A stretch of 64,000 nt of DNA, taken from NCBI RefSeq assembly GCF_000336635.1, contig NZ_AOLY01000008.1:1-64000 (forward strand), in the 5' to 3' direction. The translations under genes and the position numbers were made by a program. Of this stretch, positions 1-64,000 are shown piece after piece; within the stretch, counting starts at the first letter, position 1, and each line of letters begins with the position of its first letter. This DNA comes from Haloarcula japonica DSM 6131 (GTDB lineage: Archaea; Halobacteriota; Halobacteria; Halobacteriales; Haloarculaceae). The notes beneath the pieces are model-generated. The model saw nothing but the letters and a program-made list of their open reading frames with translations, was not told the origin of the DNA and searched no databases.

Positions 1-8
1 CCGCTCAG

Positions 9-27
9 AGATGTGTATAAGAGACAG
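9..27 (+). other. Nextera/Tn5 mosaic-end adapter remnant
   Basis: The 19 bases AGATGTGTATAAGAGACAG are exactly the Tn5 mosaic end used in Nextera tagmentation libraries. The eight bases before it share GCTC and the last G with the end of the i7-side adapter, so they are probably error-bearing adapter too. Genomic sequence therefore begins at about base 28. This is a library artefact left at a contig end. Confidence 0.97.
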
Positions 28-787
28 CCTGCTCTTCTTCCTTCTTGTCGAGTTCGCGCAGGCGCTTCTGGACGCGGACGAAGTCCTCGTGGTGCTGGTC
101 GGCCGCTTCCTGGGCTTCGACGAACTCCTCGTGCTTCTCGTCGGCCTCGTCACGGATCTCGTCGGCCTCGCGGTAGGCCTCGATCATCTCGTTGTGGTGC
201 TTCTGGGCCTCGTCGGCCAGCTCCGTGACCTTCTGGTGGTGCTTTGAGGCTTCCGAGCGGACCTCTTCCGCTTCCTCTTTGAGCTCTTCGAGGTCGCCGC
301 CCTGATCGAGCTTCTCCTGTTTCTCCTGAAGCTTCTCGCGCTTCGTCTCGATCTTCTCGATGAGCTCCTTCTCGTCCTCCGAGGAGAGCACTTCGGTCTG
401 TTGCTTGAACTCGAGGTCTTCGATCTCCTCTTTGAGCTGTTCGACCGACGTGCCCTCGTCGAGTTCGAGGTCGTTTTTCAGGTTGTCGACCTTATCGAAC
501 AGCTCGTTTGCTTCCGCATTGAGCTCGTTACGCTGGTCCTTGTGCTCCTGGACCTGTTCGTTGAGCTCGTCGCGCTTCTCGCGGTGTTCCTGTGCTTCGT
601 CGACCTTCTCGCGAGTCTTCGCGTTCAGGTCGTCGCGGGCGGAGGCCCGCTCGGACGCCATCTGGTTCAGCTCGTTTCGTCGGTCGCGGAGCTGGCCGGC
701 GAGTTTGATGAGCTCGCCTTTCGATTTGTTTTCGAGATCCTCTTCGGTTACTGTAACGTTCTTTGATTCGTCTATCGAGTCTGCCAT
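28..787 (-). CDS. Archaeal coiled-coil protein (COG1340-like), 3' end cut off by adapter
   Basis: About 253 residues are genomic. The protein is almost entirely charged heptad sequence rich in Glu, Lys, Arg, Asp and Gln, with segments such as RDRRNELN and HKDQRNELN, as in the uncharacterised archaeal coiled-coil family COG1340, whose members are usually near 300 residues. It has no signal peptide or membrane helix, so it should be a cytosolic rod. The ATG at 787 is preceded on the minus strand by GAGG at about 798-801, a plausible ribosome site. The C-terminus is missing: beyond the Gln at about base 29 the reading frame runs into adapter, and roughly 40-50 residues are probably lost. Some databases label relatives 'phosphoserine phosphatase'; nothing in this sequence supports that. 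Confidence 0.85.
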
Positions 788-900
788 TGTTGAATCCTCT
801 ATGCCATCACCGCTTCAGCACAGACAGTCGGCCCACTACTGAGGGGCTGACACCAATAACAAGGGTTCCCTCTCATGTTGGGCTGAAAGCGATACTGCCT

Positions 901-916
901 GAACGCGGAAGCGTTC
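901..916. repeat. Perfect hairpin in the intergenic region
   Basis: GAACGC-GGAA-GCGTTC forms a 6-bp stem with a tetraloop, between the coiled-coil gene start (787) and the GH2-like gene end (1054). No T-run follows on either strand. A second weaker pair, TCTCAC (981-986) and GTGAGA (1003-1008), lies nearby. Their function is unknown. The rest of 788-1053 holds no supportable gene. Confidence 0.5.
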
Positions 917-1053
917 TGGTGTCTACAAATAGAGGAGGATATTGTTTAAACATTCCGGTGCATTGAATACCGCGTCAACCTCTCACACGCCATATTTCAG
1001 GGGTGAGACGGTCGCTATCACACCGTGGTTCCCCTGTATATCATGGACATGTA

Positions 1054-2898
1054 TTACTCGCTAATACGATACTCGTTCTTGACGACAGTCTGGCCGTCGG
1101 TGGCGGCGAGTGTCACGTCGTCACCGGCCGATAAAGTAAGCGTATCGACGGTGACGCGGGCAAACGGGCCGACGGTGTGTTCGGCCTGTTCGCGATCCCC
1201 GTTGCAGTCCCATTCCACTGTGAGGTCCGCTTTTTCCGGACGGTCGTGGAGGACAACGATATCTTGTTCGCCGGGCGCTGCGTCCGAGAGGACGACTTGT
1301 GTGGGTTCGTAGCTGTCGGCGAGAGCGCGGAATGCCGTCTTTTCGGTACCGTCAGCGGCGAGCAGACCCATGCCCGCGTCACCGACATCACGGAGGCTAT
1401 CCACGACGATGAGCGGCGCGTTACGTTGCCGGAGCGTTTCGGCGACCTCGCGGACGACGCCGGACTGATACGCCTGCGATGCTTCGACTCCGCCGTCGAC
1501 GTGGCGGTCGTGGCAGGCGCTATCGAACCCAGGGCTGTCGCCCGGGTCCGGCGTTCCTAGCGAACCAGCGCCAAAACCGGCGACGACATCCCCAACGTCG
1601 AACTGGGAACAGAGCCACTGGAGGTCGGCTGTGTCGCCGTATCGCCAGCCGGGGTACAGCGTGACCGCATCGGGATCGATTCCGGGGGGGCCGACCACCG
1701 GGAACGTTGGGACGGAGTCGACAGCCGTCGCCACCGATGCGGCATCCGCATCGTCGTAGCTGGCTCGCCAAGCGCGCCAGCGAAAGCGAAGCCTGTCGAG
1801 GAACCCGGTACCCAGTCCGTCAGCGTACGACGGCACCGGTTCGTCATGAACACCAACCGCCGTGAAACTGGGATGCTGTGCGTATGCCGCATCAAGCTGC
1901 GTCGCGATGGCAGTTCCCCGTTCGGTGTCGAACGAACCGGGACCCGACAGCGGGAGGTCCTGCCAGAGCAGGACGCCGTGATCGTCACAGGCGCGGGCCA
2001 CCTCCGGCGGCGTCCCCTGGGCCCGTACCCGGACCAGGTTCGCGTTGGCGTCGACGGCCCGTGCGACATCCTCGGCGGTCGGGTCGAGCAGCGTCACGCC
2101 GCGAACCGGCATGTCCTCGCCGTTGACCCGCAGACCATCGTCGTACGAGACGGTGCGCAGTCCCGTCGTCACCGAATGTTCGGCGTCCCCGAGCTTCGCG
2201 CTGAGGACATAGCGGGACTGCTCGCCGCGGTCGTGGGGCCACCACAGCGACGGGTCCCGTACGTCCATCGTGTAGCTCACCGTCGCCGTCTCCGCGTCGG
2301 TCGAGACACGGGCCCGGTCCATCATCCCACCGCCGCGAACGTCGCCCTCCGGCCGGAGCGAGAGCGTGATCCGGTCATCGAGTGGCTCCTCGGTCAGGAC
2401 GGTCGCCGACACCTCCACCGTCGCGTCGGTCACGTCTGCTTCCGACACCTGTGGCTGGACCGAGAGCTCGCTCACACAGGGGTCCGGTCGGGTTTCGAGG
2501 CTCGCGTCCCACCAGATGCCCGGAACGCAGCGCTCTGGTGGGAGTTGGTCGGTCGCGTGTAGACCGCCGAAACGGTCCTCGGGCGCGCGACATTCCACGA
2601 CGACCCGGTACTCCTCACTCTCGGGGAGCCGCACCCGGAGCGGTTCGAAGTAGGCGTCGTGACTGGCGAGCCGGTCGCCGTTGCACCACACGCGTGTGTG
2701 TGCGTATGTCCCGTTCAGTACGAGCAGGGTGTGTGCGTCGCTCTCATCCCGCGGGTCCGAGAACGTCGTTTCGTAGGCCACGGCCTCGGCGCCGGCGAAC
2801 TGCTCGGGTCGGCCGGGCACCGATACCGGCTCCCACGACTCCGGGGACGGCATCTCGTCGTCCGGCGCAACCGCCGCGCCGCGCCACTCCAGCGACAT
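1054..2898 (-). CDS. Glycoside hydrolase family 2-like protein
   Basis: About 614 residues. The N-terminal third is a jelly-roll sugar-binding type domain (LNGTYAHTRVWCNGD), then an Ig-like region, then a TIM-barrel part. The barrel carries the family-2 mannosidase-like signatures NLVRVRAQGTPPEVARACDD and GVLLWQDLPL (near residue 309), and HPSFTAVGVHDE where GH2 enzymes have HPS...NE, so the likely acid/base Glu (about residue 352) is kept but the preceding Asn is Asp. There is no signal peptide, so it would act inside the cell. Substrate is unknown; beta-mannoside or beta-galactoside is only a guess. ATG at 2898 is preferred because a TATA-like GGATATG lies about 25 nt upstream; ATG at 2925 (nine more residues) is the alternative. 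Confidence 0.75.
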   Translation of the reverse strand: MSLEWRGAAVAPDDEMPSPESWEPVSVPGRPEQFAGAEAVAYETTFSDPRDESDAHTLLVLNGTYAHTRVWCNGDRLASHDAYFEPLRVRLPESEEYRVVVECRAPEDRFGGLHATDQLPPERCVPGIWWDASLETRPDPCVSELSVQPQVSEADVTDATVEVSATVLTEEPLDDRITLSLRPEGDVRGGGMMDRARVSTDAETATVSYTMDVRDPSLWWPHDRGEQSRYVLSAKLGDAEHSVTTGLRTVSYDDGLRVNGEDMPVRGVTLLDPTAEDVARAVDANANLVRVRAQGTPPEVARACDDHGVLLWQDLPLSGPGSFDTERGTAIATQLDAAYAQHPSFTAVGVHDEPVPSYADGLGTGFLDRLRFRWRAWRASYDDADAASVATAVDSVPTFPVVGPPGIDPDAVTLYPGWRYGDTADLQWLCSQFDVGDVVAGFGAGSLGTPDPGDSPGFDSACHDRHVDGGVEASQAYQSGVVREVAETLRQRNAPLIVVDSLRDVGDAGMGLLAADGTEKTAFRALADSYEPTQVVLSDAAPGEQDIVVLHDRPEKADLTVEWDCNGDREQAEHTVGPFARVTVDTLTLSAGDDVTLAATDGQTVVKNEYRISE

Positions 2899-2942
2899 AC
2901 CTTGTGGCCCGTTCCCCGAGGGCATATCCTTTGCCCCACGGC

Positions 2943-2960
2943 TTCACTTTCACTTTCACT
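2943..2960. repeat. Three tandem copies of TTCACT upstream of the GH2-like gene
   Basis: TTCACT is repeated three times without a break, 18-35 nt upstream of the alternative ATG at 2925 and 45-62 nt upstream of the preferred ATG at 2898. The phase is a perfect 6 bp. It may be a regulatory element or simple slippage. Confidence 0.5.
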
Positions 2961-3006
2961 CCGGGGATGGCTCGCTTTGACATAGGTAGCCACCTACTAT
3001 CCAGAT

Positions 3007-3180
3007 ATGCTCACCGAACTGCACGAGGCGGCGACACCGACCTGCGAGGCCCAGCACTGCGAGCGCCCGCTCGGCGAGCCAGCGCTGGTGTTCGAAACCG
3101 AGGCCGGTCGCCGTGAGGCCCACGAGTGTGCTTGCGGTGCGGTGACGGTTACCGTCGTGAAAGCGGAGTCGTCCCGCTGA
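3007..3180 (+). CDS. Small Cys-rich (zinc-finger-like) protein, 57 aa
   Basis: A 57-residue frame with ATG at 3007 and TGA at 3178-3180. It holds four cysteines in two clusters, CEAQHC (residues 13-18) and HECAC (about 41-45), the arrangement of a small treble-clef or zinc-ribbon fold typical of the many tiny zinc proteins in haloarchaea. A TATA-like TTTGACATAG at 2976-2985 sits about 27 nt before the ATG, which fits a leaderless transcript. It lies 26 nt upstream of the DUF371 gene on the same strand and may be cotranscribed. Function is unknown; a nucleic-acid or protein adaptor role is inferred only from the fold. Confidence 0.75.
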   Translation: MLTELHEAATPTCEAQHCERPLGEPALVFETEAGRREAHECACGAVTVTVVKAESSR

Positions 3181-3206
3181 AGTACGCCCGGCAGTGACGG
3201 GGAAGT

Positions 3207-3638
3207 ATGACACTTGAGGAAGTGGTCCGGGCACAGGGCCACGAAAACGTCTCCGGCGAGCACGCCAGCACGCTGGAAGTGACGAGCGACGACTTCCTGA
3301 CTCCTGCAGGTGACTGTATTCTAGCTATCGAAGCCGACCGCGTCCCCGCCGACTTCGATGAGGAGTTTGTGAAGGCCTGTCAGGACGCCAATGCGACGAT
3401 TACGGCGACTATCGAGGCCGACGATCAGAATGTTACCGTGACCGGGACCGGCCACCCCGACCTGTCCTTTGAGAACGACCGCAGCCACGTCTTGCGGACG
3501 AGCGACTACGTCGACGACCGGACGGTGATGGTGAACGCCGACGCCGCAGCCGGTGACGTGGATCGGGACCTCGTCGACGCGCTCGCTGACGGCAGTGAAG
3601 CGACGCTGACACTGTCCGTCGAGCACAGTAACGAGTAA
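3207..3638 (+). CDS. DUF371 family protein (COG2090)
   Basis: 143 residues, the full length usual for the archaeal DUF371 family. The N-terminus EEVVRAQGHENVSGEHASTLE and the central GDCILAI segment are the family hallmarks. It looks like a compact, soluble beta-rich protein with no catalytic motif that I can recognise, and the family has no established function. ATG 3207 lies 26 nt after the small zinc protein stop. Confidence is high for the family and low for any role. Confidence 0.88.
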   Translation: MTLEEVVRAQGHENVSGEHASTLEVTSDDFLTPAGDCILAIEADRVPADFDEEFVKACQDANATITATIEADDQNVTVTGTGHPDLSFENDRSHVLRTSDYVDDRTVMVNADAAAGDVDRDLVDALADGSEATLTLSVEHSNE

Positions 3639-3722
3639 GCGGCGTCTTCTCTGTCGGCGGTCGTGCCGCTATTCGGCAGTGTCAAAAGAAAACAGGTTAG
3701 AGCGCCTGTACCGCTATCTCGC

Positions 3723-5303
3723 TTAACTCGACGAGATGACGTCGTCGATGCGGACGATCATCGTCGCCGCCTCGGTGGCGGAGTCGACCGCTTCGCGCTT
3801 GACAGCGGCGGGGTCGAGGATGCCGTAGTCGACGGGGTCACCGACGACGCCGGTCTGGCCTTCGCTGATGATGCCGGCGATGCCCTCGCTCTCGTGTTCG
3901 GCGCGGAGATCGACGAGCGCGTCGATGGCGTCGAGGCCCGTGTTCTCCGCGAGCGTGCGGGGGAGCACGTCGACGGCGTCGGCGAACGCTTCGACGGCGA
4001 GCTGCTTGCGGCCCTCGATGGACGCCGCTTCGGAGCGGATGTGGTCGGCGATGGCGATCTCAGTCGCGCCTGCGCCGGGGACCACACCGCCAGCGTCGAG
4101 CGCGGCGATGACGGTGTCGAGTGCGTCATTGAGCGCGCGTTCAAGCTCGTCGACGACGTGTTCGGTGGAGCCGCGGGCGATGACCGTGACGGACTCGGCG
4201 GTCGCGCCGCCGGTGATGAACGTCACGTCATCGTCGCCCTGCTTCTCGACGTCAACGCTGTCGGCGTGGCCGAGCGCGTCCTCGTCAAGGGATTCGAGGG
4301 AGCCGACGCGCTTTGCGCCGGTCGCCTCGACGATGTCCTTGGCGGTCGAGGAGCTGATGCTGTCGGCAACGAAGACGCCTTCCTTGGCGAGCTGGGAGGC
4401 GACGCGGTCGGCGACGTCCTCGGTGACGAACGCGACGTCAGCGCCGCTTTCGAGGACATCCTCGGCGTAGCCCTGCAGTTCGCCCTCTTCGGCGTCGAGT
4501 GCGGCGTTGAGCTGGTCGACGCTGGAGACGTTGTACTCGGCGTCGATGTTGCTCTCGCGGACGTCGAGCTCGGTGTCGATGACCGCGATGGACGCGTCCT
4601 CGACCGAAGTCGGCATGTTGTCGTGGACGGCCGTCTCGTCGACGATGACGCCCTCGACGAGCTTGGTTGCGGAGGAAGCCGCACCCGTCTGGGTGTGGAC
4701 TTCGATGTTGTCCCGGCGGACGCCGTTGTCGCTCTTGGCGTGGCGGACGGCGTCGACGACGACTTCCGCGAGTTTCCCGGCCTCGACGTCACCGGTGCCC
4801 TTACCGGTCATCGAGGATTCGGCGACTTCGACGAGCGTCTCGTCGTCGAGATCGACGTCGAGGACGATCTCGTTGATAGCGTCCTGTGCGAGTTCGGCCG
4901 CGGCGGAGTACCCCTCGACGATTGTTGTCGGGTGGACGTCGTCGTCGAGCAGGTCCTCGCCCTTCGTCAGCAGTTCCCCGGCCAGCACGGACGCGGTCGT
5001 CGTGCCGTCGCCCACTTCGTCCTCCTGCGTCTGGGCAACTTCGACGATCATCTGGGCCGCGGGGTGCTCGATGTCCATCTCGGAGAGGATGGTCGCCCCG
5101 TCGTTGGTGATGACCACATCACCGTCGTCGGAGACGAGCATCTTGTCCATGCCGCGGGGACCGAGCGTGGTCCGTACGGACTCGCTTACGGCCTTTCCGG
5201 CGGAGATGTTCGATGACTGTGCGTCCTTCCCGTGTGTGCGCTGGGCGTCCTCATCAAGGATGAAAAGAGGCTGGCCGCCCATGCGTCGCTGGCCAGATGA
5301 CAT
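3723..5303 (-). CDS. ths: Thermosome (group II chaperonin) subunit
   Basis: 526 residues, full length. It shows the chaperonin ATP-site motifs [18 protein letters not shown] and [15 protein letters not shown] in the N-terminal equatorial part, the apical domain in the middle, and GGGVVPGAG-like [16 protein letters not shown] in the C-terminal equatorial part. It forms a double-ring ATP-driven folding chamber in the cytosol with paralogous subunits encoded elsewhere. The C-terminus ends [10 protein letters not shown]-like ([10 protein letters not shown]) and lacks the Gly-Gly-Met-rich tail of the main haloarchaeal subunits, which suggests the accessory third paralogue (Cct3 type). ATG 5303 fits the promoter at about 5341-5349; ATG 5282 is an alternative start. 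Confidence 0.96.
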
Positions 5304-5340
5304 ATGTGTTGAACCTCACTTAAGACAAGGCAAGCGGTTC

Positions 5341-5349
5341 TATATAAAA
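5341..5349 (-). promoter_or_regulatory. TATA box of the thermosome gene
   Basis: On the minus strand the sequence reads GTTTTATATAG, preceded by the purine-rich GAAAG of a BRE. It is centred about 42 nt before the ATG at 5303, so a leader of roughly 15 nt is expected. This is one of the strongest TATA elements in the window, which suits an abundant chaperonin. Confidence 0.75.
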
Positions 5350-5421
5350 CTTTCTAACGGCGTAGACCGCTCGTCGGGCGACAGCGCCGTGCTGTCCCTG
5401 TAATCCTGGCCGGACCTACAC

Positions 5422-5430
5422 ACCTTTTAA
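5422..5430 (+). promoter_or_regulatory. TATA box of the amidohydrolase-like gene (leaderless)
   Basis: TTTTAATAT lies about 30 nt before the ATG at 5457, so transcription should begin at or next to the start codon. It is divergent from the thermosome promoter in the same 153-nt intergenic region. Confidence 0.65.
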
Positions 5431-5456
5431 TATGGGTTATACACACCGTATAGTAG

Positions 5457-6266
5457 ATGCTGGAGCTGGAGCACGGCTTTCGCGTCGTCGACGTACACGC
5501 ACGACTGGAGCCCGACGAGCAGCGCCGAGCCCGAGACGGCATGGGTGATCCGGAGCAACTGGAACGGGAGATGCACCAGGCCGGCGTCGTCCGCTCCGTC
5601 GTCTTTCCTGGCGAGCGAGACGGCTCGTATCTGAAAGCGAACAACGCTGTCGCCCGGATGACTGTCGAGCGACCGATGATCGCCTTCGCCAGAGTCAACG
5701 GCGCTCGGGATCCAGGGACCGGCCCCGGATCGACCCTTCGCAACCTCGCGAGCAGTCGCACGGAGGAACACACCTCTCCTGCGGATATCGAACAGTACGC
5801 CTACGACGACCGGTTCTACGGCTTCAAGCTCCATCCGCCGACCGACGGGCTGCCAGACGAGGACGTGCTCGCAGAGCTAGAGTCGGTGTCGCTGCCCGTC
5901 ATCGTCCACGGCGGCGAAGGCTTCCAACCCGAAGCCGTCGCCGAATCGCTGTTAGCCTACGACTTCCCGGTTATCCTCTCACATTTCGGCGCGCATCCGC
6001 TCCGGAAGGACCTGATGGAACGCGCCATCGACCTGCTGGAGGGCCACGACAATCTGTATCTCGATACCAGTGCAGTCCGCTACCGGGGGCCGATGGAACG
6101 AGCGGTTCTGGAACACCCCGACCGCGTTCTCTTCGGGAGTGGCGTCCCCGGCGTCCATCCAAACGTGGCCGTAATGGAGATTCTGACACTGGACGTCCCC
6201 GAAGACGCGATGCGCAAGGTCTTTTCGAACAATCCAAACCGCGTCATCGAGGCGCTGGCCCCCTGA
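5457..6266 (+). CDS. Amidohydrolase-2 family (COG2159-like) protein with degenerate metal site
   Basis: 269 residues forming a TIM-barrel metal-dependent hydrolase fold. Recognisable positions are VDVHARL (residues 11-17, where active enzymes have D-x-H-x-H), the barrel His in VIVHGGEG (about 155), LSHFG (about 175) and FGSGVPG (about 227, where the family has GSDxP). The second His of the first motif is Arg and the catalytic Asp of the last motif is Gly, so hydrolysis by the usual mechanism is doubtful. It is probably cytosolic and substrate is unknown. The leaderless-type promoter supports the ATG at 5457. It stands alone, divergent from the thermosome gene. Confidence 0.8.
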   Translation: MLELEHGFRVVDVHARLEPDEQRRARDGMGDPEQLEREMHQAGVVRSVVFPGERDGSYLKANNAVARMTVERPMIAFARVNGARDPGTGPGSTLRNLASSRTEEHTSPADIEQYAYDDRFYGFKLHPPTDGLPDEDVLAELESVSLPVIVHGGEGFQPEAVAESLLAYDFPVILSHFGAHPLRKDLMERAIDLLEGHDNLYLDTSAVRYRGPMERAVLEHPDRVLFGSGVPGVHPNVAVMEILTLDVPEDAMRKVFSNNPNRVIEALAP

Positions 6267-6289
6267 CCGCCACAGCGCGGGTCGCGTGA

Positions 6290-7195
6290 CTACCGCCAGT
6301 CGTACACAGTAACTGCGCGGTCCGCGCGCGCGGAGCGGCCGTTCGGGTTCCGACAGGGTGTCCGGTCGGTCACCCGTGCGCGGAGCCCGTCGACGATTCC
6401 TGACCCGATCCCGCCGAACACGTCCTGCCCGTTGCCGAGCCACTGCGACGGGGTCGTCTCCCCGCGGATGACATCGATCAGCGCATCTTTCGCGTCACCG
6501 ACCGCGTGGCTGAGGAGTCGCCGTACCACGGTTGGCCGGACGTTGTAGTTTTTCACCAGCCGATACGCAAGCGAACGGTACTTCCAGTTCCAGTCGGTCT
6601 CTGCGATGCCGCCGTCGGCCTCGAACTCGCGACTGACACACATTTGGGTGCTCCAGTCGACGCCGTACTCACTGGCGGCCATCCGGTGTGCGAAGTCCCG
6701 GGCGCTGCCGACGTTCAGATACTCGTCGAACCCGTCGAGTGCTTCCAGCACCTCCGCGTCGAACGCGACGTTGCCGGGGTTGAAATACGTCACGTCGCGA
6801 CCGGCTATCGTCCGTGTTTCCTCTGTTTCGGTCGTCATCCCGGCCCACAGCTGCTGGTGTGTTGGCCCGGTGATGGCTTGGGTTGCCCCCGAGAGCCCGT
6901 TTTTCACGGCGTCAGCCCAGCCGGACTCGACAGAGAGCGACTGATGGACGAGCGCGATAACGTCCCCTGTCGCACGGTCAATCCCTGCATTGCGGGCGAC
7001 CGTGACTGAGCGGTCGGCGATTTCGACGAGAATAGACACGTCATCCCGGTCGCGAATCATTCCGGTCGTGCCATCGGCCGACGGGCCGTTGACGACGATC
7101 ACTTCCGCATCCGGAACCTGCTCGGTGAGTGCGTCCAGACAGCCGGTCAGCTCTTCCCGGCCGTTCAGCGTCGGGACCACTACCGAGATATCCAT
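6290..7195 (-). CDS. Glycosyltransferase family 2 protein
   Basis: 301 residues. The N-terminus ISVVVPTLNGREEL with VIVVNGPSADGT is the GT2 nucleotide-sugar binding fold. The mid-region FNPGNVAFDAEVLEALDGFDE followed by DFAHRMA corresponds to the acceptor-side motif of GT-A enzymes. There are no clear membrane helices, so it should act on the cytosolic face, on a lipid- or protein-linked glycan. A minus-strand TATA-like CTTTTAAG at about 7224-7231 lies some 30 nt before the ATG at 7195. The substrate cannot be told; a role in S-layer or lipid glycosylation is only possible. Confidence 0.88.
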   Translation of the reverse strand: MDISVVVPTLNGREELTGCLDALTEQVPDAEVIVVNGPSADGTTGMIRDRDDVSILVEIADRSVTVARNAGIDRATGDVIALVHQSLSVESGWADAVKNGLSGATQAITGPTHQQLWAGMTTETEETRTIAGRDVTYFNPGNVAFDAEVLEALDGFDEYLNVGSARDFAHRMAASEYGVDWSTQMCVSREFEADGGIAETDWNWKYRSLAYRLVKNYNVRPTVVRRLLSHAVGDAKDALIDVIRGETTPSQWLGNGQDVFGGIGSGIVDGLRARVTDRTPCRNPNGRSARADRAVTVYDWR

Positions 7196-7291
7196 ACCTC
7201 TGGGTACGACGGCGAAGGCGCTTAAAAGTCGCGGGAGACGGATGGCGACCCTCTCATTCGGTGGAAAACGGGTCGTTCGAGCCGCGGGACG

Positions 7292-7996
7292 CTACACGTG
7301 GGTGTTCCAGTACGACACCGAAGCCAGCTTTTCACCCAGTGGCGTGCCGCCAAGCGCAGTATCGAGCGAGCGGAACGAGGCGGCCAGTTCGTTCGGAATC
7401 TTCCGATAGAAGCCGTAGGGAAGCAGCCAGTCGTGGTTCGCGTCGGTCAGTTCCAGCCCGGCCCCGTCTAGCAGCCGGTCGATCTCCCAGCGGGAGTAGA
7501 GCCGCGACCCCATCGGGAGCGCCCAGTTGTATATCGAGCGGGTCGAGAATCGATTGAACGTATCGAAGAAAACCTGTTCCTTCGAGACGCGGCGCATCTC
7601 CGCGAGGAACGCCGCCGGCGTATCCGCCAGATGGAAAAAGCGCATCGCAAACACGGTGTCGAAATGGTCGTCCGGGAACGGTAGCCGGGCCGCGTCGCCC
7701 CGCATAAACTCGACGTGGTCGTCGACACCGGTCGCCTGTGCTTTCTCACGGCCCTGCTGGAGCATCGGTCCTGAGATGTCCAGTCCGGTGATGTTCGCAC
7801 CGCGCTCGGCCAGCATCACGGTGAACCGTCCGGTCCCGCAAGCTACTTCCAATACGTCCTTGTCAGCCACAGGGCCGATAGCGTCGAGGACGGCCCGCTT
7901 CTCGCGTCGGTCGATCAGTCGACCACCGCGGGAGAACCGCTTGGCCTCGTACTCTTCGGCCACGGTGTCAGCCTGATACCACTCCTGCCCTTTCAC
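7292..7996 (-). CDS. Class I SAM-dependent methyltransferase
   Basis: 234 residues with motif I VLEVACGTGRFTVMLAE, post-I NITGLDISGPML and motif IV-like FDTVFAMRFFHL, the standard Rossmann methyltransferase layout of the UbiE/Methyltransf_11 type. The start is GTG at 7996: a minus-strand TATA (CGTTTTATCC, about 8018-8027) lies 27 nt upstream and no better ATG exists. The C-terminal half (NWALPMGSRLYS) probably forms the substrate lid. Soluble; substrate is unknown. It may be cotranscribed with the glycosyltransferase 96 nt downstream. Confidence 0.88.
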   Translation of the reverse strand: MKGQEWYQADTVAEEYEAKRFSRGGRLIDRREKRAVLDAIGPVADKDVLEVACGTGRFTVMLAERGANITGLDISGPMLQQGREKAQATGVDDHVEFMRGDAARLPFPDDHFDTVFAMRFFHLADTPAAFLAEMRRVSKEQVFFDTFNRFSTRSIYNWALPMGSRLYSRWEIDRLLDGAGLELTDANHDWLLPYGFYRKIPNELAASFRSLDTALGGTPLGEKLASVSYWNTHV

Positions 7997-8245
7997 GGTG
8001 TATTGCTCACCCCGCGGGGGATAAAACGATACTGGAATCCCCTTTCATCGGTCGGATGGGTTGCCAACCAATCCAGCGCTGGCCACACCCCCAACCCTGA
8101 AGCTTCTGGGCGTGCTTTCTGGATAGCGACCGGAACCGCACGATGGCGGATCTGTATAAGGGTACATTAAACACTTCATAGAATCTGTATTGTTTGGTCA
8201 TGCATATAGCCAAGTTTTACCAGTAAGTCTGGAATATCAGCCACT

Positions 8246-8515
8246 ATGAGCGCATTAACTGAAAACGCCGCACCGGCACCGTTCACCGACGAGGAGTTCC
8301 GCGATACGCTTCGTGAACTCCCACCGAGCGCGAAGCTCGTTGCGAAGGTGCTGGAGGACGACGCCCCGCTGTCACAGGGCGAACTGGCCGAGAACTCACT
8401 ACTCCCGGACCGCACCGTCAGGTATGCCCTGAACCGACTGGAGGAGTCTGAGCTGGTAGACTCGCGGTACAGTTTCACCGACGCACGCAAACAGGTTTAT
8501 TTCCTCACGGTCTGA
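8246..8515 (+). CDS. Small MarR-like winged-helix protein
   Basis: 89 residues consisting of one winged helix: LSQGELAENSLLPDRTVRYALNRL is the helix-turn-helix and LVDSRYSFTDARKQVYFL is the wing. This size and pattern is a common haloarchaeal DNA-binding family found beside metabolic genes. TTTTAC at 8215-8220 lies about 28 nt before the ATG, fitting a leaderless mRNA. It ends nine bases before the MBL-fold hydrolase gene and is probably cotranscribed with it. Targets are unknown. Confidence 0.85.
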   Translation: MSALTENAAPAPFTDEEFRDTLRELPPSAKLVAKVLEDDAPLSQGELAENSLLPDRTVRYALNRLEESELVDSRYSFTDARKQVYFLTV

Positions 8516-8524
8516 CCCGCCGGC

Positions 8525-9310
8525 ATGGACTGGCAGCGGGCCGACGTGTCCGTCCCGACACGGGCACCGACCGGCAGCACGGCAGCGTACGTTTGCGGCG
8601 ACGAGGCGGCTCTTCTCGTGGACCCCGCGGCGACGGCTGATGCGCTCGATTCGCTTCTCAGTGACCGCACCCTCGCCCACATCGCGCTCACGCACCACCA
8701 TCCTGACCACGCCGGAGCCGTTGCACACTACGCCAGAGAGACGAACGCGACGGTCTGGGCGCGCCACGGTCGGGCGGGTGCGTTCGAGGCCGCGACCGGC
8801 GTTTCCCCCGACAGATTACTCAGCGAAGGGACAACGATTCCGACCGATGCAGGCCCAGTGACCGTCCTCGACACACCGGGCCACGCGCCGGAGCACGTCG
8901 CCTTCGCAACCGACGGGACCATCGTCTCCGGCGACCTCGCTGTCGCCGAGGGGAGCGTCGTCGTCGTCGCACCCGAGGGCGACGTTCGGGCCTACCTCGC
9001 GTCGCTGCGTCGTCTCCACGCCAGAAACCCCGACGCACTGTTGCCGAGCCACGGGCCACGTATCGAGAGCCCACGGGAGACCTGTGCGCGCCTCATCAAT
9101 CATCGACTGGAGCGCGAGCGGCGTGTTCGGGACGCTGTCGACGACGGGGCCGATACCCTCGACGAAGTCCTCGACGCCGCCTACGAGAAGGAACTCACCG
9201 GCGTGCGTGATTTGGCCCGCGCGACAGTGCTGGCCCATCTGGAAAAACTGGCCGTCGAGGGCACGATCTCGTGGGACGGCCAGCGGGCCGCACCGAATCC
9301 GGCGGACTGA
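8525..9310 (+). CDS. MBL-fold metallo-hydrolase with C-terminal winged helix (LACTB2-like)
   Basis: 261 residues. The metallo-beta-lactamase metal ligands are all visible: THHHPDHAGA (about residues 57-66), PGHAPEH (about 118-124), the Asp of VSGDLA (about 137) and the His of LPSHGPRI. The last 60 residues (RDLARATVLAHLEKL) form a winged-helix-like module, as in LACTB2-type hydrolases that act on thioesters or RNA. It is a soluble, probably two-zinc enzyme. ATG 8525 follows the winged-helix gene by nine bases, so translational coupling is likely. Substrate is not predictable. Confidence 0.88.
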   Translation: MDWQRADVSVPTRAPTGSTAAYVCGDEAALLVDPAATADALDSLLSDRTLAHIALTHHHPDHAGAVAHYARETNATVWARHGRAGAFEAATGVSPDRLLSEGTTIPTDAGPVTVLDTPGHAPEHVAFATDGTIVSGDLAVAEGSVVVVAPEGDVRAYLASLRRLHARNPDALLPSHGPRIESPRETCARLINHRLERERRVRDAVDDGADTLDEVLDAAYEKELTGVRDLARATVLAHLEKLAVEGTISWDGQRAAPNPAD

Positions 9311-9343
9311 CGCCTTTTTGCCTATCGGCCCGCTATCGAGGCT

Positions 9344-10105
9344 GTGGACTCCCTGGAAACCGAACTCGAACGGGCCCGTACGCTCGACGAGTCGGAACTG
9401 GCCGACGCTATCGAGACAATCGGGTTCGAATGCACCCGCTGTGGGGCCTGCTGCAAGGCCGAGTCGGCGTGTGGCGAGGGTGGAGAGAGTGACAACGAGG
9501 TTGGCGGAGCCGCCGGTGGCGACTCCGGGACCCACGGGTCCGGCGAGAACGCTGCTTCCGCCGAAAACGATGCTGAACCCCACACTGCGACGGTGTTTCC
9601 CGACGAGATTCGACGGCTACAGGCGGCCGGGGAGTACGACTTCCGGGACGTGGCCCGGCCGATGCCGTACGGACTGGCCGACGGCCCGGACGGTCCCGAG
9701 GGCGAGACGTTCGAGTGGGCGCTCCAGACCGACGACTGCGGCGACTGCACGTTCTACGCTGAGGACGACGACGGCATGGGAGCCTGTACGGTCCACGACG
9801 ACCGGCCGCTCATCTGCCAGACTTACCCGTTCAGCGTCGCGCTCGGCGGGACGAGCCAGCCGATGGGTGAAGCCGTCGACGAGGAAGGGATGGTCCGGGC
9901 CCACGAGTGCGAGGGGCTGGGTCGGGACATCTCCAGAGCCGAGGCCGAGGAATTAGCCGCGGCGCTCAAGGAACGTGCCGTTCGGGAACTCGAAGAGGCC
10001 ATCGGCGTCCGCGACAACTATCAGCCGGTCGACCCGTCAGCCGGACAGGTCGTCGTCCACGACTCCGAAGGGGCAAAGCGCCCCGACGGCAGTCCCTACG
10101 AGTAG
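9344..10105 (+). CDS. YkgJ family cysteine-cluster protein
   Basis: 253 residues from a GTG start at 9344. The cluster CTRCGACCKAESAC (about residues 31-44) followed by DDCGDC, GACTVHDDRPLICQTYPF is the YkgJ/Fe-S-Zn cluster pattern, whose cysteines are thought to bind a metal or Fe-S centre. A low-complexity acidic Gly/Ser/Glu insert (about residues 45-75) separates the first Cys group from the rest, which is typical of haloarchaeal loop extensions. It is soluble and of unknown function. The gene follows the MBL hydrolase by 33 nt on the same strand. Confidence 0.85.
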   Translation: MDSLETELERARTLDESELADAIETIGFECTRCGACCKAESACGEGGESDNEVGGAAGGDSGTHGSGENAASAENDAEPHTATVFPDEIRRLQAAGEYDFRDVARPMPYGLADGPDGPEGETFEWALQTDDCGDCTFYAEDDDGMGACTVHDDRPLICQTYPFSVALGGTSQPMGEAVDEEGMVRAHECEGLGRDISRAEAEELAAALKERAVRELEEAIGVRDNYQPVDPSAGQVVVHDSEGAKRPDGSPYE

Positions 10106-10107
10106 CT

Positions 10108-10506
10108 TCAGACGTCGTCGATAATTTCGCCGACCGCGAAATTCGACTTGACTTCGGTCACTTCGATCTTGACTCGTTCGTCGATTTCGGCCCCCGGAAC
10201 GATGATAACGTAGCCGCGCTCGACGCGGGCGATGCCGTCACCCTGCTTCCCGATGTCTTCGATCTCGACGTAGCGCGTCTCGCCCGGTTCGACCGGCGGC
10301 TGTGGCTGGTCCGGTGGCGTGTCCGACACCGTCTCCTCGTCCATTTCCGTCCCCTCGTCTGTGGAGATGAGCGCAACACGGTAGGTACTGCCCGAGTCGA
10401 CTGCGCCCGTCTCGATCTCTCGACGCGGGACCTCCACGACATACCGGTCCCCCTCGTCGCGGATATCAGCACTGAACAGACACAGCAGTTGATCCGAGAT
10501 TTCCAA
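10108..10506 (-). CDS. TRAM domain protein
   Basis: 132 residues. The C-terminal half PVEPGETRYVEIEDIGKQGDGIARVERGYVIIVPGAE is a TRAM domain, a small beta-barrel that binds RNA in archaea and may serve as an RNA chaperone. The N-terminal part (CLFSADIRDEGDRYVVEVPRREI) is the segment common in haloarchaeal TRAM proteins. I choose the TTG at 10506: a perfect GGAGGT (10515-10520) precedes it by eight bases, and homologues of this family begin with ISDxLLCLFSA. Longer frames upstream look non-coding. It converges on the YkgJ gene with two bases between the stops. Confidence 0.88.
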   Translation of the reverse strand: MEISDQLLCLFSADIRDEGDRYVVEVPRREIETGAVDSGSTYRVALISTDEGTEMDEETVSDTPPDQPQPPVEPGETRYVEIEDIGKQGDGIARVERGYVIIVPGAEIDERVKIEVTEVKSNFAVGEIIDDV

Positions 10507-10514
10507 TGTGATAG

Positions 10515-10520
10515 ACCTCC
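10515..10520 (-). promoter_or_regulatory. Shine-Dalgarno site fixing the TTG start of the TRAM gene
   Basis: The minus strand reads GGAGGT eight bases before TTG 10506. A CTTTAGTATT TATA-like element at 10541-10550 would give a leader of about 15 nt that includes the site. Strong SD sites are uncommon in this window, where most genes look leaderless. Confidence 0.7.
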
Positions 10521-10759
10521 GTTCGGCCACAAAACGGGCCAATACTAAAGAACTGCCGGAGCGAACGACTGTTACCGTCCCAACTGCGGAGCGATGACGA
10601 GCGCTCACGGTGTTTCCCGCCTGTACCAACTACCTGTCGCGTGGCCCAACTCGCGGCAGTATCTCCACTTCAAGCAAGAGAAAACCGCAAGACAGCGAGC
10701 CGTTAACCGTCTGTACCAAATCCCATAAGGGTGTCTCGGTACTGTTAGTAACTGTACTA

Positions 10760-11002
10760 ATGAGCGCCACCGCACAAACCACCGACAGTCCGCTTTCGGA
10801 CAAGCAGCGACGTATTCTGGAGTATCTCCGGTCGAACGCTGACGACCAGACGTATTTCAAGTCACGGCTTATCGGCGACGCGCTCGACCTCTCGGCCAAG
10901 GAAGTCGGGACCAATATGACCGCCATCGCCGATGGCGACTACGACCTGGCCGTCGAGAAGTGGGGATACTCTTCTTCGACGACTTGGATGGTCGAAGCCT
11001 GA
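10760..11002 (+). CDS. Small haloarchaeal protein with winged-helix-like fold (DUF7123-like)
   Basis: 80 residues from ATG 10760. The order is a helical start SDKQRRILEYLRSNADDQTYFKSRLIGDALDLSAKEVGTNM and an end GYSSSTTWMVEA. The pattern 'residues-YIKSR-IAD-LGLSxxEVG' is a conserved haloarchaeal small winged-helix family. It is likely a DNA-binding or protein-binding regulator, but no target is known. I chose this ATG because the upstream 150 nt in frame have non-coding character. It is a single gene with its own promoter region. Confidence 0.72.
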   Translation: MSATAQTTDSPLSDKQRRILEYLRSNADDQTYFKSRLIGDALDLSAKEVGTNMTAIADGDYDLAVEKWGYSSSTTWMVEA

Positions 11003-11199
11003 ACAGGAACCGACTCTGACGCGGATACACCGGCACTCTCCCTGCCGTCCGAGCGGGTCCGCGATAGAAGTCTGTGTAGTAGAGCCTCGGTGTCGCCACT
11101 CATTCTTTGTTACAGCTACTTTACCCTGATATGCCAGAATGTATTGTAACTTGTGAATGTCTATATTAATAACTAATGAGTCCATAGTCAATCACATCA

Positions 11200-13080
11200 A
11201 TGGGCGAGGCTGGTTCCGCGATCCGGGTGCTTCACGTCGATGATGACCGGCAGTACGCGGAGACGGCAGCGGCGTTCCTCGAGCGCGAGTCGGCCGAGTT
11301 CGATATCGATATCGCAACAAATGCGCAGAAGGGCGCGCGTCTGCTCGAAACAGAACCAGTTGACTGTATTGTTTCCGACTACGAAATGCCCGACCAGAAC
11401 GGCATCGACTTCCTCGAATCGGTCCGTGAGGACTATCCGGACCTCCCGTTTATTCTGTACACTGGCCGCGGCAGCGAAGCGGTCGCCGGTGATGCGATCT
11501 CCGCAGGCGTCACTGACTATCTGCAGAAATCCTCAGACACCAGCCACTACGCCCTTCTCGCGAACCGAATCGTCAACGCTGTCGAGCAGTACCGATCACA
11601 GCGAGCCCTCGAAGAGAGCAAAGACAGACTTTCGCTGTTTATCGACCAGTCGCCGCTCGGTTTCGTCGAGTTCGACCGGGATTTCGAGATCATCCGCGTC
11701 AACGACACCCTCACAGATATCTTTGGTTACACCGAAGACGAACTGGTCGGGGAAACGTGGGAGGTGTTCGTCAGTGATGAAAGCTACGACCACGTCGAAG
11801 CAGTCACGTCTGCCCTCAGCGATGTCAGTGGCGGTTACCACAGCATCAACGAGAACGTCCGGAAAGACGGCGAGCATATCGAGGTCGAGTGGCACAACCG
11901 ACTCGTCACCGACGACTCGGGCGATGTTGTCACCATCTTCTCGCACTGTCAAGAGGTCACCGAGCGGATCGAGCACGAACAGAACCTTGCCCAGTTACGC
12001 GACTTCTTCGACGAGGCGGAGCAACTCGGCGACCTCGGAGCTTGGGAGTACGACGAAAGCGGGATGTCAACTTGGACGGCGGGCACCCGCCGTATCCACG
12101 AGGTCGACGACGACTTCGACCCGACGGTCGACGACGGACTATCGTTCTACCACCCCGATGACAGAGAGACGGTTGCGGACGCCGTCGAAGCGGCCCTCGA
12201 ACACGGGGAACCGTACGACCTTGAGGTCAGGCTCGTCACCGCCAGCGGTAACTGTCGGTGGGTCCGGACCCGCGGCAAACGTGTTGAGGACTCGGAGAGG
12301 CGGACAGTTCGGGGCTTCATTCAGGACATCACCGAACAGAAGGAACGCGAACGCCGCCTTCGTGTCCAAAACGAGCGCTTGGATTCCTTTGCCAGTGTCG
12401 TCAGCCACGACTTACAGGGGCCACTGACAGTTGCACAGGGCCACTTAGAACTGGCCCAGCAGGAAGTGACCAACGACCATCTCGACAGCATCAACGATGC
12501 CCACGAGCGGATGCAGACGCTCATCGACGATATCCTGACGCTGGCACGGGACGGACGTGCGGCGACGACCACTGAGGCCGTCGCGCTCCAGACTGCCGCG
12601 ACCGCGTGCTGGGAGACTGTCGACACGGGGAACGCGACTCTAGAGACCACGACGGACAGCGTTGTGTTCGCTGACCCTCGCCGACTACAACGCCTGCTGG
12701 AGAATCTATTCCGAAATTGTGTGGCGCATGGAGCGGCACCCTCGCTCTCCCAGTTACAGGGAGAGCGTTCGGAACGTGAGTCGATGACCGGTCTGGGACA
12801 GTCCGACAGTGCCGTCGAGAACGACGGTGGGGTGACTGTCACTGTCGGTGACCTCGACGGGGCTAGCGGGTTTTATATCGCCGATGACGGTCCGGGTATT
12901 CCCGAAGACGAGCGAGACACGGTGTTCGAAGCGGGCTACTCGACCGCATCCGAAGGCACCGGCTTCGGCCTCGCAATCGTGGCCGATATCGCCGCCGTCC
13001 ACGGCTGGGAGGTCAGCGTGACCGACAGCGAGTCGGGCGGAGCGAGGTTCGAAATAACCGGCGTCGACAAAGAGACGTAA
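11200..13080 (+). CDS. Hybrid sensor: response regulator-PAS-PAS-histidine kinase
   Basis: 626 residues, cytosolic, with no membrane helices. Order: receiver domain (about 8-125) with acidic pocket HVDDD and phosphoacceptor Asp60 in IVSDYEMPDQNG; first PAS (about 145-265); second PAS with PAC motif (about 270-395, FIQDITEQ); HisKA (about 400-465) with the phosphorylated His in VVSHDLQGPL; HATPase (about 470-620) with N box LLENLFRNCVAHG, G1 DDGPGIPE and G2 GTGFGLAIV. An acidic insert splits the ATPase lid, as often in haloarchaea. A TATA-like CTATATTAAT at 11161-11170 suits the ATG at 11200. The receiver at the N-terminus suggests input from another kinase. The signal is unknown, and no output regulator is adjacent. 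Confidence 0.92.
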   Translation: MGEAGSAIRVLHVDDDRQYAETAAAFLERESAEFDIDIATNAQKGARLLETEPVDCIVSDYEMPDQNGIDFLESVREDYPDLPFILYTGRGSEAVAGDAISAGVTDYLQKSSDTSHYALLANRIVNAVEQYRSQRALEESKDRLSLFIDQSPLGFVEFDRDFEIIRVNDTLTDIFGYTEDELVGETWEVFVSDESYDHVEAVTSALSDVSGGYHSINENVRKDGEHIEVEWHNRLVTDDSGDVVTIFSHCQEVTERIEHEQNLAQLRDFFDEAEQLGDLGAWEYDESGMSTWTAGTRRIHEVDDDFDPTVDDGLSFYHPDDRETVADAVEAALEHGEPYDLEVRLVTASGNCRWVRTRGKRVEDSERRTVRGFIQDITEQKERERRLRVQNERLDSFASVVSHDLQGPLTVAQGHLELAQQEVTNDHLDSINDAHERMQTLIDDILTLARDGRAATTTEAVALQTAATACWETVDTGNATLETTTDSVVFADPRRLQRLLENLFRNCVAHGAAPSLSQLQGERSERESMTGLGQSDSAVENDGGVTVTVGDLDGASGFYIADDGPGIPEDERDTVFEAGYSTASEGTGFGLAIVADIAAVHGWEVSVTDSESGGARFEITGVDKET

Positions 13081-13131
13081 GCGAGAAACGGATGCAACCG
13101 GGCCGACAGTGGGCGGGTTCTACCGCTAGTG

Positions 13132-13737
13132 TCACGGGTCGTAGCGCAGCAGCGAGTCGGCCTCGCCGGCCAGCGCGGCGACATCATCACCGAACGAATC
13201 GGCGTACCGTATCAGCAGCGTCAGGACGGTTTCGGGTTCCGTAACCGCGTACCCGTCTTCTCGTGACAGGAGCCCGGCAGACTCCAGGTCAGCGGCGTAG
13301 TTGCTCACCGTCGGACGCGACACGTCCAGTTCGCTGGCCAGTTCCGAGGCTGTCACGTCCGGGCGACGGAGGAGCGTGACCAGCATCCCGCGGGCGGTCG
13401 ACCGGCGGAGGTAGCCAAGTGCCACTTGCTCGAACTCTGTAAATTGGCCGGCCGGGAAGTAGCGCCGGTAATCGCCGTCCTTCTGTGAGGCGACGACGCC
13501 CTCGTTTTCCAGTCGGTGGAGGTGGTGCTGGGCCTCACCGGTCCCGAGTTTGAGGTCGTCTCGAAGCTTCGAGAAGTGTGTCCCAGGATGTGCCGAGACG
13601 TACCCGGCGATGGCGTCGGGCGCGTCGCTCTCGCTCCCGCTGTCGCCGAAGCGGGCAAACGGGCTCGCTGCCCCGAGGGCGGCAAAGCGACGGAGCGTCG
13701 CTCGCTTGTCCTCGTCCACGTCGCCCTTACGTGTCAT
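13132..13737 (-). CDS. Two-domain winged-helix transcriptional regulator
   Basis: 201 residues from ATG 13737. Two winged helices in tandem: the first (about 45-110; HFSKLRDDLKLGTGEAQHHLHRLENEGVV) and the second (about 125-185; TASELASELDVSRPTVSNYAADLESAGLL). This layout is common among haloarchaeal regulators. TTTTATTACC at about 13760-13769 lies 27 nt upstream, so a leaderless start at 13737 is preferred over the longer frame reaching 13848. It is located 52 nt downstream of the SPFH gene stop on the same strand. Target genes are not evident; the neighbouring SPFH/NfeD operon is a possibility. Confidence 0.82.
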   Translation of the reverse strand: MTRKGDVDEDKRATLRRFAALGAASPFARFGDSGSESDAPDAIAGYVSAHPGTHFSKLRDDLKLGTGEAQHHLHRLENEGVVASQKDGDYRRYFPAGQFTEFEQVALGYLRRSTARGMLVTLLRRPDVTASELASELDVSRPTVSNYAADLESAGLLSREDGYAVTEPETVLTLLIRYADSFGDDVAALAGEADSLLRYDP

Positions 13738-13789
13738 TGCTACCGAAAAGGTGGGTCGGTAATAAAACGTCTTCGCCTGATTATCAGGC

Positions 13790-14977
13790 TTAGTCGTCCT
13801 TGTCGACTTCCGACGTTCGCGTCGTGTCGTCGGGACCGCCGGCCACATCCGTCGTGCCCGAGTCGTCGTCGATTTCAGCGTCCATCTCCTGAATCATCTC
13901 ATCGGCGCTGTCGAGGCCACTGTCCTGACCCTGCTTGATTTTCTGTGCCTCTTCTTCCATAGCCTCGACATCGACTTCGGCTTCCTCGTCGATCTGACCG
14001 AGGATCTCCTCAATATCGTCCAGACCGAGCATCTCGCGGGTCTCGTCGTCGAAGTCAAGCGCTTCCAGGGAGTGGCCGTTCTCCTTCACGTCCGAGCCCT
14101 GGAGGTGCTTGCCGTAGCGGCCCACCAGCGAGGTGAGTTCCTGCGGGAGGATGAACTTCGTCGACTCGCCCTGGCCGATCTCGGCGAGCGTCTCCATCCC
14201 CTTGTCGATGACGGCGCGCTCGCCCATCGATTCGGCGGATTTCGCACGCAGGACGGTCGAGATAGCGTCACCCTGGGCTTCCAGGATCTGGCTCTGCTTC
14301 TCACCCTGGGCGCGGATGATGTTGGACTGCTTGTCACCTTCTGCCGTCTCGATGGCGGAGCGCCGTTCACCCTGGGCTTCCAGGATCATGGCACGGCGTT
14401 TCCGCTCGGCGGAGGTCTGTTGCTCCATGGCCTGCTGGACGTCCTTCGAGGGGTTGACCTCGCGGACCTCGACGCTCTCGACACGGACACCCCACTCATC
14501 TGTGGGTTCGTCGAGTTCTTTCCGGATTCGGGCGTTGATTTCGCCCCGCTTGTTTAGCGTGTCGTCCAGTTCCATGTCACCCAGTACGGCACGGAGGGTC
14601 GTCTGAGCGAGGTTAGAGACTGCACGCTCGTAGTTGTCGACTTCGAGGAAGGCCTTCTTCGGGTCCATCACCTTGATGTAGACGACGGCGTCGGCGGTCA
14701 CCGGCGAGTTGTCGCGGGTGATAGCCTCCTGCCGTGGCACGTCGAGCGTCTGGGTACGCATGTCGAACCGCGTCACGTCGGAGACGAAGGGGTAGATGAA
14801 GTGAATCCCCTGGTCGAGGACGCCGCGGTAGGTACCGAGGACCGTGTAGGCACCTTTCTGGTACGGGCGGATGATCACGACGCTGGAATACACCAGCGCG
14901 ATGGCGATCAGGAGGAAAATGACGGTAACGAAACCGACGAGTCCTCCCAGACCTTGCAGCGGTGTCGCGGGGAACAT
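13790..14977 (-). CDS. SPFH/Band 7 (stomatin-like) membrane protein
   Basis: 395 residues. One N-terminal membrane helix (about 10-33, GFVTVIFLLIAIALVYSSVVI) is followed by the SPFH domain (about 34-200; PYQKGAYTVLGTYRGVLDQGIHF) and a long Glu/Ala/Gln-rich coiled coil (about 195-270). The acidic tail is disordered-looking. Such proteins oligomerise on the inner face of the membrane and organise microdomains or hold proteases. The NfeD-like gene just upstream on the same strand (72 nt away) is the classic partner. A TATA-like TTTTCCTT at about 15002-15010 supports the ATG at 14977. Confidence 0.93.
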   Translation of the reverse strand: MFPATPLQGLGGLVGFVTVIFLLIAIALVYSSVVIIRPYQKGAYTVLGTYRGVLDQGIHFIYPFVSDVTRFDMRTQTLDVPRQEAITRDNSPVTADAVVYIKVMDPKKAFLEVDNYERAVSNLAQTTLRAVLGDMELDDTLNKRGEINARIRKELDEPTDEWGVRVESVEVREVNPSKDVQQAMEQQTSAERKRRAMILEAQGERRSAIETAEGDKQSNIIRAQGEKQSQILEAQGDAISTVLRAKSAESMGERAVIDKGMETLAEIGQGESTKFILPQELTSLVGRYGKHLQGSDVKENGHSLEALDFDDETREMLGLDDIEEILGQIDEEAEVDVEAMEEEAQKIKQGQDSGLDSADEMIQEMDAEIDDDSGTTDVAGGPDDTTRTSEVDKDD

Positions 14978-15048
14978 GACAACCGAATCTCCGGAGCGCG
15001 CAAGGAAAAGGCTTCGGTGTCCCTGTCACAAACTACCGAATCTCACAC

Positions 15049-15645
15049 CTACGCCCGCTCGGACTCTCGTTCCGGCTCGGCGTCCGTATCGCCCCGGTTT
15101 CGATCACGTTCGAGCGCGCGGTCGATTTCGTCGCTCGCTGACTCCACCGCTTCGACTTCGAGCACGTTCCCGCCGCCGGGGTCAATGACGATGATTTCCG
15201 CCCCCTCTTCGATGGGGTCGCCGGAACTGCGAGCCTGGTAGTAGGGATTGAAACCGCCGTCTTCCAGTTTGACCTCGCCGTCACTCCGGGTTACGCGCTC
15301 AGTCACAGTCCCGAACTGGCCCGTGAGCGAGTCGGAACTGAGCGTCTGGCCACGGCCGGGGGCTGCGAAGTCGAGCTTTCGATACCCCCAGAGCGTGACC
15401 GCTGTCGTCGCAAGGACGACGACCGTGAGGATGAGTGGCGCGAGGATACCCAGGCTCGCCGGGATGAACAGCCCGACCAGCCCCGCCGTCAGCAGGGCCA
15501 CGCCGAGAACGAAGAAATGCGTCCCGGGGGCGAGCGCCTCGCCCACGATGAGGCCCGCGCCGGCCAGAAACAGCAGGATGGAGAGCGACATACCTAACAG
15601 TGGTTCGGCCTGCAGCGGGGCAACTGTCGCCAGCGGGTTCACCAT
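15049..15645 (-). CDS. NfeD-like membrane protein
   Basis: 198 residues from ATG 15645. Three to four hydrophobic helices in the N-terminal half (SLSILLFLAGAGLIVGEAL, FFVLGVALLTAGLVGLFI, LAPLILTVVVLATTAVTLW) and an OB-fold NfeD domain (about 125-180; GQFGTVTERV, GAEIIVIDPGGG). It lacks the Clp-type protease domain of long NfeD proteins, so it is the short form that pairs with SPFH proteins. CTTAAT at about 15670-15675 is 27 nt upstream and selects 15645 over the ATG at 15693. A charged tail ends the protein. It forms a likely operon with the SPFH gene. Confidence 0.88.
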   Translation of the reverse strand: MVNPLATVAPLQAEPLLGMSLSILLFLAGAGLIVGEALAPGTHFFVLGVALLTAGLVGLFIPASLGILAPLILTVVVLATTAVTLWGYRKLDFAAPGRGQTLSSDSLTGQFGTVTERVTRSDGEVKLEDGGFNPYYQARSSGDPIEEGAEIIVIDPGGGNVLEVEAVESASDEIDRALERDRNRGDTDAEPERESERA

Positions 15646-15717
15646 GCCCTGACTTAGTGTCGGAGCAGGATTAAGTGTCGGGGTGGAGAGCACGACTCTG
15701 TAGTCACCGGTGTAGTC

Positions 15718-16083
15718 TCACGCGTCGCTCGTCCGGACGAAGAACCCGTACAGCGCCGCCGTACCGATTGCAACAGCCAGAACCACACCGCCGAGAGTCA
15801 TCGGCGCGTATATCTCCGCCCCGAGGAACATCCGGCCGAACGCGAGAATCGCGATGCAGACCCCCAGCGCGACGAAGACCACGTTCTCGGGCTTCGGAAC
15901 GCCGGGCGTCACGTCCAGGTCCGGGGCGAACGAGCCGGCGACCGCGCCCTCCTCGTCGGCGGCGTCACTGTCGGGTTCATCCTCGATACGAATCACGTCG
16001 GCGTCTGTCGCCAGTTCGTACTCCTCGGTGAACGTGTCGCCCGTCGCGGCCGCGTCGTCCTGTGCGGCCCCGTCGTCATTCAT
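15718..16083 (-). CDS. Conserved haloarchaeal two-helix membrane protein
   Basis: 121 residues. The N-terminal 60 are acidic and hydrophilic (IRIEDEPDSDAADEEGAVAG), and the C-terminal 55 hold two membrane helices, VVFVALGVCIAILAFGRMF and MTLGGVVLAVAIGTAALYGFF. I do not recognise a function; proteins of this shape are frequent in haloarchaea. A TATA-like CTTTTGTAG at about 16106-16114 lies 27 nt before the ATG. It sits between metG and the NfeD gene, all on the minus strand. Confidence 0.72.
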   Translation of the reverse strand: MNDDGAAQDDAAATGDTFTEEYELATDADVIRIEDEPDSDAADEEGAVAGSFAPDLDVTPGVPKPENVVFVALGVCIAILAFGRMFLGAEIYAPMTLGGVVLAVAIGTAALYGFFVRTSDA

Positions 16084-16128
16084 GGGTCGCGGTACGTGCC
16101 GTGACTACAAAAGCGCTGGCGACTGCCG

Positions 16129-18255
16129 TTACTTGATGCGGGTCCCCAGCGGGGCGTCCTCGTGGGTCGTCAGCAGGTCCGCCTCGTCGCCGGCGGCCAG
16201 CACCATGCCGTTGGATTCGATCCCGAACAGCTCGGCTTTCTCCATGTTGGCAAGCAGAATGACCCGCGTCCCTGGGAGGGCTTCGGCGTCGTGGAGCTGC
16301 CGGAGGCCGGCGACGACCTGCCGGACTTCGTGGCCGATGTCGACCTCCAGGCGCAGGAGCTTGTCCGCGCCCTCGACCGGTTCGGCGCTGCGAATCTCGC
16401 CGACGCGCATGTCGACCCCCTCGAAGTCCTCGAAGCTGATGCGCTCTTCGACGAGCGGCTGGCGGTCGGCGACCTCGTCGTCGCTGTCGTCTCCCTCGCT
16501 GTCGCCATCCGCGTCGTCGCTGGCCTCCTCGACTCGCTCCTGTAGCTCCTCGTTCAGGGCTTCGATGTGGTCGTCCTCGACCTGCTCGAACAGCTCCGCG
16601 GGGTCGTCGAACTCGGCCGGTGGCGCTTCGAGCGCGCTGTCGAGGGTCACGTCCGCGACGGAGCCCTGTTCGCCCAGTTGGCCCCAGAGGCGCTCGGCCT
16701 TGCCCGGCAGCACAGGCTGCATCAGCACCGCGACGGCCTTCGTTAGCTGGACGCAGTCGCGGATGACCTGCTCGGCTTCCTCGGGGTCGTCGTCGACGAG
16801 GTTCCACGGCTCGTTGCGCTGGATGTACTCGTTGCCGTAGTTCGAAAGTTCGATAGCGATTTCGGCCAGCTCGCGGATGTCGTACCCGCGGACGGCGGCC
16901 TCGAAGTTTTCAATCGCGTCCTCGATGCGCTCGCGCACGTCATCGCTAACGGCAGTGTCGGGCGTCCCGTCGTAGTTCCGCTCGGCGAACAGCAGCGAGC
17001 GGTAGATGAAGTTCCCGACGTTGCCGACGAGTTCGCCGTTGACCCGCTCCTGGAAGCGGTCCCACGAGAAGTCCACGTCGGTGTCGATCTGTGCGCCGGT
17101 GGCGATGTAGTACCGGAACAGGTCGGGGTGGAACCCGGCGTCGAGGTACTCGTCGGCCCAGACGGCACGGTTCCGCGAGGTCGACAGAGCGTTGCCGTCG
17201 ATTCCGACGAACCCGGTCGCCAGAATCGACCGGGGCTCGTTGTAGCCTGCGCCCCGAAGCATCGCGGGCCAGAACACCGCGTGGTGCTGGATGATGTCAC
17301 GGCCGATGACGTGGATGATCTCGCCGTTCTCGTCGGACCACTCGTCGTCCCACGCGGTGCCGTGGCGCTCCTCGCCGTCGACCTTCCAGACCTGCTCCCA
17401 GTCGTACTCGTCGTCGCCGACGCGCTCTGCGTACTGCTTCGTCGAGGCGACGTACTCGATGGGGGCGTCGACCCAGACGTACAGCACTAGTTCGTCGCCG
17501 CCGTCAACGTCTTCGGGATAGTCCACGCCCCAGTCCATGTCCCGCGTGATACAGAGGTCCTGCAGTTCGCCCTCGATCCACTCGCGGGGCTGATTCTGGG
17601 CGTTGTCGGTCCCCTCTAGGCGGTCGAGGAAGCCCTGAAGGTACTCCTGAAAGTCCGCAAGCCGGAGGAACTTGTGTTCGCGGGTGCGGTACTCCGCTGG
17701 GTTCCCGGTTAGCGTCGACACGGGGTCCTCGATTTCGCCGGGTTCGAGGTGGCGCTGGCACCCCTCGTCACACTCGTCACCGCGGGCCTGCTCCCCGCAG
17801 TAGGGACAGGTCCCCTCGACGTAGCGGTCGGGGAGGGGCTGGTCCTCCTCCGTGTCCCAGGCGACCTCGATCTCTTTCTCGTGGACGTGGTCGTTTTCGA
17901 CCCACGAGCGGACGAACTCCTGTGTGAGTTCGACGTTGGTCTCGTCGTCAGTGTGTCCGTAGTTGTCGAACTCGATGTTGAACTGCGGGAACGTCTCGGC
18001 GTAGGTCTCGTGGAAGTCGAGCGCGAACTCCCGCGGCGCGACGCCTTCTTCGGCGGCGTTGACCGCGACTGGCGTGCCGTGCATGTCCGACCCCGAAACG
18101 AACGCTGTTTGCTGGCCGATCCGCCGGAGGGCGCGCGACAGTGCGTCTCCGTCGACGTACGTCCGGAGGTGGCCGACGTGCAAGTCACCGTTCGCGTAGG
18201 GCAACCCGCAGGTCACGACCGCCGGCTGGTCCGTCGGAAACTCGTCGTGGCTCAT
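16129..18255 (-). CDS. metG: Methionyl-tRNA synthetase with C-terminal tRNA-binding domain
   Basis: 708 residues; it charges tRNA-Met. The HIGH motif appears as NGDLHVGHLRTY (about residues 21-32), a zinc knuckle CPYCGEQARGDECDEGC lies at about 145-161, and the KMSKS-equivalent region is the haloarchaeal variant GNALSTSRNRAVWADE. The anticodon-binding helical domain follows, then an acidic linker, and the C-terminal 110 residues (FEDFEGVDMRVGEIRSAEPV) are an EMAPII/Arc1p-type OB-fold that binds tRNA nonspecifically. All domains of a class-I MetRS are present. Minus-strand TTTTGACC at about 18279-18286 supports the ATG at 18255. Confidence 0.97.
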   Translation of the reverse strand: MSHDEFPTDQPAVVTCGLPYANGDLHVGHLRTYVDGDALSRALRRIGQQTAFVSGSDMHGTPVAVNAAEEGVAPREFALDFHETYAETFPQFNIEFDNYGHTDDETNVELTQEFVRSWVENDHVHEKEIEVAWDTEEDQPLPDRYVEGTCPYCGEQARGDECDEGCQRHLEPGEIEDPVSTLTGNPAEYRTREHKFLRLADFQEYLQGFLDRLEGTDNAQNQPREWIEGELQDLCITRDMDWGVDYPEDVDGGDELVLYVWVDAPIEYVASTKQYAERVGDDEYDWEQVWKVDGEERHGTAWDDEWSDENGEIIHVIGRDIIQHHAVFWPAMLRGAGYNEPRSILATGFVGIDGNALSTSRNRAVWADEYLDAGFHPDLFRYYIATGAQIDTDVDFSWDRFQERVNGELVGNVGNFIYRSLLFAERNYDGTPDTAVSDDVRERIEDAIENFEAAVRGYDIRELAEIAIELSNYGNEYIQRNEPWNLVDDDPEEAEQVIRDCVQLTKAVAVLMQPVLPGKAERLWGQLGEQGSVADVTLDSALEAPPAEFDDPAELFEQVEDDHIEALNEELQERVEEASDDADGDSEGDDSDDEVADRQPLVEERISFEDFEGVDMRVGEIRSAEPVEGADKLLRLEVDIGHEVRQVVAGLRQLHDAEALPGTRVILLANMEKAELFGIESNGMVLAAGDEADLLTTHEDAPLGTRIK

Positions 18256-18319
18256 ACCTGTTCGTGTGCCACCGACGGGTCAAAAGGGGGTTGGTTTCGG
18301 CGTGGGAGCGACGCTCCGG

Positions 18320-18904
18320 TCACAGCAACGCGAGCGTGCCGCTGGCAAGCCCGAGTGTCACGACGAGCCGCCCAGCACTGCCGAAGAACGTCGCCGCGCC
18401 GAACCGATAATAGTCGCGTTCGAGGACGGTGAACGCGTAGATAGAGATCGTATCGGGGAAGAACGGAACACAGAGTGCGAGCGCCAGTCCAACGTAACCG
18501 AACTTCCGTGCAAGCTGTACCGTCTTTCGTTCAGACCACTCGACGAGATCGAACCGTGAGCGCTTGATCCAGCGCACGAGTGGGCCGTACTCCTTTGCCT
18601 CCTGCCCGATATGGAAGGCGACGAGACTACCGAAGGCCTTCCCGAGGCCACTGACGAGGATAATCGCCGCTATGTTCCCGTTGGTTGACAGCCCGAGCCG
18701 AAGGGTTTCGGCCGGAACTAGCACGACCTCGCTCGGGAGCGGGAGAATGAACGCAATCAGGAACGAGTACACCGCGATGATACCCAGTCCGGTGGGGCCG
18801 GTGGCCGTACAGACGGCCTCTTCCAGCGGCGACAGTGGGGTACCGGCGGTCGTACAGTCACCGATGAAGGCAATGAACGCTGTGGTCGGTACTACCAAGT
18901 CCAC
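18320..18904 (-). CDS. VTT/DedA-like membrane protein (YqaA type)
   Basis: 194 residues from GTG 18904. It has four or five membrane helices and the SNARE-associated/VTT fold: LGIIAVYSFLIAFILPLPSEVVLVP, then GNIAAIILVSGLGKAFGSLVAFHIG with the conserved G-x-x-G-S, and a C-terminal pair LGLALALCVPFFPDT and FFGSAGRLVVTL. Bacterial relatives are lipid scramblases or transporters. A minus-strand GTTTAGAAG at 18928-18935 lies 27 nt before the GTG, so I prefer it to a TTG at 18919. It is a lone gene between metG and mfnA. Confidence 0.82.
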   Translation of the reverse strand: MDLVVPTTAFIAFIGDCTTAGTPLSPLEEAVCTATGPTGLGIIAVYSFLIAFILPLPSEVVLVPAETLRLGLSTNGNIAAIILVSGLGKAFGSLVAFHIGQEAKEYGPLVRWIKRSRFDLVEWSERKTVQLARKFGYVGLALALCVPFFPDTISIYAFTVLERDYYRFGAATFFGSAGRLVVTLGLASGTLALL

Positions 18905-18994
18905 GCCTACCTGTAGCAAACAGGCACTTCTAAACCTTCGTATGTCTTCTCGGGAGCGCTCAATACTGATACGTTCGAGACCAGAGACAGCGAC

Positions 18995-20047
18995 TCAGTA
19001 CCAGTCGAGGTCCGCGACAAACGACCGCAGCATCGACCGCGTGACGTGGGGCATACACACGACGCGCATCTCGCCGGCCCCGGTCTTCGAGACCCGCCAG
19101 CCGCGCTCCCGGAGTTCGTCTGTCATCGGCATCGAGAGGTCGGCCGCGACGAGCGGGAGTTCGGGGCCGACAACGTCGTGGCCCCGCGCCGATAGCTGGT
19201 CGGCCAGCCAGTCGGCGTTGGCCATCGACGTTTCGTACTGCTGCTCGTAGCCCGCGGGCCACAGCGACTCCATCGCCGCGACAGCGGAGGCCACGCCAGC
19301 TCCCGACCGCGTGCCCGTCAGCGTGAGCTGGTCCGTTGATTCCAGATACGGCGTTTCGACGGCGAGTTCGTCGAGCAGCGACCGGTCGCGTGCGAGCAGC
19401 CCCCCGGCGGGAACCGCCGCCTGTCCGACCTTGTGCGGGTCGATGGTCATCGTGTCGATGTCGGCGTGGTCGAAGTGCCAGTCGTGGTCGGTAAACGGGA
19501 GGTAGAAGCCGCCCCACGCAGCGTCGACGTGACAGAGCGCGTCGACCGTCTCGGCGAGGTCGGCGATGGCCGGAATCGGGTCGACGTAGCCGTACTCGGT
19601 CGAACCGGCGACGCCGACCACACACACGGTGTCCTCGTCGACGAGTTCAGCCATCGCCGTCATGTTGCTACGGTAGTCCGTCGCCGGCGCGGTCCGCAGT
19701 TCGACGCCGAGCACGTCCGCAGCTTTGGTAAAGGAGAAGTGTGCGTGGACGGGCGCGACCACATTCGGGTCGTCGGTATCGGCGCGGTTGCGGGCGATGC
19801 GTATCGCCTGAAGATTGGCCTCTGTCCCGCCCGAGGCGACGTAGCCCGCGGGGTCCGAGAGCCCGGTTATCTCACCGAGATACTCGACGGCCTCGCGTTC
19901 CAGATCGGCGATGGTCTCGTACGTACCCGGGTCTCCAGGGTTCGTCGCGAGGAAGCGTTCTGCCGCTTCGCGTGCCGATGGATGCGGCACGGTACACATC
20001 GACGAGAGGACGCGCTCGAAATCCTGTGGCTCTGCCCGCTGGAGCAT
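18995..20047 (-). CDS. mfnA: L-aspartate/L-tyrosine decarboxylase MfnA
   Basis: 350 residues of a PLP-dependent group II decarboxylase. [14 protein letters not shown] holds the Asp that contacts the pyridine N and [16 protein letters not shown] holds the PLP-binding Lys (near residue 215). Archaeal MfnA makes tyramine for methanofuran in methanogens; haloarchaea lack methanofuran, so aspartate to beta-alanine for coenzyme A is the expected role. The phosphopantothenate synthetase that uses beta-alanine is 4.6 kb away at 24636. A TATA-like CTAAACC at about 20072-20078 is 27 nt before the ATG at 20047. It is cytosolic. Confidence 0.93.
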
Positions 20048-20189
20048 CTATCGCGAGTATAGAGGGGGAGCGGTTTAGCCGTTGTGCTCGTCCGTGTCGT
20101 TGTCTGCTGTTTATTCCTCCTGATGGCAGCACGCTGGTCAGGCGGGACGGCCACCCGGACTCGGTGCGGGAGCGCGCTTTACCGTCGAG

Positions 20190-21092
20190 TTACCAGTTCG
20201 ACGGCCCGATCTTCTTCGTCGCCTTCGCGCGAAAGCCCGTGGGACCGATCAGCGACTCGAAGACGGTCTGGCGCTCCGTATCGAGCGCGCCGCCGAAGGA
20301 GCCGACCCGCATTGTCCGATACGTCTCGAACCCCTTGTCGTTGGAGTAGAAGTAGACACTGCCGTGCAACAGCCCGTGGATGAGTTCGTCCGACCGCACG
20401 TCGCCAGCGGGTCGGTCAAGCTTGACAAAGGCCACGTTCCCCCAGTTGACGACCGCTTCCCGGAGCCCCATCAGGAACGCAATCTCGTGGTTCTGGGGCA
20501 GCCCGAACTCCGTCGCCCGTTCGAGGTCGGTCAGCGAGTCGATGACGATGAGCGTCTCTGCGGCGTCGCTCACCCGGTCACTGATATCGGATAACAGTTT
20601 CTCGAACGTTTCCTCGGCTGGCTCTTGTTCCGGTGGCTCCGCGTCGGGTTGTTCGATTTCAGTGTCGCTCCGTCGAGCATCGAACAGCGGCTCAGGGACC
20701 GGCAACAGCTCCATGAACCGCTGGGAGAAATCGGCGACGGTCATGTGTTCGGTGAGCGCCTCGAACTGGTAGCCGTCGAGCACGGCGTCGAGTTCGCTGT
20801 AGACGTGTTCCCGGTCGTGCGAGAGCGTGATGTAGGTCACCGACTCCGGGATCGCCTCGCTGCGCCGGGCAATACCGTTCGGGACCATCTCGGGGCGGTG
20901 TTTCGCAAGCATCAGCGTCGCGAGGCTGGTGTAGGTGAAGGCATCGCCGCCCGCGTCCGACGCCCCGGCCAGCAGGACCGTGCTCCCGGTCGGAATACCC
21001 CGAACCTGTCCGTCCAGCCCGGGGATGCCGAAGGGGATGTAGGACACGCCGGAGCTGATACTCTTGGCTTCCGGTGTCGATTCGGGTGCCAT
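20190..21092 (-). CDS. KaiC/RadA-like ATPase-fold protein with degenerate Walker A
   Basis: 300 residues. ISSGVSYIPFGIPGLDGQVRG and GIPTGSTVLLAGASDAGGDAF match the N-terminus of KaiC/RAD55-type RecA folds, but the P-loop reads GASDAGGDAF and has lost the Lys-Thr. Walker B is present as TLIVIDSLTDL (about residue 185). A Pro/Glu-rich insert lies at about 140-160. ATP hydrolysis by the standard mechanism is therefore doubtful; it may bind a partner ATPase or another ligand. ATG 21092 fits a TATA-like GGTTTTTTTG at about 21114-21123. The family is widespread in haloarchaea, sometimes called HTR-like protein. Its function is unknown. Confidence 0.82.
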   Translation of the reverse strand: MAPESTPEAKSISSGVSYIPFGIPGLDGQVRGIPTGSTVLLAGASDAGGDAFTYTSLATLMLAKHRPEMVPNGIARRSEAIPESVTYITLSHDREHVYSELDAVLDGYQFEALTEHMTVADFSQRFMELLPVPEPLFDARRSDTEIEQPDAEPPEQEPAEETFEKLLSDISDRVSDAAETLIVIDSLTDLERATEFGLPQNHEIAFLMGLREAVVNWGNVAFVKLDRPAGDVRSDELIHGLLHGSVYFYSNDKGFETYRTMRVGSFGGALDTERQTVFESLIGPTGFRAKATKKIGPSNW

Positions 21093-21148
21093 ACTGCAAC
21101 GAAGCGAACGTCGCAAAAAAACCTGCTGGCTACGTCGGCCCGTCGTCC

Positions 21149-23458
21149 CTACCGGACCGATTCCAGCAGGAGGCGCTGTTCGACGCGTTTGACCTCGTGT
21201 TGGACGTCACGCACGGCGTCGATGTTCGGCGAGATGGAGGTGACTCCCTCGTCAACGAGGAAATCGACCATCTGTGGCTTCGAAGCGGCCTGGCCGCAGA
21301 TGCTCGTGGCGACGTCGTGCTCGCGGCAGGTCCCGATGACCTGTCGCATGAGTTCGAGGACGGCCGGGTGGAGTTCGTCGAAGCGGTCGGCGACGTTGCC
21401 GTTGTTGCGGTCGACGGCCAGCGTGTACTGGGTGAGGTCGTTCGTCCCGAAGGAGACGAAGTCGATGCCGGCCTCGCAGATGTCCTCGATGGACAGCGCG
21501 CTCGCCGGCGTCTCGACCATGACGCCCCAGTCGCGCTTCTCGGGGTCGATGCCGACCTCCTGCATCAGCGCCTTCGCCCGCAGGATGTCCTCGGCGTCGG
21601 TGACAAGCGGGAGCATCAGCTCGACGTTGTCGTAGCCCAGGTCGTACAGGCGCTCGAACGCGCGGAGTTCGAGCTTGAACTCACCGGGGCGGTCGAGCGA
21701 GCGGCGGATGCCCCGGTAGCCCAGCATCGGGTTGTGCTCGCTGGGTTCGTCCTCGCCGCCCTGCAGTTGGCGGAACTCGTCGGAGGGGGCATCGAGCGTG
21801 CGGACGCGGACCGGGCGCGGGTAGAACGCCTCGGCGACCGAGCGGACGCCCTCGACGATTTCGTCGACATAGGCGCGCTCGCCGTGGTCCTCGACGTAGC
21901 GCGAGGGCGTCTTGTCCGTCGAGAGAATCATGTGCTCGATTCGCAGTAGACCGACGCCGTCGGCTCCCGTCGCGGCGGCCCGCTCGGCAGCCTCCGGAAT
22001 AGAGACGTTGACCTTGACCTCCGTTCCGGTCATCGGCTTGACGGCCGAATGGGCCTCGACCGGCCCGGCGTCTTCCTGCTCGTCAGACGTTTCCGGGACC
22101 TTGGTCCCTTTCTCGACCGTGCCCTTGTCGCCGTCGAGCGTAACCGTTTCGCCGTCCCGGAGCTTCTGGGTCGCGTCCTCGGCCCCGACGACGGCCGGAA
22201 CGCCCAGTTCTCGGGAGACAATGGCGGCGTGGCTGGTCATCCCGCCCTCGTCGGTGATGATCCCGTTGGCGCGTTTCATCGCTGGGACCATGTCCGGCGT
22301 GGTCATCTCGGCGACGATGATGTCGCCGTCTTCGACCTTGTCGAGGTTGTCGAGCTTGTCGACGATGCGGACGACGCCGGTGACCCGGCCCGGCGCGGAG
22401 CCGATACCGGAGAGCCGAACCGCATCCGACTGGCTCTCCATCGCCCCGCCGTCGGCGACGCCCGACTTCGCCCCCGGCGGCTGACTCTCGGCTTCGTTGG
22501 CCGAGCCGGCGCTTCCTTCGGGGTCGTCGATAGTCGTGATCGGGCGGGACTGCAGCAGATACACCTCGCCCTCGTAGACCGCCCACTCCACGTCCTGTGG
22601 GGTGTCGTAGTGGTCCTCGACGCGTTCGCCGACCTCCAGAAGACGGTGAATCTCCTCGTCGGAGAGGACCCGCTCGTTGCGCTTTTCCTCCGGGACGGAG
22701 CGTTCGATGGTCTCCCCGTCCTCACCCCGAACGCACATCACCTTCTTGTCGGCGACGGTCACCTCGTCGATGGTACCCGTCTCGCGGTCGATGATGTAGT
22801 TGTCGGGCGAGACTGCGCCGGAGACGACCGCTTCACCCAGTCCCCACGCGGCCTCGATGATGGCCGTTGGCCCACCGGTCGAGGGGTGGCTGGTGAACAT
22901 GACGCCGGACTTCTCCGCGTCGACCATCTGCTGGACGACGACGGCGATGTCCACGGCGTCGTGTGCGAAGTCGTTCTCGTTGCGGTAGTAGATGGCCCGC
23001 TGGGTGAACAGCGACGCCCAGCACTCCTTGACCCGCTGCAGGAGGTCCGTACGCGAGACGTTCAGGTACGTGTCCTGTTGGCCGGCGAAGGAGGCGTCCG
23101 GGAGGTCCTCGGCGGTCGCCGAGGACCGCACCGCAACGTCCTCGTCGCCCATCTCGTCGTAGGCGGCCAGCAGGTCCTCGCGGACCGACGGCGGGGTGTC
23201 CGTTTCCAGGATCAACTCCTGGGCGCGTTCGGCCGCCTCGGCCAGCGCCTGCGAGTCGTCGCTGTCGACATCGACGGCCTCGAACAGCGGCTCGTCGATT
23301 CCAGTTGCTTCGATGAACGACCGATACGTGTCGGCGGTAACGACGAACGCCGACGGAACGGGCAGGCCCGCTCCGGTCAGTTCTCCGAGAGACGCCGCCT
23401 TGCCGCCGACCCGCTCCAGGTCGTCGGCACCGATTTCATCGAGCCACAGTGTTGGCAT
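21149..23458 (-). CDS. ppsA: Phosphoenolpyruvate synthase
   Basis: 769 residues: ATP-grasp domain (about 10-340; VGGKAASLGEL, AVRSSATAEDLPDASFAGQQDTYLN), swivelling phosphohistidine domain (about 385-460; GGMTSHAAIVSRELGVPAVVG with the catalytic His) and the PEP-binding TIM barrel (about 480-769; GIDFVSFGTNDLTQYTLAVDR, CGQAASKP with the catalytic Cys). It converts pyruvate, ATP and water to PEP, AMP and phosphate for gluconeogenesis. An acidic Gly/Ala linker lies at about 315-345. TTAATTG at about 23487-23493 is a TATA element some 30 nt before the ATG at 23458. Confidence 0.97.
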   Translation of the reverse strand: MPTLWLDEIGADDLERVGGKAASLGELTGAGLPVPSAFVVTADTYRSFIEATGIDEPLFEAVDVDSDDSQALAEAAERAQELILETDTPPSVREDLLAAYDEMGDEDVAVRSSATAEDLPDASFAGQQDTYLNVSRTDLLQRVKECWASLFTQRAIYYRNENDFAHDAVDIAVVVQQMVDAEKSGVMFTSHPSTGGPTAIIEAAWGLGEAVVSGAVSPDNYIIDRETGTIDEVTVADKKVMCVRGEDGETIERSVPEEKRNERVLSDEEIHRLLEVGERVEDHYDTPQDVEWAVYEGEVYLLQSRPITTIDDPEGSAGSANEAESQPPGAKSGVADGGAMESQSDAVRLSGIGSAPGRVTGVVRIVDKLDNLDKVEDGDIIVAEMTTPDMVPAMKRANGIITDEGGMTSHAAIVSRELGVPAVVGAEDATQKLRDGETVTLDGDKGTVEKGTKVPETSDEQEDAGPVEAHSAVKPMTGTEVKVNVSIPEAAERAAATGADGVGLLRIEHMILSTDKTPSRYVEDHGERAYVDEIVEGVRSVAEAFYPRPVRVRTLDAPSDEFRQLQGGEDEPSEHNPMLGYRGIRRSLDRPGEFKLELRAFERLYDLGYDNVELMLPLVTDAEDILRAKALMQEVGIDPEKRDWGVMVETPASALSIEDICEAGIDFVSFGTNDLTQYTLAVDRNNGNVADRFDELHPAVLELMRQVIGTCREHDVATSICGQAASKPQMVDFLVDEGVTSISPNIDAVRDVQHEVKRVEQRLLLESVR

Positions 23459-23579
23459 GGACTCACTCGTATCATCTTCAACGACAATTAAGGAAGTTCC
23501 GGTTACAGCCAGTGAGGCGTCCGCTCTTCACTCGATTTCGAGTGAATCAGGCAGTCACGCCGCCGGTACGGTTGCACGG

Positions 23580-24491
23580 TCACGCCTCGATGATATCGTC
23601 GTCATCGGCAGCCGGGACGGTCACTGTGCCGTCCAGTGCAGTGACAGCGCGCCCGCCGACCCACACCTCTGTCCCGTCGGTATCGACCGACACCGTTCCA
23701 GGTCGGTCGCGGAAGTGTCCGCCCTCAGCGATAATCTGTTCGATGGTGTCATCGAGCGCTCCGTAGCGGCGGACGAACGCCGCGCACGCCCCTGACGCTG
23801 CCGCGGTTACTGGTTCCTCTGTTCGGCTCCCGGCCCGGAAGGCTCGGCCGTGGAACGTCGACCGGCGTGTCGCGTCAGCACCGACCGTATCGAACGTGAA
23901 CGGATACACGCCGGCCGCGTCCGCGCGGTCACAAAGCGAGACGACGGCAGCCACGTCAACGCTGAGATCGCTCAGATGCTCGAAGTAGTTGACCGGAACC
24001 ATGAGCCACGGCTCGCCCGCGTCGGCTGTCACGAGCGGCAGGTCGGCACCCACGTCTTTGAGCGTGGCCTCGTCGAGTCCGAGCGCGTCCGCGACATCGG
24101 CGTAGGGGATGTCTACCTCGGTGATGTCGGCCCGCCCCTGTTCGACCCAGACCATCCCGTTCTGTTTCGTCTCGACGGCGACTTCGCCGGCAGTGGTGGC
24201 GACTGTCCACTCACCGTCGTCGATCCCGCCACGCTCGTAGAGCGCCGCGTGCGCCGCAACTGCGGCCGTCTCGGCCTGCACCAACTCCGCTGTCGGCGAG
24301 AAACAGCGAAGCCGGCGGTCGGCGTCTTCCGCCGGCAGGACGAACGCCGTCTCGGTGGCCCCCAGTTCGCTGGCGACGGCCTGCATCTGGTCGTCGGTCA
24401 GTCCGTCGGCTTCCGGAACGACGCCGGTCGGTGTGCCCGCCGTCGGCTCTGCGGCGTACGCGTCGACAAGCAACGCCTGTCGGGTATCCAT
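23580..24491 (-). CDS. PhzF family isomerase-like protein
   Basis: 303 residues of the two-lobed PhzF/diaminopimelate-epimerase-like fold. The general acid/base Glu is seen in GATETAFVLP (about residue 47) and FSPTAELVQAETAAVAAHAAL takes the place of the usual E-x-x-xCGHAT segment, so that second active-site loop is altered. The C-lobe has WVGGRAVTALDGTVTV. It is cytosolic and substrate is unknown; members isomerise small acids. The minus-strand AAGATTATCT at about 24514-24523 supports the ATG at 24491. It faces away from the phosphopantothenate synthetase gene. Confidence 0.85.
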   Translation of the reverse strand: MDTRQALLVDAYAAEPTAGTPTGVVPEADGLTDDQMQAVASELGATETAFVLPAEDADRRLRCFSPTAELVQAETAAVAAHAALYERGGIDDGEWTVATTAGEVAVETKQNGMVWVEQGRADITEVDIPYADVADALGLDEATLKDVGADLPLVTADAGEPWLMVPVNYFEHLSDLSVDVAAVVSLCDRADAAGVYPFTFDTVGADATRRSTFHGRAFRAGSRTEEPVTAAASGACAAFVRRYGALDDTIEQIIAEGGHFRDRPGTVSVDTDGTEVWVGGRAVTALDGTVTVPAADDDDIIEA

Positions 24492-24635
24492 GGCACGCAG
24501 TTGTGCTGACCCGCAGATAATCTTTTCCGGAGGGAACCGTCGCCGTCCGACGGTGAATTCCGGTGTGATACGCGCCGATGACCGAGACGCGCCCCTGACG
24601 GACGACTTTAGTACAGGGAGCTACCACCGGAACGT

Positions 24636-25385
24636 ATGAGCGAGGACGTCGACCTCCCTGAGAGCCACCCCCGCTACGAGTCGCTTTTGACCCGCCACCG
24701 TATCGAAGCGGGCGTCGACCGCGGTATCACCTCCCGGCAGGGCCTCATTGCACAGGGCCGTGGCGAGGCCTTCGACTACCTGCTGGGTGAGCGCACCATC
24801 GACAGCGCCGACGACGCCGAACGCGCCGCCGCGGCACACCTCCTGTCCGCAGACCACGCCGTCGTCTCGGTCAACGGCAACGCTGCCGCCCTCGTCCCCG
24901 GCGAACTCGTCGAACTCGCCGAGGTGACCGGCGCTGACCTCGAAGTGAACCTGTTCAACCGGACCGAGGAGCGCATTGAGGCCATCGCCGAGTATCTCCG
25001 CGAGCACGGCGCGACCGACGTGAAGGGGCTGACCGCCGACGGCCGCATCCCCGGCCTTGACCACGAGCGCGCGAAGGTCGACGCCGACGGCATCGGCGCG
25101 GCGGACGTGGTGCTCGTTCCCCTGGAGGACGGCGACCGCGCCGAGGCATTGGGTGAGATGGGGAAGACGGAACTGGTCGTCGACCTCAATCCACAGAGCC
25201 GCTCGGCCGAAGTGGCGACGGTGCCTATCATCGACAACATCATCCGCGCGATACCGAACATCACCGAGCACGCGCGGGACCTCAGGGACGACCCGGACGC
25301 CCAGCGAGACGCTATCGACACCTTCGACGCCGACAGCGCTCTGACCGACGCCGAGCGGACGATTCGGGAGGGAGACCTGGAATGA
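24636..25385 (+). CDS. Archaeal 4-phosphopantoate--beta-alanine ligase (phosphopantothenate synthetase)
   Basis: 249 residues of the archaeal PPS family (COG1701/DUF137). Family signatures are HPRYESLLTRHRIEAGVDRG, GLIAQGRGEAFDYLLGERT, VSVNGNAAALVPGELV, LFNRTEER and VVDLNPQSRSA. It joins 4-phosphopantoate to beta-alanine with ATP, replacing bacterial PanC in the archaeal route to coenzyme A. A TATA-like CTTTAGTAC at about 24606-24614 lies 27 nt upstream. Its stop overlaps the ATG of the AAA ATPase gene in an ATGA, so the two proteins are translationally coupled. MfnA, the source of beta-alanine, is encoded nearby on the other strand. Confidence 0.93.
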   Translation: MSEDVDLPESHPRYESLLTRHRIEAGVDRGITSRQGLIAQGRGEAFDYLLGERTIDSADDAERAAAAHLLSADHAVVSVNGNAAALVPGELVELAEVTGADLEVNLFNRTEERIEAIAEYLREHGATDVKGLTADGRIPGLDHERAKVDADGIGAADVVLVPLEDGDRAEALGEMGKTELVVDLNPQSRSAEVATVPIIDNIIRAIPNITEHARDLRDDPDAQRDAIDTFDADSALTDAERTIREGDLE

Positions 25386-27934
25386 GCCTGCCACCGTACA
25401 TCTACGCTGACCGTCGGGTACCAGAGGAGGAGACCGTCAGAGAGACGCTCGACCAGCGGACGATGACCGCTTTCGGGGACGTCGAACAGCTTGAACGCCT
25501 CCATCGGGTGTTCTACCCGGTGTTCAAGGTCGACTACGAGTACGAGACCGGCAAGGGGAAGCTGCTCGGGACGACGACGAAGTCCGAAACGGCGTTTCTC
25601 GACGGTCTCTGGGCGGACAACGACCGGGCAGTCTCGCAGTACGTCGACGACACCGACGCGGTGGTCCGCCGAGCGACCAGCGACTACGACCTCGGCCGTA
25701 GCGACCCGGCGCTTGGCCGCTCTGTCCTGCTGCAGTTTCAGGTTACTGACGACGACGCCCGAGCGTTACTGCCCCAGCGCGTCGCGGAGTACCGCGACCA
25801 GCGACAGGACGCCGCCTCCGGCACAGCAAACGTGTTCCTGCGGAAACTACGCGAATCCTACGGGCTCCCCGGAGATTTCGACCCCGACGGATTCGACGGC
25901 GTGACCGGTGTTGACCGCCTGTATCTCCCCTTCTGGCTCGCCGAGTACCACTCGCCCGACAGCACGGACGTCAAGCTTGTCACCTTCCGGGACCCCGATG
26001 CCCCGACCGAGGAGCTACAGCGCCACGGCTGGCTCGCGGAGTTTTTGAGCGCCGAACCCCGCCGGCTGGCCGAGTACGGCTACGAGGTCAACCCCGACCG
26101 GCTCGAACGGAACATTCGGGAGCGAATCGACCAGCCCGATGAATCAAGTTCGGCCGGGACGAGCGGCAATACCGACTCGGACAGTACCGACGGCGTGCCC
26201 TCGATAAACCGCGAACGCCCCTCGGACGACGGGACGGTGGTCCAGCCCGACGGCGTCGATATGCAGGCCGATGGGCTGGTCGACCCGAATCCGTCCCGGA
26301 GTTTCGCCGATGTGGGCGGGATGTCAGAGCTACTGGAGACGCTCAACCACAAGGTCGTCCGACCGCTGCAGGACCCGAGCGCCTTCGAAGAGTACGGCAT
26401 CGGCGTCGTCAACGGCGTTCTGTTGCACGGCCCGCCCGGCTGTGGGAAGACCCATCTCGCTGGCGCGCTTGCGGGCGAGGTCGACCATGCCTTCATCGAG
26501 GTTACGCCGGCCGATGTTACGAGCAAGTATATGGGCGAACCCGCACAGAAGGTCGAGGAACTGTTCCAGATCGCCCGCGCGAACGCCCCGTGTATCCTCT
26601 TTATCGACGAGATCGACGGCATCGCTGGCGCGCGTGACGGCGACAGCAACATGAACAGCAGCGAGCAGCAACTGGTGAACCAGCTGCTCACCGAACTCGA
26701 AGGAATCGCAGACGAGGATGTGGTGGTGCTGGGCGCGACGAACCTCGTCGAGGACGTGGACGACGCCATCCGACGCTCGGGTCGGTTCGACGAGCGGGTG
26801 GAGGTCCCGCCGCCGGACCCGCAAGCGCGCAAGCAGATTCTGGAGATTCACCTGGCCGGCCGACCGACGGCTGCCGATATCGACCTCGACCCAGTCGTTG
26901 AGGAGACGGCCGGCTTCGCGGCCAGCGACATCGAGCTCATCGCCGAGGACGCAGCCCGAAAGGCGTTGCGGGCCGACGCCCCAATCGGGACAGCCCACCT
27001 GAGACAGGCCGCCAGGGAGACTGACACCAGCATCCCGGACTGGGTCGACCCCGAGATGGTCGCCGAGAACGGCGTCGTCCAGCCCGACGGCGTCGACCTG
27101 CAGGCCAGTTCGCTGGTCGAGACCGACATCGGACGCGACTTCGGCGATGTGGGCGGGATGGGCGAACTGAAGGACCGGCTCGAAGACACGGTCCTCGACC
27201 CGCTTCAGAACGCCGACGCCTACGCCGAGTACGGCATCGACGTCCTCTCCGGGCTGTTGCTGTACGGCCCGCCAGGCTGTGGGAAGACCCACCTTGCCGG
27301 CGCGCTCGCGGGCGAACTCGGACACAGCTTCGTCGAAATCAGCCCCGCCGACGTGACGAGCAAGTGGATGGGCGAGCCGGCCCGAAACGTCGCCGAGGTG
27401 TTCGAGGTGGCCCGCGCGAACGCTCCCTGCGTGCTGTTCATCGACGAAATCGACGGCATCGCTGGCTCGCGGCGCGGCTCGATGAACACGAGCGAGCAAC
27501 AGCTGGTCAATCAGCTGCTAACCGAACTCGAAGGTGCGGCGGCCGAGGATATCGTCGTGGTCGCCGCGACAAACTTCGTTGAGGATATCGACGCGGCGTT
27601 GCGGCGCTCGGGCCGGTTCGACGAGCGGGTGGAGGTCCCGCCGCCGGACGCCGAGGCTCGGAAGCAGATTCTAGAGATCCACCTGCAGGACCGGCCTGTC
27701 GCCGACGACATCGACTGGGACGCCATCGTTGAGCCGACAGCTGGCTACGCCGCCAGCGACCTCGAACTCGTCGCCGAGGACGCGGCGCGCCACGCTCTGC
27801 GAGACGGCTCGGAGATAACGCAGACACACCTCGAAACCGCCGTCCGGGAGACGCATTCGAGCATCGCCGACTGGGACGACCGCGACCGCTATCAGGGGGC
27901 TGAGGGCACCGCGGACCTGGGGCTCGGGTCCTGA
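25382..27934 (+). CDS. Double-AAA ATPase with a novel N-terminal domain (Cdc48-related modules)
   Basis: 850 residues. The N-terminal 250 residues have no Cdc48 N-domain; they contain FYPVFKVDYEYETGKGKLLG and LYLPFWLAEYH and are unfamiliar to me. An acidic Ser/Thr linker (about 255-285) follows. Two AAA modules come next: Walker A GPPGCGKTHLAGALAGE at about 350 and 629, Walker B LFIDEIDG in both, sensor ATN, Arg finger RRSGRFDERVE in both, and aromatic pore loops SKYMGE and SKWMGE. Each module begins with VVQPDGVDxQA (about 285 and 564) and ends with RETxxSIxDW, so the whole unit was duplicated. It is probably an unfoldase or remodeller. Translation is coupled to PPS by an ATGA overlap. Confidence 0.9.
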   Translation: MSLPPYIYADRRVPEEETVRETLDQRTMTAFGDVEQLERLHRVFYPVFKVDYEYETGKGKLLGTTTKSETAFLDGLWADNDRAVSQYVDDTDAVVRRATSDYDLGRSDPALGRSVLLQFQVTDDDARALLPQRVAEYRDQRQDAASGTANVFLRKLRESYGLPGDFDPDGFDGVTGVDRLYLPFWLAEYHSPDSTDVKLVTFRDPDAPTEELQRHGWLAEFLSAEPRRLAEYGYEVNPDRLERNIRERIDQPDESSSAGTSGNTDSDSTDGVPSINRERPSDDGTVVQPDGVDMQADGLVDPNPSRSFADVGGMSELLETLNHKVVRPLQDPSAFEEYGIGVVNGVLLHGPPGCGKTHLAGALAGEVDHAFIEVTPADVTSKYMGEPAQKVEELFQIARANAPCILFIDEIDGIAGARDGDSNMNSSEQQLVNQLLTELEGIADEDVVVLGATNLVEDVDDAIRRSGRFDERVEVPPPDPQARKQILEIHLAGRPTAADIDLDPVVEETAGFAASDIELIAEDAARKALRADAPIGTAHLRQAARETDTSIPDWVDPEMVAENGVVQPDGVDLQASSLVETDIGRDFGDVGGMGELKDRLEDTVLDPLQNADAYAEYGIDVLSGLLLYGPPGCGKTHLAGALAGELGHSFVEISPADVTSKWMGEPARNVAEVFEVARANAPCVLFIDEIDGIAGSRRGSMNTSEQQLVNQLLTELEGAAAEDIVVVAATNFVEDIDAALRRSGRFDERVEVPPPDAEARKQILEIHLQDRPVADDIDWDAIVEPTAGYAASDLELVAEDAARHALRDGSEITQTHLETAVRETHSSIADWDDRDRYQGAEGTADLGLGS

Positions 27935-27941
27935 GGCTGAG

Positions 27942-29588
27942 TCACTCTAGCGCCTCGTCGAGCGCCGCAGCAACCCGCTCGGTGAAGGCCGGTGACTCGA
28001 CGAGCGTGCTCGCGGCCTCGATGTCTTCATGGACCGGGCGGTCCGCCGTCAGCTTCGGGACCACTGCACGGACGGCGTCGTAGGCCTCGGCCGACCCGAC
28101 ACCCAGTTCGAGGTCGTCGTCGACGAAGTCGGCGGCCTGCGCCCCACAGCACAGCTCGACGCCGAGAATCGCGGCGGCGTTTCGCGCTGCCTTTCGGGCC
28201 AGATAGGCCGACTGCGCGCTCATGCTGACGTGGTCCTCCTGATTCCCGCTGACGGGGGTGTTGTCCATCGAGGGCCGACCGAAGGACCGACATTCGTTCA
28301 ACAGCGCCGCAGCGGTGTACTGGGCGATCATGTAGCCAGAGCGGACGCCGCTGCGCTCGGTGAGAAACGGCGGCAGGTGTGGCTCCTGTAGATTCGGATT
28401 GAGCATCCTGTCGGTCCGGCGCTCCGAGATGGCCGCGAGTTCGGTGAGCGCGTTCGTCAGATAGTCAAGGCGCATGGCGAGTACCGCGCCGTGGAAGTTC
28501 CCGCCGGACAGCACGCCCGCGCTGTCGGAGCCGGAGGCCCGGTCGTCGACGCTCACAGCGCTTGCCTCGCTCGCTTCACGTCGGTCGCTCCTGCTCGCTC
28601 GGCCCGAGGATTCACTGCGCTCGTCTTCGCTGGGGAACACCAGCGGATTGTCCGTCGCGCTGTTAAGCTCGACCTCGACAGCCTCCCGGAGGTGGCCGAC
28701 GGCGTCACGGACCGCGCCGTGGACCTGCGGCAGACAGCGCATCGCATAGGCGTCCTGCACGCGGTCGCAGTTTCGGTGGGACTCGACCACGTCGGAGTCG
28801 GCCGTCAGTCGCCGGACGTTTCGCGCGCTCGCGGCTTGGCCGGCGTGGGGCCGGACGGCGGTGATGGCTTCATGAGAGGGTACCGTCGAGGAGAGGGTCA
28901 CCTCCGTCGTGAGCGCACCGGCGATGTCGGCGGCAGCGACCAGTTGTTCGGCGTCGTTGAGGAGTAGCGCGGCGACGCCGACGGTCAGTTGCGTCCCGTT
29001 AATGAGCGCCAACCCTTCCTTGGCACGGAGCGTCACCGGTTCGAGGTCGGCTGCGTCGAGCGCCTCGTCGCCAGGGAGTCGGTCCCCCTCGACCTCGGCG
29101 TCCCCCTCGCCGATGAGCACCAGCGACATATGGGCGAGCGGGGCGAGGTCGCCGCTCGCGCCGAGGCTACCACGCGACGGGACGACCGGGTGGACACCCG
29201 CGTCGAGCATCGCCACTAGCAAATCGACGACGGATTCGCGGATGCCCGAATACCCCTTCGCCAGCGTGTTCGCCCGCGTGACCATCATCGCCCGGACTTC
29301 CTCGGTAGTCAATTCCCGGCCGACTGCGGCGGCGTGGCTCCGCAGAAGGTTCCGCTGGAGGTTATCGAGATCCTCGCGTGGGATGCGCTCGTCGACGAGG
29401 TCGCCGAAGCCAGTGGTGACGCCGTACACCGCCTCGTCGCTGTCCAGTACGCTTTCGACGCGCTCGCGGGACTCGCGGATTCGCTCGCGGGCGGTCTCGG
29501 CAACGGTGACGGTCGCGCCGTTTCGGGCGACGGCGACCACGTCGGCGGGCGTGAGCGACTCGCCGTCGAGGACAACGTCGGCGGTCAT
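27942..29588 (-). CDS. hutH: Histidine ammonia-lyase
   Basis: 548 residues. It removes ammonia from L-histidine to give urocanate, the first step of histidine degradation. The Ala-Ser-Gly that cyclises into the MIO cofactor is in GSLGASGDLAPLAHM (about residue 143), and FGRPSMDNTPVSGNQEDHVSMS is the conserved C-terminal active-site segment. It is longer than the usual ~510 residues because of a hydrophilic insert of about 38 residues at 28515-28628. It is the last gene of the hut operon and its ATG overlaps the hutI stop by four bases. The enzyme is a cytosolic homotetramer in other organisms. Confidence 0.97.
   Translation of the reverse strand: MTADVVLDGESLTPADVVAVARNGATVTVAETARERIRESRERVESVLDSDEAVYGVTTGFGDLVDERIPREDLDNLQRNLLRSHAAAVGRELTTEEVRAMMVTRANTLAKGYSGIRESVVDLLVAMLDAGVHPVVPSRGSLGASGDLAPLAHMSLVLIGEGDAEVEGDRLPGDEALDAADLEPVTLRAKEGLALINGTQLTVGVAALLLNDAEQLVAAADIAGALTTEVTLSSTVPSHEAITAVRPHAGQAASARNVRRLTADSDVVESHRNCDRVQDAYAMRCLPQVHGAVRDAVGHLREAVEVELNSATDNPLVFPSEDERSESSGRASRSDRREASEASAVSVDDRASGSDSAGVLSGGNFHGAVLAMRLDYLTNALTELAAISERRTDRMLNPNLQEPHLPPFLTERSGVRSGYMIAQYTAAALLNECRSFGRPSMDNTPVSGNQEDHVSMSAQSAYLARKAARNAAAILGVELCCGAQAADFVDDDLELGVGSAEAYDAVRAVVPKLTADRPVHEDIEAASTLVESPAFTERVAAALDEALE
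28515..28628 (-). other. Low-complexity in-frame insertion inside hutH
   Basis: Between PLVFPS and VLSGGNFHG, which are adjacent or nearly so in ordinary HutH, this gene carries about 38 extra residues rich in Ser, Arg, Glu and Ala (ESSGRASRSDRREASEAS). On the plus strand the DNA is a run of CGCTCG-like words. It keeps the frame and sits in a surface loop position. Confidence 0.7.
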
Positions 29589-30847
29589 GGTTGTATCTCC
29601 CGGTGGTATGACTCATGTGTTGGGGTGCTGACGACCGAGCCGTCTTTCAGGACGGTGTCGACGACGTTGGTCCCGTACTGGTACGGAATGTGGACGTGAC
29701 TCGGCGCGGCAAGGACGACGGCGTCACCGGGCGCACCCTCGCGGAGCGTCCCCAGTCCATCGGTCCTGTCCAGTGCGAGCGCGGCGTGTTTCGTTCCGGC
29801 GACCAGCGCTTCGGCCGGCGTCAGTCCCATCTCGACGCAGGCCAGCGACAGCGCAAAGCCCATGCTGTGGCTGTGGCAGTTCGGATTGAAATCCGTCGCC
29901 ACCGCGACGGGCGCACCACGGTCGCGGAATGCCGCTGCGTCCGCGTACGTTGCGCCGAGACCGAACGCCGTTCCGGGGAGCAACACCGGCGTCACGTCGG
30001 CTTCGACAAGCGCGTCAATGTCTTCGCTGGTCGCGTGCAGGAGGTGGTCGGCACTGGCCGCACCCACGTCCGCCGCCAACTGGGTCCCGCCGATGTGGGC
30101 CAGTTCTTCGGCATGGACCTTCGGCGTCAGCCCGGCGGCAATGCCTGCTTCGAGGACCCGTCGGGACTGCGCGACCGAGAAGACACCTTCCTCACAGAAC
30201 ACGTCGCAGAACTCGGCAATGCCCTGTGACTCGACCGCTGGAATCTGTTCGTCGACGACCGACGCGGTGTAGTCGTCGGTGTCCCATCCCTCGGGGACCG
30301 CGTGTGCGCCCATGAACGTCGGGACCACGTCGACGGGATGGATGTCATCGGCGCTGTCGATAACCCGGAGCATCCGTAGCTCTGTCTCCGTGTCGAGCCC
30401 ATAGCCGGACTTCACCTCGACTGTCGTCGTCCCGTGGGCGAGCATGGTGTCGAGATGGGCCAGCAGGTTCGACAGCAGCGTTTCCTCGTCGGCATCCCTG
30501 ACCGCCCGGACTGTTCGGAGGATGCCGCCGCCTTCAGCGAGGATGTCCTGATAGGACTTCCCGCGCAGTTTGGCGGCGAACTCATCAGCGCGGTCGCCGG
30601 CGAACAACGCATGGGTGTGCGGGTCGACGAAGCCCGGCACGACGGCCTGACCGCTTGCATCGACAGTGTGGCTGGCGTTCTCTGGCGGATACTCAGCGGT
30701 CACCTCCGCCGTCGGACCGACAGCCGCGACCGTGCCGTCAACGATGGCGACCGCGCCGTCCTCGTAGGTCTCCAGCCCGCTGCCATCCGCTGTTGGGCCC
30801 GCAACGAGTTCGTCCGCGCCGTAGACCACGGCGTCGAGGGCTGTCAT
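29585..30847 (-). CDS. hutI: Imidazolonepropionase
   Basis: 420 residues of the amidohydrolase superfamily. [18 protein letters not shown] carries the metal-binding H-x-[16 protein letters not shown] and [16 protein letters not shown] carry further ligands, and [15 protein letters not shown] holds the catalytic Asp. It opens 4-imidazolone-5-propionate to N-formimidoyl-L-glutamate, the third step of the pathway. ATGA overlaps on both sides (30844-30847 with hutG, 29585-29588 with hutH) show tight translational coupling. Confidence 0.96.
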
Positions 30848-31767
30848 CGGTCACCTCCCAGGCCGCTGAGGAAGTGCGCGATGGCGCGGGCCCCGGCGCG
30901 GGCGGTCCGGTTCCCGGTGTCCAGCGGCGGCGCGCATTCGACCACCTCGAACCCGGCGATACGGTCGTCGGACGCCACGCGACCCAGCATTCGGAACAGT
31001 TCTCGCGTCGAGAGGCCGCCCGGTGTTGGCGCGCTCACGCCCGGTGCGGCTGTGGCGTCGAGCACGTCAAGGTCCAGACTGGCATAGACAGCGTCTACGT
31101 CGCCGAGGGCGGCGAGCGCGTCGTCCACCGCACCAAGGGGATCACTGGTCACCGACTCCGGAGACAGGACTGTCCCACCCTGCTCGGCGAGGTAGTCGTG
31201 ATACGCTGTCGAGGTTTCGAAGTGGCGCGCGCCGACGACGGCCAGCGTGTCGAGGCCCGCATCGTGGAGTTGACGGTACGGCGTCCCGCTCGTCGGTTCG
31301 TCTTGCACGGCGCGGCAATCGAGATGGGCGTCAAAGCTGACCACGCCGACAGTGTCGTCAGACACTAGCGGCGCGGCGTTCGGGAACGTCAGTGAGTTGT
31401 CGCCACCGAGAAACACCGGTACCGCGCTCGTTGCATGAACACGGGTCGTTACCGAACGGACGGCGCTCTGGACCCGTTCGACACCGCCGGCCGGAATCTC
31501 GATGTCGCCGAGGTCGGCGACTGTGTGGATCGGTCCACGCTCGATGTGATGGGTCTTCGTTCCGCTGAGTTCGCGTCGGAGGGCCGCCGGGCCGGCACGC
31601 GCGCCCGGCCGTCCGATGACGGCCCCGTCGTACGGCTCGCCCACCAACACAGCGTCGTACTTGCCAGCGGTCGCGAGCGTGGCCGTCTCGACAACGTCAC
31701 CGAACTGCTCGTCGTTTGGGTCGCCGGATGTGCCGGTCCACGGCGACGGTACTGTCAGGTCGGTCAT
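30844..31767 (-). CDS. hutG: Formimidoylglutamase (arginase/agmatinase family)
   Basis: 307 residues. Manganese-site motifs are [11 protein letters not shown] (about residue 123; His of the arginase GGDHS is Asn), SFDAHLDCR (about 146) and SLDLDVLD (about 232). It hydrolyses N-formimidoyl-L-glutamate to glutamate and formamide, the direct last step of the pathway, so no formiminotransferase is needed. Its identity rests on the arginase fold plus position between hutU and hutI. It overlaps hutU at 31764-31767 and hutI at 30844-30847 by four bases each. Confidence 0.93.
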
Positions 31768-33512
31768 CGCTCACGGTTGCGGTCGCGCATCGGGACCGCG
31801 ACGTCGTTCTCGTCGGCGATGTCCTGTGCGATTTCGTAGCCGGCGTCGACGTGGCGAATGACGCCCATCCCGGGGTCAGTCGTGAACACGCGGCGGGCCT
31901 TCTCGGCTGCGAGATCAGACCCGTCGAGGACGACGTGGTTGTTCGTATGGAGTGAGTTGCCGATGCCGACGCCGCCGCCGTCGTGGACGCTGACGATGTC
32001 CGCGCCGGCGGCACAGTTCAGCAAGGCGTTCAGGATCGGCCAGTCGGCGACGGCGTCAGTTCCGTCTTTCATCGCCTCAGTTTCGCGGTTGGGCGAGGCC
32101 ACGCTCCCGGCGTCCAGATGGTCCCGCGTGACGATGACCGGCGCGGAAATCTCTCCGTCGGCGACGAGTTCGTTGATACGGAGCGCGAGGCGGGCGCGCT
32201 CGGTCAGCCCGTCCTCGGTCGCGTACCCCAGCCAGCACACTCGCGAGGGAAGCCCCTGGAAGGATACCTGCTCTTGGGCGAGGTCGATCCAGCGATGGAG
32301 GTCGTCTTTCTCCGGGAACAGTTCCTTGACTGCGTCGTCGGTTCGATGGATGTCCGCGGGATCGCCCGAGAGCGCGGCCCAGCGGAACGGCCCCTTGCCT
32401 TCACAGAACAGCGGGCGGATATAGGCGGGAACGAACCCTGGGAAATCGAACGCGCTGTCGAGGTCACGCTGGTCCTCGACCTGCCCGCGGATGTTGTTGC
32501 CGTACTCGAAGGCGATAGCACCCCTGTCCTGCAGTTTCAGAATACCCTCGACGTGTCTCGCCATCGTATCGAGGCTCTCCGCAACGTACGTTTCGGGGTC
32601 GCGCTCGCGGAGTCGGTCGGCTTCCGCAACGGTGTAGCCAGCGGGGTAATATCCTTCCAGTTCGTCGTGTGCGCTCGTCTGATCGGTCACTACATCGGGG
32701 ACGAACCCTATCTCCAGCATCTCCGCAAGCATATCCGCGGCGTTCATGTGGACGCCGATGCTGTAAGGCTCACCGTTCGCCGCGGCCTCCTGTGCGCGCT
32801 CGATAGCCGTCGAGAGGTCGTCGGTCTTCTCCTGACAGTACCCCGTCTCGATGCGCCGGTCGATACGATCTTCGTCGACTTCGGCCGCGATGCAGACGCC
32901 GTGGTTCATCGTCACTGCAAGCGGTTGCGCGCCGCCCATTCCGCCGAGGCCACCGGTGACGACAATCTTCCCGCGGAGGCCGTCGTTGTCCGGGTAGTGT
33001 TTCCGGGCGAGCGCGGCCAGCGTCTCGTAGGTCCCCTGAATGATGCCCTGCGTGCCGATGTAGGCCCACGAACCGGCGGTCATCTGGCCGTACATGATCT
33101 GTCCCTTCGCTTCGAGTTCGTGGAAATGCTCCCAGTTGTCCCACTTGCCGACGAGGTTCGAATTGGCGATGAGGACGCGCGGGGCCTTCTCATGGGTCTC
33201 GAACCGGCCGACCGGCTTGCCGCTCTGGACGAGGAGGGTTTCGGTGTCGCCGAGTTCACGGAGTTCGTCGACGATGGTGTCGTAAGCGTCCCACGACCGG
33301 GCTGCACGCCCAGTCCCGCCGTACACGACCAACTCTTCCGGCTTCTCGGCGACTTCGGGGTCGAGGTTGTTGTTCAGCATTCGCAGCGCGGCCTCCTGTC
33401 GCCAGCCTTCACACTCGATATCGGTGCCGGTGGGCGCACCCTGGTACTCGCGCCACTGTTCTGAGGGAGTCCCGACGTCGTGGTCGGTGTCTGGGGTAGA
33501 CTGCTGTGCCAT
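31764..33512 (-). CDS. hutU: Urocanate hydratase
   Basis: 582 residues, full length. The NAD-binding Gly-rich segment [18 protein letters not shown] (about residue 188) and the conserved Cys in [10 protein letters not shown] (about 430) are present, plus [16 protein letters not shown] near the start. It adds water across urocanate with tightly bound NAD, giving imidazolonepropionate. It is the first gene of the hutUGIH operon. The 81-nt region upstream is shared with the divergent Bat-type regulator gene, the obvious candidate controller. Confidence 0.97.
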
Positions 33513-33593
33513 ACCACACCATTAGTAGAGAACCGTGTTAGCAGGTTATCACCGTTCGGAACTGTTTTTATATACCTATGTGAACTGGTGACT
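33513..33593. promoter_or_regulatory. Divergent control region between hutU and the Bat-type regulator
   Basis: 81 nt hold both promoters. For the regulator a strong GTTTTTATATACC (about 33563-33575) lies some 25 nt before ATG 33594, so its mRNA should be leaderless. The hutU side has only weak AT-rich words (for example GATAACC at about 33546-33552 on the minus strand), which would fit an activator-dependent promoter. Confidence 0.6.
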
Positions 33594-34238
33594 ATGTACG
33601 AGGTGATGTTCCGTGTCTACGGTGACGGGGCCTACGAGACGGCAACCGACGGCACCGGCACGCGCATCGAGCTGTGGTGTAACGACCACAGCGACCTGCT
33701 CCACGTTAGCGGCGGAGAGGTCGGGAACGTCATCGAGCAGGTCCGCAACACCGTTGGTATCGGGGAGCGTCTGGAAAACGGCGACGAGCAGGTACTGGTG
33801 ACTGAGGAGTGTCTGAAAGCACAGCTCGACAACAACGTCGAGCGCTTTCTGGCGAACGAAGGCTGTCTGCTCGTCCCGCCGCTGAAATACGCCAGTGGCG
33901 GCAAGCTCGTCCGGGCACTCGGCCTCAGCCCCGACGCACTGGCGAGGGTGTACCAGTCCCTGGCAGGACAGTTCGACGTTACCGTTGAATCGAAACGTGA
34001 AATCAGCTCTGTGACCCCGGATGCACCGCTTTTGACCGTCGATGCTATGCTCCCGGACCTGTCGCCGCGGCAGCGTGAGGTGTTCCTGATGGCCTACGAG
34101 CAGGGATACTACGAACTGCCCCGCGAGACGACGACGGCAGCTGTTGCGGAGCAGGTAGGCGTAGAGCGCCGAACCGCGGAGGATCATCTGCGGCGGGCGG
34201 AGAAGAAACTGGCCGAAGCGCTGGTCGAATTCCTATAG
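33594..34238 (+). CDS. Bat-type HTH_10 transcriptional regulator, probable hut activator
   Basis: 214 residues. The N-terminal 140 residues form a haloarchaeal sensor-like domain (MYEVMFRVYGDGAYETAT, RIELWCNDHSDLLHVSG) and the C-terminus is an HTH_10 domain LSPRQREVFLMAYEQGYYELPR...VAEQVGVERRTAEDHLRRAEKKL as in Bat. ATG 33594 is chosen because of the TATA element 25 nt upstream; an in-frame extension to 33480 would run through that promoter. It is divergent from the hut operon, so regulation of histidine use is likely but inferred. It overlaps the convergent permease gene by six bases at CTATAG. Confidence 0.85.
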   Translation: MYEVMFRVYGDGAYETATDGTGTRIELWCNDHSDLLHVSGGEVGNVIEQVRNTVGIGERLENGDEQVLVTEECLKAQLDNNVERFLANEGCLLVPPLKYASGGKLVRALGLSPDALARVYQSLAGQFDVTVESKREISSVTPDAPLLTVDAMLPDLSPRQREVFLMAYEQGYYELPRETTTAAVAEQVGVERRTAEDHLRRAEKKLAEALVEFL

Positions 34239-35654
34239 GAGGCCCAGAGCAGCGAGAGCGTGGGTGATGCCGGCGACAAGCGGCACGAGGAGCACCGTTC
34301 GCATGATGAACAATGCCACAAGGTCCCGAAACCGGATGGGGACGTCACTGAACATGTCCATCATCATCGGGCCGACGCTGGAGAAGAAGATGAGCTGCGA
34401 GACGGCCAGCACGCCGACGAAGAACTTTGCCTTCACTGCCGTCTCAGTCACGAGCAGGACGGGGACGTACATCTCGGTGATACCGACAATGGTCGCCGGC
34501 GCGACCACCGCTGCGTTCGGGATCCCGAGCGCAGCGATGACCGGCGTCAGCGGACGACCGAGCATGTCGAAGAGTGGGGTGTGTGCCGAGAGTAGCGTTG
34601 CGGCGAGTCCGACAGCGAGGATGGTTCCCAGGATGAGACTAGTGAGCTTCAGGCCATCAACGAAGCCCCGCTTGGCCGCTTGCGCGAACGTCTCGCCTTC
34701 CTTGGCCTTCCCGACGGCCTCGCTGACCGCCAGTCGGACGTAATCCGCCGGCGTTCCGGAGAACGCGAGTTCCGGGTCGGGTTCAGCGATGTACTCCTCG
34801 GGAATTCTGGAAATAGGCGGCACCCGGACCAGAATAACACCACTGACGACGACACAGAAGAAGTACGCTCCGAAGATGAGTGGGAACTTCGGGAGCATCT
34901 CAAGCGTGGCGGCGACGACGCCGACGAAGCCGATAGACACCGTCGAAAAGCACGTCGCGATGGTAAACACGTCGCGCTTGTGGTAGCCACCGGCTTCGAA
35001 GACATTGCGGGTGACGTAGAGACCGACGCTGTAGGAACCGACCCACGATGCGAGACTGTCCAGTGCAGCCCGCCCTGGGACTCTGAACAGCGGGCGCATT
35101 ACCGGCCTCGCGAGCGTTCCGACGAACTCCAGCCCGCCGAGTTCGACGAATATCGTGATGAAGATGGCCCCGATGGGGATGATGACGCCAACGCTGTACA
35201 CCAGCGTTCCCCACATCAGTCCGCCGGTACTGGGTGTGTGGAGCCACTCGGGACCGAGCTTGAAGAACATCACCGGCGCGATGAGCACGCCGGCGACTCT
35301 CAGTGCCCAGAAGACTCCTGATGTCTCGAATGATGACAGGTCGTACCCCGCGACCTCGCCGTCACTGGCCATCGCGACCGTCGTCAGTATCCCGCCGGCG
35401 AGGATGATGCCCAGCGAGTAGACGCCGACGACGTCCGGGAACGCCCCGGTTATGTTGCTGACAACGATGTCAAACGGGACTGTAATCTCACCCTGATACG
35501 GGACCGGCAGAAGAAAAAATACCCCACCGATGAGAAACGCGATCAGGAACTTCAGCACCGGCCACGCTTCGTATTCGTGCAGGTCGATATCGTCGATGTC
35601 TCTTGCTGCTGGTTCAGTGTCGACCGTATACGTGTTGCCTGTTTCGGTAGACAT
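34233..35654 (-). CDS. YjiH/nucleoside-recognition (Gate) domain membrane protein
   Basis: 473 residues with about 11 membrane helices. Two Gate-like repeats can be seen: [37 protein letters not shown] and [21 protein letters not shown]...[15 protein letters not shown]. The family is YjiH-like and is presumed to move a small organic solute. Its position beside the hut regulator suggests histidine, urocanate or an imidazole compound as substrate; that is inference. ATG 35654 is chosen over an upstream in-frame TTG at 35660. The stop is shared with the regulator in a palindromic CTATAG, so both genes end Leu-stop. Confidence 0.85.
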
Positions 35655-35692
35655 TACCAAACAATACTCTCATTTGATAGTTAGTCCTGAAA

Positions 35693-35811
35693 CCACCGTG
35701 TGGAACCATTTATATCAGGGTCATCCACGCCAGCGGCCATGCGCGAGATTCATGCAAGCAGACGAGGCCATCAGAACGACTATGTACCACCAACGAATAT
35801 CACTAAGTGGT
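35693..35811 (+). promoter_or_regulatory. thi4 promoter and leader with inverted repeats
   Basis: CCAC-CGT-GTGG (35693-35703) lies directly before a TATA element ATTTATATC (35708-35716). Transcription should begin near 35738-35742, giving a leader of about 70 nt, unusual here. The leader contains TACCAC (35785-35790) and GTGGTA (35807-35812), able to pair around the start codon at 35812. Control by a thiamine sensor is possible. I see no match to the TPP riboswitch core. Confidence 0.5.
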
Positions 35812-36744
35812 ATGAGCAATTCCGATTCATTCGAACAGTTCAGCGACGTCGGCGAAGCAGAGGTCACACGCGCTATCGGGCAGGAATGGACCGAGGAGTT
35901 CATGGACTTCTCGGACTCCGATGTCATCATCGTCGGCGGTGGCCCGTCAGGACTGATGGCCGCGAAGGAACTCGCCGAGCGTGGCGTCCAGGTGATGGTC
36001 GTCGAGAAGAACAACTACCTCGGCGGCGGCTTCTGGCTCGGCGGCTTCCTGATGAACAAGGTCACGGTCCGCGACCCGGCCCAGCAGGTGCTGGACGAGC
36101 TCGACGTCGACCACAAGCAGTCCAAGGACAGCGAGGGGCTCTACGTTGCCAACGGGCCGGAGGCCTGTTCGGGGCTCATCAAGGCCGCCTGCGACGCCGG
36201 CGCGAAGATGCAGAACATGACGGAGTTCACCGACATCGTCATCCGTGAGGACCACCGCGTCGGCGGCATCGTGATGAACTGGACGCCGGTCCACGCGCTG
36301 CCCCGAGAGATCACCTGCGTCGACCCCATCGCGGTCGAGGCCGACCTCGTCATCGACGCGACGGGCCACGACGCGATGGCTGTCAAGAAACTCGACGAGC
36401 GCGGCGTCCTGAACGCGCCGGGCCTCGAAGACGAAGCCAGCGGCATGGACCAGACCGACGACGACACCTACGGTGCGCCCGGCCACGACTCGCCCGGCCA
36501 CGACTCCATGTGGGTCGGCGAGAGCGAGGACGCCGTCGTCGAACACACCGGCCTCGCCCACGACGGCCTCGTCGTCACCGGCATGGCGACGGCGACCACC
36601 TACGGCCTCCCGCGCATGGGTCCGACGTTCGGGGCCATGCTCGTCTCCGGCAAGCGCGCCGCGCAGGTCGCGCTTGATGAACTTGAAGTCGACGCCGACC
36701 CCGTCGACGTCACGAGCCGGGACGCCACCCCCGCTGACGACTGA
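35812..36744 (+). CDS. thi4: Thiamine thiazole synthase Thi4
   Basis: 310 residues. The FAD/NAD-type Rossmann start is [22 protein letters not shown] (about residues 38-59), followed by [17 protein letters not shown]. The segment [11 protein letters not shown] carries a Cys where yeast Thi4 has its sacrificial sulfur-donor Cys, so this is probably the single-turnover (suicide) type rather than the sulfide-using His type. An acidic His/Pro/Gly-rich insert ([12 protein letters not shown]) lies near residue 230. It makes the ADP-thiazole precursor of thiamine from NAD and glycine. In-frame ATGs at 35752 and 35782 could extend the protein; 35812 matches the usual haloarchaeal N-terminus. Confidence 0.94.
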
Positions 36745-36875
36745 AATCCTCCCACGCCCCTCTGGTCCTTAGACAGTCACTTTTTACTGATTTAGCTGTC
36801 CATCTCGACTAGAATATCGCATTAATACAAACAATTATACAAGAGTATGGGGGATATGTTAGTGATTACCAATCA

Positions 36876-37364
36876 ATGTCTGAAGAGATGCAGCGGAGCG
36901 ACAACCACGGGTCTGACGAGCCAGTCGGCGGTGAGATCGCGGTCCAGCTCTGGAGCCGGCGGCCGGTATGTGGCCCCCGGACGACAGCTATCGACCGTTT
37001 CACCGAGCTCGCTGCAACGGGAGTTGTCGATGACTTCGATATCCAGACGTGGCCCGAGGAAATTTCCGTGTCCCAGCGGAGTGAACACGGCGAGGTGCTG
37101 GAGACTGTCGACCGGTACGAACAGTGGGCGACCGAACGGGGGCTGAGTCTCCGACCACCGTTCGAGACGCGGACCTCGTCGCTACTCGTCGGCGGCAGTA
37201 CGGAGGTGCTGCGACTCCCGATGATAGCCGTCGCCGTTTACGCGGACGATGACTTGGTCGGGGTGTACCCGTGTACTGACGGGGAAACAACGTGGTCTGT
37301 CACCGATTGCATCAACGCGCTCGCGGCTGAATCGACTGCACTTCCGCACGAATCCGCCCGGTGA
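36876..37364 (+). CDS. Conserved haloarchaeal 'HTH domain-containing' protein
   Basis: 162 residues from ATG 36876. Features are VQLWSRRPVCGPRTTAIDRFTELAATGVVDDFDIQTWPEEIS, RYEQWATERGLSLRPPFETR and a C-terminal LPMIAVAVYADDDLVGVYPCTDG. This is a family found many times per haloarchaeal genome and often labelled as an HTH-domain protein, though I see no clean helix-turn-helix. It is soluble, with function unknown. The upstream region is AT-rich (ATTAATACAAACAATTATAC, about 36821-36840). It lies between thi4 and an iron-type transporter gene with no obvious link to either. Confidence 0.72.
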   Translation: MSEEMQRSDNHGSDEPVGGEIAVQLWSRRPVCGPRTTAIDRFTELAATGVVDDFDIQTWPEEISVSQRSEHGEVLETVDRYEQWATERGLSLRPPFETRTSSLLVGGSTEVLRLPMIAVAVYADDDLVGVYPCTDGETTWSVTDCINALAAESTALPHESAR

Positions 37365-37453
37365 CGGGCCCTTCGTCGCGGCCCAGTCTGTCACCGTCGG
37401 TGTTGTGTCGGAGACCCCCTACCCACTGTGCTTGAACTGCTGACGCATCATAC

Positions 37454-37469
37454 TTTAGGCCAGCCAAAA
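37454..37469. promoter_or_regulatory. Upstream DtxR/IdeR-like operator (imperfect)
   Basis: TTTAGGCCAGCCAAAA is an imperfect inverted repeat (TTTAGG / CCaAAA) of the iron-dependent repressor type, 34 nt centre-to-centre upstream of a better copy at 37488-37503. The TATA-like region lies between the two. Confidence 0.6.
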
Positions 37470-37487
37470 TAATAACGTTTTTGTATT

Positions 37488-37503
37488 TTTAGGTAAGCCT
37501 AAA
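37488..37503. promoter_or_regulatory. DtxR/IdeR-like operator at the transcription start of the ABC binding-protein gene
   Basis: TTTAGGTAAGCCTAAA has perfect 6-bp arms (TTTAGG / CCTAAA) around TAAG, close to the known metal-dependent repressor consensus TTAGGTTAGCCTAA. It covers the expected transcription start, two bases before an ATG at 37506, so bound repressor should block initiation when iron is plentiful. Confidence 0.75.
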
Positions 37504-37505
37504 AC

Positions 37506-37520
37506 ATGGCCAACTCATGA
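37506..37520 (+). other. Minimal upstream ORF (Met-Ala-Asn-Ser-stop) overlapping the real start
   Basis: ATG GCC AAC TCA TGA begins at 37506, two bases after the operator and about 26 nt from an AT-rich TTTTTGTAT promoter core. Its TGA overlaps the real ATG at 37517 as ATGA. On a leaderless transcript this 4-codon ORF would be read first, and termination would place the ribosome at the main start. Confidence 0.5.
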
Positions 37521-38695
37521 CAGATGAAAAATCGATCACACGGAGAACATATATCGAAGGCAGTGGGGCAGCACTGCTTGCCGGCGCACTGGCGGGTTGT
37601 TCCGAGGACACGACATCTGCCGGCCGAGCGAACGAGTCGAGTCCAGCCATTGAATCGGAAACAGTTGAGAGGTCCGGCACGGTAACAGGCGATTCCTACA
37701 ACGTTTCCATGGAACCGATGGGTGAGGTCCAGTTCGACGGCCCGCCGGAGACTTGGGTCGCTCTTCTGGGAAGCTACGCCGACATGGGATTTGCGCTCGG
37801 CGCGGGCCAGACTATCGGGACGCAACTCCCCTACAGATACGCGACGCACTTCTACGAGGAACTTCCTGACGTTACCTATGATCCCGACTCAGTCACGACG
37901 CTGTATCAGAGTGGAAGCGTCGACAAGGAGCGGTTCTACGAGATGGACGCGGACCTCCATTTCATGGAGCCGAACCAGCTCATCTACTGGTACGACTGGG
38001 ATGAGGCGGATGTCGAAGAGATCGCCGAGAACGTCGCCCCCTTTTTCGGGAATTTCATCCGCCGGCGCAGTGACGACTGGCATCAGAACTACCGGTACTA
38101 CACACTGTATGAGGCCTTCGAAAAGGTGGCGCAGGTATTCCGGAGAACCGACCGGTTTGCGGCGTTTGAAAGCCTCTACGAGGATTTCATCGGGGATATC
38201 ACTGGCCGGCTTCCCCCAAAATCGAATCGGCCGCGGTCGCTCTTGGTGTATCCCGCTGACGAATCTGCCACCGCGTTCTACCCGTACCGGCTCTACGAGG
38301 GCGGCGTCAGCAAGAAGCAGTTCCGTGATCTGGGCCTGCGAGACGCCTTCGCCGGCTCCGACGTAGCCAACTACTCGGGCGACGGGTCGACGATGGACCT
38401 CGAAACGCTGCTCGAAATCGACCCCGACGCCCTCATCGTGCGGGGGCAGGAGCAGAAAACCGACGAGGAATTTCGGGAGTCGGTCGTCGAAAAACTCCAG
38501 GCCGATTCGGTCGCAAGTGAGATTACGGCGGTCCAGGAGAACGCGATCCACCGCGGCGGCTACCTGGATCAGGGACCGATCATCAACCTGTTCCAGACCG
38601 AACTGGCGGCCCAGCGCATCTATCCGGACGTGTTTACCGAAGACGAACTGTTCGACCGGCAACGGGTCGCCGACATCATCACTGGCGACATCTGA
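37517..38695 (+). CDS. Iron(III)-type ABC transporter substrate-binding lipoprotein
   Basis: 392 residues. The N-terminus ITRRTYIEGSGAALLAGALAGC is a twin-arginine signal with a lipobox Cys at about residue 28, so it is exported folded and lipid-anchored outside the membrane. The mature part is a periplasmic-binding-protein fold of the FepB/siderophore type (VALLGSYADMGFALGAGQTIG, LETLLEIDPDALIVRGQEQ, DQGPIINLFQTELAAQ). The ABC permease and ATPase are not next to it, so they lie elsewhere. Two DtxR-like operators upstream support an iron or siderophore substrate. The start at 37517 is fixed by the frame and by an overlapping 4-codon upstream ORF. Confidence 0.9.
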   Translation: MTDEKSITRRTYIEGSGAALLAGALAGCSEDTTSAGRANESSPAIESETVERSGTVTGDSYNVSMEPMGEVQFDGPPETWVALLGSYADMGFALGAGQTIGTQLPYRYATHFYEELPDVTYDPDSVTTLYQSGSVDKERFYEMDADLHFMEPNQLIYWYDWDEADVEEIAENVAPFFGNFIRRRSDDWHQNYRYYTLYEAFEKVAQVFRRTDRFAAFESLYEDFIGDITGRLPPKSNRPRSLLVYPADESATAFYPYRLYEGGVSKKQFRDLGLRDAFAGSDVANYSGDGSTMDLETLLEIDPDALIVRGQEQKTDEEFRESVVEKLQADSVASEITAVQENAIHRGGYLDQGPIINLFQTELAAQRIYPDVFTEDELFDRQRVADIITGDI

Positions 38696-38788
38696 GTAGA
38701 CCGGCTCACTGTTCGGATAGCCGTCTGTCAGCAGCTGTGAACCGCCGAGACGCAAACGGTATTACTCGGCGGTACCACTGACAAATAC

Positions 38789-39550
38789 ATGGAGTCCGTG
38801 ACGCTGTACCGCGCCCCGACGACGGTCGCCGACGCCGACGCCATCGCCGACTGGCTCGACGTGCGGGTCGACGCCGAGGTTTCCGTCCGGGACCGGTTTC
38901 TCTCGCTGCACGGCAACTCGGACCTGGCGGAGCCCTTCGCGGAGGCGCGGGTCCTCTCGCCGTACGACCGTGAAACCGGGAACACGATGCTGGGTATCGT
39001 CCGGTACGAGGAGCGAGCGCTGGAGTCGCCAGAGCGGGCCGGCGGTGTCATCTATGACGGGCTAGCGGTCCAGCGGGCGCTCCACGAGCGAATCCCCGAG
39101 TCCGAGCGCTCGCTGGACCATCTTCACGTCCCGCTGCTGGACCGCGTCGTCGGGACCTGGGGCGACCACGACGGCCGCTGGCACAAGCGCGTACACGTCC
39201 TCGGCCAGCCCGCGGTCGTCTCGGTACCGGGGCTCTACGAGGCCCCCGCAAAGCCCGAGCAGTACTACAAGGAACAGCAGAAACACGCCCTCCTCTCCGG
39301 CGGCGCACCGCCTCGTGAGGTGCTCGAAAACGAGGTCGAGGGCGAGTTCCTCGTCGAGGACGACCCGCGGACGACCGACGCACTCAAGGGGTACGTCCTG
39401 CAGGCCTACCACTACCTCGACACCGGCGAGGCGTTCTGTGATGAGGAGACCTGCCGGCTCCACAATCCCCACCGCCAGCCCGGCGTCGTCGCCGCCCAGC
39501 TCCGAGAGCCCGAATTCTGCCCGGAGCACGCTGAACAGTATCGGCCGTAG
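38789..39550 (+). CDS. DUF6775-like archaeal protein with C-terminal Cys/His cluster
   Basis: 253 residues. The segments VSVPGLYEAPAKPEQYYKEQQ (about residue 144) and AFCDEETCRLHNPHRQPG...FCPEHAEQY at the C-terminus recall the archaeal family DUF6775, described as putative metallopeptidases; that match is from memory and moderate. The Cys/His cluster could bind zinc, but I see no HExxH motif, so peptidase activity is not supported here. It is soluble. It is convergent with a methyltransferase gene 21 nt away. ATG 38789 is the only early start. Confidence 0.68.
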   Translation: MESVTLYRAPTTVADADAIADWLDVRVDAEVSVRDRFLSLHGNSDLAEPFAEARVLSPYDRETGNTMLGIVRYEERALESPERAGGVIYDGLAVQRALHERIPESERSLDHLHVPLLDRVVGTWGDHDGRWHKRVHVLGQPAVVSVPGLYEAPAKPEQYYKEQQKHALLSGGAPPREVLENEVEGEFLVEDDPRTTDALKGYVLQAYHYLDTGEAFCDEETCRLHNPHRQPGVVAAQLREPEFCPEHAEQYRP

Positions 39551-39571
39551 CCGTTCGACCCACCACACCCG

Positions 39572-40222
39572 TCAGGACACGGTCCCACTCAGCAGGCCGA
39601 GGTACCCCCCGGCGAAGGTCTCGTAGCGCCTGTCGACCGTCCGCTCGGTGAGTCGCTCGCGGGCCGCCCGCACCCGCCGCTCGAACGCGCTGGCGTGTGA
39701 CCGCGTCGAGAGCCGCGTCCCTGGCGCGGAGAGGCGGACGAACCCCTCGAACACGAGATTCAACGGCACGGCGAGGGCGCTGGGGCTCCGCTGGAAGTTC
39801 AGCAGGGCGACACGGCCGCCGGGGGCGACGCAGTCACACCACGCGTCGACCGCCCCCGCGGGGTCCTCGAAGATGCCGGCGACGAACGTCGCGAGCACGG
39901 CATCGGCATCCCGAATCGGCGGGCGGGCGGCATCGGCCTGTACGTAGTGTACGCTCTCGCCCGTCCGCGCGCATCGCTCGCGTGCGTGGTCGAGCATTTC
40001 CTGCGTCACGTCGATGCCGACGACCCGGCCCGACGGGCCGACTCGTTCCCGGAGGTGGGGCACGTTCGCGCCCGTGCCACACCCCATTTCGACGACGGTG
40101 TCACCGGGTGCAAGCGCCAGCGCCTCCGCCGTTCGAGCGCGCCAGGACGCCACACCGGGGGCACTCGCCAGCCAGTCGTACACTTGTGCCCACCGGCCGT
40201 AGAACGACTGCGCGTCGGTCAC
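39572..40222 (-). CDS. Class I SAM-dependent methyltransferase
   Basis: 216 residues. Motif I VVEMGCGTGANVPHLRERVG (about residues 43-62), post-I GRVVGIDVTQEMLDHARERC and motif IV ADAVLATFVAGIF match the UbiE/Methyltransf_25 group. The second half (FQRSPSALAVPLNLVFEGFVRLSAPG) may be a lipophilic-substrate lid. It overlaps the end of the HTH-ThiN gene by four bases (40219-40222) and so forms the third gene of a dcd operon. The substrate is unknown. Confidence 0.88.
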   Translation of the reverse strand: MTDAQSFYGRWAQVYDWLASAPGVASWRARTAEALALAPGDTVVEMGCGTGANVPHLRERVGPSGRVVGIDVTQEMLDHARERCARTGESVHYVQADAARPPIRDADAVLATFVAGIFEDPAGAVDAWCDCVAPGGRVALLNFQRSPSALAVPLNLVFEGFVRLSAPGTRLSTRSHASAFERRVRAARERLTERTVDRRYETFAGGYLGLLSGTVS

Positions 40223-41115
40223 AGGATTTCGCGGGCGGTTTCGGCGACCGCGACGGCGTCATCGCCGAGCAGGTACACTACCGGTTCGATCCCCATCGCG
40301 CCGGTGTGATAGAGCACGTCAGCAGCCGGGTCGTCAGCCAGTGCGGCCGCAACGGCCGGCTCAACGCTCTCCTCGGCGTCGAACTCGACGACGGTGAGGC
40401 CCGCGTCTCGGAGCGTGGCCACGACAGACTCGTCGTAGCGGACGTTCAACACCGCGCGGGCGTCGCTCCCGGCGGCCCGCGCCGCCAGCAACAGCGTCGC
40501 GACGTGCTCGCTGACGCCGAACTCCGGGTCCGCCGGAATCGTGGCCCGTCCTTTCACGTCGAGAATCCGCCCCGGGACGGCGGCCACATCGTCGATGCTG
40601 CCGGCGTCAGGGAGACACTGAACGAGGTTCGACCCCACCGCCGGGATGAGCGTCGCGAACCCGCTGGTGTTTTCCAGCACGCTGAGCCCGCGCCGCACCG
40701 ACGCGAGCGTCCGTTCGGCCGACCGGAGCTGTGAGTCCGGGTCGTGAACGGCGAACTCGTCGTCGTAATCGCCCAGTTCCGGGACTGCGCCCTCGTGTAT
40801 CTGTGCCAGCACGCCACCCTGTTCGAGTTCACGGATGAACACTTCCGTCTCGACCAGCGCCTGAACGGAACTCATATCACCATCCGCCAGCCCGTCAGCC
40901 AGCCGCTCGACCAACTCTTCCAGCCCGCGGTGGGCCAGCAGGTCCTCGTGGCGCGCCACGTCGCCGTGGACGTACTTCGACACCGCGCTCTGGCTGATTC
41001 CCAGCAAGTCGGCGACTTCGGACTGGGTCAGCCCGCGCTCTCTGAGGGCGTCGGCCAGCAGCGAGCGAAACGTCGGCAGGAAGTCGTCGACGACGATCTC
41101 CTCGATAAATCGCAC
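40219..41115 (-). CDS. HTH-ThiN domain regulator (ThiR-like), first copy
   Basis: 298 residues. An N-terminal helix-turn-helix (about residues 14-52; LRERGLTQSEVADLLGISQSAVSKYVHG) is followed by a helical linker and a ThiN domain (about 130-298; VGSNLVQCLPDAGSIDDVAAVPGR, PADPEFGVSEHVATLLL, HTGAMGIEPVVYLLG). Fused to an HTH, the ThiN (thiamine phosphate synthase) domain is thought to sense thiamine phosphate, as in archaeal ThiR. The start is a GTG at 41115 that shares one base with the dcd stop. A second copy is at 47433, and thi4 lies 3.5 kb away. Confidence 0.87.
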   Translation of the reverse strand: MRFIEEIVVDDFLPTFRSLLADALRERGLTQSEVADLLGISQSAVSKYVHGDVARHEDLLAHRGLEELVERLADGLADGDMSSVQALVETEVFIRELEQGGVLAQIHEGAVPELGDYDDEFAVHDPDSQLRSAERTLASVRRGLSVLENTSGFATLIPAVGSNLVQCLPDAGSIDDVAAVPGRILDVKGRATIPADPEFGVSEHVATLLLAARAAGSDARAVLNVRYDESVVATLRDAGLTVVEFDAEESVEPAVAAALADDPAADVLYHTGAMGIEPVVYLLGDDAVAVAETAREIL

Positions 41116-41702
41116 TATTGGTCGCCTCCGAACTCTCTGTCTCCCTGTATCTTGCTCGCCTGCGGTCCGGACTGGCCCTGGTACTTCGAGCCGCGCTCGG
41201 CCCCGTACGGACGGTCAGCGGGCGTCTTGAGTTCGGTGAACGTGAGCTGGGAGATTCGCATGCCGGGCGTGAGCGCGACCGGTGCGGTGCCGAGGTTCGA
41301 CAGTTCGAGCGTGATCTGCCCCTCGTAGCCGGGGTCGCACAGGCCGGCCGTCGCGTGCACAACAATCGCAAGCCGACCTAGCGACGAGCGCCCTTCGACG
41401 TGGGCGATGAGGTCGTCGGGGATGGCGACCCGTTCGTGGGTCGTCCCCAGTACGAAATCGCCGGGATGGAGAATGAACTCCCCGCCCTCCTCGATGACGG
41501 TTTCCTCGACGTAATCAGCGACTTCATCCTCGGAGTTCGGGTGAATACAGGGGATGTTAGCGTGCTGGAACTCCAAGAACTCATGCCCGAGACGGAGGTC
41601 GACGCTGGCCGGCTGGATCTGGATATCCGGGTCGTCAAGTGGTTCGACGACGAGGTCACCCTGTTCCAGCCGTCGGAGAATATCCGCATCTGAGAGTATC
41701 AT
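41115..41702 (-). CDS. dcd: dCTP deaminase
   Basis: 195 residues. The signatures are [63 protein letters not shown] with the catalytic Glu, and TPGMRISQL. It deaminates dCTP to dUTP (or on to dUMP in bifunctional archaeal relatives) for dTMP supply and low dUTP. The ATG at 41702 has a minus-strand GGGAGTTTAGG promoter core at about 41727-41737, so the message should be leaderless. It is the first gene of dcd / HTH-ThiN / methyltransferase, with stop and next start sharing one base. Confidence 0.95.
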
Positions 41703-41730
41703 GAGAGTGGCGTGTGCGGCCGGAAGCCTA

Positions 41731-41800
41731 AACTCCCCGATTCTCAGGAGGCCACGACGGGGAGTTCCGCAGGAGGAACGTGCGGACGCTGGAGAGCGTC
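41731..41800. other. Three consecutive perfect hairpins between dcd and pth2 (possible structured RNA)
   Basis: Hairpin 1: AACTCCCCG (41731-41739) with CGGGGAGTT (41758-41766). Hairpin 2: TCCGCA (41766-41771) with TGCGGA (41781-41786). Hairpin 3: GACGCT (41785-41790) with AGCGTC (41795-41800), loop GGAG. They are head to tail with almost no spacer inside the 195-nt dcd-pth2 intergenic region. No convincing peptide is encoded. A small RNA or the remnant of an IS200/IS605-type end are both possible. Confidence 0.5.
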
Positions 41801-41865
41801 TCCGGGGTGTGCTCGGCCACGGCGTATGTACTCTGTGGTATGTGCAACCGTGGAGGGAGTCCGAC

Positions 41866-41874
41866 GGGAGTTTA
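41866..41874 (+). promoter_or_regulatory. pth2 promoter core, mirror image of the dcd promoter
   Basis: GGGAGTTTA lies about 28 nt before the pth2 ATG at 41898. The same nine bases occur inverted at 41729-41737 before dcd, so the two divergent genes share an identical BRE/TATA core. Confidence 0.65.
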
Positions 41875-41897
41875 AGTACGGGTGGCCATGTACTCAT

Positions 41898-42236
41898 ATG
41901 AAGCAGGCTATCGTCGCGCGGGCCGACATCGGCATGGGCGAGGGCAAGCTCGCCGCCCAGGTTGCCCACGCCTCGCTGTCGGCCTACGAGGACGCCGGCC
42001 CGAAGCCCCGGAAAGCCTGGAAGGGCGCGGGGCAGAAGAAAGTCGTCCTGAAGGCCACCAGCGAGTCCGAGCTGTTCGAACTCGCGGACGTGGCCGAGCG
42101 CGAAGGCCTGCCGCATGCGGTCGTCCGGGACGCTGGCCACACACAGCTCGATCCGGGGACTGTTACGGCACTCGCCGTCGGCCCCGCCGAGGACGAGCTG
42201 GTGGACCGCGTCACCGGCGACCTGCCGCTGTTCTGA
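41898..42236 (+). CDS. pth2: Peptidyl-tRNA hydrolase Pth2
   Basis: 112 residues, the normal size for the archaeal/eukaryotic Pth2 fold. [30 protein letters not shown] carries the conserved Lys and His, and [28 protein letters not shown] the catalytic Asp and Thr region. It releases peptides from stalled peptidyl-tRNA in the cytosol. ATG 41898 is supported by the GGGAGTTTA core 28 nt upstream. It precedes psmA by 69 nt on the same strand, which has its own TATA. Confidence 0.96.
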
Positions 42237-42305
42237 GGGCAGCGGCCCGCGATACGGTTATATAAGAGCAACCCTAACCTCAGGTGAACAACAACACGAT
42301 ACATT

Positions 42306-43040
42306 ATGCAAGGAAACGAACAACAGGCCTACGACCGCGGGATCACTATCTTCTCCCCGGACGGACGCCTCTATCAGGTCGAGTATGCACGAGAAGCCGT
42401 CAAGCGCGGGACCGCCAGCGTGGGGGTCCGCACCGAGGACGGCGTGGTCATCGCCGCCGACCGCCACGCCCGGTCGCCACTCATCGAGCGCGACAGCATC
42501 GAGAAGATCCACGAGATCGACTCCCACGTCGGCGTCGCCAGCGCGGGCCACGTGGCCGACGCGCGCCAGCTTATCGACGTTGCGCGCCGGCAGTCACAGG
42601 TCAACCGCCTGCGCTACGACGAGCCGGCCTCCGTCGAGTCGCTGACTAAGGAAATCACGGACTACATCCAACAGTACACCCAGACCGGCGGCGCACGCCC
42701 GTTCGGTGTGGCGCTGCTGGTCGCCGGTATCGAGGACGGCGAACCGCGCCTCTTCGAGACGGACCCCTCGGGGACGCCCTACGAGTGGCAGGCCGTCGCC
42801 ATCGGTGGCTCCCGCGAGGACATCCAGTCGTTCCTGGAAGACGAGTACGCCGAAGGGATGGACCTCGAAGGCGGCATCGAACTCGCGCTCCGGGCGCTGG
42901 CCTCGGTCAACGAGGACGGCCTCGACGCGACCGGTGTCGACATCGCCACCATCGACGTGGAAAGCGAGCAGTTCGAAAAGCTCGCCGAGGACGACATCGC
43001 CGAGCGGCTCGAAGAGTTCGAGCTCGGAGGTGAGGAATAA
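42306..43040 (+). CDS. psmA: Proteasome alpha subunit
   Basis: 244 residues. The alpha signature YDRGITIFSPDGRLYQVEYA (about residues 9-28) forms the gate helix H0 region, followed by GVVIAADRHARSPL and VGVASAGHVADARQLID. It forms the outer, non-catalytic heptameric rings of the 20S proteasome and docks the PAN/Cdc48 ATPases. The promoter GGTTATATAAGAG (about 42256-42268) gives a leader of about 15-20 nt. The stop codon overlaps the psmB ATG (TAATG), so the two subunits are translationally coupled. Confidence 0.97.
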   Translation: MQGNEQQAYDRGITIFSPDGRLYQVEYAREAVKRGTASVGVRTEDGVVIAADRHARSPLIERDSIEKIHEIDSHVGVASAGHVADARQLIDVARRQSQVNRLRYDEPASVESLTKEITDYIQQYTQTGGARPFGVALLVAGIEDGEPRLFETDPSGTPYEWQAVAIGGSREDIQSFLEDEYAEGMDLEGGIELALRALASVNEDGLDATGVDIATIDVESEQFEKLAEDDIAERLEEFELGGEE

Positions 43041-43732
43041 TGTACGACCCCGAGAACCGACTGACTGACGCCTACGATCCCGAAGTCGGCACGCTGCCGA
43101 ACGAGGACGGCGGCCGCGACGAGGAGAACGTCGTCAAGACCGGAACGACCACCGTCGGCCTCTCGACGGAGAACGGCGTCATCATCGCGACGGACCGGCG
43201 CGCCTCCCTCGGTGGCCGCTTCGTCTCGAACAAGCAGGTCCAGAAGGTCGAGCAGATCCACCCGACGGCCGCGATGACGCTGGTCGGCAGCGTCGGCGGG
43301 GCCCAGTCGTTCATCCGCTCGCTTCGCGCCGAGGCCGACCTCTACGAGGTCCGCCGCGACGAACCGCTCTCGATTCACGCGCTGGCGACGCTCGCGGGCA
43401 ACTTCGCCCGCGGCGGCCCGTACTTCGCCATCAACCCCATCGTGGGCGGCGTCGACGAAGAGGGCAGCCACGTCTACAGCGTCGACCCCGCCGGCGGCGT
43501 GCTCGAAGACGACTACACCGTCACCGGCTCCGGGACGATGGTCGCGACGGGGACCATCGAGGGGCAGTACGACCCCGAGATGAGCCTCTCCGAGGCGCGT
43601 GACCTGGCGATCCGCGCAGTCAACGCCGCGGCCGAGCGTGACACCGGGTCCGGTAACGGCGTCGTGCTTGCCGAAATCACCGACGAGGGCGTCGAGATCG
43701 ACGCCTTCGATGACTACGAGTCGGCCGAATAA
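43040..43732 (+). CDS. psmB: Proteasome beta subunit (precursor)
   Basis: 230 residues. A propeptide of about 35 residues precedes the autocleavage site Gly35-Thr36 in KTGTTTVGLS, so Thr36 becomes the N-terminal nucleophile. The catalytic Asp (IIATDRRAS) and the Lys of QVQKVEQI correspond to Asp17 and Lys33 of the Thermoplasma enzyme. It forms the inner catalytic rings. It overlaps psmA by one base. A T-rich stretch (AGTTTTCTGCTTCTTT) follows the stop and could end the transcript. Confidence 0.97.
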   Translation: MYDPENRLTDAYDPEVGTLPNEDGGRDEENVVKTGTTTVGLSTENGVIIATDRRASLGGRFVSNKQVQKVEQIHPTAAMTLVGSVGGAQSFIRSLRAEADLYEVRRDEPLSIHALATLAGNFARGGPYFAINPIVGGVDEEGSHVYSVDPAGGVLEDDYTVTGSGTMVATGTIEGQYDPEMSLSEARDLAIRAVNAAAERDTGSGNGVVLAEITDEGVEIDAFDDYESAE

Positions 43733-43789
43733 CTCGGCTGTCCCAGTTTTCTGCTTCTTTGCGGTCGGTTATCAGCAGCCAGTGGCTAC

Positions 43790-44185
43790 TCACTCCCGCG
43801 GCACGACCCGCATCGGGTAGTCAGATTGGCGCATGATGTCCTGCGCGACGCTGCCGAAGATGAGCCGGTCGGTCTGGCTGCGCTTGCGGACGCCGATGAC
43901 CAGTTCGTCGGCGTCGACCTCCGCAGCGATGTCGAAGATGTCCGTCGCCGGGCTGTTGCCCCGGATTATCTGGTAGGTTTCGACGGACACCTGATCGCCG
44001 AGCCGCTCCGAAACGACTTCCAGCGCGGCCTTCCCGTCGGCGACCGTCTCCGATGACGTGCTGTCGCCACCGCGCTGTGAGTTGACCGCGTAGACGCTGT
44101 CGTCCGGGTCGAGAACCGTCTCCAAGTACGAACACAGCGTTTCGCTGACTCTCTCGGAGTTCGTCGCGAGCACGAAGGTCTGCAT
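43790..44185 (-). CDS. Universal stress protein (UspA family)
   Basis: 131 residues, one Usp domain. It begins MQTFVLATNSERVSETLC and has the nucleotide-binding tail G-x-x-K-R...G-S-V in GVRKRSQTDRLIFGSVAQDIM, so ATP binding is likely. Such proteins help survival under stress, but the exact activity varies. A minus-strand ACTTATCATG (about 44206-44215) gives a leaderless-type start at 44185. It converges with psmB. Confidence 0.88.
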   Translation of the reverse strand: MQTFVLATNSERVSETLCSYLETVLDPDDSVYAVNSQRGGDSTSSETVADGKAALEVVSERLGDQVSVETYQIIRGNSPATDIFDIAAEVDADELVIGVRKRSQTDRLIFGSVAQDIMRQSDYPMRVVPRE

Positions 44186-44267
44186 ATGCGATGTTCCACA
44201 CCCATCATGATAAGTATGTGTCTTGTTACCACGATACTGTGTGTATTCAGCTTCTCATGGCAGTCGG

Positions 44268-44396
44268 CTACTCGGTCAAGACTAGCCAACAGACCGCGAG
44301 GAAAACGGTGAGGACGAGCAGTATCGACCCCCAGACCACCGCTCCGAAGGCCGTCGAACCGAGCGCAGCGAGGGTGATGACGGCCGGCGGGGTCAT
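44268..44396 (-). CDS. 42-residue single-helix membrane peptide, probable symporter accessory subunit
   Basis: ATG 44396 to TAG 44268-44270. The peptide is MTPPAVITLAAL followed by one long hydrophobic helix GAVVWGSILLVLTVFLAVCWLVL and a short acidic end. Its ATG overlaps the TGA of the SSS symporter by four bases (ATGA), so it is translated with it. Tiny one-helix partners encoded directly after SSS symporters are known in bacteria as symporter small accessory proteins; the assignment here rests on position and shape. It is the last gene of the TenA-symporter operon. Confidence 0.72.
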   Translation of the reverse strand: MTPPAVITLAALGSTAFGAVVWGSILLVLTVFLAVCWLVLTE

Positions 44397-45901
44397 CGCT
44401 CGGATCCCCCGTCGGCCACCGGCTCATCGAGCGCACGGACCTCCCGTCCGAGGCTGTCGAGGTCGGCGTCGGCCCCGCCCAGTAGCGTCGCCGCAACCGT
44501 GAGTGCAGCCGAGACGAGCGTCGCACCGGCGAAAGCGATTAGGAACGACGGGGCTGGCAGGGCGCTTCCGACGCCCGGCACCGCGGCGACGAGGCCGCGG
44601 AGCGACGGGAAGTAGACGAAGCCGACGACCAGGCCCGCGATGCCCGAGACCAACGCGCCCGGGCCGGTGAGCCGCTCGGTGTAGAGGCCGGCGAGGAACG
44701 GCACGAAGACGCCGGAGGCAAGCAGGTCGGCCGTCAGGAACAGCTGGAGGACGCTGTACCCCTGCGCGCCGATGAAGATCGCACCGAGGGCGACGGCGAC
44801 TGTCAGCCCGCGGCCCCCGAGCCAGAGGGTCCGCTGGTCTGGGTCATCGAGCAGTCGAGCGAGGTCCGCGGTGACGACGCTGGCGATGGCGTTGAACATT
44901 GTATCGGCGGAGCTCATGACCAGCAAGACGGCGAGGACGACCACAGCGAGGGTCACCCACTGAGGGAACGCCTCGGCGACCACGAGGAAGAAGGCGATGC
45001 TCGCGGAGCCGGATTCAGTGAGTCCCAGTCCCGTGGCGGCGATGCCGAACAAGCCGGACAGCAGGAGCATCGGCACGACGACGACGGCGGCAATGCCCAT
45101 GCCGCGGCGGAGCGCGCCCTCGCCATCGGCGGCGTACACCCGCTGCCAGACGCCCTGGTTCAGCATGTTCGCGCCCAGGAGGGCAAACGCCACGTACAGC
45201 CCGAACTCCAGGCCGGGACCGAACGTCGGGTCGAGCAGCGTCGGATCGGCCGACACCACCGTTGCGTGGAACTCGCTCGTCCCGCCCAGCGAGAGCAGCG
45301 CGCCGCCGAAACCGACGGCCAGGAGCGGCAGGATGACCAGCGTCTGGACGGTGTCGGTGACGATGCTGGCGAGCAGGCCACCGTAGGTCGTGTAGACCAG
45401 GACGAAGCCGCCGATGAGCAGCGAGGTCTGCCAGAGGGGCACGTCCGCGACGAGCGCGAGCGCGCTGGCGATGCCGGTCATCTCCGCGGCGAGGAAGATG
45501 AACATGTAGAACACCGAGACGAGCAGGACGAGCAGGTACATCCCCGAACCGAAGCGGGCGTAGGCGAACTCCGTCAGCGAGTGGCCCGCGGGCATCACCT
45601 CGCGGATGCGAGCGCCGACCGGAATAAAGAGGAGAAGCGGAATCGCGCTGCCGATGGCGTAGCCCAGCACGGCGGGGAGTCCGCCGAAGGCGGCCCCGGC
45701 CTCAGCCGGACTCAGTAGAATCCAGACGCCCATCATCGAGGCGATGACCGTCGCGGCGAGGGTCCCGCTTCCGGCCGAGTCACGGGCCGAGATGTAGGTC
45801 TCCACCGAGTCGATGCGGCCGCGCGCGGCGAAGAGACCGACGCCCGTGAACACCAGAACGGTCGCCGCGGTCAAGCCGAGAACGACAGCCGAGGAGACCA
45901 T
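44393..45901 (-). CDS. Sodium:solute symporter (SSS family), probable thiamine-precursor uptake
   Basis: 502 residues with about 13 membrane helices. SSS hallmarks are ETYISARDSAGSGTLAATVIASMMGVWILLSP near the start (sodium-site region), SLTEFAYARFGSGMY, and SSADTMFNAIASVVTADLARL in the second half. It imports an organic solute with Na+. Its ATG follows the stop of a TenA_E-type gene with no gap (TAGATG), and the operon opens with TenA, so thiamine, HMP or an amino-pyrimidine breakdown product is the inferred cargo. A small membrane peptide overlaps its 3' end. Confidence 0.9.
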   Translation of the reverse strand: MVSSAVVLGLTAATVLVFTGVGLFAARGRIDSVETYISARDSAGSGTLAATVIASMMGVWILLSPAEAGAAFGGLPAVLGYAIGSAIPLLLFIPVGARIREVMPAGHSLTEFAYARFGSGMYLLVLLVSVFYMFIFLAAEMTGIASALALVADVPLWQTSLLIGGFVLVYTTYGGLLASIVTDTVQTLVILPLLAVGFGGALLSLGGTSEFHATVVSADPTLLDPTFGPGLEFGLYVAFALLGANMLNQGVWQRVYAADGEGALRRGMGIAAVVVVPMLLLSGLFGIAATGLGLTESGSASIAFFLVVAEAFPQWVTLAVVVLAVLLVMSSADTMFNAIASVVTADLARLLDDPDQRTLWLGGRGLTVAVALGAIFIGAQGYSVLQLFLTADLLASGVFVPFLAGLYTERLTGPGALVSGIAGLVVGFVYFPSLRGLVAAVPGVGSALPAPSFLIAFAGATLVSAALTVAATLLGGADADLDSLGREVRALDEPVADGGSER

Positions 45902-46660
45902 CTACGGGCTCACCTCGTGGTCGGCCGTCTCCCCGTAGGCTGTCTCGAAGAACTGCCGTTCGAGCGCGACCGTGCGGTCGAACAGCGACGCCACCCTGGC
46001 CTCCCGACGGGGCGAAAGCGTCGGTCCGACGGCGTCGAGTTCGCGCCGTAGCCAGTCGACGAACGCGACGAAGGAGTCGACGGCGTGGAGATCGACCCAC
46101 TCGGCGAAGTAGAAGGGCAGTTCCATCCCGGTGCTGGGCGGGCCGTCGCTGTCCGGGTCACCGTGCGTTTCCGCGGCCGCCGTCGCCCAGGACTCGTATA
46201 TCCACTCGGCGGGAACGAGCACGGCGAGCGTCTCGGCGTAGCCGCCCTCGTGCGCGGCGCGACCGAGCAGGTCGATGAACGCCGCCGTCGCCGGCGTCGG
46301 CTCGGGGTCCTGCCAACGTGACTCCGAGACGCCGAGCGCGGTAACGGAGCGCTCGAAGTAGTCGTCTTCCTCGTCGGTCACGGTGTCGAGAAACTCGACG
46401 AGGCGACGCTTGGACGCCATATCTGGAGCCTGCCCGACCGCGTGGCCGAACGTCCCGACGAGTTCGTCGACGAAGGCGTAGTCCTGCACCAGATACGCGG
46501 CGAACGCGTCCTCGTCGAGCGTGCCGGCTCCGAGTTCCTCGACGAACCGGTGCTCGACAGCGGCGTCCCAGTCCGGTTGACTCCGCTCACGGAGCCAGTC
46601 GGTGAATCGGGGGTCGGTGACGCGGTCGGCGTAGGCTTCGTACGTCTCGGCCGCGGTCAT
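45902..46660 (-). CDS. TenA_E-type (Cys-less) thiaminase II family protein
   Basis: 252 residues from ATG 46660. It has the helical TenA/PQQC fold: FTDWLRERSQPDWDAAVEHRFVEELGAGTLDEDAFAAYLVQDYAFVDELV, then LVPAEWIYESWA where classical TenA has P-C-M, so the catalytic Cys is absent, and a C-terminal ERQFFETAY. TenA_E proteins in plants and bacteria act on formylamino- and amino-HMP, thiamine breakdown products. A loop insert GDPDSDGPPSTG is haloarchaeal in style. It overlaps tenA by ATGA and abuts the symporter gene. A longer in-frame reading upstream is not a gene. Confidence 0.87.
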   Translation of the reverse strand: MTAAETYEAYADRVTDPRFTDWLRERSQPDWDAAVEHRFVEELGAGTLDEDAFAAYLVQDYAFVDELVGTFGHAVGQAPDMASKRRLVEFLDTVTDEEDDYFERSVTALGVSESRWQDPEPTPATAAFIDLLGRAAHEGGYAETLAVLVPAEWIYESWATAAAETHGDPDSDGPPSTGMELPFYFAEWVDLHAVDSFVAFVDWLRRELDAVGPTLSPRREARVASLFDRTVALERQFFETAYGETADHEVSP

Positions 46661-47316
46661 AGCTCCCATCCCTCCCGCGTGTAGGCCATTTCCCAGAACC
46701 GGTGCTCCAGTTTCGCGCTCGTCAGGAACGCGTCCTCCATCACGTCGTGCTGGCCGGGATACCGCTCCCCACAGCGGTCGACGTACGCCCGACACCAGCC
46801 CGTCGCCTCCCGGAAGTCCTCGCCCGTGTACATCTCGATGAACGGCGTGTATCGGTGTTCGCCGTCGGCCAGGTCCGCCATGTGCTCCGCGACATCGAGA
46901 TAGCCCTGCATACAGGGGTACAGCGCCGCGACGATCTCTGCTTCGTGGCCCTCGTAGGCCGTCCGGACGAGGAAGTTCGTGTACGCCAGGCAGGTCGGGG
47001 CCTTCTCGGTTGACTCCAATTCCCGTTCCGAGATCCCGTAGTCCGCTGCGAACTCCCGGTGGAGGTCCATCTCGGTGTCGAGCACCTGATGGCCGACGCC
47101 CAGCAGGTGCGTCATCGTCGACTCCTCGCGGGCCGTCGCGCCGGCAAGCGCGAACAGTCGCGCGTAGTCCTGCAGGTACCGGTAGTCCTGTGTCACCCAG
47201 TGCTTGAATGCCGCCTCGTCGAGCGTCCCGTCGGCCAATTCCCGGACGAACGGGTGGTCTTTCTGTGCGTCCCAGATGTCCTCGCCGATGTCGAGCAGGT
47301 GGTCGCTGAACGCCAT
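46657..47316 (-). CDS. tenA: TenA, aminopyrimidine aminohydrolase / thiaminase II (Cys type)
   Basis: 219 residues from ATG 47316. FKHWVTQDYRYLQDYARLFALA holds the substrate-binding Asp, LYPCMQGYLDVAEHM the catalytic Cys (about residue 135), and KLEHRFWEMAYTREGW the C-terminal catalytic Glu. It hydrolyses amino-HMP to HMP for thiamine salvage and can cleave thiamine. It is the first gene of the tenA / TenA_E / symporter / small peptide operon. A minus-strand ATATAATACC (about 47342-47351) supports a leaderless start at 47316. Confidence 0.93.
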   Translation of the reverse strand: MAFSDHLLDIGEDIWDAQKDHPFVRELADGTLDEAAFKHWVTQDYRYLQDYARLFALAGATAREESTMTHLLGVGHQVLDTEMDLHREFAADYGISERELESTEKAPTCLAYTNFLVRTAYEGHEAEIVAALYPCMQGYLDVAEHMADLADGEHRYTPFIEMYTGEDFREATGWCRAYVDRCGERYPGQHDVMEDAFLTSAKLEHRFWEMAYTREGWEL

Positions 47317-47359
47317 TGGTAGTCGACACAACAGACTCCGAGGTATTATATTCTGCTAA

Positions 47360-47374
47360 TACAACTTGGTTGTA
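47360..47374. promoter_or_regulatory. Candidate operator TACAAC-TTG-GTTGTA upstream of tenA
   Basis: A perfect inverted repeat with 6-bp arms and 3-bp spacer lies 10-20 nt upstream of the tenA TATA element, in the 116-nt region shared with the divergent HTH-ThiN gene. It sits where an activator or repressor of the tenA operon would bind. A second palindrome, CGAGAT-A-ATCTCG (47385-47397), lies closer to the regulator gene. Confidence 0.6.
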
Positions 47375-47432
47375 ATTCGGGAAACGAGATAATCTCGGCC
47401 GGCAGGGTACTTGAGGCTGGGGCGTTTCACTC

Positions 47433-48362
47433 ATGGCAATGACACTGCAGTTGCCGAGCGAGATCGTGGTCGAGCGGTTCCTCCCGACGGCCCGGGCGAT
47501 GCTCGCCACGGAACTCGACGAGAAGGGGTGGACCCAGCAGGAAATCGCCGACCAGCTCGGCGTGACACAGGCCGCAGTGAGCAAATACGGCAGCGGCTCG
47601 GTCACCATCGAGGAGCGGTTCCACGAGGACGCCCGAATGCAACAGACCATCGAACGGATCGCCGACGGGCTAGCCGCAGGCGAGATGGACGAGTTCGCGG
47701 TGCTGGGCGAACTGCTCGCTCTGGTACGGGAGTTCGAGGACCGGGGCCCCATCTGTGCGGTCCACGAGGAAGAGATGCCGGCGCTACAGGGGATGGGCTG
47801 TGACCTCTGTGTCCGAGGGACAGACACCGCAGTCCAGGCGGAACGGGCTGTGCTGTCTTCGGTCCGGCGAGCCACGCGACTGCTGGCGGACAGCGCTGTC
47901 ATCGTCGACGCCATCCCGAACGTGGGGATGAACGTCGGTATGGCGCTGCCGGACGCTGAAGACGCACTCGACGTGGCGGCAGTCCCTGGTCGGATTCACG
48001 ACCTGCGAGGGCGGGTCAACGTCCCATCGAACCCCGAGTTCGGCGCGTCAGAACACGTCGCAGGGACGATACTGGCCGCGATGGCGGTCGACCCCTCGCT
48101 CCGAGCGGCGCTCAATCTGACGAGCGATGAAGCGTTCCTTGACGCCGCCCAGGAACGGGGTATCGAGCCGCTGGAGTTCGACGCCGGCTACGAGGACCGG
48201 GACGAGCGGCTCGAAGCGACGTTCCGCGAACGCGGCGACGTCCCTCGTGTCATCTACCACAGCGGCGCGTTCGGCATCGAACCGATAACCTACGTCTTCG
48301 GCGAGTCCGCGGTCGAGGCGGCCGAACTTGCAGTCGAACTCCTCGACGCGGCCGACACCTAA
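47433..48362 (+). CDS. HTH-ThiN domain regulator (ThiR-like), second copy, with CxxH/CxxC site
   Basis: 309 residues. Helix-turn-helix at about 25-60 (LDEKGWTQQEIADQLGVTQAAVSKYGSG), a linker with Cys108-x2-His111 and Cys123-x2-Cys126 (ICAVH, GCDLC) that could bind zinc, and a ThiN domain (about 145-309; IPNVGMNVGMALPDAEDALDVAAVPGR, NPEFGASEHVAGTILA, HSGAFGIEPITYVFG). It is divergent from the tenA operon and is the prime candidate for its thiamine-phosphate-responsive control. The paralogue at 40219 lacks the four metal-type residues. ATG 47439 is a possible alternative start. Confidence 0.88.
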   Translation: MAMTLQLPSEIVVERFLPTARAMLATELDEKGWTQQEIADQLGVTQAAVSKYGSGSVTIEERFHEDARMQQTIERIADGLAAGEMDEFAVLGELLALVREFEDRGPICAVHEEEMPALQGMGCDLCVRGTDTAVQAERAVLSSVRRATRLLADSAVIVDAIPNVGMNVGMALPDAEDALDVAAVPGRIHDLRGRVNVPSNPEFGASEHVAGTILAAMAVDPSLRAALNLTSDEAFLDAAQERGIEPLEFDAGYEDRDERLEATFRERGDVPRVIYHSGAFGIEPITYVFGESAVEAAELAVELLDAADT

Positions 48363-48383
48363 CCGCCTTGGCCGCCGAAACAG

Positions 48384-49355
48384 TCAGAACCAGCCGGTCT
48401 CGGGGTCGATGGGGTTCTCGGGGTCCTCGCCGCGCAGCACCCGGACGACGTCTTCGGCCACGGTCCGTGTCAGTTCAACCCGGGACTCCTCTGAGTACCA
48501 CGCGACGTGGGGGCTACAGACCACGCTGTCGAGGTCGTGCAGCGACGACGCTCCGGGTGGCTCCGATTCGCGTACGTCCAGTCCGGCCCCGCCGAGGTCA
48601 CCGCTGACGAGCGCGTCGTACAGCGCCGTCTCGTCGACGAGCCCGCCCCTGGCCGTGTTCACGAGCAGCGCGTCGTCCCGCATCCGGTCGAGCGCGTTCG
48701 CGTCGATCAGCCCTCTCGTCTCGTCGGTCAGCGGTGCGTGCAACGAGACGACGTCCGAATCTGTCAGCAGCGTCTCGAACGTGACCGACTCGACGCCGAG
48801 GTCGCCCATCGGGTACTCGGGAACGTAGGGGTCATAGGCGATGACGTCGACGTCGAACCCCCGGAGCTTCGCGGCGAACCGCCTGGCGAGCTTGCCGAAG
48901 GCGACAAGGCCGACGGTGCTGCCGGCGAGGCGATGTAGCGGCTGCCCGGTAGACCACTCCCACTCGCCGCTTTTCACCGACCGGTCGAACATCGGTATCT
49001 TCCGCAGACAGGCGAGCATGAGCGCGAACGCGTGCGTCGACACTTCTTCGACGGAATAGTCGGGGACGTTGACCACCGTCACGCCGGCGTCGACCGCCGC
49101 CCGCACGTCGATGTTGTCTACGCCGATGCCAGCCCGGCCCACCACTTTGAGCGAGTCGGCGGCGTCAATGACCTCGGCCGTAACCTGCGTGCCGGCGTCG
49201 ACGATTAACGCGTCCGCGCCCTTCACTGCGCGTGCGACGGCCGACGGTTCTTTCGCCCCTGTCGTTTCGACGGTCGCGTCAACCGCGTCCAGCACCGCCG
49301 CCCGTGTCTCCCCATCCATCACTTTAGTATCAGAGACAACAATTTTGTATGACAT
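48384..49355 (-). CDS. D-2-hydroxyacid dehydrogenase (CtBP-like)
   Basis: 323 residues. The catalytic domain (VVGRAGIGVDNIDVRAAVDAG) is followed by the NAD-binding domain (TVGLVAFGKLARRFAAKLRGFDVDVIAYDPY), where the usual GxGxxG is AxGxxA, as in CtBP-like members. Catalytic Arg (LVNTARGGLVDE), Glu region and His (VVCSPHVAWYSEES) are present. It should reduce a 2-keto acid or oxidise a 2-hydroxy acid with NAD(P)H; substrate is unknown. A TTTTATTTTAGG (about 49376-49387, minus strand) lies 26 nt before the ATG. It converges with the HTH-ThiN gene. Confidence 0.9.
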   Translation of the reverse strand: MSYKIVVSDTKVMDGETRAAVLDAVDATVETTGAKEPSAVARAVKGADALIVDAGTQVTAEVIDAADSLKVVGRAGIGVDNIDVRAAVDAGVTVVNVPDYSVEEVSTHAFALMLACLRKIPMFDRSVKSGEWEWSTGQPLHRLAGSTVGLVAFGKLARRFAAKLRGFDVDVIAYDPYVPEYPMGDLGVESVTFETLLTDSDVVSLHAPLTDETRGLIDANALDRMRDDALLVNTARGGLVDETALYDALVSGDLGGAGLDVRESEPPGASSLHDLDSVVCSPHVAWYSEESRVELTRTVAEDVVRVLRGEDPENPIDPETGWF

Positions 49356-49514
49356 ACTCTGGCTTGCTTCGGGCCTAAAATAAAATCATCTGTCAGGATC
49401 AGTCCGGTCGTCGGAATCGCGGCACAGGACTGTGGCTGCACAGCGGTGACTAGCGAAGAACTGACAGAATAGCAGCAAACTTTTATGATAAATTCGCGAG
49501 GAGGTGGCAACAGT

Positions 49515-50924
49515 ATGTCGGCTAGTAACACAGGTGAAACTTCCCTCGAACGCATCGGCTATCGACTCTCCGCGTGGGTGGAACGGTGGATGCCCAGCCC
49601 GTTCCTGTTCGCGCTCATCCTCAGCTACGTCGTGTTCTTGGCCGGCGTCGGCCTCACCGGGTCCGGCCCCGTCGAGATGGTGCAGTTCTGGTACGACGGC
49701 TTCTGGGCGTTTCTGACGTTCTCGATGCAGATGGTCCTCATCCTGATGACGGGCTTCGTCGTGGCGTACCACCCGCGTGTCAACGCCGGCATCCGCCGGC
49801 TGACGCAACTCCCCAGCACCGGGAAACAGGCGGTCGTCCTCGTCGGCCTGTTGACGATGCTGCTTGGCTGGATCCACTGGGGGCTGAGCCTCATCCTCGG
49901 CGCTATCTTCGCCCGAGAGATGGGCAAGACAGCCCACGAAAACGACATCGACGTCCACTACCCGGTCCTCTGTGTCGCCGGCTACCTCGGCCTCGGGCTC
50001 ACCTGGCACTGGGGGCTATCCGGGTCCGCGCCGCTGCTCCTTGCGACGGAGGGCAACGAGTTCATCCAGCAGGGCGTCATTGACGTCGTCGTCTCCGCCT
50101 CCGAGACCATCTTCCATCCCTACGGCCTCATCCTGACGGGGCTGTCGATAGCCTACGCCCTCGTCGTCCTGTACGTCATCACGCCGACCGGCGACCAGGC
50201 ACGGGGTATCACGCATTACATCCCCGAAAACGACCTGTTCGAGTCCGCGAGTGACGGCGGTACGGAGACGACCGCCGATCAGTCCCGGCAGCAGGTCCCG
50301 GCGGAACGCATCAACCACAGCCGTTTGCTGGGCGGGATTATCGGCCTGACCGGTATCGCGATGGTCGTCGCCCAGTTCGTCCAGTCCGGTATCGACGCGC
50401 TCGGGCTGAACATCGTCAATTTCGGCTTCCTGACGATTGGGATCTTCATCTACATGGACCCACAGACATACCGGGAGAAGTTCGGCGAGGCGGCGACCGC
50501 CGCGGCGGGCATCGTGTTGCTGTTCCCCTTCTTCGCCGGCATTCAGGGGATGATGGCGTCCTCCGGGCTGGCGCAGTTGATGGCGGGCGGGCTCATTTCG
50601 CTGTCCACGCCCCAGACGTTCCCGGTCATCGCCTGGCTCGCCGGCGCGACGGTCAACATCTTCGCTCCCTCCGGCGGCGGCGAGTGGATCATCCTCGGGC
50701 CGCCGATTCTCGAAGCCGCACAGAACCTCGGGGTCCCGGTCGGCCAGGCGACGATGGCCTACGCCGTCGGCGACGCCCACACGAACCTCCTCAATCCCTT
50801 CTGGGCGCTCCCGCTGCTAGCTATCACCCGCATCAAGGCCCGGGAGATGTTCGGCTACGCCATCGCGATGTTGCTCGCGCTCACGCCGTTCCTGGCTGTC
50901 GTCCTGTTCGTCCTGCCGTACTAA
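49515..50924 (+). CDS. atoE: AtoE-type short-chain fatty acid transporter
   Basis: 469 residues with about 11-12 membrane helices. SAWVERWMPSPFLFALILSYVVFL at the start, GLLTMLLGWIHWGLSLILGAIFAREMG and NIFAPSGGGEWIILGPPILEAA in the C-half are AtoE/TIGR00366 signatures. It probably takes up short-chain fatty acids such as butyrate or related acids. ATG 49515 is preceded by GGAGGTGG at 49500-49507, and TTTTATGAT at about 49480-49488 is the likely TATA. An in-frame ATG at 49485 would lie inside the TATA. The MFS gene follows on the same strand. Confidence 0.9.
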   Translation: MSASNTGETSLERIGYRLSAWVERWMPSPFLFALILSYVVFLAGVGLTGSGPVEMVQFWYDGFWAFLTFSMQMVLILMTGFVVAYHPRVNAGIRRLTQLPSTGKQAVVLVGLLTMLLGWIHWGLSLILGAIFAREMGKTAHENDIDVHYPVLCVAGYLGLGLTWHWGLSGSAPLLLATEGNEFIQQGVIDVVVSASETIFHPYGLILTGLSIAYALVVLYVITPTGDQARGITHYIPENDLFESASDGGTETTADQSRQQVPAERINHSRLLGGIIGLTGIAMVVAQFVQSGIDALGLNIVNFGFLTIGIFIYMDPQTYREKFGEAATAAAGIVLLFPFFAGIQGMMASSGLAQLMAGGLISLSTPQTFPVIAWLAGATVNIFAPSGGGEWIILGPPILEAAQNLGVPVGQATMAYAVGDAHTNLLNPFWALPLLAITRIKAREMFGYAIAMLLALTPFLAVVLFVLPY

Positions 50925-51002
50925 GCAGGGCCACAGTCCCGGAGAACCGACTGATTGCCCCTTCTTCGAGCATTAAGTTGCTGGGAGAACAGCGATCCGA
51001 CA

Positions 51003-52352
51003 ATGGCAACGGAGACGGGAGCCGAGGAGGACGTGGACCTGCTCGACTCCTTCCGGCAGTTCTTCGCGCTGGAGCGGGACGTGCTCGTGCTCTCGCTGTC
51101 CATGCTGGCGTTCAGCCTCGCGTTCCAGATGACCAGCCGGTACGTTCCCGAGTACATGCGTATTCTGGGGGCCAGTGCCGGCGTCATCGGCCTGTACGGC
51201 AGCGTCGGGAATCTCATCAGCGCGGTGTACCCCTACCCCGGCGGCGCGGTGTCGGACCGCATCGGATCACGGCTGGCGCTGACCGCGTTCGCCACGCTTG
51301 CGACGGTTGGCTTCGGCATCTGGTATCTCGCGTCGGTCGTCGGCGACATCGCGCTCGGCGCAGTGACGCTGCCGGCCTGGACGCTCGTGTTCGTCGGCCT
51401 CTTTCTCGCACAGGCCTGGAAGTCCTTCGGACTGGGCGCGACCTTCGCCATCGTCAAGCAGAGCGTCCCGCCGGGGCGGCTGGCGATGGGGTTCGCCAGT
51501 ACGGAGGTGTTCCGCCGCATCGGCTTCCTGCTCGGGCCGCTTGCAGCCGCGGCGCTGCTCGCGACGACCGCGACGTTCGTCGACGGCTTCCAGCGCGTGC
51601 TGCTGGTCGCGCTGGCCTGTGGTGTCGTCGCAACAGTCGCCCAACACGTCCTCTACGACGCCAGCGAGGACACACTCGGGAAATCCTTCGAGGGCATCGA
51701 CCAGATACTCGCTGACCTGCGGACGATGCCGGCGACGCTCCGCCCGCTCTTGGTCGCTGATACGTTCGTCCGCTTCGCCAACGGCATGGTGTACGTCTTC
51801 TTCGTCATCGTCGTCACGGAGTTCCTCTCCGTGGGGTTCACCGGCTTCGGCGTGCAACTTCGCCCCGACGCCTTCTTCGGCATCCTACTGGGTGTCGAGA
51901 TGGTCGTCGCCATCGTCTCGATGGCTCCCGTCGCAAAGCTCACCGAGTGGGCCGGCCTCAAGCCCGCCGTCGCGCTGGGCTTCCTCGTCTACGCCGTCTT
52001 TCCGCTCCTGCTCATCTTCGCCCCGGGCGACCAGTGGGTGCTGGTGCTGCTGTTCGCGTTCTCCGGGCTGCGGTTCGCCGGTCTGCCGGCCCACAAGGCG
52101 CTCATCGTCGGCCCGGCGGAACAGGACGCCGGCGGCCGTGTCACCGGGACCTACTACCTGATCCGGAACACGCTGGTCATCCCCAGCGCCGCCTTCGGCG
52201 GCTGGCTCTACGGTAGCGAGTGGGCGGTGGCGGTCGGCGACATCGTCATACAGACCGGCCCGGAACTCGCCTTCGGCGTCGCCACCGTCGTCGGGCTGGT
52301 CGGCGTCGCCTACTTCGCCGTCTTCGGTCGAGAGTTCGAGGCCTACGAATAA
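51003..52352 (+). CDS. MFS transporter
   Basis: 449 residues and 12 predicted membrane helices in two halves. The loop 2-3 MFS motif is visible as GGAVSDRIGSRLAL (about residue 80), and the second-half equivalent is weak. The N-terminal 30 residues are acidic and cytosolic. The cargo is unknown; there is no drug-efflux or sugar signature. CATTAAGTT (about 50971-50979) is 28 nt before the ATG, so a leaderless mRNA separate from atoE is likely. Confidence 0.88.
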   Translation: MATETGAEEDVDLLDSFRQFFALERDVLVLSLSMLAFSLAFQMTSRYVPEYMRILGASAGVIGLYGSVGNLISAVYPYPGGAVSDRIGSRLALTAFATLATVGFGIWYLASVVGDIALGAVTLPAWTLVFVGLFLAQAWKSFGLGATFAIVKQSVPPGRLAMGFASTEVFRRIGFLLGPLAAAALLATTATFVDGFQRVLLVALACGVVATVAQHVLYDASEDTLGKSFEGIDQILADLRTMPATLRPLLVADTFVRFANGMVYVFFVIVVTEFLSVGFTGFGVQLRPDAFFGILLGVEMVVAIVSMAPVAKLTEWAGLKPAVALGFLVYAVFPLLLIFAPGDQWVLVLLFAFSGLRFAGLPAHKALIVGPAEQDAGGRVTGTYYLIRNTLVIPSAAFGGWLYGSEWAVAVGDIVIQTGPELAFGVATVVGLVGVAYFAVFGREFEAYE

Positions 52353-52372
52353 GGTCGCCGCGCTGTGCCTAC

Positions 52373-52501
52373 CTACCACTCGTCGCGCGGCGGGAACTCC
52401 TCGCCACAGCGCGGACAGTACCGCATCGGTGCGCGGGACTCCTGGCCGTCCCTGTCGAACGTTATCTCTCGTCCGCAACTTTTGCATGCTAGCTTTGGCA
52501 T
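52373..52501 (-). CDS. Small zinc-ribbon protein, 42 aa
   Basis: ATG 52501 to TAG 52373-52375. The sequence has CKSCGREITF near residue 6 and RYCPRCGEEFPP near residue 29: two C-x2-C pairs with CPRCG, a standard zinc ribbon filling the whole protein. Such tiny CPxCG proteins are numerous in haloarchaea; some affect biofilm or swarming in Haloferax, but this one is uncharacterised. A longer in-frame reading up to 52648 has no zinc-protein character. It converges with the MFS gene 20 nt away. Confidence 0.82.
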   Translation of the reverse strand: MPKLACKSCGREITFDRDGQESRAPMRYCPRCGEEFPPRDEW

Positions 52502-52533
52502 CGTGGTGGTCTCCGGTCGCCAACACAGCCACG

Positions 52534-52574
52534 ACCTAGTCACAGATAGTATGTGTGCCGTGATAACACTAGGT
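52534..52574. repeat. Inverted repeat ACCTAGT / ACTAGGT
   Basis: Seven-base perfect arms (52534-52540 and 52568-52574) with a 27-nt loop lie between the zinc-ribbon gene and truD. Inner CAC/GTG pairs extend the stem. It may be an operator pair or a hairpin in a leader; function is unknown. Confidence 0.45.
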
Positions 52575-52647
52575 GCTGGCCGTGATGCGGGACGGTGGGG
52601 AGTCCGCAAACGCCAACCATAAGCGCTGACCCGCGAACATCCACACA

Positions 52648-54030
52648 ATGAGAGCGGCCCACTCTATCGAGCAAGCGGTCGGCATGGAGTACTACGTCAG
52701 CGACGCCGATGGGGTGGGCGGCCGCCTCCGCGCCTCCCCCGCGGACTTCCGTGTTCGGGAGTTAGAGGCGTTCGATACTGAACCAATTGGTGCCGACACT
52801 GGCGCGTACCCGCATCTCGTCTTCCGGGCGGAGCTACGGAACTGGGAGACCAACGACTTCGCCAGCAAACTGTCGGACCGGCTGGGCATCTCCCGCGAGC
52901 GGGTGTCGTGGGCGGGGACGAAGGACAAGCGCGCGGTCACGACCCAGCTGTTCTCGGTGAAGGGGGTCGCGGCTGAAGACCTGCCCGAAATCGGCGGTAC
53001 GGATATCGAGGTCATCGGCCGCGCCGGTCGTCCGATTCTCTTCGGCGACCTGGCGGGCAATGCCTTCGAAATTGTCGTCCGGGATACCGAGAACACCGAC
53101 AACGCCGCCAGCGTGGTGGCGGACCTCCAAGCCTTCGCTAGCGGGGACACCCCAGCCGCGAGCGAGGAGCGCGCCGGCGACGCCACGCTGCCGGACGGCG
53201 ACACGACGGTCGGCGTTCCCAACTACTTCGGCCAGCAGCGGTTCGGGTCGCGCCGGCCGGTCACCCACGAGGTCGGGCTGGCCATCGCCCGCGGCGAGTG
53301 GCAGGACGCGGTCCTCGCCTACGTCGGGAACCCGAACGAGCGCGAACCCGAATCGACGCAAGAGGCTAGAGCCTACGTGGATGAAACCCACGACTGGGCT
53401 GGCGCGCTGGACAAGCTCCCCGGCGCGCTGGGCTATGAACGCTCCATCTGTCACCGGCTGGTCGAGAATGGGGCCGACGAGCCGGAAGATTTCCGCGAGG
53501 CGCTGGAGGCGCTGCCGTCGAACCTCCAGTCGCTGTTCGTCAACGCCGCCCAGTCGTACGTGTTCAACCGCATCCTTTCCGAGCGGCTGGACCGTGGGCT
53601 CCCCTTCGACCGCCCCGTCGAGGGCGATGTGGTCTGTTTCCGGGACAGCGACGCGCCCGAGGACTTCCCGATTCCGGATGCCGACCGCACCCAGCAGGTC
53701 ACGGCGAAGCGGCTCTCGACCGTCGAGCGCCACTGCGAGCGCGGGCGAGCGTTCGTCACTGCGCCGCTGGTCGGGACCGACACCGAGCTGGGCAGTGGCG
53801 AACCGGGCGATATCGCCCGTGAAGTCCTCGACGATGTGGGCCTCGAACAGGGCGATTTCGACCTCCCGGGGGCGTTCGACAGCGACGGAACACGGCGGGC
53901 CGTTCTGCTCCGGACGGACCTCGGTGTCGAGCGCGACGGTGCTGACCTGACGTTCACGTTCTCGCTACCGAAGGGGAGCTATGCGACGGTCCTCCTCCGT
54001 GAGTTCCGGAAAGGCGACCCGGACGCGTAG
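52648..54030 (+). CDS. truD: tRNA pseudouridine(13) synthase TruD
   Basis: 460 residues, the archaeal TruD size. The motif [17 protein letters not shown] (about residues 89-105) carries the catalytic Asp, and [15 protein letters not shown] (about 190) is the second family motif. It isomerises U13 in the D stem of tRNAs. The TRUD insertion domain lies around 200-330 ([11 protein letters not shown]). ACCATAAGC at about 52617-52625 is the likely TATA 27 nt before ATG 52648. A second ATG at residue 13 is possible but less consistent with the promoter. Confidence 0.95.
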
Positions 54031-54100
54031 CGGTTCGACCGTGTTCGGCAACTGATGCGGAATATGCAACGGTTAAGTCCGGCCACACACGCCATCTCGT

Positions 54101-54796
54101 ATGGGCGAGCTACCGGACGAGTTTTCGTGCACCATTACCGACTGGGAGTACATCTACGGCCTCTGTCGAGACGTAGCCAACGACGTGAAAGCCGCCGAGT
54201 TCGAGCCCGACGTGGTCGTTGCGCTGGCACGCGGCGGCTGGTTCGGCGGGCGCTGTCTCTGTGATTTCCTCGGGCTGGACGACCTGGCGAGCCTGAAGGT
54301 CGAACACTACGTCGGCACCGCGGCGAAAGGCGAGGAGGCCCAAATAAAGTACCCGCTGGCCGACGGCGCGGTCGAGGGCAAGGACGTACTGGTCGTCGAC
54401 GACATCGCCGACACCGGCCAGTCAATCGAGACGGCCGCTGAGTGTGTACGTGACCAAAACCCGAGCAGCGTCCGAACGGCGACGCTCCAGTTGCTCCAGA
54501 CCAGCGACCACGAACCGGAGTTCGTCGGCGAACGCCTCGACGAGTGGACCTGGGTCGTCTACCCCTGGAACTTCGTGGAAGACATGATCGAACTCACCGC
54601 GGGCGTGATGGCGAAGAGCGACCAGCAGACCCACACCGAAGACGACATCCGCCAGCTACTGCGGGAGTACCACGGCGTTAGCCGCACGGACCTGGAGATC
54701 GCACAGCCGAACCGACTGGGCGAGGTTACCACCGAGATGGAGCGGCGCGGCGTCGTCGAATCAGTCGGCGACGGCTGGCAACTCACCGACGACTGA
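54101..54796 (+). CDS. Phosphoribosyltransferase with C-terminal winged-helix-like extension
   Basis: 231 residues. The PRPP-binding motif is DVLVVDDIADTGQSIETA (about residues 90-107), preceded by VVVALARGGWFGGRCLCDFL. The base-specificity hood resembles archaeal xanthine/guanine-type enzymes, WVVYPWNF being typical. The last 65 residues (EDDIRQLLREYHGVSRTDLEIAQPNRLGEVTTEMERRGVV) look like a small winged helix. It likely salvages a purine base, or acts as a PRPP-responsive regulator. GGTTAAGT (54071-54078) is 27 nt before the ATG, so a leaderless mRNA. Confidence 0.87.
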   Translation: MGELPDEFSCTITDWEYIYGLCRDVANDVKAAEFEPDVVVALARGGWFGGRCLCDFLGLDDLASLKVEHYVGTAAKGEEAQIKYPLADGAVEGKDVLVVDDIADTGQSIETAAECVRDQNPSSVRTATLQLLQTSDHEPEFVGERLDEWTWVVYPWNFVEDMIELTAGVMAKSDQQTHTEDDIRQLLREYHGVSRTDLEIAQPNRLGEVTTEMERRGVVESVGDGWQLTDD

Positions 54797-54897
54797 GCAG
54801 GGTAGCCGCGGTAGCCCGACAGGCGTCGCTCACACCCGCTAGTCTCGCCGTCCACTATCGCTAGTCACGCGCTCCGCCGCTAGTCAACAAAAACCGA

Positions 54898-55011
54898 TTA
54901 GCGACGGCTGCGACCGTCGTCTCGAACGTACTCTAACGCGCTGACGAACTGCTCTTTGTCGACCCGACCGTCTGCCTCTTCGAGTCGCTCACGAATTTTC
55001 GTCGGAGTCAT
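54898..55011 (-). CDS. Small basic-acidic protein, 37 aa
   Basis: ATG 55011 gives MTPTKIRERLEEADGRVDKE and an Arg-rich end RDDGRSRR; the protein is one or two helices with no Cys. GTTATATCG on the minus strand (about 55034-55042) lies 27 nt upstream of this ATG, which favours it over ATG 55026 and over the longer frame. It is divergent from the RNase H-like gene. Function is unknown; the call rests on the promoter spacing and clean frame. Confidence 0.5.
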   Translation of the reverse strand: MTPTKIRERLEEADGRVDKEQFVSALEYVRDDGRSRR

Positions 55012-55156
55012 GTGTATTGGTAACATGGAACTACGTCGATATAACTCTTTCTCATCCCCTAACAGATTCGATGCGGGATGCGGGCCTGAAATGGAAGCTG
55101 GCCTACCCAGTGGGCCGTCCAAACCGCTGTACTGGGACGACATCCCTGTCGAGGGA

Positions 55157-55169
55157 ATATATTTATACC
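55157..55169 (+). promoter_or_regulatory. TATA box of the RNase H-like gene (leaderless)
   Basis: ATATATTTATACC is centred about 27 nt before ATG 55190. It selects that start over longer in-frame readings that cross the promoter. Confidence 0.75.
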
Positions 55170-55189
55170 TTGCTCACCCAACGGAAACT

Positions 55190-55852
55190 ATGGCCGCTTA
55201 CGGCCGGCCGTCACTTCGAGACCTGTTCGATGAATCACCGACGCCGCACATCGCGCATCCGCCGCGGAGTCACCATCGAGACTTCTACATCGCCACAGAC
55301 GGGTCGTTCAGACCCCATAACGGCACGACATCGCCCGACAGCGAGGCGGACAGCCCGACAGGCGGGCTGGGTGTCGTCGTCGAAACTCTCGACGGTGAGC
55401 GCGTTGTCAGGCTATCTGTCCCGGACACCTGTCCCGACAACAACGTCGCGGAGTATCGGGCGCTCCATCTGGGACTCGACGTGCTTGCGAGACGGGCCCC
55501 GCCCAACGCCCGCGTCGGCTTACTCATCGACCACGACCAGCTCGCTGAGAACGTGAACGCGGAGGTACTGGCCTCTCACGGCTCTGCCTACGATCCGCCA
55601 CACTCCGTGTCGGTCCCACCGGCGACAGGACTGCACTGGCGCGGGATTCAGGCACGTATCAACGGGTTCGGCGAGGTCCGTGCCGCGCGGATCTCCGGCG
55701 ACCGCAACCCCGCCCATCCGCTGGCGAACGCCCCCGACCAGTACGCCCACGTCAACGGCGAGCCGGACCGGTGTGTCCTCCCTGACGCGCCGACCGTAAA
55801 CGAACGCGTCCCGCCGCCGTCGCGCGCGGAGCGTGGCGGCGCGTCGGACTGA
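55190..55852 (+). CDS. rnhA: Ribonuclease HI-like protein
   Basis: 220 residues. The RNase H fold is seen in FYIATDGSFRPHNG (first Asp), NNVAEYRALHLGLDVLA (Glu) and VGLLIDHDQLAENVNA (second Asp); the last part RISGDRNPAHPLANAPDQY resembles the final motif, but the usual Asp of ADALAN is not there. Loops rich in Pro and Ser extend both ends. It would cut RNA of RNA-DNA hybrids, or may have reduced activity because of the changed last motif. ATG 55190 is fixed by the TATA element. Confidence 0.82.
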   Translation: MAAYGRPSLRDLFDESPTPHIAHPPRSHHRDFYIATDGSFRPHNGTTSPDSEADSPTGGLGVVVETLDGERVVRLSVPDTCPDNNVAEYRALHLGLDVLARRAPPNARVGLLIDHDQLAENVNAEVLASHGSAYDPPHSVSVPPATGLHWRGIQARINGFGEVRAARISGDRNPAHPLANAPDQYAHVNGEPDRCVLPDAPTVNERVPPPSRAERGGASD

Positions 55853-55862
55853 CGGAACCCGG

Positions 55863-55878
55863 CCGGCGCCCTCGCCGG
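55863..55878 (+). terminator. GC hairpin after the RNase H-like gene
   Basis: CCGGCG and CGCCGG arms with a 4-nt loop begin 11 nt after the stop codon. It lacks a poly-T tail, so terminator function is only suggested by position. Confidence 0.35.
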
Positions 55879-56171
55879 TCCCGGTACCGGATTCTCTCAC
55901 ACCGCTGTCGATAGTAGCACGTAGCCGTAGCAACGCCTCGCTCAGCACCAACTGTCATGCTTGAAATATCACATGCGACTGTGGCTCCGAGCTGAAATCC
56001 GATCACGGGCAGAAAATATCGTATCCACTGGTTCCGTGGCTCTCTATCGGTCGCCTTTCACTAGAAATAGCTTCCATAAGTTATAGAAATAGTCGTACCT
56101 GTTACCATGTACGTTCGGGGAACGTCACACAGACCAAATTTTATGTATTAGAAATGGGATAGTATACGGTG

Positions 56172-56179
56172 GGAGGTGA
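56172..56179 (+). promoter_or_regulatory. Strong Shine-Dalgarno site fixing a TTG start
   Basis: GGAGGTGA lies six bases before TTG 56186. It is complementary to the 16S rRNA 3' end and shows that translation starts at this TTG on a leadered mRNA. Confidence 0.75.
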
Positions 56180-56185
56180 GCTACG

Positions 56186-56446
56186 TTGAGTACCAGAACT
56201 GACGGACCGGACGGTTTCAGCGGACAGTACGCCGAACAGCTGTTGCCGCGTCAGTCGCCGACGCGGCACGACCTCGTACTCGCCGTCATCCCTGCGGTGT
56301 TCGTCTTCACACTCGCCGCCGCAGTCGTTCTGGGCCTCTCTATGCAGGCAGCAACCGCTGGCGCATCACTCGTTGGCGCTGTGGCGGTCATCGACGCACT
56401 CTTCGTCCACCCGCCGACCTGTGGTCGACGGCGAGGCGATACGTGA
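56186..56446 (+). CDS. Small two-helix membrane protein (TTG start)
   Basis: 86 residues. A hydrophilic N-terminus (SGQYAEQLLPRQSPTRHD) is followed by two hydrophobic helices, LVLAVIPAVFVFTLAAAVVLGL and AATAGASLVGAVAVIDALFV, and a short basic end. It resembles small haloarchaeal membrane proteins of unknown function. The TTG at 56186 is supported by the SD site. It lies at the left of the lower-GC patch. Confidence 0.7.
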   Translation: MSTRTDGPDGFSGQYAEQLLPRQSPTRHDLVLAVIPAVFVFTLAAAVVLGLSMQAATAGASLVGAVAVIDALFVHPPTCGRRRGDT

Positions 56447-56666
56447 CATCGCGTTCCGGCGACGGGCCAGAACGCTGTGTCTTTTACGAGGGGGTACTCC
56501 GCGTACCTCGATAGAATCGGACCAGAGTATCATACAACTAGTGTTGCTTTCAGTCAGACTAGTCTGAATAGACTGCACAGTAGGACTGCGTACACGTTAA
56601 ATCTAAGAATATTACACAGGTCTTGCTCACAAAACATATTATACAAGATACATAATATCGGCAGGC
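56447..56666. other. 220-nt AT-rich intergenic region with a 14-bp palindrome
   Basis: The region is clearly lower in GC than its surroundings. It contains the perfect palindrome TCAGACTAGTCTGA (56554-56567) and the near-palindrome CAACTAGTGTTG (56535-56546). AT-rich words before the lipoprotein ATG (CATATTATAC, about 56634-56643) form its promoter. No gene is seen. Confidence 0.6.
56554..56567. repeat. Perfect 14-bp palindrome TCAGACTAGTCTGA
   Basis: It is the longest perfect gapless palindrome noticed in the window, 100 nt before the lipoprotein gene. It could be an operator for a dimeric regulator or an insertion target. Confidence 0.6.
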
Positions 56667-57314
56667 ATGCGTCGAAGACACTACCTTTTAGCCACCACCA
56701 GCTTCCTCGGATTCGCCGGTTGTTCGAGCATCAGTAGCAATCCGACCGAGACAGCTGCAAAAACGGAAACCGAGAATACTGATGAAAAAACAGCCAGAAA
56801 TGCCGAAAATATGACAGAGAGTCAACTCAGTGGCCACGTTCGGCCAACTGGTGGTCCTTGGGAGCCGGTGAAAGGGTTTTCATGTGAGAAGAGCAACTTC
56901 ACTCGCCACCCGCCAAGGTATGACGACATTTCATGGGGAGATACTGAAAATATATCTCTACGGATTAATGATACGGCGTTTGAATACGGTGACACAGCTC
57001 AAATCACGTTGACAAACACATCTAATAGAACCATCAGTCTGGGTCTTAAATACATGTACCAGATCGAGCTTCTCACTGAAGATGGATGGCAAGATGTTCG
57101 TGGTAAAACTGGAGATGATGACTTTGAATACATAGAGATGAGTACTGAGAATCCGCCTGGGAAGGTATTTGAATGGTCGCTCCGTCTGACCGAAGAGGGG
57201 GTTGTTCCTGACGAGAAAGATTTTATTGTATGTCCTGAACTCGTCTCCGGTCGATATCGGTTCGTATATCCGGCACTTGAACAGGTAGCAGTTGCATTCG
57301 ACCTACAGAAGTAG
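56667..57314 (+). CDS. Secreted lipoprotein with Ig-like beta domain, lower GC
   Basis: 215 residues. MRRRHYLLATTSFLGFAGC is a Tat-type signal with lipobox Cys at about residue 19, then a Thr/Glu-rich linker, and a beta-sandwich-like domain (ISLRINDTAFEYGDTAQITLTNTSNRTISLG, then WQDVRG and LVSGRYRFVYPAL). The domain recalls the Ig-like fold of bacterial proteinase-inhibitor (BsuPI) type proteins. Two Cys (FSCEKS, IVCPEL) may pair outside the cell. Codon use is AT-richer than all neighbours, so recent transfer is likely. It is anchored on the outer face of the membrane; partner is unknown. Confidence 0.8.
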   Translation: MRRRHYLLATTSFLGFAGCSSISSNPTETAAKTETENTDEKTARNAENMTESQLSGHVRPTGGPWEPVKGFSCEKSNFTRHPPRYDDISWGDTENISLRINDTAFEYGDTAQITLTNTSNRTISLGLKYMYQIELLTEDGWQDVRGKTGDDDFEYIEMSTENPPGKVFEWSLRLTEEGVVPDEKDFIVCPELVSGRYRFVYPALEQVAVAFDLQK

Positions 57315-57448
57315 GCTGTTCTGCGCTTGTCTGAGTGAAACACAGTGGTCACTAAGTGGACTGTACCGACCGTTTCAACTCGGACCTGACAACAGTTCTA
57401 TAACTCCCTCACAGACGGATACGTTCCTGCGAAAAGACAGGTAGTCGG

Positions 57449-59701
57449 TTACTCCTGCTGTGCGTCGACGACAGCGACGCCCGCGAGGTTCACGATATCC
57501 TTGACCTCGTCGCCACGCTGGAGAACGTGGACCGGCTTGTCCATGCCGACGAGCATCGGACCGATAGCCTCAGCGCCGCCCAGCCGCTGGAGGAGCTTGT
57601 AGCCGATGTTCCCGGCTTCGAGGTTGGGGAACACGAGGACGTTCGCGGGATCGTCGAGTTCGGAGAACTCGTAGGTGTCTTGCAGGATGTCCTCGACGAC
57701 GGCGGTGTCGGCCTGCATCTCGCCGTCGACCGGGAAGTCCACGCGCTCGTCGTCCTGCAGGCGCGAAACCGCGCGGCGGATTTTCTTTGTTCCGGGATTG
57801 TCGACGCTACCGAAGTTCGAGTACGACAGCATGGCCGCCCGCGGCTCGACGTTGAACCGACGGGCCAGTTCCCCGGTGTGTCGGGTGACCTCCTCCAGCA
57901 CGTCCGTGTCGGGGTCCTGATTGACCGTGGTGTCCGCACAGAAGATGACGCGATTCTTGAACGTCAGCATGTACACACCGGCCGCGTAGTCGGCGTCGTC
58001 GGCCGTGCCGATGACCTGTAGCGGCGGGCGCAGGGCGGATGGGTAGTGGTGGGTGAGCCCGGTCAGCATCGCGTCGGCGTCGCCCATCTCCACCATCACG
58101 CTGCCGAGGTAGTTCCCGTCCCGAATGAGTTCGTCGGCCTCGCGACGCGTGATGCCTTTCCGCTGGCGGAGTTCGTACAGGCGGTCCGCGTAGTCGGCCA
58201 CGTCAGCGGTCTCGGGGTCGACGACGACGGGGTCGAACTCCAGGCCGAACTTCCGGCGCGTGGACTCGATGCGGTCGGCGTCGCCGATGAGTATCGGCTC
58301 GGCGATACCCTGTTCGACCAGCTGGTAGGCCGCGCGGATCATCTTCTCGTCGTGGCCCTCGGCGAGTACGACCCGCTGGGGGTTGCTCTTGGCCTTGTTG
58401 AGCACGACCCGCATCATCTCGCGGGACTTGCCCAGCCGCGCTTCGAGCTCCTCGACGTAGGCTTCCGTGTCGATTTCCGTCCGTGCCGCGCCGCTCTCGA
58501 TGGCGGCCTCTGCGACCGCGGGAGTGATCTCGAACAGGACCCGCGGGTCCAGTGGTTTCGGAATGATGTAGTCGGGGCCGAACTGTAGCGGCTGGTCGCC
58601 GTAGGCCTTGACGACCTCGTCGGGCACATCCTGCTTGGCGAGGTCGGCCAGCGCGCGGGCCGCGGCAACCTTCATCTCCTCGTTGATTTCGGTTGCCCGC
58701 ACGTCGAGCGCGCCACGGAAGATGAACGGGAATCCGAGGACGTTGTTGACCTGATTCGGGTAGTCCGAACGGCCGGTCGCCATAATGACTGTGTCGTCGC
58801 GGGCGGATTTGGCATCCTCGTAGGCGATCTCCGGGTCCGGGTTCGCCATCGCGAAGATGATGGGGTCGCTGGCCATCGACCGCACCATCTCTTGGTCGAC
58901 GATGCCACCGACGGAGAGCCCGACGAACACATCGGCTCCGTCCATCGCGTCGGCCAGATCGCCCTCGGGGATGTCACGGGCGAACTCCTGTTTGAATCGG
59001 TTGAGGTCTTCGTGCGTCGCTCGTTCCTCGGTGATGATGCCCGAGGAGTCACACATCGTGATGTTGTCCTTCGAGACGCCCAGCGAGACGTAGAACTTCG
59101 CGGATGCAATCGCGGACGCTCCAGCCCCGGAGAAGACGACCTCTAGGTCCGCCAGTTCCTTGTCGGCGATGTCGGCCGCGTTGACCAGCGCCGCGCCGGA
59201 GATGATCGCGGTCCCGTGTTGGTCATCGTGGAACACCGGGATGTCGAGTTTCTCGCTGAGTCGGCGCTCGACCTCGAAACACTCCGGGGCGGCGATATCT
59301 TCGAGATTGATGCCGCCGAAGGTCGGCTCCATCGCCTCTACCGTCTGTATCATCGCCTCGGCGTTGTCCGTGTCCAGTTCCACGTCGAACACATCGATAT
59401 CGGCAAATCGCTTGAACAGCACGCCCTTCCCCTCCATGACCGGCTTCCCGGCTTCCGGACCGATGTCACCGAGGCCGAGCACGGCGGATCCGTCGGAGAC
59501 GACGCCCACGAGGTTCCCCTTTGCGGTATACTCGAAGGCCTTCTCGGGATCTTTGTCGATCTCCTCACACGGTGCGGCCACGCCGGGCGAGTACGCCAGC
59601 GAGAGGTCACGCTGTGTGTTCGTCGGCTTCGTCGTCGCGATCTCTATCTTCCCCGGCGGCTTGCTCCGGTGGTACTCCAGTGCGTCCTCGTCAAGTCCCA
59701 T
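57449..59701 (-). CDS. maeB: NADP-type malic enzyme fused to phosphotransacetylase-like domain (MaeB)
   Basis: 750 residues. Malic N-terminal domain ([28 protein letters not shown]; about 1-150), NAD(P)-binding domain (about 165-420; [20 protein letters not shown]) and a C-terminal PTA-like domain (about 430-750; [31 protein letters not shown]). It decarboxylates malate to pyruvate; the PTA part usually has no transferase activity and senses acetyl-CoA. PEP synthase at 21149 could turn the pyruvate to PEP. A TTTTTTAC run (about 59723-59731, minus strand) is 27 nt before ATG 59701. Confidence 0.96.
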
Positions 59702-59873
59702 ACCCGGATGTCGAACCCAACTGTAAAAAAGACAAGTTTACCGTCAACGAACGAGCGGTACAACGACGGTTGTCGAATATCGGCCGATTGCGGCGGTTTT
59801 TGCCCCGGTTGTGTCCCATCAATTGGAAAGCACCCACCGTCGGGATATCGTCGTACTGGACCATCTTCGGACT

Positions 59874-61787
59874 TCAGTTCGTACTGGTGAGTTCGCTGAC
59901 TCGGTCGGTCAGTTCGGTGACCGCGTCTTCCTGGCTGTCGGTGGCCTTGACAATCTCCTTCGTCGCCGTTTCAGCCTCTTGAGCGTGGTTCTGTGCGTCT
60001 TCGACCATCGAAGTCACGTTCTCGATAGCGCTCGCCTGATCGTCGTTGGCGTCGGCGACCTCTTGAATGCCCCTCGTCGCTTCCTCGACGGCGTCGGAAA
60101 TCTCGTCCAGCGCATCCAGTGCGTCCGCGATCTCGGACTCCGCACGCTCGACCTGTTCGTGGGAGGTTTCGACCATGTCGGCCGTCTCGGTCGCCTGATC
60201 CTGAATCGTGGTGATGCTCGTCGAGATCTCTGAGGCGTACTCGCTCGTCTCGTTAGCGAGTGTCTTGACCTCATCGGCGACGACGGCGAACCCGCTCCCA
60301 CTTTCGCCGGCTCTGGCCGCCTCGATGTTGGCGTTCAGTGCGAGCATATTCGTCTGCTCCGCCACGTCGGCGATTATCTCGACGATCTCGCTCACTTCGT
60401 CCATCTGGTCGTCGAGGTCTGTGACGGTGTCGACAAGGTCCTCGCTCGTCTCGGCGAGCCCGTCGGTAACGTCCATGACTGCTTCACCGGCGTCTGACCC
60501 GTCTTCTGCGGCCGCCTTCGCGCGCTGTGCTGCCGACGCCACTTCGCTAGACGTCGCGGCGACCTCTTCCATCCCGGCCCCGATATCTTGGATGTTATCG
60601 GCCGCCTGTGTGAGGGAGTTCGTCTGCTCGGTAACCCGGGTTTCGACGTCCGCTGCGGACGAGTTCGCTTGTTCGATAGTGGTCGCAAGCTGCTGCGTCT
60701 GCTCGTCCACCTGATCCGCCAGTTTCTCGACCTGCTCGGCCATGTCGTTGAGCGAAGTAACGACCTCGTACAACTGGTCGTCGACGTACTCGCCGCCGTC
60801 GGTCCGGTCAAACGATGCCCGGGCGTCGAGGCGGCCGTTCTTGAGTGCAGCCATAGTCGATTTGACCTCATCGACCAGACTTGTCATGGCCTCGTGGCGG
60901 TTGGCCTCGTCAGTCCGGTCCTGAACCATTTCGACGACCGCGATGAGTTCGCCGTCCCCGTCGTAAATCGGAGCAGCGCTGAACGAGATATGGCGTTCGT
61001 TCCCGTGCTGGTCGGCCATCACGCTCGTGTCGCGGTACAGCGTGAAGTCCTCGTCCTCGACCTTCGGGACGTCGTACTCGGTGTGTGTCGCCTCCGGCGC
61101 GTCGAGGACCTTGTCGGCGAGAGTCTGTCCCCGTCGTCCGTCCGGATAGAACGCCATGCTCGCCATCTCCATCTCCTGGGCCTCGGCCTCGGAGACCCCG
61201 GTGAGGTGCTCCAGTGAGCTGTTCCAGGTGAGGATATCGCCGTTCGTATCCAGAATGAAGAGCGGCGTTCCGATGTGATGTAACACGTCGTGGTAGTTGA
61301 GTCCGCCGTCGTCGTCGGACTCCGACGACGAGTCGCCGAACGCATCGACACCGGTCCGGGAGACATATTGTGTCGTTTCCAGCCCCTTCTGGAGTTCGGC
61401 CTCGACGGAGTCGATGGCGGCCTGAGCATCCGGGCCGAGTTCGTCCCGAAGTTGATCGAACGCACCTTCGACGAGCGATTCGGTGACAAACCCCTGGGCC
61501 TCGATGAACTCACCTTGGCTAATCCCGGCGGTTTCGTATTCGTCGATCAGTGCTCGGAGTTCGTCAGGTTCGAGTTCGAACTGCCGCTCGACGTGCTGGG
61601 TCCCGATAGCGGCCGTATCGGGGTCGTCGAAGCAGTCGTTGAGGCGCGGCGAGTTCGGGTCAATGGCGTCGGCCAGAAAGCGGGTTTGCCCGTCACTCGC
61701 GATGAGTCCTCCGTCCGCCCGTCGGGCCGTAGCGTCCGAAGAGCGGGACCCCAGGCCATAGATGTAGGTACGGATCTGTTCGAACAT
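59874..61787 (-). CDS. Soluble methyl-accepting transducer (PAS-MCP)
   Basis: 637 residues, no membrane helices. N-terminal 160 residues are a helical domain of unknown kind (ERQFELEPDELRALIDEYETAG, which resembles the protoglobin-like start of some cytosolic transducers, not certain). A PAS domain spans about 165-290 (LHHIGTPLFILDTNGDILTWNSSLEHLTG). The rest is a coiled-coil signalling domain with the CheA/CheW hairpin EQTNMLALNANIEAARAGESGSGFAVVADEVKTLA (about 470-505) and Glu/Gln-rich methylation helices. It senses a cytosolic cue and controls the flagellar (archaellum) CheA. The che genes are not in this window. Confidence 0.93.
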   Translation of the reverse strand: MFEQIRTYIYGLGSRSSDATARRADGGLIASDGQTRFLADAIDPNSPRLNDCFDDPDTAAIGTQHVERQFELEPDELRALIDEYETAGISQGEFIEAQGFVTESLVEGAFDQLRDELGPDAQAAIDSVEAELQKGLETTQYVSRTGVDAFGDSSSESDDDGGLNYHDVLHHIGTPLFILDTNGDILTWNSSLEHLTGVSEAEAQEMEMASMAFYPDGRRGQTLADKVLDAPEATHTEYDVPKVEDEDFTLYRDTSVMADQHGNERHISFSAAPIYDGDGELIAVVEMVQDRTDEANRHEAMTSLVDEVKSTMAALKNGRLDARASFDRTDGGEYVDDQLYEVVTSLNDMAEQVEKLADQVDEQTQQLATTIEQANSSAADVETRVTEQTNSLTQAADNIQDIGAGMEEVAATSSEVASAAQRAKAAAEDGSDAGEAVMDVTDGLAETSEDLVDTVTDLDDQMDEVSEIVEIIADVAEQTNMLALNANIEAARAGESGSGFAVVADEVKTLANETSEYASEISTSITTIQDQATETADMVETSHEQVERAESEIADALDALDEISDAVEEATRGIQEVADANDDQASAIENVTSMVEDAQNHAQEAETATKEIVKATDSQEDAVTELTDRVSELTSTN

Positions 61788-61915
61788 GAGCTAGCTATGT
61801 TCCATTCCAACACACCTGTGGATAAAGATGACTCCGAGAGTATCAGTAAAGATAATTGTACTCATCGGGCAAGCGCGAAAAGAGAGCATAAGTACGTGCG
61901 ACCGAAGATCTAGGT

Positions 61916-62404
61916 ATGACCACCCGTTTCCGCCGACTGGTGGCGACAACGACGGTGCTGACGTTCGCACTCATCCTGCTTGGCGTGTACACCGGTGCTA
62001 TCGGCGCTGGGCTGACCTGTGAGGCACGCTGGCCGTTCTGTGACGGCTGGATGGGGCTGTTCCCCGCAAACTGGGCGAGTTTCGTCGAGTGGTTCCATCG
62101 TTTAGTCGCAATGGTTACCGGCTTCGGTATTCTCGGATCGACAATCGCCGCGTGGCGCGGCGAGTACAGCCGGCGGATCAAGCTCGCGACCGCCGTCGCC
62201 ACGGTCGTGCTCCCGGTACAGGTCCTCCTCGGCGCGAACACCATCTTCAACTTCGGTGCCACGGCGCAGGTACTCCACCACGGGGCCGCACAGCTCATTT
62301 TCGGCGCGATGGTGGCGGCGACGGCGTGGGCCTACACCGACACGGGTGAGTCGCCGTCGGTGCAATCGGCCGACAGCCAGCGCACGGCACGCGCTGACGA
62401 TTGA
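61916..62404 (+). CDS. ctaA: Half-size CtaA/Cox15-like heme A synthase
   Basis: 162 residues with four membrane helices. FALILLGVYTGAIGAGLTCEARWPFCDGWMGLFP holds the Cys pair loop, FVEWFHRLVAMVTGFGILG and VLHHGAAQLIFGAMVAATAW hold His ligands of the heme site. Bacterial CtaA has two such four-helix halves; this protein is one half, as known from Aeropyrum pernix. It would oxidise the C8 methyl of heme O to make heme A, perhaps as a homodimer. CATAAGTACG (about 61887-61896) is 27 nt before the ATG. No cytochrome oxidase genes are adjacent. Confidence 0.87.
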   Translation: MTTRFRRLVATTTVLTFALILLGVYTGAIGAGLTCEARWPFCDGWMGLFPANWASFVEWFHRLVAMVTGFGILGSTIAAWRGEYSRRIKLATAVATVVLPVQVLLGANTIFNFGATAQVLHHGAAQLIFGAMVAATAWAYTDTGESPSVQSADSQRTARADD

Positions 62405-62468
62405 ACACGAGTACCACCCCTGTGGTTAACACGTAAGATATATTCCGGTCTGTCGTGTGGTGGGGATT

Positions 62469-63260
62469 ATGTCAGACGACGGCCTTTCACGACGCCAGTA
62501 TCTCTCCACGGTCGGTGGAACCGCAGTGACCGTTTCACTTGCCGGCTGTTTCGGCGGCGGTGGCGGCGACGGCAGTACCGAAATCACTGCCGGAACTGCA
62601 CCGGGGTTCCCCCCGTTCGAGATGAAGCAGGACGGCGAACTCGTCGGGTTCGACATCGACCTGCTCGAAGCGGTCATCGACGAGACCGACTACACCCTGG
62701 CCGGCTGGGAGGAGTACGAGTTCAAGTCCCTGATTCCGGCGCTGACCAACGAAAACATCGACGTGGTCGCCGCGGGGATGACAATCAACGACGAGCGCGA
62801 CCAGACCATCGACTTCACTGACCCCTACTACAGCTCCAACCAGGCCATTGTCGTCCGGGAAGACGGCGACTTCGCCCCGTCCTCGCTGTCGGACCTCGCC
62901 GGCCGTCCCATCGGCGCACAGAAGGGGACGACCGGTGAGACGACGGTACAGGACGAACTCATCTCGCCGGGGAACCTCGATGAGTCGAACTACAACTCCT
63001 ACGGCAACTACGTGCTGGCGGTCGAGGACCTCCAGAACGGCAACATCGACGCCGTGGTCATCGACGAACCGGTCGCACAGACCTTCGCCGCTCAGCGCCC
63101 GGTCACCATCGCGTTCACCTACGAGACGGGCGAGAACTTCGGGTTCGGCGTCCGTGATGGCGACGACGAGTTCACACAGGCGCTCAACGACGGTCTGTCC
63201 ACCGTCAGGGACGGAAGCACGTATCAGGACCTGACGAACAAGTGGTTCGGCCAGCAGTAA
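62469..63260 (+). CDS. Polar amino-acid ABC transporter substrate-binding lipoprotein
   Basis: 263 residues from ATG 62469. LSRRQYLSTVGGTAVTVSLAGC is a Tat signal with a lipobox Cys at about residue 27. The mature part is a family-3 solute-binding protein: TAGTAPGFPPFEMKQDGELVGFDIDLLEAV, DVVAAGMTINDERDQTIDFTDPYY and GAQKGTTGETTV. It binds an amino acid (glutamine/histidine class) outside the cell. ACGTAAGATATATTCC (about 62430-62445) is the promoter, roughly 30 nt upstream. The GTG at 62457 is not favoured. It is followed after three bases by the permease gene. Confidence 0.93.
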   Translation: MSDDGLSRRQYLSTVGGTAVTVSLAGCFGGGGGDGSTEITAGTAPGFPPFEMKQDGELVGFDIDLLEAVIDETDYTLAGWEEYEFKSLIPALTNENIDVVAAGMTINDERDQTIDFTDPYYSSNQAIVVREDGDFAPSSLSDLAGRPIGAQKGTTGETTVQDELISPGNLDESNYNSYGNYVLAVEDLQNGNIDAVVIDEPVAQTFAAQRPVTIAFTYETGENFGFGVRDGDDEFTQALNDGLSTVRDGSTYQDLTNKWFGQQ

Positions 63261-63263
63261 CCG

Positions 63264-63944
63264 ATGCCTCCCCTCCCGTTGCAGAGTGACTGGGCGTTCG
63301 TCATCGAGAACCTCGACCTGCTACTCGTCGGTACGGGTGTCACGGTCGCCCTGACAGCGGCGAGCATCCTGTTGGGCTTTCTACTCGGGTTCCCGGCGGG
63401 AGCCGTCGAGGTGTACGGCCGCGGCCCGCTCAAACGCGCTGTCGAGACAGCCGGCGTCGTGCTCCGGGGAACGCCGCTGCTCGTCATCATTATCCTGCTG
63501 TTCTTCGGCCTCTCGGTGTCGAGCAGCGCTTTCGTGACGGCGACCATCGCCCTCGGGCTCCGGAGCGCCGCCTATCAGTCACAGATCTTCCGCGGCGCGC
63601 TCCAGAGCGTCGACGAGGGGCAACTGGAAGCCGCTCGCGCCATCGGCATGGGTCGGTTCCAGGCCATCCGCAGCGTCGTCGTTCCGCAGGCGCTCCGCCG
63701 GAGCGTGCCCGGCTTCCAGAACGAGTTCACGATCGTCCTGAAAGACACGAGTATCGCCATCGTCATCGGCCTCGGCGAACTGCTGACCGTCGGCCAGAAC
63801 CTCTATCAGGGCGGTCAGAGCACCGCTGCACTTGAGATTTTCCTGACTGTGAGCCTCATTTACTTCGTTCTCACGTTCGTGACGAATCGCTCGCTCGACC
63901 GCCTCGACGATCACTTCAGTATCCCCGGAGGTGAGCGGGCGTGA
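63264..63944 (+). CDS. Polar amino-acid ABC transporter permease (HisM/GlnP family)
   Basis: 226 residues with about five membrane helices. LLVGTGVTVALTAASILLGFLLGFPAGAVEVYG starts the HisM/GlnP-type TIGR01726 region, and QLEAARAIGMGRFQAIRSVVVPQALRRSVPGF is the EAA loop that contacts the ATPase. It forms the membrane channel of the amino-acid importer with the binding protein upstream. Its TGA overlaps the next GTG (GTGA). Confidence 0.94.
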   Translation: MPPLPLQSDWAFVIENLDLLLVGTGVTVALTAASILLGFLLGFPAGAVEVYGRGPLKRAVETAGVVLRGTPLLVIIILLFFGLSVSSSAFVTATIALGLRSAAYQSQIFRGALQSVDEGQLEAARAIGMGRFQAIRSVVVPQALRRSVPGFQNEFTIVLKDTSIAIVIGLGELLTVGQNLYQGGQSTAALEIFLTVSLIYFVLTFVTNRSLDRLDDHFSIPGGERA

Positions 63945-64000
63945 GCGACCCACTGCTGGCGCTTGACGACGTGTACAAGTCCTACGGCGAGGAACAGGTG
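63941..64000 (+). CDS. Amino-acid ABC transporter ATP-binding protein (start only)
   Basis: Twenty codons from GTG 63941 before the window ends. MSDPLLALDDVYKSYGEEQV matches the N-terminus of GlnQ/HisP-type ATPases just before the Walker A region. The 4-base overlap with the permease and gene order support it. The rest of the gene lies outside. Confidence 0.85.
   Translation, partial: MSDPLLALDDVYKSYGEEQV

Follow-up and report, generated by a model that had tools for sequence, protein, structure and literature searches.

Which function is served by an operon that combines two types of TenA protein, a symporter of the SSS family and a 42-residue peptide with a single helix? This question is raised by positions 44268-47316 of the window, the 64,000-nucleotide stretch of Haloarcula japonica DSM 6131 contig NZ_AOLY01000008.1 that was analysed, where four genes of a proposed thiamine-salvage operon lie on the minus strand (Table 1). 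The initial annotation described these genes as joined by ATGA, TAGATG and ATGA junctions, and their coordinates bear this out: tenA_C and tenA_E share an ATGA overlap, the TAG of tenA_E is followed directly by the ATG of the symporter gene, and the symporter and peptide genes again overlap in ATGA. We consider a thiamine-regulated salvage module composed of the symporter, the peptide and the TenA pair to be the best explanation of this locus, and a likely one. The region also contains a divergent HTH-ThiN regulator gene and an upstream palindrome, neither of which appeared in the initial annotation.

Table 1. Features of the operon and of thiamine-related loci in the same window
Feature	Position	Strand	Description	Basis
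tenA_C	46657..47316	-	cysteine-type TenA (thiaminase II), 219 aa	Pfam PF03070 and TIGR04306 above cut-off
tenA_E	45902..46660	-	cysteine-less TenA, 252 aa	PF03070 above cut-off, TIGR04306 below
SSS-family symporter	44393..45901	-	502 aa, candidate importer of thiamine pyrimidines or of thiamine	Pfam SSF
one-helix peptide	44268..44396	-	42 aa, proposed symporter subunit	conservation and adjacency
palindrome TACAACTTGGTTGTA	47360..47374	.	between operon and regulator, proposed operator	0 mismatches
HTH-ThiN (ThiR-type) regulator	47433..48362	+	divergent, proposed operon regulator	Pfam HTH_3 and ThiN above cut-off
second HTH-ThiN paralogue	40219..41115	-		Pfam HTH_3 and ThiN above cut-off
thi4 (thiazole synthesis)	35812..36744	+	proposed member of the same regulon	Pfam Thi4 202 bits
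palindrome TATCACTAAGTGGTA	35798..35812	.	runs into thi4 start codon	same motif family

The pairing of a cysteine-containing with a cysteine-less TenA, also proposed initially, is confirmed by profile scores and by the pattern of active-site residues. TenA_C and TenA_E score 154.9 and 91.6 bits against Pfam TENA_THI-4 (cut-off 22), and the thiaminase II equivalog TIGR04306 (cut-off 130 bits) is passed by TenA_C at 161.2 and failed by TenA_E at 94. The window TenA_C was aligned to Bacillus subtilis TenA for the catalytic positions, and Asp44, Tyr112, Cys135 and Glu204 are kept in 60/60 TenA_C proteins from the window and the named loci described below (rows of less than 190 aa were left out of these residue counts). 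We take the cysteine, Asp44, Tyr112 and the C-terminal glutamate to have catalytic roles in TenA_C. The cysteine site is occupied by Ala151-Glu152 in 54/54 TenA_E proteins of the same set, and the window TenA_E, whose nearest PDB entries are pneumococcal proteins, has zero cysteines in its whole sequence. Family membership and a cysteine or cysteine-less active site are shared with the TenA_C and TenA_E salvage enzymes; the predicted enzymes described here differ in forming an adjacent archaeal pair with a symporter.

Comparison across haloarchaea indicates that this arrangement recurs. Among 80 named symporter loci, 62 carry a TenA gene within 3 kb upstream and 52 carry both TenA types; on this comparative evidence the four-gene locus represents a module conserved among haloarchaea. 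Of 116 genomes of the family, symporter and TenA were found together in 51, the symporter only in 3, TenA only in 15 and neither in 47, which places TenA in 51/54 genomes with the symporter versus 15/62 without it; these counts ignore kinship and include a near-identical pair (G024/G084). The co-occurrence holds even where the genes are unlinked. Recurring gene order, co-occurrence and a shared palindrome thus bear out the initial view of the locus as one thiamine-linked module. Salvage as a plain result of thiC loss was rejected because thiC is present in the H. japonica genome and TenA shows a weak trend in relation to this gene, occurring in 32/47 genomes without thiC versus 34/69 with it (p 0.057, a thiC fragment in G050 and a split thiC in G095 being scored as present). 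TenA without the symporter was found in 14 thiC-less genomes, a point against the proposed module function.

The palindrome supplies a second line of comparison. The operator candidate is conserved with at most one mismatch in 13/13 congeneric loci and lies upstream of 45 of the 62 TenA operons, compared with 1.1 in shuffles and 1/225 clean control upstreams; 17/62 operons are without it at the threshold used, and all six members of a Haloferax group (L149, L151, L152, L155, L159, L167) are without a listed site. The same motif family is found upstream of thi4 at 20/20 loci and upstream of thiC at 19/19 loci, with up to three mismatches to the operon form in the latter. Because the motif was discovered in the window itself and its wider form was set by hand after thi4 and thiC had been seen, the counts for thi4, thiC and the operon are not blind. 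Symporter genes without TenA were scanned after the wider form had been fixed, and it was found upstream of 14/15 in the loci scanned first (0.85 in shuffles) and 2/3 in the three scanned later, or 16/18 overall, against 7/225 controls. The set of 225 control upstreams excludes the 450 bases surrounding each TenA, SSS or ThiR match and supersedes an earlier control (40 and 69 of 328) that was contaminated by ORFs overlapping the tested promoters. A genome scan with a loose form (two mismatches) returned 64 sites versus 33 in the reversed control, mostly noise, and four more places in the window, at 1016, 29594, 34468 and 61281, match the wider form when one mismatch is allowed. This comparison supports the view that the palindrome ties the operon to the thiamine regulon. 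Control by a TPP riboswitch was rejected, as Rfam gave no match up to E 1 in 34000-50000. In the fetched DNA of the 80 named loci, a homologue of the divergent regulator occurs at 26, and TenA is present at 25 of these. An archaeal ThiR (HTH-ThiN) regulon was reportedly described by Rodionov in 2017. Archaeal ThiR regulators, which are mentioned in excerpts of PMC12029414 and PMC10746257, share with the present case an HTH plus ThiN domain, a palindromic site and thiamine genes; the regulator predicted here from its sequence differs in the presence of a second paralogue beside the TenA operon.

Membership of the symporter in the SSS family is indicated by Pfam SSF (85.3 bits, cut-off 22.8) and by a structure model (pLDDT 85) whose best structural matches are SSF chains, a result that speaks for the SSF fold only. 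Given the conservation of the module and the thiamine-type palindromes, the most likely identity of this protein is a ThiV/SSSP-like transporter of pyrimidine or thiamine that belongs to the thiamine regulon, and its palindromes and TenA neighbours agree with the thiamine-linked control and neighbourhood by which ThiV/SSSP proteins are recognised. According to the available portions of the sources, thiV adjoins tenA in Pelagibacterales (PMC10881298) and ThiV of SAR11 is an HMP symporter with specific HMP uptake (PMC11452348). ThiV/SSSP proteins of SAR11, algae and bacteria are likewise SSS-family, thiamine-controlled transporters with HMP or thiamine import proposed or shown; the haloarchaeal candidate differs in its proposed control by a ThiR-type palindrome with no TPP riboswitch and in its operon with both TenA types and a one-helix partner. 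A residue-level match of its binding site to ThiV was dropped, since a tyrosine and an acidic residue lie at or close to such positions in the sugar transporters vSGLT and SGLT1 as well; this mapping was made by eye from SiaT positions 78, 139 and 254 (excerpt of PMC11452348) via vSGLT and SGLT1 alignments.

The hidden one-helix peptide of the initial annotation proved to be real and tied to the symporter. The best 30 matches to its profile among 194 genomes are all (30/30) directly behind this symporter, and in the control a comparable one-helix ORF follows 1/723 other gene ends, the sole positive (L178) being the same peptide behind a symporter with a broken reading frame. A chance ORF was rejected on the basis of this control and of a dN/dS of 0.115, which indicates purifying selection at the amino-acid level. 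By the rule applied here, the peptide is present at 48 of the 80 named loci with the symporter; the tree behind its lineage distribution includes one partial row (L178). Since 17 operons that encode both TenA types lack it, as do 7 that encode only TenA_C, it is dispensable for the module. Searches of Pfam and of the library bearing TIGR04306 gave no hit for it at E values of 1 or below, and the peptide, with no convincing match to a known family, would be a new part of the module. Small partners of other SSS transporters are of the two-helix YjcH/DUF485, DUF4212, DUF3311 and YhdT types, and none of these families is among the peptide matches listed. These two-helix partners, like the NCBIfam family NF038354 ('putative transporter small subunit'), are similarly small membrane proteins beside a symporter or transporter; the peptide differs in its one helix and length of about 40 residues, and NF038354 matched 1/37 peptide members (E 0.11). 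Because the peptide tracks the symporter and not TenA, it is probably a transporter subunit, with a role comparable to that of human MAP17, the one-helix subunit of SGLT2 (excerpt of PMC10803289). The proposed likeness, in which one transmembrane helix would serve an SSS-family symporter as an auxiliary subunit, is of role only: among PDB chains there was no sequence match to MAP17, and the profile found only KdpF at E 1.1, a 39-position one-helix profile having little power. We tentatively suggest, as a possibility, that the peptide is the first member of a new family of accessory subunits with one helix that serve only the SSS symporters of the haloarchaeal thiamine regulon, and that this family is the prokaryotic equivalent of MAP17 in role.

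In the mechanism that we propose, scarcity of thiamine phosphates would release the HTH-ThiN repressor from the palindrome and the operon would be expressed. The symporter would use sodium to import HMP, amino-HMP, formylamino-HMP or thiamine itself, and the peptide would act as a translationally coupled subunit aiding symporter folding or membrane stability. TenA_E may strip the formyl and/or amino group while TenA_C would work on amino-HMP and damaged thiamine, and the resulting HMP would enter the ThiDN route to thiamine phosphate. The two TenA types may overlap in activity instead of forming a sequential relay, because Arabidopsis TenA_E reportedly has a high affinity for the formylated product (excerpt of PMC10470507). 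According to PMC10470507, formylamino-HMP also failed to support growth of a marine bacterium that has both TenA types, which counts against the salvage explanation.

Other explanations concern the solute. The symporter might carry an unrelated compound such as proline, choline or pantothenate and merely sit in a TenA operon, as would agree with public plasmid records that label it 'sodium:proline symporter', with its separation from TenA in some genomes and with the structural comparison, in which chains of the human choline transporter rank first by Z (41.0, against 32.5 for SiaT), though a common fold proves no function. We regard this as very unlikely: the protein falls far under the equivalog cut-offs of PutP TIGR02121 (34 vs 515.5 bits) and PanF (29 vs 328 bits), TenA co-occurs with it even when unlinked, and its copies without TenA are mostly preceded by the thiamine-type palindrome, as noted above. 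A stronger competitor, although still a rather unlikely one, is thiamine uptake and turnover, in which thiamine would enter intact through the symporter and the TenA enzymes would do no more than clear damaged thiamine within the cell. The host makes its own HMP (thiC is present), TenA and symporter occur together in 33/69 thiC-positive genomes, and SSSP was proposed for thiamine or HMP (excerpt of PMC4260697). Against this stand the 18 thiC-less family genomes that also have both, the specific HMP uptake by ThiV, the closest studied symporter, and the reported preference of TenA_E for formylamino-HMP (excerpt of PMC10470507).

The peptide admits a different reading as well: its ORF might overlap the symporter gene by accident or have a regulatory role, or it might be a detached symporter piece, with conservation through translational coupling or RNA constraint. 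Such an origin would suit an ORF that overlaps or directly trails the symporter stop codon and is absent from many lineages. It is unlikely in view of the low dN/dS, the excess of variable sites at third codon positions (28/45), the pN/pS of about 2.4 in the other frames and the invariance of Phe17, Trp22 and Val28 in 37/37 distinct members. As for a split-off symporter piece, symporters with and without the peptide are alike in median size (506 vs 508 aa) and similar in helix count (13 vs 12), which rules this origin out.

The initial annotation held that no archaeal module of this complete composition had been described. This goes somewhat too far: excerpts of PMC4260697 and PMC10470507 already mention a Halobacteria clade of SSSP and archaeal TenA_E from Halobacteria, respectively, and the ThiR regulon of Rodionov 2017 may list parts of the module. 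Neither the complete composition nor the peptide was found in the literature searched. The available text of PMC10470507 asks which transporters matter for the uptake of formylamino-HMP and amino-HMP. The module described here joins, in one operon, a candidate importer with two enzymes that would use these compounds, and its occurrence in cultivable genera, Haloarcula and Haloferax among them, makes the importer question testable by deletion and uptake. Our results also suggest that this protein, stand-alone copies included, is misleadingly labelled as a 'sodium:proline symporter' in public records. The peptide family, at roughly 40 residues easily missed in annotation, can likewise be tested as a transporter subunit.

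Four genes follow one another without a gap on the minus strand (table below), their junctions being, in order, an ATGA overlap, a TAG directly followed by ATG, and a second ATGA overlap; coordinates and joints thus confirm the four-gene operon proposed in the initial annotation. Elsewhere the Haloarcula japonica genome has thiC, as well as a third ThiN domain that is part of a ThiDN-like frame. The nearest named relatives, judged by symporter sequence, are Haloarcula species.

Features of the operon and its surroundings
Feature	Position	Strand	Remark
TenA_C	46657-47316	-	first gene of the gapless four-gene run
TenA_E	45902-46660	-	second gene of the run
SSS symporter	44393-45901	-	third gene of the run
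42-residue ORF (peptide)	44268-44396	-	fourth gene of the run
HTH-ThiN protein gene	47433-48362		divergent from the operon
Second HTH-ThiN gene	40219-41115		
thi4	35812-36744		
Palindrome TACAACTTGGTTGTA	47360-47374		between operon and HTH-ThiN regulator gene

TenA_C scores above the cut-offs of both Pfam and the thiaminase II equivalog model, can be aligned with Bacillus subtilis TenA, and retains Asp44, Tyr112, Cys135 and Glu204 in all 60 rows compared (the window plus named loci, rows shorter than 190 residues left out, as for TenA_E). TenA_E lies above the Pfam cut-off and below that of the equivalog model, carries Ala followed by Glu at the cysteine site in 54 of 54 rows, and has pneumococcal proteins as its closest solved relatives. 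The symporter belongs to the SSF family by Pfam and is labeled "sodium:proline symporter" in public plasmid records; it scores far below the equivalog models for PutP (34 of 515.5 bits) and PanF (29 of 328 bits). Its structure model (mean pLDDT 85.1) best matches SSF structures, including CHT1 (Z 41.0) and SiaT (32.5), a resemblance that carries no information on the solute. The nearest precedent is ThiV/SSSP, to which its kinship is putative: PMC11452348 credits ThiV with taking up HMP in SAR11, and PMC4260697 mentions a riboswitch-free Halobacteria clade of SSSP genes.

A symporter profile matched 140 stretches, 128 of them relatives, and the best 80 of these were taken as named loci. Upstream of the symporter, TenA_C was found in 60 of the 80, TenA_E in 54 and both in 52, every counted match lying on the symporter strand at a distance of 0.2 to 2.8 kb; the fetched DNA of 18 loci, some of them short contigs, held neither type. 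Across 116 Haloarculaceae genomes, an even draw from a larger set (symporter threshold E up to 1e-60), 51 contained the symporter with any TenA, 3 the symporter alone, 15 TenA alone and 47 neither (Fisher value 2e-15, relatedness ignored); excluding Haloarcula, the counts were 37, 3, 15 and 47. The association is more than linkage because the two also co-occur in a number of these genomes where the symporter is located away from TenA, several such symporters being flanked by apparent TFB and thioredoxin-reductase genes, identified by eye from N-termini. Within Haloarcula there are two distant versions of the module, with symporters about 50% (loci L169, L176, L180, L184) versus 86-96% (L108-L113) identical to that of the window, which suggests replacement or horizontal transfer inside the genus. 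In three Haladaptatus loci (L218, L219, L261) the symporter is carried on large plasmids and followed by a gene annotated as a divalent metal cation transporter; two of the three have the TenA pair.

Among 69 Haloarculaceae genomes with thiC, 33 hold both TenA and the symporter, 1 and 2 hold a single one, and 33 hold neither; for genomes without a thiC match, some of which are incomplete assemblies, the counts are 18 with both, 14 with TenA alone, 1 with the symporter alone and 14 with neither. Prototrophs and probable HMP auxotrophs are thus both served by the module. One Haloarcula genome (G112, locus L044) has the whole module and no thiC match, and is a natural candidate for HMP auxotrophy.

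The intergenic palindrome is perfect in the window, and 13 of 13 congeneric loci have it at the same place with no more than one mismatch. Its general form, TAYAAC-N3-GTTRTA, occurs with up to two mismatches in 45 of the 62 named loci whose symporter is preceded by TenA (average by chance 1.1 in first-order resampled sequences; 1 of 225 clean control upstreams); the other 17, a Haloferax group included, fall below this threshold. Tandem sites of the same kind, with up to three mismatches to the operon form, are found in thiC promoters (19 of 19 loci), and TATYAC-N3-GTGGTA lies at or near the thi4 start codon in 20 of 20. Exact matches to the joint form TAYMACNNNGTKRTA occur four times in the 4.28 Mb genome, thi4 and the TenA operon accounting for two, and its reversed control matches twice. 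This form, set before it was applied to symporter genes without TenA, was present with up to two mismatches upstream of 14 of 15 such genes (resampled sequences 0.85; controls 7 of 225) and in two of three loci first left out, a total of 16 of 18. The symporter family therefore looks like part of the thiamine regulon whether or not TenA is present, and the thiamine reading of the initial annotation is well supported by comparison. A riboswitch search of 34000-50000 against Rfam found none at E up to 1.

Work by Rodionov in 2017 reportedly has HTH-ThiN proteins (ThiR) controlling thiamine genes in archaea, the effector being thiamine phosphate. ThiR is also mentioned in PMC12029414 and PMC10746257. 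The two HTH-ThiN paralogues of the window, about 6 kb apart, are each more than 85% like their own counterparts in other Haloarcula and about 42% like each other. Many promoters, upstream of thiC (L220-L237, L103) or the symporter (L121, L133, L138), have a pair of palindromes with a 13-base phase, one of the two close to a TATA-like stretch; this phasing suggests cooperative regulator binding.

In the proposed pathway, the symporter and peptide would together use sodium symport to bring in a thiamine pyrimidine or thiamine; TenA_E and TenA_C, acting either in sequence or in parallel, would convert the imported pyrimidine to HMP, and HMP would pass to ThiDN. According to PMC10470507, Arabidopsis TenA_E shows high affinity for formylamino-HMP, and a marine bacterium that has both TenA types did not grow on this compound supplied externally; the paper also raises the question of which transporters import it and related compounds.

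The peptide is encoded as a one-helix ORF, 33 to 49 codons long, at the symporter stop in 40 of 53 Haloarculaceae symporter loci (the window and 52 fetched) and in 48 of the 80 named loci, with a further copy in L178; it starts mostly at -4 (ATGA or GTGA) or -1 relative to that stop. F17, W22 and V28 are invariant among 37 distinct members; over 33 codons in 14 Haloarcula loci dN/dS is 0.115, 28 of 45 variable sites are at third codon positions, and shifted frames give pN/pS near 2.4. A comparable ORF was found at 1 of 723 other gene ends in the same DNA, and that one is the peptide copy of locus L178. There the symporter frame (L178:2528-4026) is broken, by assembly error or decay, with TenA_E still upstream and the peptide still downstream. 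A peptide profile gave 35 matches in 34 of 194 Halobacteria genomes; all 30 fetched (E up to 1e-5; 13 from Haloarcula, some of which match or closely resemble members of the profile) lie directly behind homologues of the symporter, the remaining five being weak. On a tree of 81 symporters the peptide appears in both main groups and is absent in Haloferax, Halorhabdus, several Haloarcula and others, a distribution that fits an ancestral gene lost repeatedly. Of the 18 loci without TenA, 11 carry it, and it is missing from 24 whose intact symporter is accompanied by TenA_C or by both types; it thus tracks the symporter, not TenA.

The Haladaptatus halobius public record enters the peptide as a hypothetical protein, and a second record, whose gene table is itself incomplete, does not show it. 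Family scans gave weak, scattered likeness to CcmD (best E 0.001 in Pfam, among the best 25 of 29 families), to KdpF (best E 1.4e-4, 2 of 37 members) and, among the matches listed, to other one-helix proteins. We think that the peptide serves the symporter as a small subunit, a proposal that would make it similar in role to MAP17, the single-helix protein that PMC10803289 describes as auxiliary subunit of human SGLT2. The "small partner" guessed at in the initial annotation gains evolutionary support, the physical partnership being still putative, and we consider this peptide the most interesting part of the finding.
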